A stretch of 44,493 bases of DNA from Myxococcales bacterium (lineage in GTDB: Bacteria > Lernaellota > Lernaellaia > Lernaellales > Lernaellaceae): assembly GCA_012517325.1 (NCBI GenBank), contig JAAYVF010000059.1, forward strand, positions 1 through 44,493, written 5' to 3'. Every line of letters starts with the position of its first letter. The first letter of the stretch is position 1. The notes below the pieces were generated by a model. The model was given only the letters and a program-made list of their open reading frames with translations, made no database searches and had not been told where the DNA came from. This document shows positions 1 through 44,493 of this stretch, piece after piece. A program made the position numbers and the translations under genes.

Positions 1-127
1 AACATCACTCTATCAGGTGTCTCGCCTTCAAAGGGGGTCAGTATGCTCCGGCCTCCGTCCGTCGCAACCGCAACACGACCCAACATCACTCTATCAGGTG
101 TCTCGCCTTCAAAGGGGGTCAGTATGC
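1..127. repeat. 46-bp direct repeat, two copies with a 35-bp unique spacer
   Basis: Positions 1-46 and 82-127 are identical over 46 bp, with a 35-bp unrelated stretch between them, giving an 81-bp period. The first copy begins at the window edge, so it may be the tail of a longer array. Two readings fit. One is the last two repeats of a CRISPR array with an unusually long repeat. The other is the terminal transposase-binding repeats of an insertion element such as an IS21-type end. No cas or transposase gene is in view nearby, so I cannot choose between them. Confidence 0.5.
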
Positions 128-190
128 AGTCCCGCTCTCTACTCCGCGCGAGAGTCGAAATGACCAAAAATGCAAGGCCAGTAACCCCTT

Positions 191-455
191 GAAAAAATAA
201 GCACTCTCACAACCGTGACGAGTTGGACGAAGTCACGACGATTTAGAGAGGGAGAGAGAAAAAGGGCGTTTTTCGGGGCAAATGTGGGGTTTTCGGGGGT
301 TAGCTCGTCACGCTTGGGAAGCCCTCGCCAAGTCGCCAGTCCAGCCGAACAGCGCGATAAACAAAAGGAAAAACGAAAGGCCGAGTCCCGGGTTTGGGTC
401 GGCCTTTTTTGCTCAGAGAGCGGTTAGGAAAAGGGTCGTGGTGGAGCAAGCGTGA
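191..455 (+). repeat. Dispersed structured non-coding element, copy 1
   Basis: This stretch resembles 25445-25695 in order and in short blocks. The shared blocks include an about 20-base segment near 217-236, a block near 287-300 and the hairpin at 379-404. A segment at 214-219 can pair with 232-237, and the overlapping segment 214-222 can instead pair with 304-312. A terminator-like hairpin follows. The strand is assigned from the poly-T tail. A 70-codon reading frame at 215-427 overlaps it, but the two copies do not conserve a protein, so I treat the element as non-coding. Its function is unknown; a small RNA or a mobile intergenic element are both possible. Confidence 0.5.
379..410 (+). 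terminator. Rho-independent terminator of element copy 1
   Basis: GGCCGA at 379-384 pairs with TCGGCC at 399-404, and an inner CCC/GGG extends the stem. Six T residues follow at 405-410. This is the classic intrinsic terminator layout on the plus strand. No conventional gene lies upstream in this direction, which suggests the preceding element is itself transcribed. Confidence 0.6.
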
Positions 456-664
456 CTGGTATCGAAATGCCGGTGAATATAGCGTAAATGCTATTATAGC
501 CTACCCAGTTGAATATAAACACTATTTGGCCGCATGATGATTTTTTGGACTCTGCATTGCTTGCAATACCGCATGCAAGAACCCCCTCTGGCAGAAGCAG
601 GACACCATGATCAAAGCAAATTTTAGTGGATTATTTCCTTTAGCGGCAAGCGGGCTTCACTCAT
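411..664. other. Non-coding stretch after element copy 1
   Basis: No gene is supported here. Positions 451-473 form a short hairpin motif (stem around a CGAA loop) that recurs at 28191-28213. A 12-bp dyad, ATTGC-TT-GCAAT, lies near 554-565. The stop codon of the cation exporter is at 665, and I see no clear terminator for the long minus-strand operon. Confidence 0.4.
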
Positions 665-1549
665 TTAAGGGCAGCCGGTTCTCGCTCCTTCTTGGCCGCA
701 TAAGTCGTCCAACTCGATCTGAATCGTGGTGTGTCGAATATTGAATTCGGCCGCCAGCAGGCTGTTTACCTTTCGGATCATGGTGTCCGTGGTAGCGGCA
801 TCGCGGTTTATACACACATGGCATGAAAGGAATATCTCGTTCGAGTCTACAGACCAGATGTGCAACCCGTGCATGCCGTTGACTCCTACCAGTCCGAGAA
901 CGGCGGCACGGACGCGTTCAGGATCGATGCGATCCGGCACGGCCTGCATGAAGACGCGGAGGCTCTGTGAGATCACTCCCCAGGTGCTCCAGACCATCAT
1001 CACCACGATCCCGATGCTAATAGCCAGGTCCAGCCAATACCAAGGTTTGAACAGAATTACGACGCCCACAAGAACGACGCCCACGGAGGACATGGTATCG
1101 AAAAGGAGATGCAAGAACGCCGCCTTGAGGTTCAGACTTCGCTCGCGATCCCGGTGAAGAACCAGAATGGAAAAAGCATTTCCGAACAAGCCGACCAAGG
1201 CAACCGGGATGAGAATTCCCGTGTCGATATTCACCGGATGCAGAAAACGGACGATGGCCGCGCGGACAATGACGCCGCCGATGCCCAAAAGCGCCAGCGC
1301 GTTGACCAGTGCCACGAGAATTTCAAAGCGGCGCAGTCCGAAACTGAAGCGCGCGCCTGGTTTCCATTCCGAAACTTTCTCGCCCGCGTACCCCAACAAA
1401 AGCGCCAACACGTCGGAAAGGTTGTGCCCCGCGTCTGAAAGAAGCGCAAGACTGCCGGACAGGACTCCGGCGACATATTCCACGATGGTAATGATGACGT
1501 TGAAGAAGGTGACCAGAAGCAGTCGGCGCTTGCTCAGACCTTTTTTCAT
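665..1549 (-). CDS. Cation diffusion facilitator (CDF) metal exporter
   Basis: A 294-residue inner-membrane protein of the CDF family, which exports Zn(II), Co(II), Cd(II) or Fe(II) in exchange for protons. About six membrane segments are followed by a cytoplasmic C-terminal domain. The metal-site pattern of the family is present: D39, H42 and D46 in the second segment, and H148 and D152 in the fifth. The start at 1549 is chosen because its ATG overlaps the stop of the upstream permease as ATGA; an earlier in-frame start would run far into that gene. It is the last gene of the arsenic operon. The metal specificity cannot be read from sequence. Confidence 0.88.
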   Translation of the reverse strand: MKKGLSKRRLLLVTFFNVIITIVEYVAGVLSGSLALLSDAGHNLSDVLALLLGYAGEKVSEWKPGARFSFGLRRFEILVALVNALALLGIGGVIVRAAIVRFLHPVNIDTGILIPVALVGLFGNAFSILVLHRDRERSLNLKAAFLHLLFDTMSSVGVVLVGVVILFKPWYWLDLAISIGIVVMMVWSTWGVISQSLRVFMQAVPDRIDPERVRAAVLGLVGVNGMHGLHIWSVDSNEIFLSCHVCINRDAATTDTMIRKVNSLLAAEFNIRHTTIQIELDDLCGQEGARTGCP

Positions 1550-2316
1550 TTCAACACCCCCAGCAGCCGGAGGGCGATCTCGCCTGCGAAGAACCACATG
1601 ATGAAGGCGAAGGCGATCTTGACGAATTTCGGACTAGCTTTGACCGTGACATACGAACCGAAGGTGGAGCCGATGACGCAGGCTATCGACGTAATCCCGA
1701 TCAGGCGGTAATCGACGGGTCCGAGGGCAAAATGCCCCGCCGCCCCCACCAGGGAACTCACCGTGACGATCAGAGCGTTGACCCCGGCGCCCATCTGCGC
1801 GGGGTATCTCATATAGAGGATGAGGAACGGGAAAATGATCAGTCCGCCGCCGACGCCGATCAGGCTGGAAAGCACTCCCACTCCGAAGGACATCGCGATG
1901 ACGAGCGCAATGACCCTCGGCGTGAATTGCCGCAACACCTGACCGGCTTTTTCCTTGGCCGAGCGGATCATCAGGATGCCGGCCGCGACGAGAAACACCG
2001 AGAAGATGCCCAGAAGAAGTTCCTTCGGCGCCTGATTCGAAAGCATCGCGCCGAGCAACGAACCGACCACGGTGCCAGGCAGAAAGATCAATGTGAACTT
2101 GTAGTCCACGAGCTTGTTGCGGGCGAAGACGAGGGTCGCCACGAAGGCCGTCACGAGGTTCAGGAAGAGCGCGGTGGAGATGGCGCCGCCGATCTCCAGA
2201 CCGAGCATGACCAGCACGGGCGTATAAAGCGAGCCGCCCCCCTTCCCGAACATGGAGAAGACTCCCGAAATCGCCAGGATGGACAGGAAGGCGACGATGG
2301 TGAATGACGTGCTCAT
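1546..2316 (-). CDS. TauE/SafE-family sulfite or organic-acid exporter
   Basis: A 256-residue polytopic membrane protein with the TauE/SafE layout: two similar halves, each with a glycine-rich first helix (SMFGKGGGSL near residue 21 and SLIGVGGGLI in the second half). Family members move sulfite, sulfoacetate or related anions. A strong GAGAGGGG ribosome-binding site sits just before the ATG at 2316. The stop overlaps the CDF exporter start by 4 bp, so the two are co-translated. Placement in a thiol and arsenic operon suggests sulfur-anion export, but that is inference. Confidence 0.85.
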   Translation of the reverse strand: MSTSFTIVAFLSILAISGVFSMFGKGGGSLYTPVLVMLGLEIGGAISTALFLNLVTAFVATLVFARNKLVDYKFTLIFLPGTVVGSLLGAMLSNQAPKELLLGIFSVFLVAAGILMIRSAKEKAGQVLRQFTPRVIALVIAMSFGVGVLSSLIGVGGGLIIFPFLILYMRYPAQMGAGVNALIVTVSSLVGAAGHFALGPVDYRLIGITSIACVIGSTFGSYVTVKASPKFVKIAFAFIMWFFAGEIALRLLGVLK

Positions 2317-2328
2317 GGTCCCCTCTCT

Positions 2329-2949
2329 TTACTTCCCTTCGGCCGACGCCTTCTCGTAACAAGGGATGCAGACCTTTTTTTCACCCAGCGGGCGGCCGTA
2401 GCCTTCCACCGTCATCTCTCCGCAACGGTCGCAAACGAACCCGGCGAAGGAGTCGTGCTTTTTCGGCGGCTCGTAGTCGAAGACCTCGCCGACGTTCAAA
2501 AGCATTTCGTCCGGCGCGGCCATCACTTTTTGGACCAACGGTTCAACGGTTTCGTCGGGGACCTTCGACGCGGGGATGCCCTTTTCGCGGTACTTCTTGA
2601 AAAAGTCCGTTTGCTTATTGGCGAGCATGGCCTCGGCCTTGGGGGTCACCCGAACGGCCCGTTTGGTCGCCACGTCCACCAGGGTCACGCCCCACTTGCC
2701 GTAGTGCAGCTTTTTGATGTTGCCCTTGCCGAACGTGCAGCCGGTGATCATCTGCACGCCGTCCGCGAAGCACGTCGCGCAATGGTCCTCGCCGAGTTCG
2801 ATGAGGGCGAGAAGTTGGCCGTCGGTCGCCCGCCCGACGCCGAGTTTGTTCATCGCCGCCGCACCGACACGCAGCCCCATCGGCATGGCCGGGCACTTGT
2901 GGCCGTGAAACTTCTGTCCCATCGCCAGGAATTCTTTCGGATCGATCAT
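2329..2949 (-). CDS. FmdE-like protein with C-terminal zinc ribbon
   Basis: A 206-residue cytoplasmic protein of the FmdE family, named after subunit E of the tungsten formylmethanofuran dehydrogenase. The family signature FHGHKCP (H15, H17, C19) is followed by a Cys-containing DHCATCFADGVQ block and TGCTFGKGN, and then a C-terminal CxxC...CxxC zinc ribbon. Stand-alone FmdE proteins are common in anaerobes and are suspected of metal or thiol chemistry without a proven reaction. The ribosome-binding site AAAGGAG is well placed. This is the first gene after the FNR-type palindrome at 3065-3080, so it may head a separately controlled sub-operon with the two exporters. Confidence 0.85.
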   Translation of the reverse strand: MIDPKEFLAMGQKFHGHKCPAMPMGLRVGAAAMNKLGVGRATDGQLLALIELGEDHCATCFADGVQMITGCTFGKGNIKKLHYGKWGVTLVDVATKRAVRVTPKAEAMLANKQTDFFKKYREKGIPASKVPDETVEPLVQKVMAAPDEMLLNVGEVFDYEPPKKHDSFAGFVCDRCGEMTVEGYGRPLGEKKVCIPCYEKASAEGK

Positions 2950-3000
2950 GATGCGTCTCCTTTCGACGTGTTGCCGGCGGGATCAGGGCCGCCGATATTC

Positions 3001-3021
3001 AGCCTCCTGCATCAGGAGGCT
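3001..3021 (-). other. Perfect 9-bp stem-loop in the FmdE leader
   Basis: AGCCTCCTG at 3001-3009 and CAGGAGGCT at 3013-3021 form a perfect hairpin with a 3-base loop. No T-run follows on the minus strand, so it is unlikely to be a simple terminator. The arms contain AGGAGG and CCTCCT, a Shine-Dalgarno-like core and its complement, about 50-70 bases before the FmdE start. It could be an RNA stability or processing element. Confidence 0.45.
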
Positions 3022-3064
3022 CTCTTCTCACGCGAAAAAAATAGCAACAGGGATTGCGGCGGGC

Positions 3065-3080
3065 ATTGACGGCGGTCAAT
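3065..3080. promoter_or_regulatory. FNR-type operator palindrome ATTGAC-N4-GTCAAT
   Basis: Positions 3065-3070 and 3075-3080 form a perfect inverted repeat with a 4-bp spacer, the geometry of FNR/DNR/HcpR sites (TTGA half-sites). It lies directly downstream of the gene for an FNR-type regulator whose recognition helix has the residues that read TTGA. It is about 116 bp upstream of the FmdE start. The pairing of regulator and site is inference from this match. Confidence 0.6.
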
Positions 3081-3091
3081 CGGTGCTTGAT

Positions 3092-3841
3092 TTAGAGAAG
3101 AATCGCACTGGCGGTTTGCCTGAGCGCATCAGGATCCAGAACCTGGAATCGGTTCGCGCCGAGCCGATGCAGGATGTTTTTCCGGACAAGATCCGTGATG
3201 TTTCTGGAAAAGCTCTCAGGAGTAATGCCGATCAGGGCGGCAAATTCACGGGAAGATTGCGGAAGGATGATCACCGTGGTTCCCATCGAAAAATCAGAGT
3301 CGGGCAACAAGGAGGCAAGTGCGGCGGCGACTTTCGGCAGCGTGCCCTTGCTCGACATTCGTTCAATTTGATCGAACGCTCCCCGCAGTCGTCTGGCGAG
3401 ATGTTGCAAGAGAACGACCGCTACATCAGGATCTTTTTTCATGACCCCTAGCAATAAGGACCTGGGCATGACTTGCGCCTCTGAGTCCTCCAAAGCCTGG
3501 GCGTATGCGGGATAAGGCCCGCCATCCAGAAAGGGCATGAAACCGAAAACCGTTCCTGGCCCAAAGATGTACAAGGTCACCGTTTTGCCGTCGGGCAATA
3601 AGCGATAGATTTTCACAGAACCCGATTCGAGGGCAACCAGCATCCCGTCGGTTTCGCCCTCTCTCCAAAGAAGCTGCCCCGCCTTGAAATGCTTGCGGGA
3701 AAGATACGGCTCCAATAGCTTCTTCGTTTCATTGGCGACATCTCCGCCAAAATGATGGTGCAATGTCTCTGAATTTTCCCTGCTCAATTCATCCTCGCCA
3801 ACATGGTCGGATGGAAAATATTCTATTGTGAATTGGTCCAT
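3092..3841 (-). CDS. Crp/Fnr-family transcriptional regulator without cysteines
   Basis: A 249-residue regulator: a cyclic-nucleotide-binding-like beta barrel (about residues 45-140), a long dimerisation helix (about 138-165) and a C-terminal winged helix. The recognition helix reads E209-S-F-S212-R213, matching the FNR E-x-x-S-R pattern that contacts TTGA half-sites and not the CRP pattern. The protein has no cysteine, so it cannot carry the FNR oxygen-sensing 4Fe-4S cluster. A haem/NO-type sensor (DNR or HcpR-like) is more likely. It starts 26 bp after arsM in the same direction and probably controls the palindrome at 3065-3080. No strong ribosome-binding site precedes the chosen ATG. Confidence 0.85.
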   Translation of the reverse strand: MDQFTIEYFPSDHVGEDELSRENSETLHHHFGGDVANETKKLLEPYLSRKHFKAGQLLWREGETDGMLVALESGSVKIYRLLPDGKTVTLYIFGPGTVFGFMPFLDGGPYPAYAQALEDSEAQVMPRSLLLGVMKKDPDVAVVLLQHLARRLRGAFDQIERMSSKGTLPKVAAALASLLPDSDFSMGTTVIILPQSSREFAALIGITPESFSRNITDLVRKNILHRLGANRFQVLDPDALRQTASAILL

Positions 3842-3867
3842 CCATAGGGTAATTCCCCAATATTACA

Positions 3868-4659
3868 TCATGGTTTAGTTGCCTGGATGATCGCCGAGGC
3901 CACGTATTCTTCCGCACCGGAACCAGGGAACCAATCTGCAATTATTGAGCGGCTTTCGGGCTTGACTTCGATCCGCACGTTGGCAAACCCAACCTCTTTG
4001 AGAATGCGTATTACGTCTTCCACGGTCGCTGCACCAGCAACGCAACCGCACAGCAACGCGGCGTCCTTTATAAGGTGTTCAGGCAGCCGCTTGGTCGCGA
4101 GGACATCTGAAATAGCGAGTCGTCCACCGGGTTTCAGGACGCGATACGCTTCCGCAAAGACCGCTGGTTTGTTCGGCGAGAGATTAATGACGCAATTCGA
4201 AAGAATTACATCCACGGAATTGTCGGCCACGGGTAGATGCTCGATCTCGCCTAGGCGAAACTCAACATTAGTGACCCCGCTTTCTTGGGCGTTCTCCCGC
4301 GCCTTGGCCAACATTTCGGGAGTCATGTCCACGCCAATCACACACCCGTTCGGTGCGACCGCCCGCGCCGCGATAAAGCAATCAAAACCGGCACCAGACC
4401 CTAGGTCCAGCACTACCTCACCGGGGGTAAGTTCGGCGACAGCCTGCGGGTTGCCGCAACCCAGGCCGAGGTTCGCTCCATCCGGTACGGCGTCTAGCTC
4501 GTTATTGCCATAACCCAGCTTGTGGGCTTGGTCCTTGGGTGAAGTGACCGGCTCTTCACAACAGCCTGTCGAAGGACCGCAGCAGCAACTGCTCTGAGAC
4601 GAAACAATGCGACCATAGTTCTCGCGAACGGTCTGCCTGATCTTCTCATCGTCTTTCAT
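3868..4659 (-). CDS. arsM: Arsenite S-adenosylmethionine methyltransferase
   Basis: A 263-residue cytoplasmic enzyme that methylates As(III) with S-adenosylmethionine to mono-, di- and trimethyl arsenicals. The class I methyltransferase motif LDLGSGAGFD is at 84-93. The arsenite-binding cysteines of the family are all visible: C68 in LGCGNP, C156 in SNCVINL and C204/C206 in CGCVAG. The N-terminus also carries a Cys-rich patch (C25-C27 and C33-C34) that may load metalloid. The ribosome-binding site AAGGTG lies 5 bases before the ATG. It follows acr3 by 15 bp. Confidence 0.93.
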   Translation of the reverse strand: MKDDEKIRQTVRENYGRIVSSQSSCCCGPSTGCCEEPVTSPKDQAHKLGYGNNELDAVPDGANLGLGCGNPQAVAELTPGEVVLDLGSGAGFDCFIAARAVAPNGCVIGVDMTPEMLAKARENAQESGVTNVEFRLGEIEHLPVADNSVDVILSNCVINLSPNKPAVFAEAYRVLKPGGRLAISDVLATKRLPEHLIKDAALLCGCVAGAATVEDVIRILKEVGFANVRIEVKPESRSIIADWFPGSGAEEYVASAIIQATKP

Positions 4660-4674
4660 ATTGCACCTTTTCTT

Positions 4675-5733
4675 CTATGCGTTTGTGGTTGAATTGAAGT
4701 ATTTTCGCTTGAACCAGAACGCCACGCTCACCAGGCCGATCATCACCGGCACCTCCACAAGCGGGCCGATGACCGCCGCGAACGCCGCGCCGTGATGAAT
4801 GCCGAAGGTTGCGATGGCGACAGCGATGGCCAGTTCGAAGTTGTTCGAAGCTGCCGTGAACGACAGCGTGGCCGACCGCCCATAATCCGCGCCGACTTTC
4901 TTGCTCATGAAGAACGACACCACGAACATGACGACGAAGTAGACCAGCAGCGGGATCGCGATCCTTACCACATCGAGCGGAAGCTGCACGATGTATTCGC
5001 CTTTGAGGGAGAACATCACAATGATGGTGAATAGCAAGGCGATCAGCGTAATGGGGCTGATCTTCGGGATAAACTTTTTGTGGTACCAATCCTTATCCCT
5101 GTAACTGATCAACGTGAAGCGCGTGATGACCCCGGCGAGGAACGGGATGCCAAGGTAAATGAAAACGCTCTTGGCGATTTCACCGATGGTAATGCGGACG
5201 ACCGCACCTTCGATGCCGAGCCAAGCGGGCAAAACCGTGATGAACCCGTAGGCGTACACCGAAAAGAAGAGCACCTGGAAGACGGAATTGAAGGCCACCA
5301 GGCCCGCCGCGTACTCCGGGTCACCCTTCGCGAGGTCGTTCCAGACGATGACCATGGCGATGCACCGGGCAAGGCCGATCAGGATGAGGCCGACCATGTA
5401 CTCCGGCTTGTCGCGCAGAAACAGCACCGCCAGCGCGAACATCAGCACCGGCCCCACGATCCAGTTCTGCACCAACGACAGGGCGAGCACCTTCCAGTCG
5501 CGGAACACGCGGCCCATCTCCTCGTAGCGCACTTTGGCGAGCGGCGGGTACATCATCAGGATCAGCCCGATGGCGATGGGGATGTTCGTCGTGCCGACGG
5601 AAAACCGGTTCCAGAAACCCGCGACCGCGGGCCAGAGGTAGCCGGAGCCCACCCCGACGACCATCGCCGCGAAGATCCAGAGGGTCAGGTAGCGGTCGAG
5701 AAACGACAATTTCCTGGTGACGGATTCGGCCAT
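4675..5733 (-). CDS. acr3: Arsenite efflux transporter of the Acr3 family
   Basis: A 352-residue, ten-helix inner-membrane permease that expels As(III). The conserved Acr3 cysteine is C124 in [15 protein letters not shown], and the conserved LVEVPVMI helix is near the C-terminus. The start is taken as the ATG at 5733; a GTG one codon upstream is possible. AGGA lies 9 bases before the ATG. It is separated from arsC by only 11 bp. Acr3 is unrelated in sequence to ArsB, and no arsB or arsA is in the window. Confidence 0.94.
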
Positions 5734-5744
5734 CACGATTTTTC

Positions 5745-6158
5745 CTACTGCTGGATCAGGTACGCTTCCACTTGTTCGCGTATTTCGTCTCGTACGCGCC
5801 GGAAAACCGCAAGTTTTTCTTCCTCGGTTCCTTCCGCTTTGTCAGGATCATCGAAACCCAGATGTGCCCGCCGGACGCCGCCGAAAAACAACGGACAAGT
5901 CTCATTGGCGTGGTCGCAGAGCGTGATGACGAAATCGAAAGCTTGGTCGGCGAATTCGTCCATGTGCTTGCTGCGAGCGCTGGGGTGTTGGATACCTATC
6001 TCGGTCAAAGCGCGCAACGCCAGTGGATGAGGCGTCTTCGGATTCGTCCCGGCCGAGAATGCCTCGAAGCGATCACCCAGATCATGATTGACCAGCGCTT
6101 CGGCGAGCTGCGACCGGCAGCGATTCGAAGTGCATAGAAAAAGCACGCGCTTTTTCAT
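5745..6158 (-). CDS. arsC: Arsenate reductase, thioredoxin-coupled (LMW phosphatase fold)
   Basis: A 137-residue enzyme that reduces As(V) to As(III) for export by Acr3. The low-molecular-weight phosphatase loop C9-T-S-N-R-C-R15 (CX5R) is present, and C81 and C88 match the Cys82/Cys89 relay of the Staphylococcus aureus type, in which thioredoxin regenerates the enzyme. The loop has NRC where many relatives have NSC. The operon supplies several thioredoxin-like proteins that could act as reductants. The start follows a GAGAGG site. Confidence 0.93.
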
Positions 6159-6163
6159 GTTTG

Positions 6164-6487
6164 TTACCTCTCTTGCACCGCGGTAATTTTCCCCTCGGAA
6201 ATCATCGCCGTCTTAACAAAGTCCCACACATGATGGTGCGCATAAAATCTTAGCAAGTCTTTGAGGTCTGGAAAACTTATCGCTCGGCCTCGGCAAAGGT
6301 TCGCGCAGGTATTGCAACCGACGACGCATTCCATCGGTCGGGCCACGACAGCCTTCTGCTGATCAGCCTGCCAATCGTAAACCTTTTTCCCGCAGTTCAT
6401 GCACATTCCGCAACCGACGCATTTATCCGCGTCGAGAGTGGGAGACCACTGAACCTGCTCTCTGGGAACTCCTGCGAACCAAGGCAT
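6164..6487 (-). CDS. Small two-cluster ferredoxin-like protein
   Basis: A 107-residue soluble protein with two cysteine groups: C23, C26, C29 and C32, then C54, C58, C61 and C65. This is a modified 2[4Fe-4S] ferredoxin pattern. The usual proline after the last cysteine of each group is missing (Gly and Arg instead), and the second group has a CxxxCxxCxxxC spacing. A strong AGGAGG site precedes the ATG, and arsC starts 5 bp after the stop. An electron-donor role for the operon's redox enzymes is inference. Such a ferredoxin is not part of canonical ars operons. Confidence 0.75.
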   Translation of the reverse strand: MPWFAGVPREQVQWSPTLDADKCVGCGMCMNCGKKVYDWQADQQKAVVARPMECVVGCNTCANLCRGRAISFPDLKDLLRFYAHHHVWDFVKTAMISEGKITAVQER

Positions 6488-6502
6488 GGTTTTCCTCCTG
6501 GA

Positions 6503-6916
6503 TTAAGGCATTGACGATAAAAGAGATTCGACCTGATCTTCTTTGAAAAATCCTTCGACTTTCGCCGCCACCCGCCCGTTTTGATCGAGGCCAAGCAGCA
6601 CGGGCATGAAACCGAAGCTGGTGAGTCTTTCGTATCGGTCCAGTTCGGCGGGATTCTTCGCTACGTCCACCCGTTCAGGACGAATCACCCCTTGTTTTCG
6701 CGACAAAACACTTTCCAATACCGATTCGGCTTCAAGGTTTCGGTCTCGTTCGCATTGGCAGGCTTCGGAGTTGAATAGGTAGACTGCTCGCGACACAGGC
6801 CCTATTAGTTCGGATGATGGATCGGGTAGTGGCGCCGCCGCTTTTCGCTCACAGGCGATGAAAAAGAACCCAACCGTGATGATGGTCAGTAGGCGCGACG
6901 TTCTACGTGATCTCAT
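6503..6916 (-). CDS. Putative lipoprotein with a thioredoxin-like CxC motif
   Basis: A 137-residue exported protein. The N-terminus is basic, then hydrophobic, ending in the lipobox-like IAC at 20-22, so acylation at C22 is likely. The mature part has C53-Q-C55 at the end of a predicted first beta strand and a PVLLGLDQNG stretch typical of a thioredoxin-fold cis-Pro region. The ATG at 6916 follows AAGGA by 9 bases; an upstream TTG at 6922 is less likely. It overlaps the end of the upstream thioredoxin gene slightly. It resembles the exported CxC protein at 8094-8495. Confidence 0.65.
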   Translation of the reverse strand: MRSRRTSRLLTIITVGFFFIACERKAAAPLPDPSSELIGPVSRAVYLFNSEACQCERDRNLEAESVLESVLSRKQGVIRPERVDVAKNPAELDRYERLTSFGFMPVLLGLDQNGRVAAKVEGFFKEDQVESLLSSMP

Positions 6917-6918
6917 AA

Positions 6919-7398
6919 TCAATCCTTCACCAAGCCTAGCTCTCGCAACTTGGCCAGCATGTCGGCTTTGGAAGCGTAACCGGCATGCCGATACACTTCC
7001 TGCCCTGTTCCATCTAAATAGACCTGCGTGGGCATCATTTGGATTTTGTGCTCGGTCGCCAGTGCGGTTTCTCTTTCAAGATCGTTGAAACGCACAAGCA
7101 CCTTCCCGGCCAATTCCGTATGCAACGCCTCCAGGTCGGGCGCCATTGCTTTGCACGGTTTGCACCACCCGCGGCCGAAGTCGAGCATCATCGGAAGTCC
7201 CTTGGCGCGATACTCGGCGATTTCAGGCGCAGCCGGTTGGTATTCGGCTTTCTTTGGCGCTGGCGCGGGAGTCGCGGCGGGAGCAGCGGCCACGGTCGTA
7301 TCGTCGCCGGGCTTGCAGCCGCACGGCGTCGATAAGGTGAACGCATAGAGGGCGACCAGAGCAACCAACCCAAGGAACGGAAGAACCTTTCGTGTCAT
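6919..7398 (-). CDS. Exported thioredoxin-family protein
   Basis: A 159-residue protein with an N-terminal membrane or signal segment (about 5-24), a CGC pair (C26/C28), an Ala/Pro-rich linker (37-60) and a thioredoxin domain. The active site is W78-C79-K-P-C82, and the cis-proline loop is MMPTQVY near 120. It probably faces the periplasm and receives electrons from the CcdA-like protein encoded immediately upstream, whose stop overlaps its start by 4 bp. Confidence 0.85.
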   Translation of the reverse strand: MTRKVLPFLGLVALVALYAFTLSTPCGCKPGDDTTVAAAPAATPAPAPKKAEYQPAAPEIAEYRAKGLPMMLDFGRGWCKPCKAMAPDLEALHTELAGKVLVRFNDLERETALATEHKIQMMPTQVYLDGTGQEVYRHAGYASKADMLAKLRELGLVKD

Positions 7399-8093
7399 AG
7401 CAATCCCCTATAAGCGAAGTATGCGCCGACCGCGATGATCAGCATGCCCGCGACGCGGCGAAGAACATTCGTCGTCACGGTCAGTTTTTTGTTCTCGATG
7501 ATCGACTTGGCCGCGCCCACGCTGGTCCCGGCAATCACGATCAACGTGCAATGACCCATGGCGTAGACAAGCAGCAGCAAGCCGCCGTAAACGACCGACG
7601 AGCCGCTACCCGCGATGTACGCCAGGAGCACCACCAGGATCGGCGCGGCGCAGGGAGCGGATACTATCCCGAAGAGAAGACCGAGCAGGAAGGCACCGAA
7701 TCCACCCTTAACCTTCGGATTGATATTGAGCTGCGGGATCGGAATGTTGACGAGTCCCATAAGGTGAATGCCCATGACCAGGCACACCCCGGCGACGATC
7801 CAATTCCAGACGGATGAAACGGTGCCGAACAGCCTTCCCACCACGGCAGCGACTATGCCCATGCCGGTAAACATCGCCGAAAGGCCAAGGATGAAAAACA
7901 GGGAGAATACGAAGGCGCTTTTGGCCGATTTGATGTTCTGGCCTCCGGACACGAAGCCGATCGTCAGCGGGATCATCGCCAGCACGCAGGGATTGCTGGC
8001 CGTCAGAAGGCCACCGAGGAAGACGACAACCAACGCGAGCCAAGGGTTGGTGTGGATGTAGGCTTCCGCGTTGTTCATCAACGATTCAAGCAT
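7395..8093 (-). CDS. CcdA/DsbD-type transmembrane thiol electron carrier
   Basis: A 232-residue membrane protein with about six helices that moves electrons from cytoplasmic thioredoxin to periplasmic thiol proteins. The two redox cysteines sit in the family positions: C36 in SNPCVLAMIP and C148 in SAPCAAPILV. It is tightly coupled to an exported thioredoxin (downstream) and an exported CxC protein (upstream), which are natural acceptors. I call it CcdA-like because it lacks the fused periplasmic domains of DsbD. Confidence 0.88.
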   Translation of the reverse strand: MLESLMNNAEAYIHTNPWLALVVVFLGGLLTASNPCVLAMIPLTIGFVSGGQNIKSAKSAFVFSLFFILGLSAMFTGMGIVAAVVGRLFGTVSSVWNWIVAGVCLVMGIHLMGLVNIPIPQLNINPKVKGGFGAFLLGLLFGIVSAPCAAPILVVLLAYIAGSGSSVVYGGLLLLVYAMGHCTLIVIAGTSVGAAKSIIENKKLTVTTNVLRRVAGMLIIAVGAYFAYRGLL

Positions 8094-8495
8094 CTAGTTG
8101 ACTCCCGTAATCAGACCGGCGTCGAACAACTTTTTAAGAACGTCATCGCGGCGCATCCGGCCTTGGATCTTGAGCAATTCAACCTTGTTCGCGCCAACGG
8201 CAAGAAAGGCCGGAAAGGTGAAGATTTGATATTGGCGGATGAGAGGATCGACGGTCTCCGGGCGAATGCCGTAATCTAGTTCCTGATATTCAACACCGGC
8301 GGCCAGGTGGTTCTGTACGAATCCCGCAATCGGCTTGGCGAAACTGCAGGCTTCTTGCTGGCACGGGCACGCGCCGGAATGAATCAGGAAATAGAGTGAC
8401 ACCTTCGGTTTCTCACCCGCATCGGAAAGAAGCGGCGACAAAAAGAAGGAGCACGACAGCAGTACTACCGCGATGACCAATGCTTGCTTCTTCAT
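8094..8495 (-). CDS. Exported thioredoxin-like protein with a CPC motif
   Basis: A 133-residue protein with a signal peptide (about 1-26). The mature domain begins with a strand followed by C43-P-C45 and C50, and ends with a TFPAFLAVG stretch like the cis-Pro loop of thioredoxins. A CxC pair in place of CxxC is unusual and recurs in the lipoprotein at 6503-6916. The start overlaps the stop of the upstream mini-thioredoxin as ATGA. It abuts the CcdA-like gene, so it is a likely periplasmic client. Confidence 0.65.
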   Translation of the reverse strand: MKKQALVIAVVLLSCSFFLSPLLSDAGEKPKVSLYFLIHSGACPCQQEACSFAKPIAGFVQNHLAAGVEYQELDYGIRPETVDPLIRQYQIFTFPAFLAVGANKVELLKIQGRMRRDDVLKKLFDAGLITGVN

Positions 8496-8731
8496 TTCGC
8501 ACCCTGGATGAGTTGTTCGATCTTTTCAACCGACGGCAGCGGCTTGCCTTGATGGACGACTTTTTCATCCACGACGAGCCCCGGCGTCAGCGCCACATAT
8601 TTGTGGATGCTGTCCATGTCGGTGAGATATTCGATTTCCGCCTGCAAACCCAGCTTTTGCAGGGCTTCCTTCGTGCGTTCAAGCATGGTCTTGCAGTTGA
8701 CGCAGCCCGGACCCAACACCTTGATGTTCAT
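8492..8731 (-). CDS. Small thioredoxin-like protein (redox-active disulfide protein 2 type)
   Basis: A 79-residue cytoplasmic mini-thioredoxin with the motif GPGC10-VNC13 and a LTPGLVVDEKV stretch. Proteins of this family (TM0996-like) often sit beside ArsP-like permeases and arsR genes. It is a possible reductant for ArsC or donor to CcdA. The start follows AAGGGGAACGCC. It is paralogous to the next gene upstream. Confidence 0.85.
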   Translation of the reverse strand: MNIKVLGPGCVNCKTMLERTKEALQKLGLQAEIEYLTDMDSIHKYVALTPGLVVDEKVVHQGKPLPSVEKIEQLIQGAK

Positions 8732-8746
8732 GGCGTTCCCCTTTCG

Positions 8747-8977
8747 TTACTTGATGATCTTCTCCAGATCCTTGTCGCTAGGCACGCGACCTTTAATCTC
8801 AACCTTGCCGTCGATGACGACAGCGGGCGAAGTCATTAGCCCGTATGCCATCATCGCGTCGATGGATTCCACCTTGACGACTTCGTGCGGCAGACCGCGC
8901 GACTGGACAAACTTGCTGACGACTTCGAATGTCCGTTTGCATTTCGCACATCCGGGACCAAGAACCTCGATTTTCAT
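8747..8977 (-). CDS. Small thioredoxin-like protein, second copy
   Basis: A 76-residue mini-thioredoxin with GPGC10-AKC13 and the cis-Pro region TSPAVVIDGKV. It begins 12 bp after the permease gene with a strong GGAGG site and ends 15 bp before its paralogue. The tandem pair differs mainly in charge, which suggests different partners. Function is inferred from family and context. Confidence 0.87.
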   Translation of the reverse strand: MKIEVLGPGCAKCKRTFEVVSKFVQSRGLPHEVVKVESIDAMMAYGLMTSPAVVIDGKVEIKGRVPSDKDLEKIIK

Positions 8978-8989
8978 GTTTTAGCCTCC

Positions 8990-10159
8990 TTAACCGACCA
9001 GTGCGCCGTACCCCATGCCCGCCACCGTGGACATGACGACGACCAGCGCGAAATAGACAATGGACTTTTTCGGACCGAGAACGCCGTAGATCACGATCAT
9101 GCTCGGCAACGACAACGCCGGACCCGCCAGAAGCAGCGACAGCGCCGGTCCTTGCCCCATGCCTGATCCGATCAATCCCTGAAGGATCGGCACCTCCGTC
9201 AGCGTGGCGAAGTACATGAGCGCCCCGGCCATCGACGCGAACAGGTTTGCCCAGAGGGAATTGCCGCCGACAAGCGTTTCGATATAGCGGTTCGGGATGA
9301 CACCCGTGTCCGTGCCCGCGCGCCCCAGCAAGAAACCCGCGACAAGGACGCCGCCCAGCAGAAGCGGCATTATCTGCTTCGTGAAATCCCAGGTTGAGTT
9401 GACCCACTCGCCCAACTCATCTTTCTGGAACCATTTCCACAGCATGACACCAAGGACTACCAAAAGGACAATGGTGATCGGCCAATGGACTCGGTAAACC
9501 GCATCCCAGAAACCGACCGGCTGCGACGATTTCCCCCACGCCGCGAAGATCAGGATGAAGACCATGACGGCCATGTAGGAAACAGTTTTCCAAAGCGGAC
9601 GCGCTTCGTCGGGCACGGCGGCGAACATGTTGTTGGCTGCCTTCTCTTGCTCTTCTTTCCGAAAGATCGCCGCCATGATCAGACCGATCACCACCGAGAA
9701 AATCACCGCGCCGACGGCCCGCGCCAATCCGAGTTTCCAACCCAAAATGCGGGCCGTAAGGATGATCGCCAGCACGTTGATCGCCGGGCCGGAATAAAGG
9801 AAGGCGATGGCCGGACCCAGTCCCGCGCCGCGCTTGTGAATGCCCGTGAAAAGCGGCAGCACTGTGCATGAGCAGACCGCGAGGATCGCCCCGGAAACCG
9901 AGGCGACCGAATAGGCCAGCACTTTCTTCGCGTTCGCTCCGAAGTACTTCATCACCGATGCCTGGGAAACGAAAACGCTGATCGCGCCCGCGATGAAGAA
10001 CGCGGGGACCAGGCAGAACAGCACGTGCTTCTGCGCGTAGTCCTGCAGCATCCAGAAGGCTTCCAGAATCGCGCCGCGCACGCGATCATTGGACAGCGGG
10101 ATGAGGTACGCGCCGAGAAACGCCCCGATAAGGACGGCGAGCTTGGTTCTTTCTTTCAT
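8990..10159 (-). CDS. ArsP-like permease (DUF318/UPF0718 family)
   Basis: A 389-residue polytopic membrane protein with two related halves separated by a charged loop near 170-190. The conserved helix AVCSCTVLPLF carries C96 and C98, and the companion block LYSGPAINVL follows. The second half repeats the pattern with TLTEVPILQGL and GPALSLPS. Some members (ArsP) export trivalent organoarsenicals, which would complement ArsM; others have no known substrate. It is the first structural gene after arsR, 67 bp downstream, with an AAGGAT site. Confidence 0.85.
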   Translation of the reverse strand: MKERTKLAVLIGAFLGAYLIPLSNDRVRGAILEAFWMLQDYAQKHVLFCLVPAFFIAGAISVFVSQASVMKYFGANAKKVLAYSVASVSGAILAVCSCTVLPLFTGIHKRGAGLGPAIAFLYSGPAINVLAIILTARILGWKLGLARAVGAVIFSVVIGLIMAAIFRKEEQEKAANNMFAAVPDEARPLWKTVSYMAVMVFILIFAAWGKSSQPVGFWDAVYRVHWPITIVLLVVLGVMLWKWFQKDELGEWVNSTWDFTKQIMPLLLGGVLVAGFLLGRAGTDTGVIPNRYIETLVGGNSLWANLFASMAGALMYFATLTEVPILQGLIGSGMGQGPALSLLLAGPALSLPSMIVIYGVLGPKKSIVYFALVVVMSTVAGMGYGALVG

Positions 10160-10226
10160 GAGTTTATCCTTAGCTTTTTGCCCAAATGGCTAAGACGATG
10201 GCGAAGAAAAAAGGCAGGTTTCCGGA

Positions 10227-10538
10227 TCATGAGAGCCTCAATGCCTCGCGCCGCTGCTCGACAACCTGAGTGACGCAGCTGAAAAACCCGGCGATGCAGG
10301 TCACTTCCAGCCGGTAGAACACCATGCTGCCCTCCTTGCGGTCCTCCGAAACGATCCCGGCTTCTTTGAGTTGGCTGATGTGGCGGCTGACCGTGGCGTA
10401 CTCGTGGCCGACCAGCGCCACCAACTCGGCGACGTTCTTCGGCCCCGCCTGGAGTGCGTCCACGATTTTCAGGCGGCTCGGATGACCGAGCGCCTTGAAG
10501 ACCCGCGCCCGCGTCTCGTAGGTTCTGTCCTTGTCCAT
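10227..10538 (-). CDS. arsR: ArsR/SmtB-family metalloregulator
   Basis: A 103-residue winged-helix repressor. The family core FKALGHPSRLKIVDAL is near residues 14-29, and the recognition helix region is YATVSRHISQLKEAGIV. A cysteine pair near the C-terminus (TCIAGFFSC) could bind arsenite. The usual ArsR CVC motif in helix 3 is missing, so the metal site must be atypical. The start at 10538 is chosen because AGGAGG lies 9 bases upstream; the 8-codon upstream extension has no such site. It heads the long minus-strand operon and probably represses its promoter. Confidence 0.9.
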   Translation of the reverse strand: MDKDRTYETRARVFKALGHPSRLKIVDALQAGPKNVAELVALVGHEYATVSRHISQLKEAGIVSEDRKEGSMVFYRLEVTCIAGFFSCVTQVVEQRREALRLS

Positions 10539-10605
10539 TCGATCGGACCTCCTCGGCGACATTTGCCGTTCCGAGCCGAAGCCGGAACGACTGCGATCAT
10601 CACCG

Positions 10606-10634
10606 TCATTATGCTAAATGACTAAATATGTCAA
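10606..10634 (-). promoter_or_regulatory. Sigma-70-type promoter of the ars operon with a candidate ArsR operator
   Basis: On the minus strand a perfect TTGACA (-35, 10629-10634) is followed after 17 bp by TAATGA (-10, 10606-10611). The spacer contains ATTTAG twice in direct repeat, an AT-rich arrangement suited to ArsR binding between the promoter boxes. Transcription would start about 60 bp upstream of arsR. Operator assignment is inference from position. Confidence 0.7.
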
Positions 10635-10720
10635 GGAGGACCGACCGCGCCTCTTCGTTGCTTTCCGGAGTGATCTGGACGTCAGTTTTCGATTGATTCG
10701 CGCTCTCCCGGCCGGCTTTT

Positions 10721-10911
10721 TTATTTATTTAAGGATAATCCCTGGCGAATGAGCGCCGATCCGATGCCTCGGTTCTGCAACTCCGGCAACACGGAAACCG
10801 GGCCGAGCGCATACCAACTTTCGCTGCCGTCGGCGATGGTCACGGGCGAAAAGGCCACGTGGCCGACCACCTTTCCTTCTTCTTCGGCGACCAGCGAAAT
10901 CGTCAGCGCCC
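10721..10911 (-). pseudogene. C-terminal fragment of a GNAT acetyltransferase
   Basis: Read on the minus strand to a stop at 10721-10723, about 62 codons give a clear GNAT C-terminus: SLVAEEEGKVVGHVAFSPV, then LGPVSVLPELQNRGIGSALI, the acetyl-CoA pyrophosphate-binding motif. Nothing resembling the N-terminal half is found upstream, where similarity stops near 10911. It lies between the ars promoter and the sigma-54 activator gene. It is probably a remnant left when the two neighbouring clusters were joined. Confidence 0.75.
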
Positions 10912-10970
10912 CGATTCATGGAAAGGATAGTCGACGCGACCGGACTTCGAGTCGGCAAACTTCCTCCTGG

Positions 10971-10985
10971 ATTGCATATTTGCAA
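10971..10985. promoter_or_regulatory. Activator binding dyad, site 1 (TTGCA-N4-TGCAA)
   Basis: TTGCA and TGCAA form a perfect dyad with a 4-bp spacer at 10972-10985. The flanking bases (TCCTGGATTGCATA) are identical to those of site 3 at 12391-12403. It overlaps the -35 box of the activator gene's own promoter, which suggests autoregulation. Confidence 0.6.
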
Positions 10986-11008
10986 CCATCCCCTGGTCGC
11001 GTTACAAT
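10980..11008 (+). promoter_or_regulatory. Promoter of the sigma-54 activator gene
   Basis: TTGCAA (-35, 10980-10985) and TACAAT (-10, 11003-11008) are separated by exactly 17 bp. The expected transcription start falls at or next to the ATG at 11015, so the mRNA may be leaderless or nearly so; no Shine-Dalgarno sequence is visible. Confidence 0.5.
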
Positions 11009-11014
11009 GTGGTC

Positions 11015-12364
11015 ATGAAAAAGGATTTCTGGGAGCTGATTCTCAATTCCGTCGCCGACGGAGTATTCACGGTTAACGATGAATGGCGAATCACATCCTG
11101 GAACCATGCCGCGGAGGGCATTACCGGATTTTCCCGGGAGGAGGCGATCGGAAAACGTTGCCATGACGTGTTTCGCGCCAATGTATGCCAGGAGGGTTGC
11201 GTCCTACGGCGCACCCTGAAAACCGGTGAAAACATGGTGAACCTGCCAATCAACATTTTAACGAAAGATGGTTTGGAGAAACCAATCAGCATATCCACGG
11301 CGGTTTTGCGCAACAAAGGAAACGACGTGGTGGGCGGCGTGGAGACCTTTCGAGATCTTAGTGAACTGGAGAATCTTCGGCGCAGATTGCGTCAGGAATA
11401 TTCCTTTCAGGACATCATCAGCAAAAACCACCGCATTCAGGAGTTTTTTCGGATCCTTCCCGATATCGCCGGGTCGGGTAGCACCGTTTTGATCCAGGGG
11501 CCGAGCGGCTCGGGTAAGGAACTGCTGGCTCGCGCCATCCACCACCTGAGCGGGCGAAAGGGCAAACCGTTCGTGGCGATCAATTGCGGCGCCCTCCCCG
11601 ACACGTTACTGGAGTCGGAGTTGTTCGGCTATAAAGCGGGCGCTTTCACCGACGCGAAACGGGACAAGCCGGGACGATTCGCTTTGGCGAAAGGCGGTTC
11701 ACTTTTTCTGGACGAGATCGGCGACATCTCGGCCGCCTTGCAAATCAAGCTACTCCGGGTGCTCCAGGAAAAAACATTTGAGCCGCTCGGGAGCGGTAAA
11801 TCCGAGCGCGCCGACGTTCGCATCATCGCCGCGACCAACCGGGACTTACGTGAGGAAATGGCGCGCGGTCGGTTCCGGGAAGACCTTTATTACCGGCTCA
11901 ACGTGTTGCGGATCGATTTACCCCCGTTAAAGGACAGAAAAGAGGACATCCCGTTGCTCGTCGATCATTTCATCGCTCGCTTCAACTCCGAAAAAGGCCG
12001 CGATATCGTCGGCATGACACAACGAGCGTTAGCAGCGCTCATGGCGTATGATTTCCCCGGCAACATCCGGGAACTGGGAAACGCCATCGAGCGAGCCTTC
12101 ATCCTGAGCAAGAAAAAGTTGATCGACGTGGATTGTTTGCCGCCTGAAATTACCGGCGGTTCCGTGTTGTCGACGGATGCGCTGCAGGAAAGCAACCCGC
12201 TTAAAGTGGCCGAAGCCGAAGTCATTCGCCAGGCTCTGCACCGTTTCGAAGGGCATCGAGGCAAGACGGCCAAGGCCCTCGGAATGCACAAGACCACCTT
12301 GTTCCGCAAGATGAAACAATTGGGAATCGTCTATCCCAATCCGGTGCCGCCACTCCAACGATAA
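11015..12364 (+). CDS. Sigma-54-dependent activator with PAS domain
   Basis: A 449-residue enhancer-binding protein: PAS domain (about 5-115), AAA+ domain (about 135-370) and Fis-type HTH (about 400-445). Walker A is GPSGSGKE at 162-169 and Walker B is LFLDEIGD. The sigma-54-contact loop is GAFTDA at about 209-214; the usual glycine before the last alanine is replaced by Asp. The PAS domain has C49, C58 and C62, a spacing that could bind a metal or cluster or act as a redox switch. The ATG at 11015 is preferred over an in-frame GTG at 11009. It is followed by its presumed binding sites and target promoter. Confidence 0.9.
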   Translation: MKKDFWELILNSVADGVFTVNDEWRITSWNHAAEGITGFSREEAIGKRCHDVFRANVCQEGCVLRRTLKTGENMVNLPINILTKDGLEKPISISTAVLRNKGNDVVGGVETFRDLSELENLRRRLRQEYSFQDIISKNHRIQEFFRILPDIAGSGSTVLIQGPSGSGKELLARAIHHLSGRKGKPFVAINCGALPDTLLESELFGYKAGAFTDAKRDKPGRFALAKGGSLFLDEIGDISAALQIKLLRVLQEKTFEPLGSGKSERADVRIIAATNRDLREEMARGRFREDLYYRLNVLRIDLPPLKDRKEDIPLLVDHFIARFNSEKGRDIVGMTQRALAALMAYDFPGNIRELGNAIERAFILSKKKLIDVDCLPPEITGGSVLSTDALQESNPLKVAEAEVIRQALHRFEGHRGKTAKALGMHKTTLFRKMKQLGIVYPNPVPPLQR

Positions 12365-12410
12365 TTGCATTTTCGCAATCGTTCGTGCGTCCTGGATTGC
12401 ATAAATGCAT
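12364..12410. promoter_or_regulatory. Two upstream activator sites (sites 2 and 3)
   Basis: Site 2 (12364-12379) is ATTGC-N6-GCAAT. Site 3 (12397-12410) is TTGCA-TAAA-TGCAT with the same flank as site 1. Their centres are 32 bp apart, about three helical turns, and lie roughly 85-120 bp upstream of the -24/-12 promoter. This is the standard enhancer layout for a sigma-54 activator. Confidence 0.65.
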
Positions 12411-12486
12411 CCTTCCAATCCGGATTGAAAAACCCCTCGCCATCCCAACCGCTTGATTAATCAGCTTTTCCTTGCGCCTCGGCCGG

Positions 12487-12503
12487 TTGGCATTGCTCGT
12501 GCT
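12487..12503 (+). promoter_or_regulatory. Sigma-54 (-24/-12) promoter of the cofactor-assembly cluster
   Basis: TTGGCA and GTGCT place the invariant GG (12489-12490) and GC (12501-12502) exactly 12 bp apart, as required for RpoN. Transcription is expected near 12514, just before the NifX-like gene, giving a short leader. It is the only such promoter I found in this cluster. Confidence 0.7.
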
Positions 12504-12526
12504 TTACTTGGTTGCGGGTGAACACG

Positions 12527-12949
12527 ATGCGAATTGCGATTCCGACATACGGCGAATATATTTCGCCCCGTTTCGACTGCGCCGGAACCTTGATGCTGAT
12601 CGATTCCGACGAAGGAGAAACGGTTTCACCTATCGCGCACAATCTTTCCGAGATAGCCGACGGAGTTCGCCCCGCGTTGTTGGCTCAAATGAACGTCACG
12701 ATTTTGCTCTGTGGGGGGGTTCGACGTTGCGACTTGCTTGCCTTGGAAGGATTGGGAATCAAAGTCGTAGGCGGATTGATGGGCGCCTGGCGTTCGATTC
12801 TTGACGAATACCTCGACGGGCGACTCGACCCTCAAGCGATCGGCGGTCACGGCAAGACCTGTGGCCGGCCGGGCGGACCAGGCTGGCGCGGTTGTCGGAA
12901 TCGGCATCGTAGCGGTGAAAACAACCCAGGGCGGAAAAAGGAGAAATGA
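12527..12949 (+). CDS. NifX/NafY-like dinitrogenase iron-molybdenum cofactor family protein
   Basis: A 140-residue small protein of the DIM family. MRIAIPTYGEYISPRFD opens the ribonuclease-H-like fold, and ILLCGGVRRCDLLALEGLGI forms its core. Members bind or carry Fe-S or FeMo-type cofactors in nitrogen fixers, but most, including those in anaerobes without nitrogenase, have no known cargo. The C-terminal tail is Gly/Arg-rich and contains two cysteines. The start at 12527 lies just after the predicted transcription start and is preferred over an ATG at 12512, which would precede it. Confidence 0.8.
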   Translation: MRIAIPTYGEYISPRFDCAGTLMLIDSDEGETVSPIAHNLSEIADGVRPALLAQMNVTILLCGGVRRCDLLALEGLGIKVVGGLMGAWRSILDEYLDGRLDPQAIGGHGKTCGRPGGPGWRGCRNRHRSGENNPGRKKEK

Positions 12950-12950
12950 A

Positions 12951-13310
12951 ATGCCTCGTTTTGACGGAACAGGACCGATGGGCCGGGGCTCAAGAACCGG
13001 CGGCGGATTCGGCTTCTGTGGTTCGAGACCGGAAATGATCTACGACGGCGGCGACCCTATTTACCGTGGGGCCGGCCAAGGCTTGCCACCCCGGGGAGGC
13101 GGCAGAGGTCGTTGTTTTGGCGGTGGGCATGGCGGAAGATTTTCTGGGCATGGCGGTTTCGGACGTCAGGGTGCGTTGGCCCGGGGGTTCGCGCCGCTTG
13201 CCCCGGGACAAGAAGCAGCGCGGCTTCGAGACCAAGCCGCGCAACTCGAGCAGGAGATGGCGACCGTCAAGGAACGTCTCGAACGGATCGAAACCGAAGC
13301 CGACAAGTGA
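12951..13310 (+). CDS. DUF5320-like glycine-rich protein
   Basis: A 119-residue protein beginning MPRFDGTGPMGRGSRTGG, the hallmark start of DUF5320 proteins, with a Gly/Arg-rich middle and two cysteines (FGFCGS and GRCFGG). A C-terminal coiled coil (about 85-118) follows. Homologues accompany NifX-like and MinD-ferredoxin genes in anaerobes; their function is unknown. AAGGAG lies 7 bases before the ATG at 12951, and the gene begins one base after the preceding stop. Confidence 0.8.
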   Translation: MPRFDGTGPMGRGSRTGGGFGFCGSRPEMIYDGGDPIYRGAGQGLPPRGGGRGRCFGGGHGGRFSGHGGFGRQGALARGFAPLAPGQEAARLRDQAAQLEQEMATVKERLERIETEADK

Positions 13311-13363
13311 AATCGGGGGCTAGCGGGCAAAACCTGGAAAGCCCACGACCATGAGGTGAAATC

Positions 13364-13591
13364 ATGCCCAGAAAAGACGGTACGGGCCCCTGGAACAAGG
13401 GTTCCGGCCAAAGCGGCGGAGCGGGACGCGGACAAGGCGGCAACCAGGTCAAAGGGCGAGGCATGGGCGCCGGCACGGGCGGATCGTGCGTCTGTCCGAA
13501 CTGTGGTGCGACAGCTCCTCATCAAAGAGGAGTCCCCTGCTTCACGATCAAATGTCCGAACTGCGGATCGGCGATGACAAGGCAGCAATGA
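13364..13591 (+). CDS. Small zinc-ribbon protein related to DUF5320
   Basis: A 75-residue protein. The first 40 residues are Gly-rich and open with MPRKDGTGPWNKGSG, similar to the preceding gene. The C-terminal half has two CPNCG knuckles separated by about 20 residues, a rubredoxin-like or zinc-ribbon metal site. GAGGTG precedes the ATG by about 6 bases. Its stop overlaps the start of the next gene. Confidence 0.75.
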   Translation: MPRKDGTGPWNKGSGQSGGAGRGQGGNQVKGRGMGAGTGGSCVCPNCGATAPHQRGVPCFTIKCPNCGSAMTRQQ

Positions 13592-14142
13592 ACGTTAACC
13601 AGCAAGACAAATCCGTCCGGGAAGAAATCTCCTTTCGAGTGATCGGGATCATTCGAAGCGAACACACCGACGAAACCCATACGCCCATTCAACCCGTGTT
13701 CGCTAAGGGGGCGCCCGGGAAGGCAATCATTGATCCGCTTTTCGAAGACGGACTGCAAGACCTGGAAGGGTTTTCCCACATTTTTCTCTACTACTATTTT
13801 CACCAAGCGCCACCGCCGCAGTTACGGGTCAAACCCTACCTCGACAATGTTCGCCGGGGTGTTTTCGCGACGCGCTCTCCCCGGCGTCCCAATCCGCTCG
13901 GGATGAGCCTGGTTCGCCTCGTCAGACGCGAGCGTTCAGTGCTCTTTCTCGAGGACGTGGACATTCTAGACGGTACTCCGCTGCTCGACATCAAACCGTT
14001 TATACCGCGGTTCGACGCGCTGGCGAACGCCACGGGAGGATGGAGCACCGCGGTGGATGAGCGAACCGCGCAAATTGAAGGCCGCCGGGGATACGGCGAA
14101 AGCGACCCCGCCGACGGCAATCGCCACGGAGAACGCGGATGA
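13588..14142 (+). CDS. TrmO/TsaA-type S-adenosylmethionine-dependent methyltransferase
   Basis: A 184-residue protein of the TsaA (YaeB/VirR) family. Escherichia coli TrmO methylates the t6A base at position 37 of tRNA. Family blocks are present: IGIIRSEH, GLQDLEGFSHIFLYYYFH, GVFATRSPRRPNPLGMSLV and LDGTPLLDIKPFIPRFD. The start at 13588 overlaps the previous stop as ATGA; an upstream extension would overlap the zinc-ribbon gene out of frame. TsaA proteins recur in NifX/MinD-ferredoxin clusters, so a cofactor role in place of tRNA is possible. Confidence 0.85.
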   Translation: MNVNQQDKSVREEISFRVIGIIRSEHTDETHTPIQPVFAKGAPGKAIIDPLFEDGLQDLEGFSHIFLYYYFHQAPPPQLRVKPYLDNVRRGVFATRSPRRPNPLGMSLVRLVRRERSVLFLEDVDILDGTPLLDIKPFIPRFDALANATGGWSTAVDERTAQIEGRRGYGESDPADGNRHGERG

Positions 14143-14993
14143 TATTGGCCATTGCCAGCGGAAAAGGCGGCACGGGGAAAACGACCTTGGCGGTCAGTCT
14201 GGCCGCCATCGTGGATAAGCCGGTGACCTACGTGGACTGCGACGTGGAGGAACCGAACGGACATCTTTTTTTACTTCCCCATCTCGAGGACAAAGAGGAA
14301 ATTACCGTCCCGGTGCCCCGGGTGGATCACTCTCGTTGCACATTTTGCGGCAAATGTCGGGAAGTTTGTCGCTTCAATGCCATCGCGGTTCTGCCGCAAA
14401 GCGTCATGATCTTCGATGAACTTTGCCATGGGTGTGGCGGCTGCGCCTTGGTTTGTCCCGAAAAGGCCATCCGCGAGCAACCACGGCCGATCGGCACGAT
14501 CGAAAACGGGCGGGCCGGGAGAATCGCCTTTGTCGAGGGAACGTTGAAGGTCGGCGAGGCCATGAGTCCGCCGCTGATCCGCGCGGTGAAACAACGGCTG
14601 CCGAAGGGCGGCCGGTGCGTGATCGACGCGCCGCCGGGAACCTCGTGCCCGATGATCGCCGCGGTGCGAGACGCGGACGTTTGCCTGCTGGTGACCGAGC
14701 CGACGCCTTTCGGATTGAACGATTTAAAGTTGGCCGTGGAAACGTTACGCGCGCTCGGGCGGTGGTTCGCCGTGGTGATCAATCGGGACGGAATCGGCGA
14801 TCACCGCGTCGAGGATTATTGTCGCGCCGAAGGGATTTCCATTGCCGCCCGCATCCCGGAAAGCCGGGCCATTGCCGAGGCGTATTCCCGTGGTCGAATC
14901 GCGGTCGACGCGGTTCCCGAGATCGCACCGCAGTTGCGGGATATCTGGCGGCTCGTGGAACAAGTAGCCGCGCCGGAAAAGGTCGCCACCTAA
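14139..14993 (+). CDS. MinD-type P-loop ATPase with inserted ferredoxin domain (1)
   Basis: A 284-residue protein. The deviant Walker A ASGKGGTGKTT is at 6-16. A 2[4Fe-4S] ferredoxin is inserted between the P-loop and the rest of the ATPase (C67, C70, C73, C77 and C96, C99, C102, C106), and DAPPGTSCP follows as the switch region. The cysteine in DAPPGTSCP may also bind a cluster. Homologues pair as two adjacent genes in many anaerobes, with a suspected role in Fe-S or metal cofactor assembly. Start and stop overlap both neighbours, so translation is coupled. Confidence 0.88.
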   Translation: MILAIASGKGGTGKTTLAVSLAAIVDKPVTYVDCDVEEPNGHLFLLPHLEDKEEITVPVPRVDHSRCTFCGKCREVCRFNAIAVLPQSVMIFDELCHGCGGCALVCPEKAIREQPRPIGTIENGRAGRIAFVEGTLKVGEAMSPPLIRAVKQRLPKGGRCVIDAPPGTSCPMIAAVRDADVCLLVTEPTPFGLNDLKLAVETLRALGRWFAVVINRDGIGDHRVEDYCRAEGISIAARIPESRAIAEAYSRGRIAVDAVPEIAPQLRDIWRLVEQVAAPEKVAT

Positions 14994-15553
14994 TGACCCA
15001 TGATTGGAAGCACCTTTATCAAAAGAGCCAAGAGCCAGCCGCGGCCTGCTCCGAGGCGGACGGCCCCGATTCGCTCGCCTATTCGCCGCGGGTGTTGGAT
15101 CATTTCCTCAACCCGCGCAATGTCGGCCGGGTCGAGCACTGGGATGGCCTGGGTTGTTTTGGCGATCCGTCTTGTGGCGATTCGTTGGAAATGACCCTGC
15201 GGCTGGAAGGCGACCGGATCGTCGAAATCGGCTTTCTGGTTTACGGCTGCGCGGGCGTCATCGCCACCAGCAGCATGGTGACGGAATTGGCGAAGGGCCG
15301 GACGCTCGCCGAGGCCGCCTGCCTCACGGATGAAGAGGTAATCCACGCGCTGGACGGATTGCCGGAAGCCAAACAGCATTGTTCCCTTTTGGGCATCCAG
15401 GCGCTGCGGTTGGCCATCATCGACACGATGGTCATGCGCCAATGCCTCCAGGAAGGGTTGGTGCAAAGCGCGCAAGAATATCGCGCCAAGCGACAAGAGG
15501 GACGGTTGCAATACGACCCGAATCTGTTGTTGAAGGACGACCTAATCGAATGA
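14993..15553 (+). CDS. IscU/NifU-like Fe-S cluster scaffold protein
   Basis: A 186-residue protein with an IscU-type domain (about 30-150). The three cluster-ligand cysteines of IscU are conserved: C61 in SCGDSLE with the adjacent Asp, C86 in YGCAGVIATSS and C130 in KQHCSLLG. A short N-terminal extension with one cysteine and a C-terminal tail are added. Lying between two MinD-ferredoxin genes, with 1-4 bp overlaps on both sides, it probably supplies or accepts clusters from them. There is no cysteine desulfurase gene nearby. Confidence 0.88.
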   Translation: MTHDWKHLYQKSQEPAAACSEADGPDSLAYSPRVLDHFLNPRNVGRVEHWDGLGCFGDPSCGDSLEMTLRLEGDRIVEIGFLVYGCAGVIATSSMVTELAKGRTLAEAACLTDEEVIHALDGLPEAKQHCSLLGIQALRLAIIDTMVMRQCLQEGLVQSAQEYRAKRQEGRLQYDPNLLLKDDLIE

Positions 15554-16416
15554 AACAACTGGCGATCGTCAGCGGCAAGGGCGGAACGGGCAAGACCAGT
15601 TTGACCGCGGCGATTGCCGCCTTGGCTCAGCCCACCGTCACCGCCGATTGCGACGTGGACGCGGCAGACCTCCATTTGATCTTGAGGCCCGAGACAAAGG
15701 CCGCCCACGAACTCGAAGGCGGGTTCAAGGCCTGTCTCGATAAAAAGCGTTGCCTCCTGTGCGGCCAATGCGCGGCCCTGTGCCGATACGGCGCGATCAG
15801 TGAAGACATCCGCGTGGACGCATTCGAATGCGAGGGGTGCGGCGTCTGCGCCGATCACTGTCCCGTCCAGGCCATCACCCTAACGCGGCAAAAAGCCGGA
15901 GACTGGTTTGAATCGGAAACCCGGTTTGGGCCGATGGTTCATGCGCGATTGGGCATCGCACAAGAGAATTCCGGCAAGCTGGTGGCGCGGATCCGCAATC
16001 GCGCCCGGGAGATCGCGGCGGAACGGAACCTTTCCTTGCTGCTCATCGATGGCCCGCCGGGGATCGGCTGCCCGGTCATTTCCGCGGTCACCGGGGTGGA
16101 TCTGGTCCTGGCGATCACGGAGCCGACACCTTCAGGAATTCACGATTTACGCCGGGTCCTGGAACTTACCCGCCACTTCCGCATTCCCGTCGGCGTTTGC
16201 GTCAATAAAGCCGATCTGAACCCCGAGCAAACCAAGGCGGTAGCCACCCTCGCGCCAACGGAAGGCGCCGCCTATCTGGGCGCCATCCCCTTCGACAACA
16301 TCGTGACCAGAGCCATGATCGCCGGGAAAAGCTTACCCGAGTTCGGCGACCATCCCGTCACGGCGGCAATCGTTCAAATTTGGCAACGTGTGGAGAGGAT
16401 GCTCCATGACCGATAA
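15550..16416 (+). CDS. MinD-type P-loop ATPase with inserted ferredoxin domain (2)
   Basis: A 288-residue paralogue of the protein at 14139-14993. Walker A SGKGGTGKTS is at 8-17, ferredoxin cysteines are C68, C71, C74, C78 and C94, C97, C100, C104, and the switch region is DGPPGIGCPV. The two proteins probably form a heterodimer, as in other pairs of this family. It starts inside the stop of the scaffold gene (ATGA), and its end overlaps the radical SAM gene by 11 bp. Confidence 0.88.
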   Translation: MKQLAIVSGKGGTGKTSLTAAIAALAQPTVTADCDVDAADLHLILRPETKAAHELEGGFKACLDKKRCLLCGQCAALCRYGAISEDIRVDAFECEGCGVCADHCPVQAITLTRQKAGDWFESETRFGPMVHARLGIAQENSGKLVARIRNRAREIAAERNLSLLLIDGPPGIGCPVISAVTGVDLVLAITEPTPSGIHDLRRVLELTRHFRIPVGVCVNKADLNPEQTKAVATLAPTEGAAYLGAIPFDNIVTRAMIAGKSLPEFGDHPVTAAIVQIWQRVERMLHDR

Positions 16417-17407
16417 CCAGGATAGGGAAACGGCAGTCGCGGAAGTAGGGGCGCTTTTCGGCCCCGTTCCCTCGCGCCGGTTGGGGCTTTCCCTGGGGAT
16501 CGACGTCGTCCCTCACAAAACTTGCAGTTACGATTGCGTTTATTGCGAAGTCGGGAAAACAACCCATCATACCCTCTGCCGAAAATCCTATCTCCCCGAG
16601 GATGAAATCATTGCCCAGCTTGATCGGTTTTTTTCGGAAAACCATGGTCCGCTCGACTTCGTCACTTTTTCAGGCTCGGGTGAACCGACGCTGAACCTGG
16701 CCTTGGGCAAATTCATACAACGCGTCAAATCGATTACCACAACCCCCATCGCCGTCCTTACCAACGGCTCCCTTCTCACCGATGCGCAAGTACGCAAAGA
16801 CCTTTCTTCCGCGGACTTGGTCATGCCTTCGTTGGACACGGTTCGAGCTTCCACCTTTGAACGCCTCAACAATCCGGCGTCAGGATTGCGGATCGCCGAT
16901 ATCGCTCAGGGATTACGGAATTTCGTCGAAGACTTCACCGGCCGGTGTTGGGTGGAGGTGCTTCTGGTCAAAGGGATCAATGATTCGCCGGCCGAGATCG
17001 AGGCGTTGACCGACACCCTGGCCTGGATCGCTCCGGAAAAAGTACAACTGACCACAGTGTACCGCCCCTCCAGAACCGCCGGCGTGGAACCGGTCGATCC
17101 CGCATCGCTGGAAAATATCGCCCATAATCTGGCGGCCCGGGTCAACGTGGAAATCGTTGGCGATTTTTCCACGACCCACCACTTGGATGGACTGGAAAAA
17201 ACGCATCTTCGGATTGCCACCATGCTCCGCATTCGTCCCATGACCTTGGAAGAGCTTACAATGGCGACCGGACTGAGAACCGCGGAAATGACCAAACTGC
17301 TGGCTCTTCTCGCGCAAACGGGGACCATCGTCGAGATCCGCTTCAAGAATCGGCAATACTTTACTCTTTCGGCCCGATCCGGAGTAAACGATCATGCCGC
17401 CCCTTGA
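16406..17407 (+). CDS. Radical SAM protein with C-terminal winged helix
   Basis: A 333-residue enzyme with the radical SAM cluster motif C40-xxx-C44-xx-C47 preceded by FGPVPSRRLGLSLGIDV, typical of the COG0731 group. The SAM-binding GSGEPTLN follows. The last 65 residues resemble a winged-helix domain (MTLEELTMATGLRTAEM). Homologues sit in NifX/MinD-ferredoxin clusters; the reaction is unknown. GAGAGG precedes the ATG at 16406, chosen over an ATG at 16388. Confidence 0.87.
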   Translation: MTDNQDRETAVAEVGALFGPVPSRRLGLSLGIDVVPHKTCSYDCVYCEVGKTTHHTLCRKSYLPEDEIIAQLDRFFSENHGPLDFVTFSGSGEPTLNLALGKFIQRVKSITTTPIAVLTNGSLLTDAQVRKDLSSADLVMPSLDTVRASTFERLNNPASGLRIADIAQGLRNFVEDFTGRCWVEVLLVKGINDSPAEIEALTDTLAWIAPEKVQLTTVYRPSRTAGVEPVDPASLENIAHNLAARVNVEIVGDFSTTHHLDGLEKTHLRIATMLRIRPMTLEELTMATGLRTAEMTKLLALLAQTGTIVEIRFKNRQYFTLSARSGVNDHAAP

Positions 17408-17611
17408 GCGCGAAAGCCCGCCAGACACTGCCCGGTTCGCGCGCCTTGTATGGAAAGGCGGGAATGCACCACCGCGCCCCCGCCTTGGTCGTCAAAGCGC
17501 CGCTCAACCACGGGCCGGGCGATCTCACCAAGCCACGTGCCGCAGCAGAACCGGGGGCTGGCCACTCCCCAAGGAAGCGCCGCGGTCAATGAAAGGAAAC
17601 GAGGAAAACCA
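17408..17611. other. Gap within the cofactor cluster
   Basis: No convincing gene is seen in these 204 bases. Several frames are open because of the high GC content, but none has a ribosome-binding site or a recognisable motif. The segment is the largest break in the cluster before position 19716 and could hold an internal promoter; I saw no clear one. Confidence 0.3.
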
Positions 17612-17971
17612 ATGAAAATCGCCATTCCAACATCCGGCACGGATCTGAACGCGCCGCTGGACGCCCGTTTCGGTCGGGCGAAGTATTTCCTCATTTACGA
17701 CACGGAGACAAAGGAAACGACGGTCATCGAGAACCTTCAAAATCTCAATGCCGCCCAGGGCGCGGGTATTCAATCCGGGCAGACCATTGTTCGGGCGGGT
17801 GCCCAGGTGGTGTTGGCCGGACATTGCGGACCGAAAGCGTTCGCCGTGCTCGCGGCGGCCGGAATCAATGTGTTTTTGGCGACTTCCGGAAGCGTCGGCT
17901 CGGCCGTCGACGCCTTTCTAGCCGGCAAATTAACCGCGATGGATTCAGCCGATGTCGAAGGACATTGGTAA
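17612..17971 (+). CDS. NifX-like dinitrogenase iron-molybdenum cofactor family protein (2)
   Basis: A 119-residue single-domain DIM protein: MKIAIPTSGTDLNAPLDARF at the N-terminus, a VVLAGHCGPKAFAVLAAAGI core and a short acidic C-terminus. The His-Cys in AGHCGPKA is the best candidate for a metal or cofactor ligand. GAGGAAAACCA lies before the ATG at 17612; upstream in-frame starts lack a site. It precedes the Mrp-DIM fusion by 29 bp. Confidence 0.87.
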   Translation: MKIAIPTSGTDLNAPLDARFGRAKYFLIYDTETKETTVIENLQNLNAAQGAGIQSGQTIVRAGAQVVLAGHCGPKAFAVLAAAGINVFLATSGSVGSAVDAFLAGKLTAMDSADVEGHW

Positions 17972-18000
17972 ACCACTTTTTTATCCAGGAGGCTGACAAC

Positions 18001-19236
18001 ATGCCACATTCATGCGGACACGGTGATCAAGCAGACCAAGCGCGCGGAGAACTTGAATCCAGAATGCAAGAATCGCTTGCTAAAATTCGTCATAAGCTTT
18101 TAGTCATGAGCGGGAAAGGCGGTGTCGGTAAAAGCACGGTTGCGGCGAACATTGCCGTGGCGCTGGCGAACCGTGGTTTGAAAACCGGACTGCTGGATGT
18201 GGATCTTCACGGACCCAGTATTCCGCAGATGCTGGGACTGACCGGCTTTCCCGTGGAAAGCGATGGCGACAAGGTGATGCCGCTCTCCTACAACGAACAT
18301 CTTTCGGTCCTGTCCATGGGCAGTTTTCTACCGAACCAGGACGAAGCGGTGATCTGGCGCGGGCCCCTCAAGATCGGTGCGATTCGCCAGTTCCTCGGCG
18401 ACGCGAATTGGGGCGAACTCGATTTCCTGGTCGTCGACTCTCCTCCCGGCACCGGCGACGAGCCGCTTACCGTGGCACAGGATATGCCCGGGGTGCGCGC
18501 CATAGTCGTTACCACGCCGCAGGAGGTGTCGCTTGCCGACGTTCGCAAGTCGATCAATTTCTGCCTCAAGGTCGGGATGCCGATTGTCGGTGTGATTGAA
18601 AACATGAGCGGGTACGTGTGCTCGAAGTGCGGCAACACCGAGGATCTTTTCGGCTCCGGCGGCGGCGAAAAAATGGCCCGGGCAATGCAAGTTCCGTTCC
18701 TTGGCAAAATCCCCATCGACCGCAAGATCGTCGAATCGGGCGAAAAAGGACGGCCTCTGATGGAGGACGGCCAGGAATCTCCGGCGGCGGTCGCCTATGG
18801 AAAGATCGTTGAGGAAATCGTGGAAAGGATCGTGCAGCATCCGCAGGCAATGCCGGAAACCGCGATCAAACAACAAACCGCCGCGTCAAAAAAAGATGGC
18901 GTCATGCGGATCGCGGTGCCGACGGCGGCAGGCGTTTTGTGCGCTCACTTCGGTCATTGCGAGCGCTTCGCATTGCTCACGGTGGATGGCGGAAAAATCG
19001 TCGATCTATCCTGGCTTACGCCCCCGCCCCATGAACCGGGCGTGATCCCCAAATGGCTGTCGCAGCAAGGCGCGAATGTGATCATCGCCGGGGGTATGGG
19101 CAGTCGCGCGCAAGGGCTTTTCAACCAGTATGGGATTAAGGTCCTGGTCGGCGCGTCCAACCTCTCGCCCGAAGCGCTCGTCGATCAATACCTCTCCGGA
19201 ACCCTGCAAACCGGGGAAAACGTCTGCGATCACTAA
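18001..19236 (+). CDS. Mrp/NBP35-type Fe-S ATPase fused to a NifX-like domain
   Basis: A 411-residue protein. The N-terminal Cys/His-rich head is MPHSCGHG. An Mrp/ApbC ATPase (about 30-285) carries the deviant Walker A SGKGGVGKS at 37-45 and the Fe-S-binding pair C-SK-C in GYVCSKCGN. A linker follows, and then a complete DIM domain from about residue 302 (MRIAVPTAAGVLCAHFGHCERF region). Mrp proteins bind and transfer 4Fe-4S clusters. Fusion to the NifX-like domain points to direct hand-over of a cluster or cofactor. AGGAGG lies 8 bases before the ATG. Confidence 0.9.
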   Translation: MPHSCGHGDQADQARGELESRMQESLAKIRHKLLVMSGKGGVGKSTVAANIAVALANRGLKTGLLDVDLHGPSIPQMLGLTGFPVESDGDKVMPLSYNEHLSVLSMGSFLPNQDEAVIWRGPLKIGAIRQFLGDANWGELDFLVVDSPPGTGDEPLTVAQDMPGVRAIVVTTPQEVSLADVRKSINFCLKVGMPIVGVIENMSGYVCSKCGNTEDLFGSGGGEKMARAMQVPFLGKIPIDRKIVESGEKGRPLMEDGQESPAAVAYGKIVEEIVERIVQHPQAMPETAIKQQTAASKKDGVMRIAVPTAAGVLCAHFGHCERFALLTVDGGKIVDLSWLTPPPHEPGVIPKWLSQQGANVIIAGGMGSRAQGLFNQYGIKVLVGASNLSPEALVDQYLSGTLQTGENVCDH

Positions 19237-19257
19237 ACCTTAACGGAGGATTCGAAA

Positions 19258-19716
19258 GTGAGACAAAGCACTATCTTGTTATTGGTCACGCTTTGCGCGG
19301 TCCTGGTTTTTGCGACGACGACACTGGGACAAGGTCGCGGTCAGGGGCGTGGCAGCCAGGGCTGGGGAATAAAAGCCGAATACCAGCGGCTCTTCGATCC
19401 GACAACACTCACGACCATCCAGGGCGAAGTCCTGGCTATTGAAAACTTTATTCCGCGCAAAGGCATGGGACAAGGAATGCACCTGAAACTCAAAACAGGA
19501 CAGGACACGATTTCGGTTCACCTTGGTCCGGCATGGTTCCTCGAAAACCAGGATATCGTGATTGCCATGAAAGACGTGATTACAGTAACGGGATCGAAAA
19601 TCGTTTTTGATGGCGCGTCAGCCATTATCGCCTCGGAAGTCACAAAGGGGGATCAAGTTCTAGTTTTACATGACAAAAACGGGATTCCCGCATGGGCGGG
19701 ATGGCGCAATAAGTAA
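19258..19716 (+). CDS. Small exported protein of unknown function
   Basis: A 152-residue protein with a signal peptide (about 1-24) and a Gly/Gln/Arg-rich stretch (25-37). The compact domain contains alternating hydrophobic strands (TTIQGEVLAIENF, VHLGPAWFLEN, DVITVTGSKIVF), suggestive of an OB-like fold. I do not recognise a specific family. The start is a GTG preceded by GGAGG. It ends the tightly spaced part of the cofactor cluster, 21 bp after the Mrp fusion gene. Confidence 0.75.
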   Translation: MRQSTILLLVTLCAVLVFATTTLGQGRGQGRGSQGWGIKAEYQRLFDPTTLTTIQGEVLAIENFIPRKGMGQGMHLKLKTGQDTISVHLGPAWFLENQDIVIAMKDVITVTGSKIVFDGASAIIASEVTKGDQVLVLHDKNGIPAWAGWRNK

Positions 19717-19831
19717 CAGCATCCTTTCTGGCGGGGTCACTTGATAGCATCGTTAGAAGGACACCAGGCCATGGGGATTGTTGAGCGCTTGGGTTGACAC
19801 CAACTATCAAACGCAATGACGGAGGACTATC

Positions 19832-20530
19832 ATGAACGAACCGAAAACCACTGACATCTCGATGCCACGTGTTCCTTTAATTGGGGAAAAGGCGCCGTCA
19901 TTCAAGGCGACCACGACCCAAGGCGAAATCACCTTTCCCGATGACTACAAGGGAAAATGGGTGATTCTTTTCAGCCATCCGGCCGACTTCACGCCTGTCT
20001 GCACCACGGAGTTTATGACCTTCGCGACCATGCAGGACGAGCTGAAGGCGCTGAATTGCGAATTGATCGGCCTGTCTATCGATTCGCACTACAGCCATAT
20101 TGCCTGGTTGCGAACGATCAAGGAGAAGATCGAGTACAAGGGAATGAAAAATGTGGAGGTCACGTTTCCGCTCATCGCTGATATAAAGATGGACGTGGCC
20201 AAAGCATTCGGCATGGTGCAGCCGGGCGCGAGCGACACCCAGGCCGTTCGGGCCGTGTTCTATATCGACCCCGACAGCAAGATTCGTGCGTTGATCTACT
20301 ACCCGCTCTCCAACGGTCGTAACTTCGATGAAATCAAACGCCTGCTTATCGCCATGCAGACGTCGGACAAGCATAAAGTGGCCACGCCTGCCGACTGGCG
20401 ACCGGGCGATGACGTAATCGTCCCGCCGCCGGGATCTTGCGGTTTGGCCAAGGAGCGTATGGAGAAGCCAGACCCCGACACCTACTGTCTTGACTGGTTC
20501 ATCTGCTTCAAGAAATTGAAGAATGTGTGA
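19832..20530 (+). CDS. Peroxiredoxin of the archaeal Prx6 type
   Basis: A 232-residue thiol peroxidase that reduces hydrogen peroxide and organic hydroperoxides. The peroxidatic C57 is in DFTPVCTTE. The C-terminus carries C203 and the C219-LDWFI-C225 motif, which matches the resolving-cysteine arrangement of archaeal Prx6 enzymes and not typical AhpC. GGAGG precedes the ATG by 8 bases. It leads a second group of co-oriented genes, separated by 115 bp from the exported protein. The gap holds a TTGACA at 19797-19802 without a convincing -10 box. Confidence 0.92.
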   Translation: MNEPKTTDISMPRVPLIGEKAPSFKATTTQGEITFPDDYKGKWVILFSHPADFTPVCTTEFMTFATMQDELKALNCELIGLSIDSHYSHIAWLRTIKEKIEYKGMKNVEVTFPLIADIKMDVAKAFGMVQPGASDTQAVRAVFYIDPDSKIRALIYYPLSNGRNFDEIKRLLIAMQTSDKHKVATPADWRPGDDVIVPPPGSCGLAKERMEKPDPDTYCLDWFICFKKLKNV

Positions 20531-21182
20531 TTCTAAGCCCAAGCTGAGCCCGCATGAGCGGCTGAAAGCCTTCCATGCGAGGAACCTGCAATACCTGCAT
20601 CTAGGTTATGATCGTGCAAACGCCGCTCGCTTCGTGGTCCGCGCCGCTGGCGAACTGGCAGGGCCTGCTCTCGATATCGGTACTGGCAAGGGATTCTGCG
20701 CCATCGAACTCGCGCGGATGGGCATGACTGTCGTTTCCATCGACGTGGATGCCGAAGAACAAGAAGTGGCCACTCTTCTCGCCGAGGAAGCGGGGGTCGG
20801 TGACCGCATCCGCTTCGTTCATGGCAATGCCGCGCATTTACCGTATCCGGACGGTTACTTCGGCTGTGCCGCAATGATGGATGCGCTGCATCACCTCGAT
20901 GAACCAAGTCCTGTATTTCGCGAAATGGCACGGGTGGTCAAGGATGGAGGGCTCATCATCATCGCGGACTTCGATGAAAAGGGTTTCGATCTCTTGTCTC
21001 GCGTTCATCGCGCGGAAGGACACGATCACCCGAGAACAGCGGCGACCTTGATCCTAGCCCAGGATGAATTGCTCAGGGCCGGTTTCCAGGAAATGGCACG
21101 GACGACTAGTTGTCTGCACGACGTCATCGTGCTGCTCAGGAAGCCCCGCAACACACCGGAGTCCGCCAAAAGGAGTGTGTAG
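20523..21182 (+). CDS. Class I SAM-dependent methyltransferase
   Basis: A 219-residue methyltransferase. Motif I is ALDIGTGKGFCAIELA (about 49-64), with an acidic residue at the end of beta-2 in VSIDVD, and AAMMDALHHLDEP resembles the UbiE/MenG group. The substrate is unknown. It overlaps the peroxiredoxin gene by 8 bp and is followed by a GTG-started gene after one base, so it belongs to the same operon. Confidence 0.85.
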   Translation: MCDSKPKLSPHERLKAFHARNLQYLHLGYDRANAARFVVRAAGELAGPALDIGTGKGFCAIELARMGMTVVSIDVDAEEQEVATLLAEEAGVGDRIRFVHGNAAHLPYPDGYFGCAAMMDALHHLDEPSPVFREMARVVKDGGLIIIADFDEKGFDLLSRVHRAEGHDHPRTAATLILAQDELLRAGFQEMARTTSCLHDVIVLLRKPRNTPESAKRSV

Positions 21183-21183
21183 T

Positions 21184-22056
21184 GTGAAAATCACTGTCCT
21201 CGTTGAAAATTCGTCCGGATCGCTCGCAGGCATTGAGCCGGAGTTCGGACTATCTCTATACATCAAAAGCAGACAGACAACGATTTTGATGGATACCGGA
21301 GCGAGCGGCCTTTTTGCGATTAATGCCAATGCGATGGGGATCGACCTGGAGACCGTCGACTGGTTGGTGCTCTCCCACGGCCACTATGATCACGGTGGGG
21401 GTCTGGAAGCGTTCTTCCAGCGAAACCGCCGCGCCAAAGCCATCGTGAAACGAGGCGCCGACCAATCTTTCTATGGCAGCCTGATGCCCGGCTTGCCCGA
21501 TCTTCTTCATCGTTCAGGATTACTCACGCGTTACATTGGCCTGGACCCCAAGGTGCTCGGTCGCTTTTCTGAACGGATTCAGTGGATCGACGCGCCCATC
21601 AGTCTTGCTGCCGGCGTTCATGTGCTGACAAACATTCCTCATACCTATCCTCTAGCCAAAGGCAACCGCAATCTGCTGGTTCGACGTGGTGATCATTTCG
21701 CACCAGACGACTTTCGCCATGAACTATTGTTATTGGTAGAGGAAGACTCCGAGGCGGTCGTTTTTACAGGCTGCGCTCATTCCGGAGTGCTGAATATGCT
21801 GGACGCTGCGCACAGCTTCAAGCCTGACTGTCAGATCCGTTCGGTGGTTGGCGGGTTTCACTTGAACCTGCCTCGCTCCGAGAAAATGTCGGTTCCAGAG
21901 GATGAAGTTCGCAATTTGGCGACTGAACTTGGCCAACAAGTCACGGAAGCGATCCATACCGGTCACTGCACTGGCAGTGAGGCGTTCCAAGTCATGAAAG
22001 CCGAATTGGGTCCTCGGCTGCACGCCCTTCGCACCGGCGAGCAGTTCGAGGCGTGA
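21184..22056 (+). CDS. Metallo-beta-lactamase-fold hydrolase (COG1237, MptA/DHPS-like)
   Basis: A 290-residue protein. The metal site S-H65-G-H67-Y-D69-H70 is present, with additional histidines in GCAHSG, GGFHLN and IHTGHCTG. The group is annotated as 7,8-dihydropterin-6-yl-methyl aminobenzene-phosphate synthase-like in methanogens, but most bacterial members have no proven substrate. The start is the GTG at 21184, preceded by AGGAG, one base after the methyltransferase stop. Confidence 0.85.
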   Translation: MKITVLVENSSGSLAGIEPEFGLSLYIKSRQTTILMDTGASGLFAINANAMGIDLETVDWLVLSHGHYDHGGGLEAFFQRNRRAKAIVKRGADQSFYGSLMPGLPDLLHRSGLLTRYIGLDPKVLGRFSERIQWIDAPISLAAGVHVLTNIPHTYPLAKGNRNLLVRRGDHFAPDDFRHELLLLVEEDSEAVVFTGCAHSGVLNMLDAAHSFKPDCQIRSVVGGFHLNLPRSEKMSVPEDEVRNLATELGQQVTEAIHTGHCTGSEAFQVMKAELGPRLHALRTGEQFEA

Positions 22057-22139
22057 GAGATGCTACACAGGAATCTCTCCAATGCTCAGTGCTGACAAAC
22101 ATACGTTATACAAACTATGGTGTGACAAAGGGATCGAAA

Positions 22140-23342
22140 ATGAAAGGGAAGCAAAAAGGATTTACATCGACATTGGTGCATGCGGGAAACCAGAAGGACA
22201 AGTGCGGAAGTGTCGTGACGCCGATTTACCAGACTTCCACCTTTGCCTTTGAGAACTCGCGCCAGGGAGCCGATCGGTTTGCTGGTCGGTCGGAAGGTTA
22301 TATTTATACACGAATTGGCAACCCGACCATCCGCGCTCTGGAAGATTGCGTAGCTGCGCTTGAAGAAGGCGTCGGCGCCGTCGCCACAAGTTCGGGCATG
22401 GGTGCGGTGACTACCGCTTATCTTGCTTTGTTGAAAAGCGGCGACCACGTCGTCAGCACGGCCTCGGTCTACGGACCGTCGCGGACCTTGATGGAGCAGC
22501 ATCTGAAACGGTTTGGCGTTGTCGCCAGTTATGTGGACACCTCTGACCTCGAAAGCGTACGCTGTGCAATTCGGCCCGAGACTCGAATGGTCTATGTTGA
22601 AACGCCATCGAATCCGTTGATGCAGATCACCGACCTTCGCGCGGTGGCGGAACTTGCGCACGCCAATGACGCGGTGTTCGTGGTGGACAGCACTTTCGCC
22701 TCCCCCTACCTCCAGCGACCGCTGACGATGGGCGCGGACGTCGTGCTGCACTCGGTAACCAAGTTTATCAACGGCCACGCCGACGTAGTGGGCGGCATTC
22801 TCGTGGCATGCAACGATGAACTGCTGCGAAAACTGCGCCAGATGATGATTCTGACCGGCTGCAATATGGACCCGCATCAGGCTTTTTTGGTCCATCGTGG
22901 GATTAAGACGCTTTCCCTGCGAATCGAGCGTGCGCAGACTGCCGCCGGAATGATTGCGCGATGGCTCGAAGCCCGCAACGAGGTGGCCTGGGTCCGCTAC
23001 ATCGGCCTGCCAAGTCACCCACAACATGATCTTGCGCTTCAGCAAATGCGCGGTCCTGGAACGATGATCAGCTTCGAACTTAAGGGCGGTTTCCGCGCGG
23101 GCGAAGCGTTGATGAACCGGGTCGGACTCGCGGCCCTCGCGGTTTCTCTAGGCGGTGTTGAGTCTTTAATCGAGCATCCGGCTTCGATGACCCACTGCGG
23201 CGTGCCCACGGCAGAACGACAACAGGCTGGGATCAGCGACGGACTGGTCCGCTACTCGGTTGGGATCGAGGATCCCGATGATCTGATCGAAGACCTGCGG
23301 CAGGCCTTGGAAGATGGCTCCCTAGCGCCGAACGCCGAATAG
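22140..23342 (+). CDS. PLP-dependent trans-sulfuration enzyme, probably methionine gamma-lyase-like
   Basis: A 400-residue Cys/Met-metabolism PLP enzyme. The PLP lysine is K208 in SVTKFINGHAD. SSGMGA (85-90) and the Y-T-R-I-G-N-P-T block bind the cofactor phosphate. The C-terminal SLGGVESLIEHPASMTHC fits gamma-lyases. At the position of the methionine gamma-lyase Cys116 (after YG), Pro113 is present, so substrate specificity is uncertain. It could release methanethiol or hydrogen sulfide. The start at 22140 is preferred to one at 22053, which overlaps the upstream gene. Confidence 0.88.
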   Translation: MKGKQKGFTSTLVHAGNQKDKCGSVVTPIYQTSTFAFENSRQGADRFAGRSEGYIYTRIGNPTIRALEDCVAALEEGVGAVATSSGMGAVTTAYLALLKSGDHVVSTASVYGPSRTLMEQHLKRFGVVASYVDTSDLESVRCAIRPETRMVYVETPSNPLMQITDLRAVAELAHANDAVFVVDSTFASPYLQRPLTMGADVVLHSVTKFINGHADVVGGILVACNDELLRKLRQMMILTGCNMDPHQAFLVHRGIKTLSLRIERAQTAAGMIARWLEARNEVAWVRYIGLPSHPQHDLALQQMRGPGTMISFELKGGFRAGEALMNRVGLAALAVSLGGVESLIEHPASMTHCGVPTAERQQAGISDGLVRYSVGIEDPDDLIEDLRQALEDGSLAPNAE

Positions 23343-23418
23343 TCAGATGAACAAAGTGAGGTGCGCATCAGATGAGAGAGGTCAAGCACGATCTAGATTT
23401 CAAGGTCAAGGGAGTCGC

Positions 23419-23730
23419 ATGAACTCAACGAGAAGAAGCACAGTCGATACTGCGGCACGGCGACCGACGATTGATGCAACCAAATGTCTCAATTGCCGCA
23501 CGTGTGTCGATTGTTGCCCACAGCGAGCAATCGAGGAGCCCATAAATTATACCCTGCCTCGCGACCTTGGCTATGGTCCGTTCCGCTCTTGGTGGAAAGG
23601 GAGTGCTTGTGACTATCGCCTTCACGACCGGAGTCGCAACTTTGGTTGCGTTGATTTTTCGCTTTGGTTTCATTCTTTTTGGATAGTAATTATTTATTTT
23701 CGTATGTATTCCATGTGCCGTTTTCAATAA
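23419..23730 (+). CDS. Small 4Fe-4S protein, possibly frameshifted
   Basis: The frame gives 103 residues. Residues 17-38 hold one ferredoxin-like motif C23-xx-C26-xx-C29-xx-C32-C33-P. Beyond residue 60 the composition changes and no family is recognisable. In the next frame, from 23573, a convincing membrane helix begins. A one-base slip near 23597-23604 would join the Fe-S part to that helix. AGGGAG precedes the ATG at 23419. It follows the lyase gene by 76 bp and may be its electron partner. Confidence 0.55.
   Translation: MNSTRRSTVDTAARRPTIDATKCLNCRTCVDCCPQRAIEEPINYTLPRDLGYGPFRSWWKGSACDYRLHDRSRNFGCVDFSLWFHSFWIVIIYFRMYSMCRFQ
23573..23686 (+). CDS. Overlapping tiny membrane ORF, or the second half of a frameshifted ferredoxin
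   Basis: A 37-residue frame: MVRSALGGKG, then a single hydrophobic helix (about residues 12-36) running to the stop. It overlaps the 4Fe-4S gene in the +1 frame and has no clear ribosome-binding site. It could be a separate small protein or the true C-terminus of the ferredoxin, giving a membrane-anchored Fe-S protein of about 90 residues. Confidence 0.35.
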   Translation: MVRSALGGKGVLVTIAFTTGVATLVALIFRFGFILFG

Positions 23731-23977
23731 CAGTTCCTTGAAGAATTCGGCCGACATCAATAAGAAAATAACCATCAACAGTTACTCCGTCTACGAGGCT
23801 GAGCGTCTCGCGAACATACAATCGTGGCACACCCTCGTGCCGGTCAAGCCGCGCCAGCAGTTCCGGCCCGACCTTGTAGAGTTCACCGTGGACAGCGGTA
23901 GAACCGCCGGGGATCATGCCGGGAAACGATCCCAGATCGAGAAGCGTGTACAGCGGCGCGGTAAGACGCGGAAGCAA
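23690..23977 (-). pseudogene. N-terminally truncated gamma-glutamylcyclotransferase-like protein
   Basis: Up to 95 residues resemble the GGCT/AIG2 fold: PLYTLLDLGSFPGMIPGG, VHGELYKV, LARLDRHEGVPRLYVRET. The family's first strand and its YGTLRxG substrate loop are absent, so about 30 residues are missing. Similarity stops near 23960, where a remnant of a recombinase gene on the other strand begins. No ribosome-binding site is seen. Probably inactive. Confidence 0.7.
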
Positions 23978-24002
23978 TACTTGGTGTTGTTGGGGTCGTA
24001 AT

Positions 24003-24168
24003 CGCGCCGATTGCCGCTCGCGGCGCGAGCATTGAGCGCCTTGGTCGCCAGCAGCAACGGATCGTAAGCCTGCTGGTCGAGCGCGTGGTGGTCAGCGAGA
24101 CCAGCGCGGAAGTCATCATGCGCTCGGACGGCCTGCACACGCTTGTCGACGAACTGGATCCCGCCTGA
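24003..24168 (+). pseudogene. C-terminal tail of a large serine recombinase
   Basis: The plus strand encodes about 55 residues ending at TGA 24166-24168, with QQQRIVSLLVERVVVSET and DGLHTLVDELDPA, the usual end of long serine recombinases of the resolvase/invertase superfamily. The catalytic and DNA-binding parts are missing. The next gene is the HTH protein that often follows such recombinases, which strengthens the call. It marks an old mobile-element insertion. Confidence 0.65.
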
Positions 24169-24189
24169 GGCGGGACGAAGAAAGGACCG

Positions 24190-24609
24190 GTGCCGATGGT
24201 TGAGCAGAGCGAAAAAATCACGCTCCACCGCGACGGCGAAAGCATCCGTATTCACATCCCGCTGAAGTTCAAACGGCGCGGAGGACGGAAGGAAATCATT
24301 GTAGCCGATGGTCTGCCGAATTTTCAGCCAGACCGCACCGCTTACCAGAAGCCACTGGTCATCGCGATTGCGCGCGCCCATCAGTGGCAGCGTCTACTCG
24401 ACACGGGTCGCATCGGGTCAATCTCCGAACTTGCCAAGCGGCTAAAGGTCGATCACTCTTACATCAGCCGCCTTCTGCATCTGACCTTGCTCGCCCCTGA
24501 CATCATCGAAGCGATCTTAGATGGTAAGGAGTCGAGCGGCCTGTCGCTGGCAAGGCTCACCAAGCCGTTCCCGGTGCTGTGGGAAGAGCAACGCATGGAA
24601 TTTAGGTGA
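24190..24609 (+). CDS. HTH protein associated with serine recombinases
   Basis: A 139-residue basic protein. The N-terminus is ITLHRDGESIRIHIPLKF, and a ParB/KorB-like helix-turn-helix follows (SELAKRLKVDHSYISRLLHL, about 79-98). The end is LAPDIIEAILDGK and a conserved PFPVLWEEQR tail. The GTG at 24190 or ATG at 24196 are both usable; AAGGA lies just upstream. Intact by length, but its partner recombinase is truncated. Confidence 0.7.
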   Translation: MPMVEQSEKITLHRDGESIRIHIPLKFKRRGGRKEIIVADGLPNFQPDRTAYQKPLVIAIARAHQWQRLLDTGRIGSISELAKRLKVDHSYISRLLHLTLLAPDIIEAILDGKESSGLSLARLTKPFPVLWEEQRMEFR

Positions 24610-24642
24610 GGTGTAAAACAGAGGATGCTATTTTATGGCTAG

Positions 24643-25299
<657 letters not shown>

Positions 25300-25444
25300 T
25301 GTGGTCTCCGAAATCATAAATAAATCCGACACAAAGCTAGCACGGTACGTGAAAACCATCTACCGCTTTTTCTTCTTGAATGCCGCGTTTCCTACTCCAC
25401 GTGGGAGTCGAACTCTGCCACGTACCCCGTTCTGTAAGTACCTG

Positions 25445-25695
25445 ATAAATAAGCAGTCTCATCTTTGTGACGAGTTGGCCGAAGTCACAAAGATTCAGAG
25501 AAAGAGAACGAGAAAGCGCCTTTTTCACGCAAAATGTGGGGTATTGGGACTGAACTCGTCACAGTGAAAGCGGTTCGCTCGCGCTGGCCGGAGCGCCGAA
25601 CACCTTGATTTTCATAAAAATAAACGACAGGCCGAGTCCCTTATGAGGATCGGCCTGTTCTTGTCGGAGCAAGGTTAGAAAAAAAGAAGTGGTGG
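25445..25695 (+). repeat. Dispersed structured non-coding element, copy 2
   Basis: Second copy of the element at 191-455. CTTTGTGAC (25464-25472) pairs perfectly with GTCACAAAG (25484-25492), and GTGACGAGTT (25467-25476) can alternatively pair with AACTCGTCAC (25553-25562). The base pair outside the GTGAC/GTCAC core is T-A here and C-G in copy 1, a compensatory change. The closing hairpin is at 25630-25655 (GGCCGA/TCGGCC), with a weaker T-rich tail than copy 1. Confidence 0.5.
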
Positions 25696-25735
25696 AGGCG
25701 GCGGGTGAGGAAAATAGTACAACTCCACCGCGAAC

Positions 25736-25948
25736 CTACCGTAAGGTATGGAAATACCAGGCCAAACGTCCTGTGAAGGCCGATCGAAGTCCCGGAACGG
25801 ATTCGTAGAATTGAGCCGAGGTGCTTGTCGCTCTGGTAGGGCAATCGGCGATGAAGTAGGAATAATTTACAAAGACAATGAGCAAGCAGACGATGAATAC
25901 CATCCCGATCGCCATGATTCGTGAAGTGGAAGAAGCTGATCGTTCCAT
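25736..25948 (-). CDS. Possible small membrane protein
   Basis: A 70-residue frame with one strong hydrophobic helix (about residues 11-34), followed by a polar tail. No ribosome-binding site is visible before the ATG at 25948, and no family is recognised. The opposite strand is also open. It lies in the otherwise empty interval between two Asp-rich lipoprotein genes. Confidence 0.25.
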   Translation of the reverse strand: MERSASSTSRIMAIGMVFIVCLLIVFVNYSYFIADCPTRATSTSAQFYESVPGLRSAFTGRLAWYFHTLR

Positions 25949-26077
25949 CAGTGTCACAGAGAATGGCGTCGAAATGGACGTCACGGCCTGGACGAGCGGC
26001 ATTGAAAAGCGTTTTGATTCCGACGCGATTTCCTTTAGGCTAGTTCACGAAATCAGTCCACCGAACAAGAGGTATCG

Positions 26078-28105
26078 ATGAAGACGTTCTCTTTGTTGGT
26101 GCTCTTAGCGGTGCTGGGTCTAGGCGTCGGCTTGGCGCTTTCCTGTTCGTCGAGCGGTAGCGGCGATGACGACTCCAGCAGCGATGATGACGCCGTTGAC
26201 GACGACACGACCGCCGACGACGACACCGACGATGACGATGTCGACGACGACGACAGCACCGTCACTCCCTACCCCGAATCCTGCGCGAACGGTCCCGTTT
26301 TTTCGTTCGATCTCGCGAGCCGGCCGATGGTTGTCCCCTTCCCCAACGACCTCTATACGATCGAGGATGCGCAATCTCGAACAGGGCGGAGAGTCCACAT
26401 TGATGAGGATACGGCACGCCCCATCGGAGCCATGGCCGCTGTCCGCCCGTTGAAATTTCTGATCGACGCCTTCAATGACTTGAACGGTTTCTCGACCCTC
26501 GCGGATATTTATCTGCCGACCGGTGAGGAACCCGCCTGGGCGACGCTCCCCGATTTGACCGGACCATCCGGCGAGGACGGCGTTTTTCTGATGGCGGACG
26601 ACCCGGGCAGCTCAGCTGACGGCTTGTTCGTTCCCTTGAAATTCGACTTTCGGTCGCCGGATTTGCACCTGACTCCGTGGTTTCCCTTGAAGGAAAACAC
26701 CCATTACATCCTCGTCGCCACGCGCGGTCTCGCCCCCCAGGGCAGATGTTACCAAGCCTCGGAGTCGATGCGGGAAATCTGGCGGGCATGGATTGATGGA
26801 ACCGCGGATGAAACAACCGAGCGTTATCGAGCCGCGCTGACGCGCCTCGATGGGCTGGGCGTCCCGCCCGATCAAATCCTTTCCATCGCGGATTTCACCA
26901 CGGGCTGGATCACGCGCGATCTGGAAGCGGCCGTGGGAAAATTGGACACATTGTTCGAGTCTTCTCCTTCCGCTTTCAGGGATTGGGAAATCGTGCCGGA
27001 TGGCGATCCGAGTCTTTGGGCTACGGCGCACGCGGTCTTCGATGTACCCATTTTCAAACCGGACGGCGAGCCATGGGCCTTCGACTCAAACGGGACTCCG
27101 ATCGTCGACCACTACGAAACGTTGCGTGCCTATTTCACCATTCCCGCAGCAGAGGCGACTCCCGGCGGCCAGCCGTATCCCATCGTTATCTTTGAGCACG
27201 GCATCATGAGCGACATGCACGAACTGCGTCCGCCGTTCACGACCGAAATCGCCCGGCGCGGATTTGCGATGATCGCCATCGACGCCATCTGCCACGGCGA
27301 CCGCCTGCCTCCCGGTACCGGCGAGGTCGGCCAGTTGCTGTGCTTCTTCGACATTTTTCATCCCGGAGCCATGCGGGATAATTTCCGGGAGACCGCCTCG
27401 AATTTCGTGTGGTTGACCCGCGCTGTTGCCACGCTGAAGGATGTGGACCTGGACGGTAACGGAACCCCCGATTTCGACACGACCAGGATTTACGGTGTCG
27501 GTTCGTCCTTCGGCTCGGGGATGGGCGGCATGTCAGCCTCTGTGGATCGCAACGTGGAAGCACAAGTGCTGAACGCGTCGGGCGCCAAGCTGACGAACGT
27601 TCTGGTGGACGGGGGTGCCGCCCCCGTCTTTCTGGTCATCTCCCTGATTGAAAAACTGCTTCTGCCGGAAGAACCGATCACCGATTTCATCCGGATCCTG
27701 ATGGATCTACTTCAGTCGATCCTCGACCCTGCGGACCCCGCCAATTACGTAATGCATGCAATCGATGATCCCCTGGAAATCATGGAAGGCCATCAACCCC
27801 AGATATTGCAGCAAAGTGGGGCTTTCGATGAAGAGATCGGGGGGCCGTCCGGCGGGTGGCTGTGCCGCGCGGGCGGGTGGCCGCAAATGATCCCCTATGT
27901 CTGGGACGCGGGCGTTCCCCACGTCACCGCCCCGTACGAGGGTTCCGCCTTTTATCAATTCGACACCTCGGAGCACCACCTGATTTTCGATGACGATCCC
28001 TTGAGCCCGGCGACCCGCGAGCAGATTTTTCATTTTCTCGAAACACACTTCAACACCGGCATCGGGGAGATCATCGACCCACTGGCAACGGACACGGGAT
28101 TCTAG
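26078..28105 (+). CDS. Asp-rich lipoprotein with alpha/beta-hydrolase domain
   Basis: A 675-residue exported protein. The signal sequence ends in the lipobox LALSC23, followed by a Ser/Asp low-complexity linker (about 24-60). After an N-terminal beta-rich region there is a hydrolase domain from about 355. It has the oxyanion-type FEHGIMSD, the nucleophile elbow G475-S-S477-F-G479 and a late histidine pair in DTSEHHL. The domain layout resembles large bacterial lipases with an Ig-like N-terminal part. GAGG precedes the ATG. Substrate unknown. Confidence 0.82.
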   Translation: MKTFSLLVLLAVLGLGVGLALSCSSSGSGDDDSSSDDDAVDDDTTADDDTDDDDVDDDDSTVTPYPESCANGPVFSFDLASRPMVVPFPNDLYTIEDAQSRTGRRVHIDEDTARPIGAMAAVRPLKFLIDAFNDLNGFSTLADIYLPTGEEPAWATLPDLTGPSGEDGVFLMADDPGSSADGLFVPLKFDFRSPDLHLTPWFPLKENTHYILVATRGLAPQGRCYQASESMREIWRAWIDGTADETTERYRAALTRLDGLGVPPDQILSIADFTTGWITRDLEAAVGKLDTLFESSPSAFRDWEIVPDGDPSLWATAHAVFDVPIFKPDGEPWAFDSNGTPIVDHYETLRAYFTIPAAEATPGGQPYPIVIFEHGIMSDMHELRPPFTTEIARRGFAMIAIDAICHGDRLPPGTGEVGQLLCFFDIFHPGAMRDNFRETASNFVWLTRAVATLKDVDLDGNGTPDFDTTRIYGVGSSFGSGMGGMSASVDRNVEAQVLNASGAKLTNVLVDGGAAPVFLVISLIEKLLLPEEPITDFIRILMDLLQSILDPADPANYVMHAIDDPLEIMEGHQPQILQQSGAFDEEIGGPSGGWLCRAGGWPQMIPYVWDAGVPHVTAPYEGSAFYQFDTSEHHLIFDDDPLSPATREQIFHFLETHFNTGIGEIIDPLATDTGF

Positions 28106-28190
28106 GCTATACGCTAGAAACGCGAGTCGCCCCGAGGTGGGGCCACATGGCAGAAAGACAATCCTTTTTAGAGAAAGTTGGCGGTACAAA

Positions 28191-28215
28191 CGTTACTGGC
28201 ATCGAAATGCCGGGG
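28191..28215 (+). repeat. Short hairpin motif shared with position 451-475
   Basis: Of 23 bases compared with 451-473, 21 are identical. The motif folds as CTGGCAT / ATGCCGG around a CGAA loop; at 451-473 the middle pair changes from C-G to T-G, keeping the stem. It lies in the non-coding stretch between the two large exported-protein genes. Confidence 0.45.
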
Positions 28216-28279
28216 ATTTTAGGCGGGAACGTCGATTGGCTAGCTCATTAATATATGGGTATTTTCAGATGCTGTCTTT

Positions 28280-30217
28280 TCAACATCCGCATCCGCTACC
28301 GTTATCGTCGTCGTCTCCTCCAGACGACCCGCCATCATCGTCCGTCTGATCATCATCCGCGACATCGTCGTCCGCGCCGTCGTCATCGTTATCATCGTCA
28401 TCATCGTCATCATCGTCGGCAGGCGGCTGAAGACGAGCGCGGATCGCAATGTCTCGCGTAAACGAAGGGAGTTGAAGCGCAAAGGTCTGACCGAGTTCGC
28501 GTGTTTCGATGGTCACCTCGCCGTTAAAAGTGTTCCAGAATTCGATCCGCCAGACGCCGCCGGGCAGGGAGTCGATGGTTGCGACCGCGCCCTTAATAGC
28601 GGGCGGTTCAGCTTGTAGCCAATTGCTGCGGCGGTCGTGCACCCAGAAAATCGCCTTGGGCTCCGAGTCGTTGCCGAGCAGGCCGATAACCTGGAGCGGG
28701 GATCCGTTGGGGGTGGTCAGTTGGATGCCGTGAAGGACGTTGTGGTAGTCGGACATGCGGTCGGCGGCGACAAAGGCCGCGGGCGCGGCGTTGAGGTACC
28801 AAAGATCGTTCGGGTCCAAAACCGTATCCCACCACCAGTTCATTGCTCCGCCGGCGTATCCCGATAGAAGCGCCGCCCAGATGCCGTTGTGCCAATTGAT
28901 GCCGGCGGTGTCCTGCCGGTCGAATTGGCTGTTGACGTCGATGCCGTATTCGGCCATGACGACCGGACGCCCGTTGGCAAACCACGGCTTTCGAAGAAGC
29001 CACACCCCTGGCGTGAAACCCAGCAGGTATTCGTGGCGGTTGTAAAAATCCAGCGTATGGCTTTGGTGGTCCGGTTCAAATTGATACGGTTCCATGGAAC
29101 TGTCGGTGACAAGGTGATGGTAGACATCTTGCGCCGTGATCAGGGCGACCTTTCGCAAACGCCATGGATTGACAATCCATGGGTGGTAGCCGCCGATCCC
29201 ATTGACCTCATTCCATAATTCCCAGGCAAGCACGGAGCGATAAGCCCCGTATCGCGCCAGAATGTAGCGCGTTTTTTGATCCCACAGTCTCGAGCACGTT
29301 TCGTCGGTGAAAAACTCCATCGCGGTGGCAATCGGCCCGCCGTTGGAGAGGTTGTAGGGATTGTCATTCCAGCTCGACCAGGTGCCCGTGTTGAACTGTG
29401 AGGCTTGGTGGAAAACCAGTTGCACGTAGATACCTAATTCCTCGGCGATTCGCAGCATCTCATCGAACTTCCAAGCCATCGCCAGGCTGTAGCGTCCCAG
29501 GCCTTCGAACTGGCCCGACCAATGGTTTTCGTTCCATTCGAGTATCTGGGGGCCCGTTTCGGTCATCCACAGACGCGACCAGTTGCCGCCCTCGGCGGCC
29601 ATCCGCTGCCACCAGGTTTCCGTTGAAAACGATCCGCCGTCATAGGCCCAGCAGACGTTTGCGCCCAGCGGTATGTATTGGGAGCCATCGTCGAAAGAGA
29701 AATAGCGAGGGTTTTGAGCGTCCACGCGCACGAAGCCGGAGGTAAGCGGCGAAGTGGCGTTAAAATCAAATGGACCGGTTACGCTTTGGCCCGAAGCGTC
29801 GGTGACGGAAAGAGTCAGGGTGTAATGGCCTTCTTCCATCGGCGAAAAACGCACCATCCATTCGGGTTCACTCACCGCGACAAGCTGCTCGCGACCGTCA
29901 ACAAGTTCTCTTGTGTATGGCTGGTAGTAAAAACCAAAGACGGTCAACGTAATACCGCCTGGAGTTTCGATCAGCGCACGGACGTCGACTTCATCGGGGT
30001 CAAAGGGATTCGCATAAGCGGCATCAATCGTGAAGGTGACTTCCAGCCGATTATAAACCGGTACCGAATCGGCGGAAAATTCAACACCGGCAATGGTGGA
30101 AGCATCAGCCGGAAGAGCAGTCAGTGTAAGAGAAACCAACAGAAGCGCAAAAACGGCGGTGCGCCATTGATTAGTTTGTACGTAGGGTCCCCGAAGTCGA
30201 GCGGGTTTAAACGGCAT
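28280..30217 (-). CDS. Exported GH5-like glycoside hydrolase with Asp-rich CGC tail
   Basis: A 645-residue exported protein. The order is: signal peptide (about 18-40), a beta-sandwich resembling DUF5060 (about 41-155), then a (beta/alpha)8 catalytic domain. The acid/base is E337 in AWELWNEVNG and the nucleophile is E423 in MAEYGID, as in clan GH-A. After a C-terminal beta domain, an Asp-rich run from about residue 600 ends in C643-G-C645 at the extreme C-terminus. That mirrors the cysteine-Asp arrangement of the N-terminal lipoproteins nearby. The ATG directly follows the stop of a transposase remnant; a later start before the signal peptide is possible. Confidence 0.82.
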   Translation of the reverse strand: MPFKPARLRGPYVQTNQWRTAVFALLLVSLTLTALPADASTIAGVEFSADSVPVYNRLEVTFTIDAAYANPFDPDEVDVRALIETPGGITLTVFGFYYQPYTRELVDGREQLVAVSEPEWMVRFSPMEEGHYTLTLSVTDASGQSVTGPFDFNATSPLTSGFVRVDAQNPRYFSFDDGSQYIPLGANVCWAYDGGSFSTETWWQRMAAEGGNWSRLWMTETGPQILEWNENHWSGQFEGLGRYSLAMAWKFDEMLRIAEELGIYVQLVFHQASQFNTGTWSSWNDNPYNLSNGGPIATAMEFFTDETCSRLWDQKTRYILARYGAYRSVLAWELWNEVNGIGGYHPWIVNPWRLRKVALITAQDVYHHLVTDSSMEPYQFEPDHQSHTLDFYNRHEYLLGFTPGVWLLRKPWFANGRPVVMAEYGIDVNSQFDRQDTAGINWHNGIWAALLSGYAGGAMNWWWDTVLDPNDLWYLNAAPAAFVAADRMSDYHNVLHGIQLTTPNGSPLQVIGLLGNDSEPKAIFWVHDRRSNWLQAEPPAIKGAVATIDSLPGGVWRIEFWNTFNGEVTIETRELGQTFALQLPSFTRDIAIRARLQPPADDDDDDDDDNDDDGADDDVADDDQTDDDGGSSGGDDDDNGSGCGC

Positions 30218-30350
30218 TTATCGTGATCCATTCGGTTTCGACCGCGGACGGCGTTCGACGGTCGAGCGCCGAGTGGATACGGTCTTCGTTGTACCAGCGG
30301 ACATAGTGGTTGATGGCCCCATGCCTCGTCAATTGAAATTATTGCTATCC
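30218..30350 (-). mobile_element. IS3-type transposase C-terminal remnant
   Basis: On the minus strand, the frame ending at TAA 30218-30220 reads INHYVRWYNEDRIHSALD followed by RRTPSAVE, the typical C-terminal integrase-core block of IS3-family transposases. Only about 35-45 codons remain and no terminal repeats are visible. Its stop is immediately followed by the ATG of the glycosidase gene, so the insertion replaced that gene's upstream region. Confidence 0.75.
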
Positions 30351-30589
30351 CTCAGTGAAAAGAAATAATGAGTTGCTTTTTCCCAAACAAGACGGCCCTT
30401 CGGCCTGCCGGCGACAAGCGCGCCGAGGCCGGGCGGTGGCAGTCGAGAGAAGGCTTCCGGAGAGAGATTCTATCGGGAAGCATGGCCCCCTTTGCGCCGG
30501 CGCCGGAAAGCCAAGTAAAGGTATCGTTCGCCTCTACAGGGGTCATTTGCACTCGGTTAGGATGGCTATCGTTTATTGCGGCTGGAATG
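30351..30589. other. Non-coding stretch with a small GC-rich hairpin
   Basis: No gene is supported. A short GC hairpin with a CTTC loop (GGCC-CTTC-GGCC) lies near 30391-30402. A 66-codon minus-strand frame (30352-30552) has no ribosome-binding site or recognised motif. Confidence 0.3.
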
Positions 30590-31627
30590 TCAGGCGTTGT
30601 GCGCCAGGGACGGAATTTCCGCCTCTTGATCCGGGTTGTAGCGGAAGGCGCGGACCCGGGCGCGGAACTTGTCCAATTCTTCCTGATCGGACGACAGCCA
30701 CTCGATTTTACCGAGCGAGCGGCGGAAGTTGTCGCGGTCGTAGCGGGCGCCGACTTCCGCGACGTAGGCGCGGGTCAGTTCGACCGAGACTTGATGCCGG
30801 AACTGTTCGGCGACGGTGCCGAAGCCCAGGAAGAAATGGTGCAGCAGCGTCGGGCTGTAATGCCGCCGCGCCGCGCGCGGCAGCGAACGGCAATGCATCG
30901 GTTGCGCATCGCCGGCCCGGCAGAGGCCGGCGTCGAAAAAGGCGCACCCGGATTGCTGTTTGAGTTGCAGCAAACCGTCGGCGCTCGGTTCGGGATCGAC
31001 GAAATCGGCGAAGAAATCGGCCAGGCCGACGCCGGCCACCTCGGCCAGCCGCTGAACATCGTCGAGGGTCACCAGCGGTTGCGCGGCCATCCGTCCCTCG
31101 GAATTGCAGTTCACGCAAACGTGCCCGGCATTCGCCGCGACGCCGGCGTCTTGGACAAACGGCTGATCGGGCAGGGTGTTGTGGTAGATCGAATCGATCG
31201 CCCGGCGGTAATCGGCCCGGTGCCAACGCGGCCCGTTTTTACGCAGGTAGGCGCTGGTGATGGCCGCCGCGAAAGTATGGCCCCATAACTGGACCTGACT
31301 GGCGGGGGTGTCCTCGAAGGCGGTCCAGGGGATGATGTCGGAAGCCTCGCCGTAACGGCAATTGTAAAACCGACAGGCGATCGGTTTGGCCGCTTCGACC
31401 GAGCAGAGATTGTCCGGTTGCAGAAACACGCAGGCGCCGTCCGACCGCCGGCGCATCACCAGAAGCCGCGACTGCGCGGTTTTTTCGCTGTCGACAACAT
31501 CCTCGAAGACTTGGCGGTCCGCCTGGCCGCGCTGTATGGCGATCCGGTGGATATCCAGCAGAGTCACGGAAATTTCAAAATGACAGCATTTTCCGCACTT
31601 CCGGCAGCCGTCGTTCCGAGCGTTCAT
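30590..31627 (-). CDS. YkgJ-family cysteine-cluster protein (duplicated)
   Basis: A 345-residue protein with two YkgJ-type zinc or iron binding cysteine groups. The first is C8-C11-C14-C15 in CRKCGKCC, with later cysteines in CVFLQPDNLCSV and ACRFYNC. The second set is in CVNCNSEG, GCAFFDAGLC and MHCRSLP. The family includes a proposed Fe-S oxidoreductase group, and FliB-like lysine methylases are distantly similar. The start at 31627 follows a G-rich site; an upstream ATG at 31711 would add an implausible extension. Confidence 0.75.
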   Translation of the reverse strand: MNARNDGCRKCGKCCHFEISVTLLDIHRIAIQRGQADRQVFEDVVDSEKTAQSRLLVMRRRSDGACVFLQPDNLCSVEAAKPIACRFYNCRYGEASDIIPWTAFEDTPASQVQLWGHTFAAAITSAYLRKNGPRWHRADYRRAIDSIYHNTLPDQPFVQDAGVAANAGHVCVNCNSEGRMAAQPLVTLDDVQRLAEVAGVGLADFFADFVDPEPSADGLLQLKQQSGCAFFDAGLCRAGDAQPMHCRSLPRAARRHYSPTLLHHFFLGFGTVAEQFRHQVSVELTRAYVAEVGARYDRDNFRRSLGKIEWLSSDQEELDKFRARVRAFRYNPDQEAEIPSLAHNA

Positions 31628-31689
31628 CCTGTACCCCCCCAGCCCGCTCGGGCTTTCGCGCCTGACCTTAGTAGGGTGCATTCCCATAT

Positions 31690-31732
31690 TGCTTAATAAT
31701 TTGATCGGCACCTGATACGATCAAATTAAGCA
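31690..31732. other. AT-rich inverted repeat
   Basis: TGCTTAA...TTTGATCG (31690-31707) and CGATCAAATTAAGCA (31718-31732) form an imperfect 15-bp stem with a 3-base bulge in the left arm. On the plus strand five T residues follow, as in a terminator, yet no plus-strand gene ends here. It lies 63 bp upstream of the YkgJ-type gene start and may be an operator or an insertion-element remnant. Confidence 0.45.
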
Positions 31733-31785
31733 TTTTTCACGCGATTCAAAATGAAAACCGATAATTATTCGGCGCCTCATAATCG

Positions 31786-31814
31786 TAGACAACTATTTGC
31801 AATGACTAGATAAA
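31786..31814 (+). promoter_or_regulatory. Predicted promoter for the glycosyltransferase gene
   Basis: TAGACA (31786-31791) and GATAAA (31809-31814) are 17 bp apart in an AT-rich stretch. Transcription would start near 31821, leaving a leader of about 220 bases that includes a short reading frame at 31917-31997. Confidence 0.35.
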
Positions 31815-31916
31815 TTGGCATTCATCCACAAAGAGTGGGATTTATTTCACCGTTGCGTTAATTACTTGGAAAAGAAAAAGAGCATAGATTATCAACGGAA
31901 ATGCCGGAGGAATAAC

Positions 31917-31997
31917 ATGAACGCCAATTGCCCTGAAACGGGCAAAACAACCTCCCTATTTGGCGCTTTTCCCTATCCGCGAACTATGAAAGGATAG
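31917..31997 (+). CDS. Short ORF with strong ribosome-binding site (possible leader peptide)
   Basis: A 26-codon frame starting MNANCPETGKTT. GGAGG lies 6 bases before the ATG, a stronger site than that of the glycosyltransferase gene 43 bp downstream. It may be a leader peptide or the start of a decayed gene. No family is recognised. Confidence 0.3.
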   Translation: MNANCPETGKTTSLFGAFPYPRTMKG

Positions 31998-32040
31998 GCC
32001 ATTCGAAAATCGGTGAAAAAGGAGTTCCGGGAAGCGTCTG

Positions 32041-33960
32041 ATGGCCGTTCGACCGTCGCCAAATCATGCCGATTTTTCCAGTCGATCCGCCGCCTGGATC
32101 CTCCTCGCCGTGGTGTTTTTCTATCATGCCGCCGGCAACTCCGCGTTCTTCCTGATCGACCGGCGACCGGCCAATTACAACGAGTTATCGCACGTCATCG
32201 GCGCGATCGAATACCTGAACCGCCTCGTCGACGAAAAAGACCCCTATGCGGCCTCGTTGCATGCTTTCACCGGTTATCCGCCGATCGGCGCCGTCGCCTC
32301 CCTGGCTTACGCCGTCGGCGGCCGGCACCATCTTTCCGCGCGGTTTAGCCAACTCCTTTTTTCATTGATCCTGAGCGCAAGTGTCTATCTGCTGGGGCGC
32401 GCTTTGTTCGACCGGCGCACCGGCGTGCTGGCCGTTTTCCTGTTATTGACCTCGCCGGCCGCCTGCGACCTGTCGCGCCAATACCTGCTGGAGTGGCCGC
32501 TGACCGCGATCGCCGCCCTGGCCGCTTATTGTCTCTGGCGCAGCGACGGTTTCGCGGAACGCCGCTGGTCGCTCACCGCCGGATTGGCGGTCGGTCTAGC
32601 CGCGCTCTGCAAGCAGACGTTTTTCCTGTTTTTGGCCGGACCGGTTTTGTTCGTCGCCGCCGCCGCTTGGCAAAAGTCCCGACCGCCGGAATCCGCAACG
32701 GAAACCGGCGCGCCGAAAAATCGCCGCCACATTTGGTGGTGGATCGTGTTCGCCGCTTCCTGGGCCATGGCCGCGGCACTGTACTCGCCGGCGCACCGGG
32801 AAGCGATCGACAATTGGTATCGGGCGTCCACGCCGTGGATTCTGCCGTGGGGCTGGGCGTTTTTTCTGGTCACCGGCGGTTGTTTCACGGGCGTTTTGCT
32901 GCTTTTTCGATGGCGCGCGAAGCCTTGGCGCAACGCGCTGGCCGCCGGATTGGCGACGATCGGCCTGGCCGGCATCTGGTATTTCCCGATCGGCCTGATG
33001 AACTTTTTGACTTATTACCAGCAGATGCGTTTCAACGCCGAGGTGGAGCATTTTTCGCCTTGGGTGATGATGAAATTTTACGCCTCGTACCTCGAGCCTT
33101 ACTATCTCGGGCCGACCCTGGCGCTGGTTTTGCCGCCGGTTTTACTGCTCGCCGGTTATCAGCTTTTCCGCCCGAAAAAAGAAATCAGCGCTAAACAGCC
33201 CGCCGCCCCTTGGCTTTTCCTGACGGTCTGGGCGGCAATTCCCGTCGCCGTCCTGCCGTTCATCAGCATTCAAAACGAAATGAATCTGGTTCCGGCCTTG
33301 CCGCCGGTGTACCTCGCGATCGCGGCCCTGCTCACCCTGCCCTGGCGGCGCAACGCCGGTTTCGGTTGGCGGCTCGTTTTCTCGCTCGGCTCGCTCGCCG
33401 CGATTTTCGGCGGTTTGTTGACCACGGGGCTGTTTCCCGGCGCGGGCGGTTTTCGGCCGCTGCCGTTCGGCCTGTCCGACGGCCTGGCTAATCGGCTGAC
33501 TCCCTGGAAATTCTCCTACGAAAATTACCTGGTGCCGCGGCCCGAATCCTGGCATGAGGAAGACATCGCCCAGGCGATCCTGCAGGCCGGCCTCGGCCCC
33601 AAACCCCGCCTGCTGATGATGGATGAAAATTTCTATTACAACGGAAACACTTTCTATTACCTGTTCAAGCTGCGGCACCGCGAGCTGACGGTGGAAACTC
33701 AGTGGTGGGACGATCACGACTGGCTGGCCGCCGATCCAGACGGCCGGCCGCGGCTGGATTCCTTCGACGTAATTTTTTACCGCCGGCCCTGGAAAGCGAT
33801 CTACGAGCAGAAAATCCAGGCCGGCGAGAAGATCAATTTGTGGCGAACCTACGCTTACCTCGATGATCCGCCGCCCGATTTCGCATTGCATTTCCGACCG
33901 GGCGAAAGCTGGCCGTTCCCCGACGGCTCCACCGCCTATTTGCTTTATCGGCAGCGGTAA
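32041..33960 (+). CDS. GT-C glycosyltransferase, ArnT/PMT-like (GT39 family)
   Basis: A 639-residue multi-pass membrane protein with about a dozen helices. The N-terminal periplasmic loop contains RRPANYNELSHV and FTGYPPIG, as in the ArnT/PMT/GT39 superfamily, which transfers sugars from polyprenyl-phosphate donors to lipids or proteins. A soluble C-terminal domain (about 480-639) is added. Acceptor and sugar are unknown. It is convergent with the next gene, 12 bp away. Confidence 0.82.
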   Translation: MAVRPSPNHADFSSRSAAWILLAVVFFYHAAGNSAFFLIDRRPANYNELSHVIGAIEYLNRLVDEKDPYAASLHAFTGYPPIGAVASLAYAVGGRHHLSARFSQLLFSLILSASVYLLGRALFDRRTGVLAVFLLLTSPAACDLSRQYLLEWPLTAIAALAAYCLWRSDGFAERRWSLTAGLAVGLAALCKQTFFLFLAGPVLFVAAAAWQKSRPPESATETGAPKNRRHIWWWIVFAASWAMAAALYSPAHREAIDNWYRASTPWILPWGWAFFLVTGGCFTGVLLLFRWRAKPWRNALAAGLATIGLAGIWYFPIGLMNFLTYYQQMRFNAEVEHFSPWVMMKFYASYLEPYYLGPTLALVLPPVLLLAGYQLFRPKKEISAKQPAAPWLFLTVWAAIPVAVLPFISIQNEMNLVPALPPVYLAIAALLTLPWRRNAGFGWRLVFSLGSLAAIFGGLLTTGLFPGAGGFRPLPFGLSDGLANRLTPWKFSYENYLVPRPESWHEEDIAQAILQAGLGPKPRLLMMDENFYYNGNTFYYLFKLRHRELTVETQWWDDHDWLAADPDGRPRLDSFDVIFYRRPWKAIYEQKIQAGEKINLWRTYAYLDDPPPDFALHFRPGESWPFPDGSTAYLLYRQR

Positions 33961-33972
33961 ACCGGTAGCCGC

Positions 33973-34518
33973 TCAATCACCCTCGGGGTCCGGTTCCTCG
34001 ATAAACAGCGGCAGGGCGTATTCTTCTTTCACCGGCAATCCGGCGGCCCGAAAAATTTCCGGAGTCAACCACAGGTTACTCGAATCCTGGATCGAATCGA
34101 GCACCCGCGTGGCCTCGACGCGCCGGATGCCGCGTTCACGCAGATCGACCAGAATCTCGTCGATCATGAACCGGGCGATTCCCAGCCGGAGGTAATCCTG
34201 GCGGATGTGGAAGCAGGTCAGATGCCAGGTGGCTTGCCCGGAACATCCGTCGCTGTCCAACAAATCGGCCAACGGCGTTCTCTCCGGCGCGGCCTGGCAC
34301 CAGCCGACCGCCTTTTCGTCCACAAACAGCAGGTAGCCGTAATAGTGGCCGTGATCGAAAAATTCCTCCTGCAACAGACAGGGGCTCGCCGCGCGCGCCC
34401 AGTCCTTGTCCGCCCACGCCGCGATCTGGCCGTGCGGGCAAAAGCCGCTCAGTTCCTGGTGCAACCGGAGAAAATCCTCGAAGTTGGCCGGGTTTAATCG
34501 TTGGATCTCCATGCTCAT
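33973..34518 (-). CDS. GNAT-family N-acetyltransferase
   Basis: A 181-residue acyltransferase. The central strand TWHLTCFHIRQDYLRLGIARFM contains a variant of the acetyl-CoA-binding Q/R-x-x-G-x-A/G motif (YLRLGIA). The start at 34518 is chosen because GGAGG lies 8 bases upstream; a GTG at 34527 overlaps that site and an ATG at 34512 is also possible. Substrate unknown. Confidence 0.75.
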   Translation of the reverse strand: MSMEIQRLNPANFEDFLRLHQELSGFCPHGQIAAWADKDWARAASPCLLQEEFFDHGHYYGYLLFVDEKAVGWCQAAPERTPLADLLDSDGCSGQATWHLTCFHIRQDYLRLGIARFMIDEILVDLRERGIRRVEATRVLDSIQDSSNLWLTPEIFRAAGLPVKEEYALPLFIEEPDPEGD

Positions 34519-34655
34519 GACCCTCACCTCCGCCCATCCTTGGCGGCGGGCCGCCCCCTTCCCCGGAAGGCCGCCCGCCCATCATCTTTTTCCAGTTCCC
34601 GCGACCGTCCAAGATATACATCGTCAAGCGGCCGGAAGTGGTTGACGGCGGATGA

Positions 34656-34692
34656 AACAAAAAGCCCGTCGCGGCAGTCGTCGCGGCGGGCT
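34656..34692 (-). terminator. Rho-independent terminator after the cytochrome gene
   Basis: On the minus strand a 13-bp GC-rich stem (34663-34692, with two G-T pairs) is followed by five T residues and more Ts. It lies just after the cytochrome gene's stop at 34711 and fits an intrinsic terminator. Confidence 0.75.
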
Positions 34693-34710
34693 CAGCGAGA
34701 TTGTTTTCTG

Positions 34711-35070
34711 CTATTTCGCGGCGTATTCGCATTCCAGCCAGGTTTTCAGTTTGGCTTTTTCGTCGTCGGCCGGTTTGGGAGCCACGGGCGGCATGGATTT
34801 TTTCACGGTCACGAGTTGAACGATCTTGTCCTTGTATTGTTGAACCGCCTCGACCTTGTCGAAATCGCTGCCGGCCGGTGCGCCCATGCGGGTCATCATC
34901 GATGTCTTGGTGGAAACGTGGCATTTGGTGCAGTACTTTTCCAGAAACGCCTTGCCGAAATTGTCGTAAGTCACCTCGCAGGTTTTCGTCGCGGCCAGCG
35001 AAGCCTGGATGAACATCGCCAGGACAATGAAAACCGACAACATCAAGAACACCTGGTACGATTTTTTCAT
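34711..35070 (-). CDS. Exported monohaem c-type cytochrome
   Basis: A 119-residue protein with a signal peptide (about 1-27) and one haem site C47-TK-C50-H51. M93 in KKSMPPV is the likely distal ligand. C31 and C113 could form a disulfide. It is a small periplasmic electron carrier; partner unknown. A strong AAGGGG site precedes the ATG. It stands alone with its own terminator. Confidence 0.85.
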   Translation of the reverse strand: MKKSYQVFLMLSVFIVLAMFIQASLAATKTCEVTYDNFGKAFLEKYCTKCHVSTKTSMMTRMGAPAGSDFDKVEAVQQYKDKIVQLVTVKKSMPPVAPKPADDEKAKLKTWLECEYAAK

Positions 35071-35268
35071 GGTTTCCCCTTTCTCACCGATAGTTCGGCG
35101 ACCCCCTTATTGGAAAGGAACTCCCCTCGCTCATTTGCCGATCATTGTTTGCCAGAGTAACCATTCCCGATTTCGGCTGTCAAATTGCCCGGATACCGAG
35201 AATATCCGGATCACCGCCGGAAGCGGCCGCCCCTTCCCAACGGGACGGCCTTGTGGCACAACAGCGGC

Positions 35269-36246
35269 ATGGATACACCCGAGAAACACACCGTGGAAAA
35301 GCGGGGGCAGATGCTCGGCCCCGGAACGATTTCCAAAACCCTGCGCCCCTATATCGTCGCTTTGCGATCGCGCATCCCCGACCGCTGGATGCGCGATTAC
35401 GTTTACGGGCCGCTCTCCGGCCAGGCGCGGCGGCGCTATCGCGATCTCTGGCCGTTCGCCTTGCCGGCCACGGTCAGCATCGAGACACGCACCATCTGCA
35501 ATGGTCGCTGCGCCTTCTGCGCGGTCAGTGTCGACAACCACGCCCGCGAGGATCGCGCCATGCCCTGGGCGGTATTCGCCCGCCTGATCGAGGAACTGAC
35601 GGCCGTTCACTATGCGGGGCGCGTCGCGTTTTTCGTCAACAACGAACCCCTGCTCGACAAAGGCCTCGAGGAGAAAATCGCCTACGCCCGCGAACGGTTG
35701 CCGCTAGCCTTCTTCCAGGTTTCGACCAACGGCATCATCCTCACCCCCGAGCGAGCCAATTCGCTGTTCGACGCCGGTCTGGACGACCTGACCGTCAACG
35801 ATTACCTCGACAACCGGCCGGTGCGCGGCAATATCGAGGAAACGTTCCGCTCGCTGTCGCCCGAACGACGACGCCGGTTCATCGTCTATTTGCGCGAACG
35901 CGAAGTGCAGCTTTTCAACCGGGCCGGTTCGGCGCCGAATCGCGGGGCGCTCGACCGTCCGATGCGCGCGTTCTGCCAGATGCCGTTTTCGCAGATCAAT
36001 ATCGTTCACGACGGCACGGTCTCGCTCTGCTGCCAGGACGTGCTGGTCCAGGTGCCGATCGGCAACGCCTACGAGTCGGGAATCTGGAACGTCTGGTTCT
36101 CCGAACGTTACCGGGAAATCCGCCGCCGCTTGATGGCCAAAGACCGCGGCTGCACCGAATTGTGCCGCGCCTGCGACTATCGCGGCTTCAAAGCGCTTTA
36201 CGGCGTCTGGTGGCCGCTGAATCGTTTGTTCCGGGTGCTGAAGTAG
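35269..36246 (+). CDS. Radical SAM protein with SPASM-like C-terminus
   Basis: A 325-residue protein. The radical SAM motif C77-xxx-C81-xx-C84 is in TICNGRCAFC. A C-terminal cysteine group (SLCCQDVL and CTELCRACDY) fits a SPASM or twitch auxiliary-cluster domain. The substrate is unknown; no precursor peptide is recognised nearby. The ATG at 35269 has a weak ribosome-binding site, and an in-frame start at 35185 is possible. Confidence 0.8.
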   Translation: MDTPEKHTVEKRGQMLGPGTISKTLRPYIVALRSRIPDRWMRDYVYGPLSGQARRRYRDLWPFALPATVSIETRTICNGRCAFCAVSVDNHAREDRAMPWAVFARLIEELTAVHYAGRVAFFVNNEPLLDKGLEEKIAYARERLPLAFFQVSTNGIILTPERANSLFDAGLDDLTVNDYLDNRPVRGNIEETFRSLSPERRRRFIVYLREREVQLFNRAGSAPNRGALDRPMRAFCQMPFSQINIVHDGTVSLCCQDVLVQVPIGNAYESGIWNVWFSERYREIRRRLMAKDRGCTELCRACDYRGFKALYGVWWPLNRLFRVLK

Positions 36247-36315
36247 ATTTGTCGCAAAACAGCGCATTTCCCGACCGTCAAACATATTGTCATTACTGGC
36301 TTTTTTCTCAAGGAG

Positions 36316-36333
36316 ATCGACCGAGCGGTCGAT
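36316..36333. promoter_or_regulatory. Perfect palindrome ATCGACCG-AG-CGGTCGAT
   Basis: Two 8-bp arms are separated by 2 bp, between the SPASM gene (ends 36246) and the HemW-like gene. A T-rich stretch follows on the plus strand, so it could be a weak terminator. The symmetry also resembles a TetR-type operator. No tetR gene is nearby. Confidence 0.45.
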
Positions 36334-36454
36334 TTATCTTTTGTTGCGAGGCGAAGGGTTCACCGGTGTCTTCGGTGAATCCGATTGAAAAAACGGCTTT
36401 GTCGCTCGCGCCGGACGATTGATCGCGACGGCGAGAATGGACAGTCGGAATAAA

Positions 36455-37612
36455 ATGAAAGCATCCATCTCGGGTTTGTATATTCATATTCCTTTTTGTC
36501 CGGCCAAATGCGGTTACTGCGCGTTCAATTCCCAACCGCTGCCCGATGAAGCGACCCTGGACCGCTACCTGACCGCGCTGGAAACCGAATTGGTCCGTCA
36601 GCAAAATTTTCTGGCCGGCGCGCGGCTGAAGACCATTTACTTCGGCGGCGGCACCCCTTCGCTGGCCGAGCCGAAACGCCTGCGAAGAATTCTGGATCAC
36701 GTGTTCCGCCTGATCGACCCGCGCAGCCGTCCGGAAGAAATCACCCTGGAATCCAACCCCGTCACCCTGCAAGCCGATCGGCTCAAAGGATTTCGCCAGG
36801 CGGGAATCAACCGGCTGACGATCGGCGTGCAATCTTTCGACCTGGCGGCCCTGACGTTCATGGAATGCGCCTACCGCTCGCCGATCGCCACCCAGGGTTT
36901 CGAAACGGCGCGACAAGCCGGGTTCGACAATATCGGGTTGGATTTCATCGTCGGCCTGCCCCAACCGCACGACGAGGTGTACCGCGCGGATCTCAAGCAG
37001 GCCACCGAACTGGCGCCAAACCACCTCTCGGTCTACCTGCTGACCGTCGATGAACCGTCGCACCTTTTCGAGCGCGTCAAACGGGGTGAGATCGTGCCGC
37101 TCGGCGACGACCGGCAGGCCGAAATTTTTCTCGATTGCCACGACATTCTGAGTCGCGCCGGTTACGACCACTACGAGGTTTCCAGTTACGCCCGGCCGGG
37201 CTTCCGGTCCCGCCACAATAGCCTCTACTGGACGGGCGAATATTATCTCGGACTCGGCGCCGGTGCGCATTCCTACCTGGAAATCGAAGGGCGGCCGGTT
37301 CGCCGGGCCAACGTCACCAACGCCGACCGCTACATGGACCTGATGGCGCGGGATCAGGAGCCGCTGGACTTCACCGAGACGCTGACCCCGGCGATCATGG
37401 CGCGGGAACGGATCATGCTGGCGCTGCGCACCAAGGAAGGCCTGGCACCGGCGGATTTCGGCTCGCTCGAGGACCGGTTGATCCTCAGCCTGACGCCGCA
37501 CGCCCGCGACGGGCTCATCGCCTGGGACGGCCGCCGGTTCCGGCCGACGCCCGCGGGCATGCTGATCGCCGACGGCGTCGCCGAACGGTTATGGGATCTG
37601 ATCGCCGATTAG
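36455..37612 (+). CDS. hemW: HemW-like radical SAM haem chaperone
   Basis: A 385-residue protein of the HemN/HemW group. The motif H11-IPF-C15-PAK-C19-GY-C22 starts the domain, and YFGGGTPS and IGVQSFD follow. The position of a fourth cysteine-like CxF in true HemN (coproporphyrinogen oxidase) is occupied differently (CAF), so HemW, which inserts haem into respiratory enzymes, is the better call. The ATG at 36455 matches the usual family start; ATG 36437 is possible. It overlaps the convergent lepA by 4 bp. Confidence 0.85.
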   Translation: MKASISGLYIHIPFCPAKCGYCAFNSQPLPDEATLDRYLTALETELVRQQNFLAGARLKTIYFGGGTPSLAEPKRLRRILDHVFRLIDPRSRPEEITLESNPVTLQADRLKGFRQAGINRLTIGVQSFDLAALTFMECAYRSPIATQGFETARQAGFDNIGLDFIVGLPQPHDEVYRADLKQATELAPNHLSVYLLTVDEPSHLFERVKRGEIVPLGDDRQAEIFLDCHDILSRAGYDHYEVSSYARPGFRSRHNSLYWTGEYYLGLGAGAHSYLEIEGRPVRRANVTNADRYMDLMARDQEPLDFTETLTPAIMARERIMLALRTKEGLAPADFGSLEDRLILSLTPHARDGLIAWDGRRFRPTPAGMLIADGVAERLWDLIAD

Positions 37613-39405
37613 TCGTCGTGCACGCGCAAGACCGCGAGAAACGCCGACTGCGGAATGGTCACCTGGCCGACCTGCATCATCCGCTTTTTGCCCTTCTTTT
37701 GTTTTTCGAGCAGCTTGCGTTTGCGGGTGATGTCGCCGCCGTAACATTTCGAGGTGACGTCCTTGCGGTAGGCGCCGATCGTTTCGCGGGCGATGATCTG
37801 CCCGCCGATCCGGCCCTGGATGGGAATCTTGAATTGCTGGCGCGGGATTTCCTCGGTCAGGCGCTCGCAGATCTGGCGGGCGCGTTCGATGGCCCGCTCT
37901 TTGTGAATGAGCACCGAGAGCGCGTCGACCGGTTCGTGGTTGACCAGCACCTCGAGTTTGACGAGCGTCGTTTCGCGGTAATCGAGAAACTCGTAATCGA
38001 ACGAGGCGTAGCCGCGCGACACCGACTTGAGCCGGTCGTAGAAATCGAACACCACCTCGGCCAGCGGCAGCTCGAAGGTCAGTTCGACGCGCCGCTTGTC
38101 GAGGTAGTTCATCTGGCGCTGAATGCCGCGCCGGCTGATGCATAAGCTGATGACGCCGCCGAGAAAATCGTCGGGCAGGATGAAGTGCGCCTTGATGAAG
38201 GGCTCTTCGACCTTGGTGACCTTCATCGGGTCGGGATAATGCACCGGGTTGTCGATGGTCAGCACCTCGCCGGTGACGGTCGTCACCCGGTACTGGACGG
38301 ACGGCGCGGTGAGCAGGATCGACTGGTCGAACTCGCGCTCCAGCCGCTCCTGCACGATTTCCAGGTGCAAGAGGCCCAAAAAGCCGCAGCGGAAGCCGTG
38401 GCCCAGCACGATCGACATGTCTTTCGAGTAGATGAGCGAGGCGTCGTTGAGCTTGAGCTTCTCGAGCGAGTCGGCCAGTTCGGGGTAGTCGTCGGTGCTG
38501 ACCGGATAGATCGAGGAAAAGACCACCGGCTGGACTTCTTTGAAGCCCGGCAGCGGCGCCGCGCAGGGCTTGTGCTGCAGGGTGACCGTATCGCCGATGC
38601 GCGCCTCGCTGACCGTCTTGACGCCGGTGATGATGTAGCCGACGTCGCCCGCCTCGAGGTATTTCCGGCGCTGCATGCTTAGCTGCATGATGCCGGCTTC
38701 CTCGACGTGATGGTTCGCCTCGGTGGCCATCAGGCGGATGGCGTCGCCTTCCTGCAACCGCCCGTTGAACAGCCGCACGTAAACGACGACGCCGCGATAG
38801 GTATCGTACTTCGCGTCGAAAATCAGCGCCTGCAGCGGGCCGGCGGCGTCGCCGCGCGGCGGCGGCAGGCGGTCGGCGATGGCGGCGAGGATTTCCTCGA
38901 CGCCCTGGCCGGTCTTGGCGCTGCAGAGCAGGGCCTCGTCCGGGTCGAGCCCCAGGTCGTGATTGATCTGGTGCTTCACGGCCTCGATGTCGGCCGAGGG
39001 CAGGTCGATCTTGTTGATGACCGGGATGACCTCGAGGTTGTGTTCGAGCGCCAGGTACATGTTGGCCAGGGTCTGCGCCTCGACGCCCTGGGAGGCGTCG
39101 ATGAGCAACAGCGCGCCCTCGCAGGCGGCGAGGGCGCGCGACACTTCGTACGAAAAATCGACGTGGCCGGGAGTATCGATCAGGTTGAACAACATCTGCC
39201 GCCCATCGGCGTGCCGGTAGGGCAGCGTCACCGCCTGGCTTTTGATCGTGATGCCCCGCTCGCGCTCGATGTCCATGTTGTCGAGGATCTGATCCCGGAA
39301 TTCGCGATCCGGGATGTTCAGCGTCCGCTGCAACAGGCGATCGGCGAGCGTCGACTTGCCGTGGTCGATGTGGGCGATGATGCAAAAGTTACGGATGTTG
39401 TCCAA
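37609..39405 (-). CDS. lepA: Elongation factor 4 (LepA), ribosomal back-translocase
   Basis: A 598-residue translational GTPase, full length for the family. G1 is AHIDHGKS at 11-18, DTPGHVDF and NKIDLPSAD follow, and the LepA-specific C-terminal domain with TRKRKLLEKQKKGKKRM closes the protein. It acts on stalled or mistranslocated ribosomes and on 30S assembly. It lies 15 bp after the SRPBCC gene in the same direction. Confidence 0.97.
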   Translation of the reverse strand: MDNIRNFCIIAHIDHGKSTLADRLLQRTLNIPDREFRDQILDNMDIERERGITIKSQAVTLPYRHADGRQMLFNLIDTPGHVDFSYEVSRALAACEGALLLIDASQGVEAQTLANMYLALEHNLEVIPVINKIDLPSADIEAVKHQINHDLGLDPDEALLCSAKTGQGVEEILAAIADRLPPPRGDAAGPLQALIFDAKYDTYRGVVVYVRLFNGRLQEGDAIRLMATEANHHVEEAGIMQLSMQRRKYLEAGDVGYIITGVKTVSEARIGDTVTLQHKPCAAPLPGFKEVQPVVFSSIYPVSTDDYPELADSLEKLKLNDASLIYSKDMSIVLGHGFRCGFLGLLHLEIVQERLEREFDQSILLTAPSVQYRVTTVTGEVLTIDNPVHYPDPMKVTKVEEPFIKAHFILPDDFLGGVISLCISRRGIQRQMNYLDKRRVELTFELPLAEVVFDFYDRLKSVSRGYASFDYEFLDYRETTLVKLEVLVNHEPVDALSVLIHKERAIERARQICERLTEEIPRQQFKIPIQGRIGGQIIARETIGAYRKDVTSKCYGGDITRKRKLLEKQKKGKKRMMQVGQVTIPQSAFLAVLRVHDD

Positions 39406-39420
39406 AGGGGTTCCCGTCGC

Positions 39421-40056
39421 TTATTTGGTCCGTTTCCAGGTGCCGCCGGACTCCAGGCGCTTCCGCGTGCAATTGATCACGTCGGGCAGGTCGTCCTTGG
39501 CCATCGAATTGACGATCTTGGTCGCCATGCCCGAGAACGGCCCGAGGTCCAGCGAAACGCTGACCAGGTATTCGGCCAGGATCACGCCCGGCTCCAACTG
39601 CTCCAGTTTCCAGTGCCCGTCGTTGGCCTTGAAGAACTTGTGCGGCCGGTTCATGTCCAGCACCCAGGTCATGCCCATCCGGTCGGCGTCGATGGTGCCG
39701 ACGGTGGTGTAGGTCATCGTCTTGATGGTCGCGTCCATATCGAAGGTCACGATGGCCTGGCTGGCGGTGACGCTGACCGGCGTCACTTTTTCCAGGCGGG
39801 GGTAGAATTCGAGGTAGTGCGAATAATCGAAAATGACCTTCCAGAAGTCATCGACGCTGCCCTTCATGATGCCGTAGGCTACGCCGTAACCTTTTTCGCT
39901 GCCGTTCTGAATGTTGTTTTTGACCACGATCTGGCCGGCCTTCACCTTGGCCAGTTCCTCGGGAGTCAACTTGGAGCTGACGGGGCCCGCCAGCGCGGTG
40001 GATGCCGCCAAAATGACCGCCATCAGCAATCCCAACCAGAAAAACCGCCTCAACAT
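39421..40056 (-). CDS. Exported SRPBCC/START-like protein
   Basis: A 211-residue protein with a signal peptide (about 1-23). The mature domain has the helix-grip pattern of polyketide cyclase/START proteins (SVDDFWKVIFDYSHYLEFYP, then alternating strands and a long C-terminal helix). Such proteins bind lipids or hydrophobic ligands. An AAGGAGG site precedes the ATG. Its own promoter is likely at 40103-40131, which would also serve lepA. Confidence 0.8.
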   Translation of the reverse strand: MLRRFFWLGLLMAVILAASTALAGPVSSKLTPEELAKVKAGQIVVKNNIQNGSEKGYGVAYGIMKGSVDDFWKVIFDYSHYLEFYPRLEKVTPVSVTASQAIVTFDMDATIKTMTYTTVGTIDADRMGMTWVLDMNRPHKFFKANDGHWKLEQLEPGVILAEYLVSVSLDLGPFSGMATKIVNSMAKDDLPDVINCTRKRLESGGTWKRTK

Positions 40057-40102
40057 GACAAATTCCTCCTTGTACGAACTGGAAGTCGAAACACGGTCAA
40101 TT

Positions 40103-40131
40103 CATTTAGGGTGAATCCGGCCGCCGGTCAA
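40103..40131 (-). promoter_or_regulatory. Predicted promoter for the SRPBCC-lepA pair
   Basis: On the minus strand TTGACC (40126-40131) is followed after 17 bp by TAAATG (40103-40108). The start site would be about 40 bp upstream of the SRPBCC gene. Confidence 0.5.
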
Positions 40132-40149
40132 GCGGGCCGGTTTGTTCGC

Positions 40150-41073
40150 TCAACCGATGGCGCGGGCCTTTTCCTTGGCCTGCACCAGGCGGGTCAACGT
40201 ATCGTTGACCGGCGTGGGAACACCCAGTTGATTTCCGAGCCGCGACACCGCGCCGTTGATCGCCTCGATTTCGGTGCGGCGCCCGCGCTGAATGTCCACC
40301 AACATGCTGGTCCGGTTATCGCGCGTCTTGTCGATCACCTGCCACACCTGGGTCAGCCGTTCGTCCAGGTCGAAAACCATCCCCTGCTTGGCGGCCACGG
40401 CGATCGTTTCCGCCACCGCGTCGCGCACCAGCGATTGGACGATTTTCAACTCGACCAACTGGCCGGTGTTGACGCCCAGAATCGCCGTCACGGCGTTGAT
40501 CGCCACGTTGATGCACAGCTTGCCCCAGACCAGCGTGCGCACGTCGGCCACCGCCCGCGCCGGCCAGCCGGCCCGGGTCAGCGTTTCGGCCAGCCGGGAA
40601 GTCCGCTCCGACCGCGCGCCGGTCAACTCGCCGATCGCCGTCTCGCCCTCGCCGGCGTGGTGAATCACCCCCGGCTTGGTGACGTTGGCGCCCATGGTCG
40701 TCATGCCGGCCAGTACGCGCTCCCGCCCGACCAGCTCGGCCAGGGTCTCGACGTTGCCGATGCCATTTTGCAGCGACAGCACCAGCGTGTCCGCGCCGAC
40801 CAGCGCGCGATGTTCCTCCATCGCCGCCGCCGTGTCGTACGCCTTGACGCACAACACCACCAAATCCGCCGAGCCCGCCTGGCGGCCGTGCCGGAAAATC
40901 GTCGGTTTGGTCTGGTAGGAGCCGCGCACGCCGGTCAGCCGTAGTCCCTGCCGCATCACGGTTTCGAGGATCACCGGATCACGGCCGATCAGGGAGACTT
41001 CCAGCCCGCCGCGCGACAAAATCCCGGCCATCAGTGAACCGATCGCGCCGGCGCCGATAATCGCGATTTTCAT
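40150..41073 (-). CDS. panE: 2-dehydropantoate 2-reductase
   Basis: A 307-residue NADPH-dependent enzyme that reduces ketopantoate to pantoate in pantothenate and CoA synthesis. The N-terminal Rossmann motif is G7-A-G9-A-I-G12. SLQNGIGNVE and the catalytic-lysine block WGKLCINVAINAVTAI fit the family. Other family members act on different 2-oxo acids, but the match is full length. Confidence 0.88.
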   Translation of the reverse strand: MKIAIIGAGAIGSLMAGILSRGGLEVSLIGRDPVILETVMRQGLRLTGVRGSYQTKPTIFRHGRQAGSADLVVLCVKAYDTAAAMEEHRALVGADTLVLSLQNGIGNVETLAELVGRERVLAGMTTMGANVTKPGVIHHAGEGETAIGELTGARSERTSRLAETLTRAGWPARAVADVRTLVWGKLCINVAINAVTAILGVNTGQLVELKIVQSLVRDAVAETIAVAAKQGMVFDLDERLTQVWQVIDKTRDNRTSMLVDIQRGRRTEIEAINGAVSRLGNQLGVPTPVNDTLTRLVQAKEKARAIG

Positions 41074-41108
41074 GGTTTGGCGCGTCCTCCCCGCGGCTAC
41101 CGTGATGG

Positions 41109-41137
41109 ATTATGCCGTGGTCCCGCGCCTTTGTCGA
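41109..41137 (-). promoter_or_regulatory. Predicted promoter of panE
   Basis: On the minus strand TCGACA (41132-41137) and CATAAT (41109-41114) are exactly 17 bp apart. Transcription would start near 41101, about 28 bp before the panE ATG at 41073. Confidence 0.5.
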
Positions 41138-41158
41138 AGGGCGGCGGGGCGAAAAACG

Positions 41159-42751
41159 TCAAAATGGCAGGCGCGGCTGTTCGGGCAGCGGCGGATGCCA
41201 TTCCGGCTGGGCCGGCCACAAAGGCGCGTACAAGGTCAGCGGCTCGGTCGGCACCGGCAATGGCGCGCCGGCGGCCTTGGCCTGCATGGTCAGGCCGGCG
41301 TACTCGATCAGGCCGGTGACGAACGACCGGTACAGGCCGCCGCCCAGCAGATCGGCGCCTAGGCGATTGGGGTGCGTCATGTCGCCGGCGCAAAGCCGGG
41401 GCTTGTTCTCGTACCAGCGGGCCATCGAGCCGTGGCCGCCCATGGCCTGATAGGTGTCGTAGAAGGCGCAGCCGGCCTTGAGCGCGGCGCGGCGCTGGGT
41501 CGCCACGAGACGCGGAATGATGGTCTTGGTCGTCAGCTTGCCGTTGAGGCGGGCCGCCCGGTCGGCCGGCGACATCACCAGGCAGGACGCCTCGGGCACC
41601 GCGGCGCGGATCGTGCGCAGAATGTTGCCATAGTCGGTCTCCACCACCGCCATCGGCCGATCCTCGTCCTCCGATTCGTTGGTGCCGAAATTCAGGATGA
41701 CCAGATCGGGACGCCGCAGGCGCAGTTGCTCGGCCCAGAGCGCGGTGTTGATGCGCTCCAGGGTGCGGGCGCGGCCGCCGTTGATGCCCAGCGTGTCGTA
41801 GACGAGCCCCGGCCCCTCGCGCTCGAGCACCCCGCCGAACAGGCGGACCGGGCCGTCGCCGGCGCATTGGACGCGGAACTTGTGGGCGCCGTCCTTCACC
41901 TTCACCGTGTAGACCCCGCTTTTGATGATGGGACCGGCGGTCTTGACCTTGGTTTGCAAAACGTCGTCGGCGTAAACGTCGAACGAGCCGCCGCCGGGAC
42001 GGATCAGGTAGTAGACCTCGAATCGCGAGGCGCGGCGGCCGTATTCGCTTTTCTGTTGCGTGCCGTATTCGACGAACTGGCTCGGGCCCGAGCCGTCGAA
42101 GGCGAAGCCGCCCAGGCCGTAATAGCCCTCCCTGGATTTCGGATTCATGATGCCGTCCACCGTCCAGGAGCCGGTGCGATAGGTAACATCCCAGTGCTGG
42201 TACCAGGGCCAGGGTTTGCCGGCCATCATGAAGCCGTGGCCGGCGTCGCCGAAGCGCCCTTGCAGGCGGCGGCGCGTTTCGCCGGTCAGGAAATCGACGA
42301 CCACCAGCGAATCGCCGTAGTGCAGGATGCGCGTCACGGCGCCGGGTTCGCGGTGCACGGTGCGGGTCAGGGCTTCGTAGAACGAACTCATCGCGCGGCC
42401 GGTCGGATCCTCGATCCGCCGCACGTCGCCCAGCAGATCCTCGGCTTTCGGGTCGATGCCCAACAGCTTGGCCGCTTCGTTCAAATCGGCTTTCACCACG
42501 GGCGCGGTTTCGCTTTTTTCTTCCGGCGAAACGACCGGCTGCTCGGCCACCGACGGGCTGGAGGAATACCACGAAACGCCCTGCGTGGGCTCGAAGCGCA
42601 GGCTGGCCACCAACTGGCGCGGATCGGTGCGGAATCCGGCGATCAGGCAAAAGAGCAGAAACCACAGCATCGCCTGCGCGGTTTTGCCGGTCAGCGTCGC
42701 GCGCGGCCTGGCTTGAATCTCTTTTTTTTCTTCCGGCGGCAAAGTCCCCAA
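41159..42751 (-). CDS. Membrane-anchored SGNH/GDSL hydrolase, AlgJ/AlgX-like partner
   Basis: A 530-residue protein. A cytoplasmic N-terminal stretch and one membrane helix (about 25-40) are followed by an extracytoplasmic SGNH domain. The nucleophile is S148 in HYGDSLVV, LNFGTNES gives the Asn block, and DMTHPN supplies the Asp-His pair. A beta-rich segment lies between blocks I and III. It starts 6 bp after the MBOAT gene. MBOAT-SGNH pairs O-acetylate exported polysaccharides, so this is probably the second step of such a system. Confidence 0.85.
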   Translation of the reverse strand: MGTLPPEEKKEIQARPRATLTGKTAQAMLWFLLFCLIAGFRTDPRQLVASLRFEPTQGVSWYSSSPSVAEQPVVSPEEKSETAPVVKADLNEAAKLLGIDPKAEDLLGDVRRIEDPTGRAMSSFYEALTRTVHREPGAVTRILHYGDSLVVVDFLTGETRRRLQGRFGDAGHGFMMAGKPWPWYQHWDVTYRTGSWTVDGIMNPKSREGYYGLGGFAFDGSGPSQFVEYGTQQKSEYGRRASRFEVYYLIRPGGGSFDVYADDVLQTKVKTAGPIIKSGVYTVKVKDGAHKFRVQCAGDGPVRLFGGVLEREGPGLVYDTLGINGGRARTLERINTALWAEQLRLRRPDLVILNFGTNESEDEDRPMAVVETDYGNILRTIRAAVPEASCLVMSPADRAARLNGKLTTKTIIPRLVATQRRAALKAGCAFYDTYQAMGGHGSMARWYENKPRLCAGDMTHPNRLGADLLGGGLYRSFVTGLIEYAGLTMQAKAAGAPLPVPTEPLTLYAPLWPAQPEWHPPLPEQPRLPF

Positions 42752-42757
42752 CCCCGA

Positions 42758-44173
42758 TCAGAACTGATAATAAATGTAAGGCCTCACGTCACTGCTGGCG
42801 ACGGAGTATAATACGATTACCACGCCGAACAAGACCAACCCCTGCACCGACGCCGGCAGGGCGGCGAACCGGTTTTGCAGCCATTCCTCGTGCCGTTTGG
42901 GCACCAGGTGCATCCCGAATCCCAGGACCAGCAGCAACAGGATCTGCCAGGTCAGGTTGGGCGCGCTGCCGATGAACGAAAACAGCGTGTGCAGCAGGTT
43001 GAAGCCCGCCGCGACGTCGTCGGCGCGGAAGAAAATCCAGCCGAAACAGACGAAGTGGAAGGTCAGCAGGCCGACCGCCGCCCGCCCCCAGGCGCTCGCC
43101 GGATTCTCGCGGCCCGTCCGGCGCTGGATCATCCGCGTCAGCATCTGCGCGCAAGCGTGCAACACGCCCCAGAACAGGAATTTCCATTCCGCGCCGTGCC
43201 AGAACCCGCACAAGAGCATCGTAATCCACAGGTTGACGTAGGTGCGCGCCGGGCCTTTGCGGCTGCCGCCGAGCGGGATGTAGAGGTAATCGCGGAACCA
43301 AAACGACAGGCTGATGTGCCAGCGCCGCCAGAAATCCCGCGGATTCAGGGCGATGTACGGCGCGTCGAAATTGATCGGCAGGCGGAAGCCCAGCAGCAAG
43401 GCCGAGCCGATCGCCACGTCGCTGTAACCCGAAAAGTCGCAGTAGATCTGCAACGCGTAGCCGTAGATGGCCGCCAGCGCCTCCCAACTGGTGTACATTT
43501 CCGGGATGGCGAACACGCGGTCCACGAGGCCCAGCGCCAGGGCGTCGGCGATGACCACCTTCTTGAACAGGCCCGCCATGATCAGCCACAGCGCCAGCGA
43601 GCCCTGCTTGTCGGTCAGGCGCGGCGGCTGCTCGATTTGCGGCAGCATGTCGGCGGCGCGGGCGATGGGCCCGGCGGTCAGTTGCGGAAACATGCCGACG
43701 AACAGCAGGTAATCGAAGTAGTTGTAGGTCGGCGCCAGCTTGCCCCGGTAGATTTCGATGATGTAGGTCATCGTCTGGAAGGTGTAGAAGCTGATGCCGA
43801 CGGGCAGAATCAGGTTAAGCCGCAGGCGGATCGGGTCGAGCCCGAGCAGTTGGCAAAAATCGGACGCGCCGCCGAGAAAAAAGTCGGTGTACTTGAAAAT
43901 GACCAGCAAGCCCAGGTTGGCCGTCAGGCTGATCGCCAAGAGCGCCTTCTTCTGCCATTGCCGCCGCGCCATCGGCAGCACCCCGCCGAGGAAGAAATCG
44001 AGCGAGGACGAAAACCAGATCAGCAGCAGAAAGGTCGGGTTCCAGTTGGCGTAGAAAAAGTAACTGGCCGCCAGCAACAGCAGAATCCGGGCCATCCGGA
44101 CCCGCACCAATGACCAATAAGCCACGAAGACGATGACCAGAAAAAGGCCGTATTTGAAGCTGTTGAACAGCAA
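42758..44173 (-). CDS. MBOAT-family O-acyltransferase (AlgI/DltB-like)
   Basis: A 471-residue membrane protein that passes acyl groups, usually acetyl, across the membrane to exported glycans. The invariant histidine lies in LLCGFWHGAEWKFLFWG near residue 325; PFYTFQ-like ISFYTFQTMTYIIEIYRG and RDFWRRWHISLS are also typical. The start is TTG at 44173, supported by GAGGGG 6 bases upstream and by the usual MLFNS N-terminus. The glycan acceptor is unknown; the GT-C gene at 32041 is a loose candidate pathway partner. Confidence 0.92.
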   Translation of the reverse strand: MLFNSFKYGLFLVIVFVAYWSLVRVRMARILLLLAASYFFYANWNPTFLLLIWFSSSLDFFLGGVLPMARRQWQKKALLAISLTANLGLLVIFKYTDFFLGGASDFCQLLGLDPIRLRLNLILPVGISFYTFQTMTYIIEIYRGKLAPTYNYFDYLLFVGMFPQLTAGPIARAADMLPQIEQPPRLTDKQGSLALWLIMAGLFKKVVIADALALGLVDRVFAIPEMYTSWEALAAIYGYALQIYCDFSGYSDVAIGSALLLGFRLPINFDAPYIALNPRDFWRRWHISLSFWFRDYLYIPLGGSRKGPARTYVNLWITMLLCGFWHGAEWKFLFWGVLHACAQMLTRMIQRRTGRENPASAWGRAAVGLLTFHFVCFGWIFFRADDVAAGFNLLHTLFSFIGSAPNLTWQILLLLVLGFGMHLVPKRHEEWLQNRFAALPASVQGLVLFGVVIVLYSVASSDVRPYIYYQF

Positions 44174-44196
44174 GACTTACCCCTCAATGAGGGCGG

Positions 44197-44224
44197 AGTG
44201 TAGCATTACAAAGGGGATTGTAAA
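44197..44224 (-). promoter_or_regulatory. Predicted promoter of the MBOAT-SGNH operon with overlapping dyad
   Basis: On the minus strand TTTACA (44219-44224) and TACACT (44197-44202) are 16 bp apart. The dyad TTACAA-N6-TTGTAA (44206-44223) covers the -35 box and spacer and could be a repressor site. Confidence 0.4.
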
Positions 44225-44457
44225 GAGTTGTCGCGGCTAAATTGGTTTTCCGGCGAAAGAGAAAGGCCAACCTCAACTCGGACGATTCGGGCTTGAGGCG
44301 CCGGGGATTTCAGTAATCGACCGAATACACGCATAGGTCCATGCATTCCTCTTCGATAACGTACAATTTCTTTCGCACTTTGGGATATTGAAAGAGTCCT
44401 CGAATCGGTTGAAGGTTGAGTCATCACCAAACAACCCAATGACCGAAGGAGGACTCT
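44225..44457. other. Non-coding stretch before the right edge
   Basis: No gene is supported. A 77-codon minus-strand frame (44206-44439) has no ribosome-binding site and overlaps the MBOAT promoter. The sequence just before 44458 is the leader of a plus-strand gene cut off by the window end. Confidence 0.35.
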
Positions 44458-44493
44458 ATGGAGACGAGGGTATCGAAAGCGGGAACCGAACGT
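44458..44493 (+). CDS. 5' end of a truncated gene
   Basis: Twelve codons (METRVSKAGTER) follow an ATG with GGAGG 5 bases upstream, and run off the window. Too short for a firm call. A mobile-element gene is plausible because the window stops here and the left edge is also repetitive. Confidence 0.5.
   Translation, partial: METRVSKAGTER

Follow-up and report, generated by a model that had tools for sequence, protein, structure and literature searches.

A probable 300-bp attachment module behind ssrA and tRNA-Asn genes and its association with a group of large serine recombinases

Introduction

Large serine recombinases (LSRs) classically use simple sites of approximately 50 bp, and the use of serine integrases as genetic tools builds on the view of their sites as short and self-sufficient. 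The complex attP of the lambda type is a site of about 240 bp, in which several repeated sites at fixed spacing are used by the integrase and its partners. Two described groups of integrative elements are closest to the locus studied here. The ssrA-specific islands of Dehalococcoides are reported to be arranged in tandem, to be bounded by repeats of the ssrA 3' end and to carry varied cargo (McMurdie 2011, PMC3146451). The Acidithiobacillus phage AcaML1 has been reported to be integrated in ssrA with 10-bp repeats and is described as inducible (PMC3826726).

Here, we analyse a contig of a bacterium deposited as Myxococcales (JAAYVF010000059.1, positions 1 to 44,493; the whole stretch of 44,493 nucleotides is referred to as the window). 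A preliminary description of this DNA had pointed to two copies of a candidate structured RNA with mutually exclusive pairings. We propose that the two copies belong to a probable DNA attachment module of integrative elements.

Results

Two copies of a three-segment repeat

The two copies in the window, W1 and W2, are 71% identical across approximately 250 bp; their features are listed in Table 1. As stated in the preliminary description, segment A (GTGACGAG) can pair in both copies either with segment B (GTCAC) or with the more distant segment C (CTCGTCAC), and the flanking pair is C-G in W1 and T-A in W2, with all three segments changed in step. Both points were confirmed at the coordinates read. 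The terminator-like hairpin is likewise present in both copies; this proposed transcript end sits at the position of the ssrA or tRNA terminator of relatives. Searches with Rfam at gathering and loose thresholds gave no match at either copy, and ARAGORN recognized nothing at the copies and no tmRNA in the window. The start of the contig (positions 1-125) contains both occurrences of a direct repeat with a length of about 45 bp (AACATCACTCTATCAGG...GTCAGTATG).

Table 1. Positions in the window of the two modules, their parts, the putative island and the orphan partner gene
Feature	Position	Strand	Remarks
Inner T-arm-like core of W1, CATTTCGACTCTCGC	148..162	(-)	~59 bp from segment A, same as in homologues
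Attachment module copy W1 (probable)	191..446	(-), modelled in ssrA orientation	71% identity to W2; 87% to the G002 copy adjoining intact ssrA
Segment A of W1, GTGACGAG	215..222		
Segment B of W1, GTCAC	232..236		12 bp from A
GAGAG/CTCTC box pair of W1	245..259		also in homologues, tRNA-Asn type included
Segment C of W1, CTCGTCAC	304..311		75 bp from B (GAC to GAC)
Terminator-like hairpin of W1	376..410		T-runs on both sides; directly behind ssrA in relatives
Truncated ssrA-like 3' end at W1, CTCCACCAC	438..446	(-)	putative island boundary; homology to ssrA-adjacent copies stops here
Putative island between the two modules	447..25400		arsenic/metal genes ACR3, ArsR, CDF and others; bounds deduced from module and ssrA ends
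Orphan small HTH (ParB-like) gene of recombinase operon	24190..24609	(+)	PHROG 14161 'recombinase', E=1.6e-39
Inner T-arm core of W2, GAGTTCGACTCCCAC	25401..25415	(-)	
Attachment module copy W2 (probable)	25447..25697	(-)	84% identity to the G006c copy beside intact ssrA
Segment A of W2, GTGACGAG	25467..25474		
Segment B of W2, GTCAC	25484..25488		
GAGAG/CTCTC box pair of W2	25496..25508		
Segment C of W2, CTCGTCAC	25555..25562		
Terminator-like hairpin of W2	25627..25659		
Truncated ssrA 3' end at W2, CCCGCCGCCTCCACCA	25690..25705	(-)	window without tmRNA

Homologues abut the 3' end of ssrA

A DNA search found homologues only in the small phylum of the window (eleven copies in seven genomes); the module is present in each of the six related genomes of this phylum that were covered. 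Every one of the phylum's copies abuts the 3' end of ssrA, the tmRNA gene, in intact or truncated form, and an alignment that included the flanks showed that the homology ends at the 3' (CCA) end of the tmRNA. An intact ssrA adjoins the module in G001, G002, G004, G005 (where the copy was read directly behind the tmRNA gene) and G006c. An ssrA-like gene is reduced to its last part at the two window copies, on contig 6 of G003, at G006a and G006b, and on contig C127, whose copy was recognized beside an ssrA-end fragment of the same genome. On the far side of most copies, a second T-arm-like core (GTTCGACTCC or a variant) follows at a distance of 297-303 bp from the first. An ssrA end on one side and a second T-arm core on the other correspond to the layout of an attachment site.

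When the contigs of all GTDB genomes were scanned with a pattern, matches occurred in the same clade only, and the same pattern had no match in viral contigs. With a looser pattern, three module contigs were found, all of which were already known via their LSR, plus contig L130. The latter was taken as a chance match; its sequence is without the module and has no tRNA or tmRNA nearby.

A search of the window's genome with the tmRNA family gave sub-threshold hits only, two of which are tRNAs. This genome has no ssrA found in intact form although SmpB is present, which reflects either an assembly gap or a loss. Contig C127 of the same genome (G000) contains at 14053-14113 (L009 1501-1561) an ssrA-like remnant of 61 nt with a 9-bp acceptor-like stem, upstream of which lies a promoter-like TTGACG-17-GATAAT. 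The variable base of the T-loop is often the same in the inner and the outer core (TTCAACTC in G002, TTCGATTC in L042), with G005 and L046 as exceptions. In different genomes, a single unrelated gene begins shortly behind the inner core (L016 from 1629, L034 from 2211 and L031 from 7424 on); the region behind the inner core is possibly a slot for cargo.

The adjoining operon encodes a large serine recombinase

The genes adjoining the module code for an LSR, a DUF2924 protein and a small HTH protein, which has a weak ParB/RepB match. The LSR of the relatives, located near the attachment end, comprises Resolvase, Recombinase and Zn-ribbon domains. It matches the models of CcrA, CcrB, CcrC and XisF (CcrB, E=2e-51), far below their curated cut-offs. 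Within the phylum, all six LSR genes with more than 60% identity share a contig with a module copy; five are within approximately 2.5 kb of it and the one on C127 is about 10 kb away. LSRs of the phylum with about 35% identity lie elsewhere and do not share a contig with a module. The orientation of the operon relative to the module varies between groups: it is directed towards the module in G002, G004, G006c, L046, L064 and AcaML1, and at some viral loci the module is located upstream of the operon.

In the window, only the partner gene remains of this operon. It is located near W2, and the gene that follows the LSR in G002 is of the same family. Fragments of ssrA ends are found at 438-446 and 25690-25705. 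The window putatively contains two modules that bound an arsenic/metal island of approximately 25 kb, from which the recombinase gene has been lost. The far ends of the elements were also sought in G004, G006 and the viral records, where a second ssrA end was not found. Open reading frames at 24643-25359 and 26078-28105 of the window resemble lipoproteins, carry extended runs of Asp close to the N-terminus and occur in relatives, too.

Segments covary at rigid distances

The covariation test on further copies that had been suggested in the preliminary description was run with 14 sequences. In the A/B inverted repeat, 87% of the cells are paired, compared to 71% in shuffles, and the covariation score is 0.396 versus 0.144; none of 500 shuffles reached the score or the pairing fraction. 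The earlier claim of a selected repeated element that is not due to chance is borne out. A C-like segment with the same core is found at equal distance in 14 of 14 copies, and its match is significant against shuffles in most, not all, single copies. The A/B covariation together with the invariably placed C-like segment indicates that the three-way relation is real. The A/B covariation alone is compatible with RNA or DNA.

Distances were counted where measurable, as some copies are cut short. In the 14 ssrA-type modules, the spacer between A and B is 12 bp and C is 74-76 bp from B. The inner core lies 57-59 bp from A, and C lies 128-131 bp from the ssrA end. Two copies deviate: in L042, the latter distance is 108 bp, which is two helical turns (21 bp) shorter, and G006b contains an insertion. 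Despite the fixed spacing, the linkers between the segments are only 43-71% identical. A spacing that is rigid to 1-3 bp across highly diverged copies is more in keeping with DNA sites than with RNA linkers.

Free folding of W1 is unexceptional (z = 0.38) and that of W2 moderate (z = -2.49). Across the copies, most z-scores lie in the range from -2 to +1 for either strand, with good folding in L042 and L046. On the ssrA-sense strand, most departures from pairing in W1 and G002, two copies that are not independent, are G-T, and the match between A and C extends to 14/14 in L042.

A related module with a different motif behind tRNA-Asn

Viral contigs with related LSRs sit at ssrA or at tRNA-Asn, and the same module can be read behind the RNA gene. 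In the tRNA-Asn modules, GGAC/GTGAC is replaced by GTTAAC. Counted from the end of the tRNA, motifs of this type are located near +34, +224 and +242; a few copies show slight displacements or lack a motif. GTTAAC is also the anticodon hexamer of tRNA-Asn (at -41); the GTGAC-type modules have no exact match to ssrA (GGACG). The LSRs found at tRNA-Asn form one clade of the LSR tree (100/100). The change of the motif accompanies the change of the target, but as a single event on this tree. The preliminary description had tied its RNA reading to the pairings being kept in additional copies: the A/B pairing covaries in the ssrA type, whereas several tRNA-Asn homologues are without it.

Discussion

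The locus most probably contains a DNA attachment module of approximately 300 bp that belongs to integrative elements, i.e. islands and prophages, whose target is the ssrA 3' end or tRNA-Asn, and that forms a complex attachment region of an LSR. The position of the module, its association with a recombinase, the repeats, their geometry and the different motif in the tRNA-Asn clade were observed; the identity of the binding protein and a role of the module in recombination are inferences from them. According to this proposal, an LSR resembling CcrB and XisF, which is encoded together with a DUF2924 protein and a small ParB-like HTH protein, would insert the element. With the element, the host RNA gene would receive a new 3' end and a new terminator in place of its own, and the module would come next. 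Segments C and B in the same orientation, the inverted segment A, the inner core and the CTCTC boxes would serve as repeated recognition sites with fixed spacing, where the recombinase and/or the HTH partner may assemble and thereby control integration or excision. The segments would change in step because one protein must recognize all of them.

The structured RNA of the preliminary description, be it a switch or a small RNA, would pair A alternatively with B or C and could originate from either strand of the module. It accounts for the strong A/B covariation, the long A/C match of L042, the terminator-like hairpin at one end, the good folding of L042 and L046 and the G-T departures in the two related copies W1 and G002. 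However, spacing is constant to 1-3 bp although the linkers have diverged, and the module lies in an attachment context in all cases. Rigid spacing, mostly ordinary folding on both strands, the loss of A/B pairing in several tRNA-Asn copies and a terminator that is that of ssrA or the tRNA favour DNA sites over RNA, and Rfam provided no match. With the recombinase context added, the interpretation as an RNA is not supported, and we consider it unlikely. A role of DNA outside the recombination complex would be that of operators or of a partition-like site, at which the ParB-like HTH protein regulates the recombinase operon. The weak ParB/RepB match of this protein, the palindromic nature of A-B and the upstream position of the module at some viral loci agree with such a role. 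Yet the operon faces the module in the six cases listed above, so that the module is not the promoter region there, and an operator does not need a constant distance to the ssrA end; an operator or partition-like function is therefore quite improbable.

Truncated ssrA ends and several copies per genome would also be expected if the copies were functionless, passive duplications of the region downstream of ssrA that arose from tandem insertions. Rigid geometry and covariation in diverged copies at both ssrA and tRNA-Asn speak against this explanation, which we regard as extremely improbable. In its plain form, the view of the A-B palindrome as the attP that was used was rejected, as the palindrome is intact after insertion. 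An integron cassette with attC was considered for the cassette-like layout; attC is served by the tyrosine integrase IntI, whereas the recombinase associated with the module is of the serine type.

For an attachment module of an LSR, a length of 300 bp is unusual, because the classical sites of these enzymes are simple and comprise about 50 bp. A more far-reaching reading, which we put forward tentatively and with slightly more doubt than belief, is that an LSR family acts on a complex, lambda-like attachment region: a scaffold of approximately 300 bp with phased repeats for the recombinase and a ParB-like partner, in which the repeats were swapped when the target changed between ssrA and tRNA-Asn. 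If true, a widespread natural subgroup of LSRs with a conserved, helically phased 300-bp scaffold and a dedicated partner would represent a different design, and natural examples of a target change within a recombinase family would be at hand. Furthermore, the module would make it easier to define the bounds of ssrA and tRNA-Asn islands in metagenomic data. The literature searched, which left out most subscription papers, contained no description of the module.

Compared to known systems, the region resembles the lambda attP in its repeated sites at fixed spacing, but lambda uses a tyrosine integrase and the module is associated with a serine recombinase. The LSR matches the models of the SCC cassette recombinases CcrA, CcrB and CcrC and of XisF, yet far below the cut-offs, and the targets differ. 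The Dehalococcoides islands likewise have a serine recombinase, a CcrB homologue, beside the ssrA side; they differ in a six-gene integration module with a ParBc protein and in a 20-bp direct repeat, and the excerpted text of the source mentions neither a repeat module of about 300 bp nor an 'inverted repeat' (PMC3146451). AcaML1 has an LSR that is 46% identical and is followed by a 'small subunit' gene, and the noncoding stretch behind its ssrA has the CTCTC boxes and the TAAGTnCTTG block in common with the module. It differs in that this stretch is without an annotated feature and in that the GTCC/GGAC pair occurs in swapped order.
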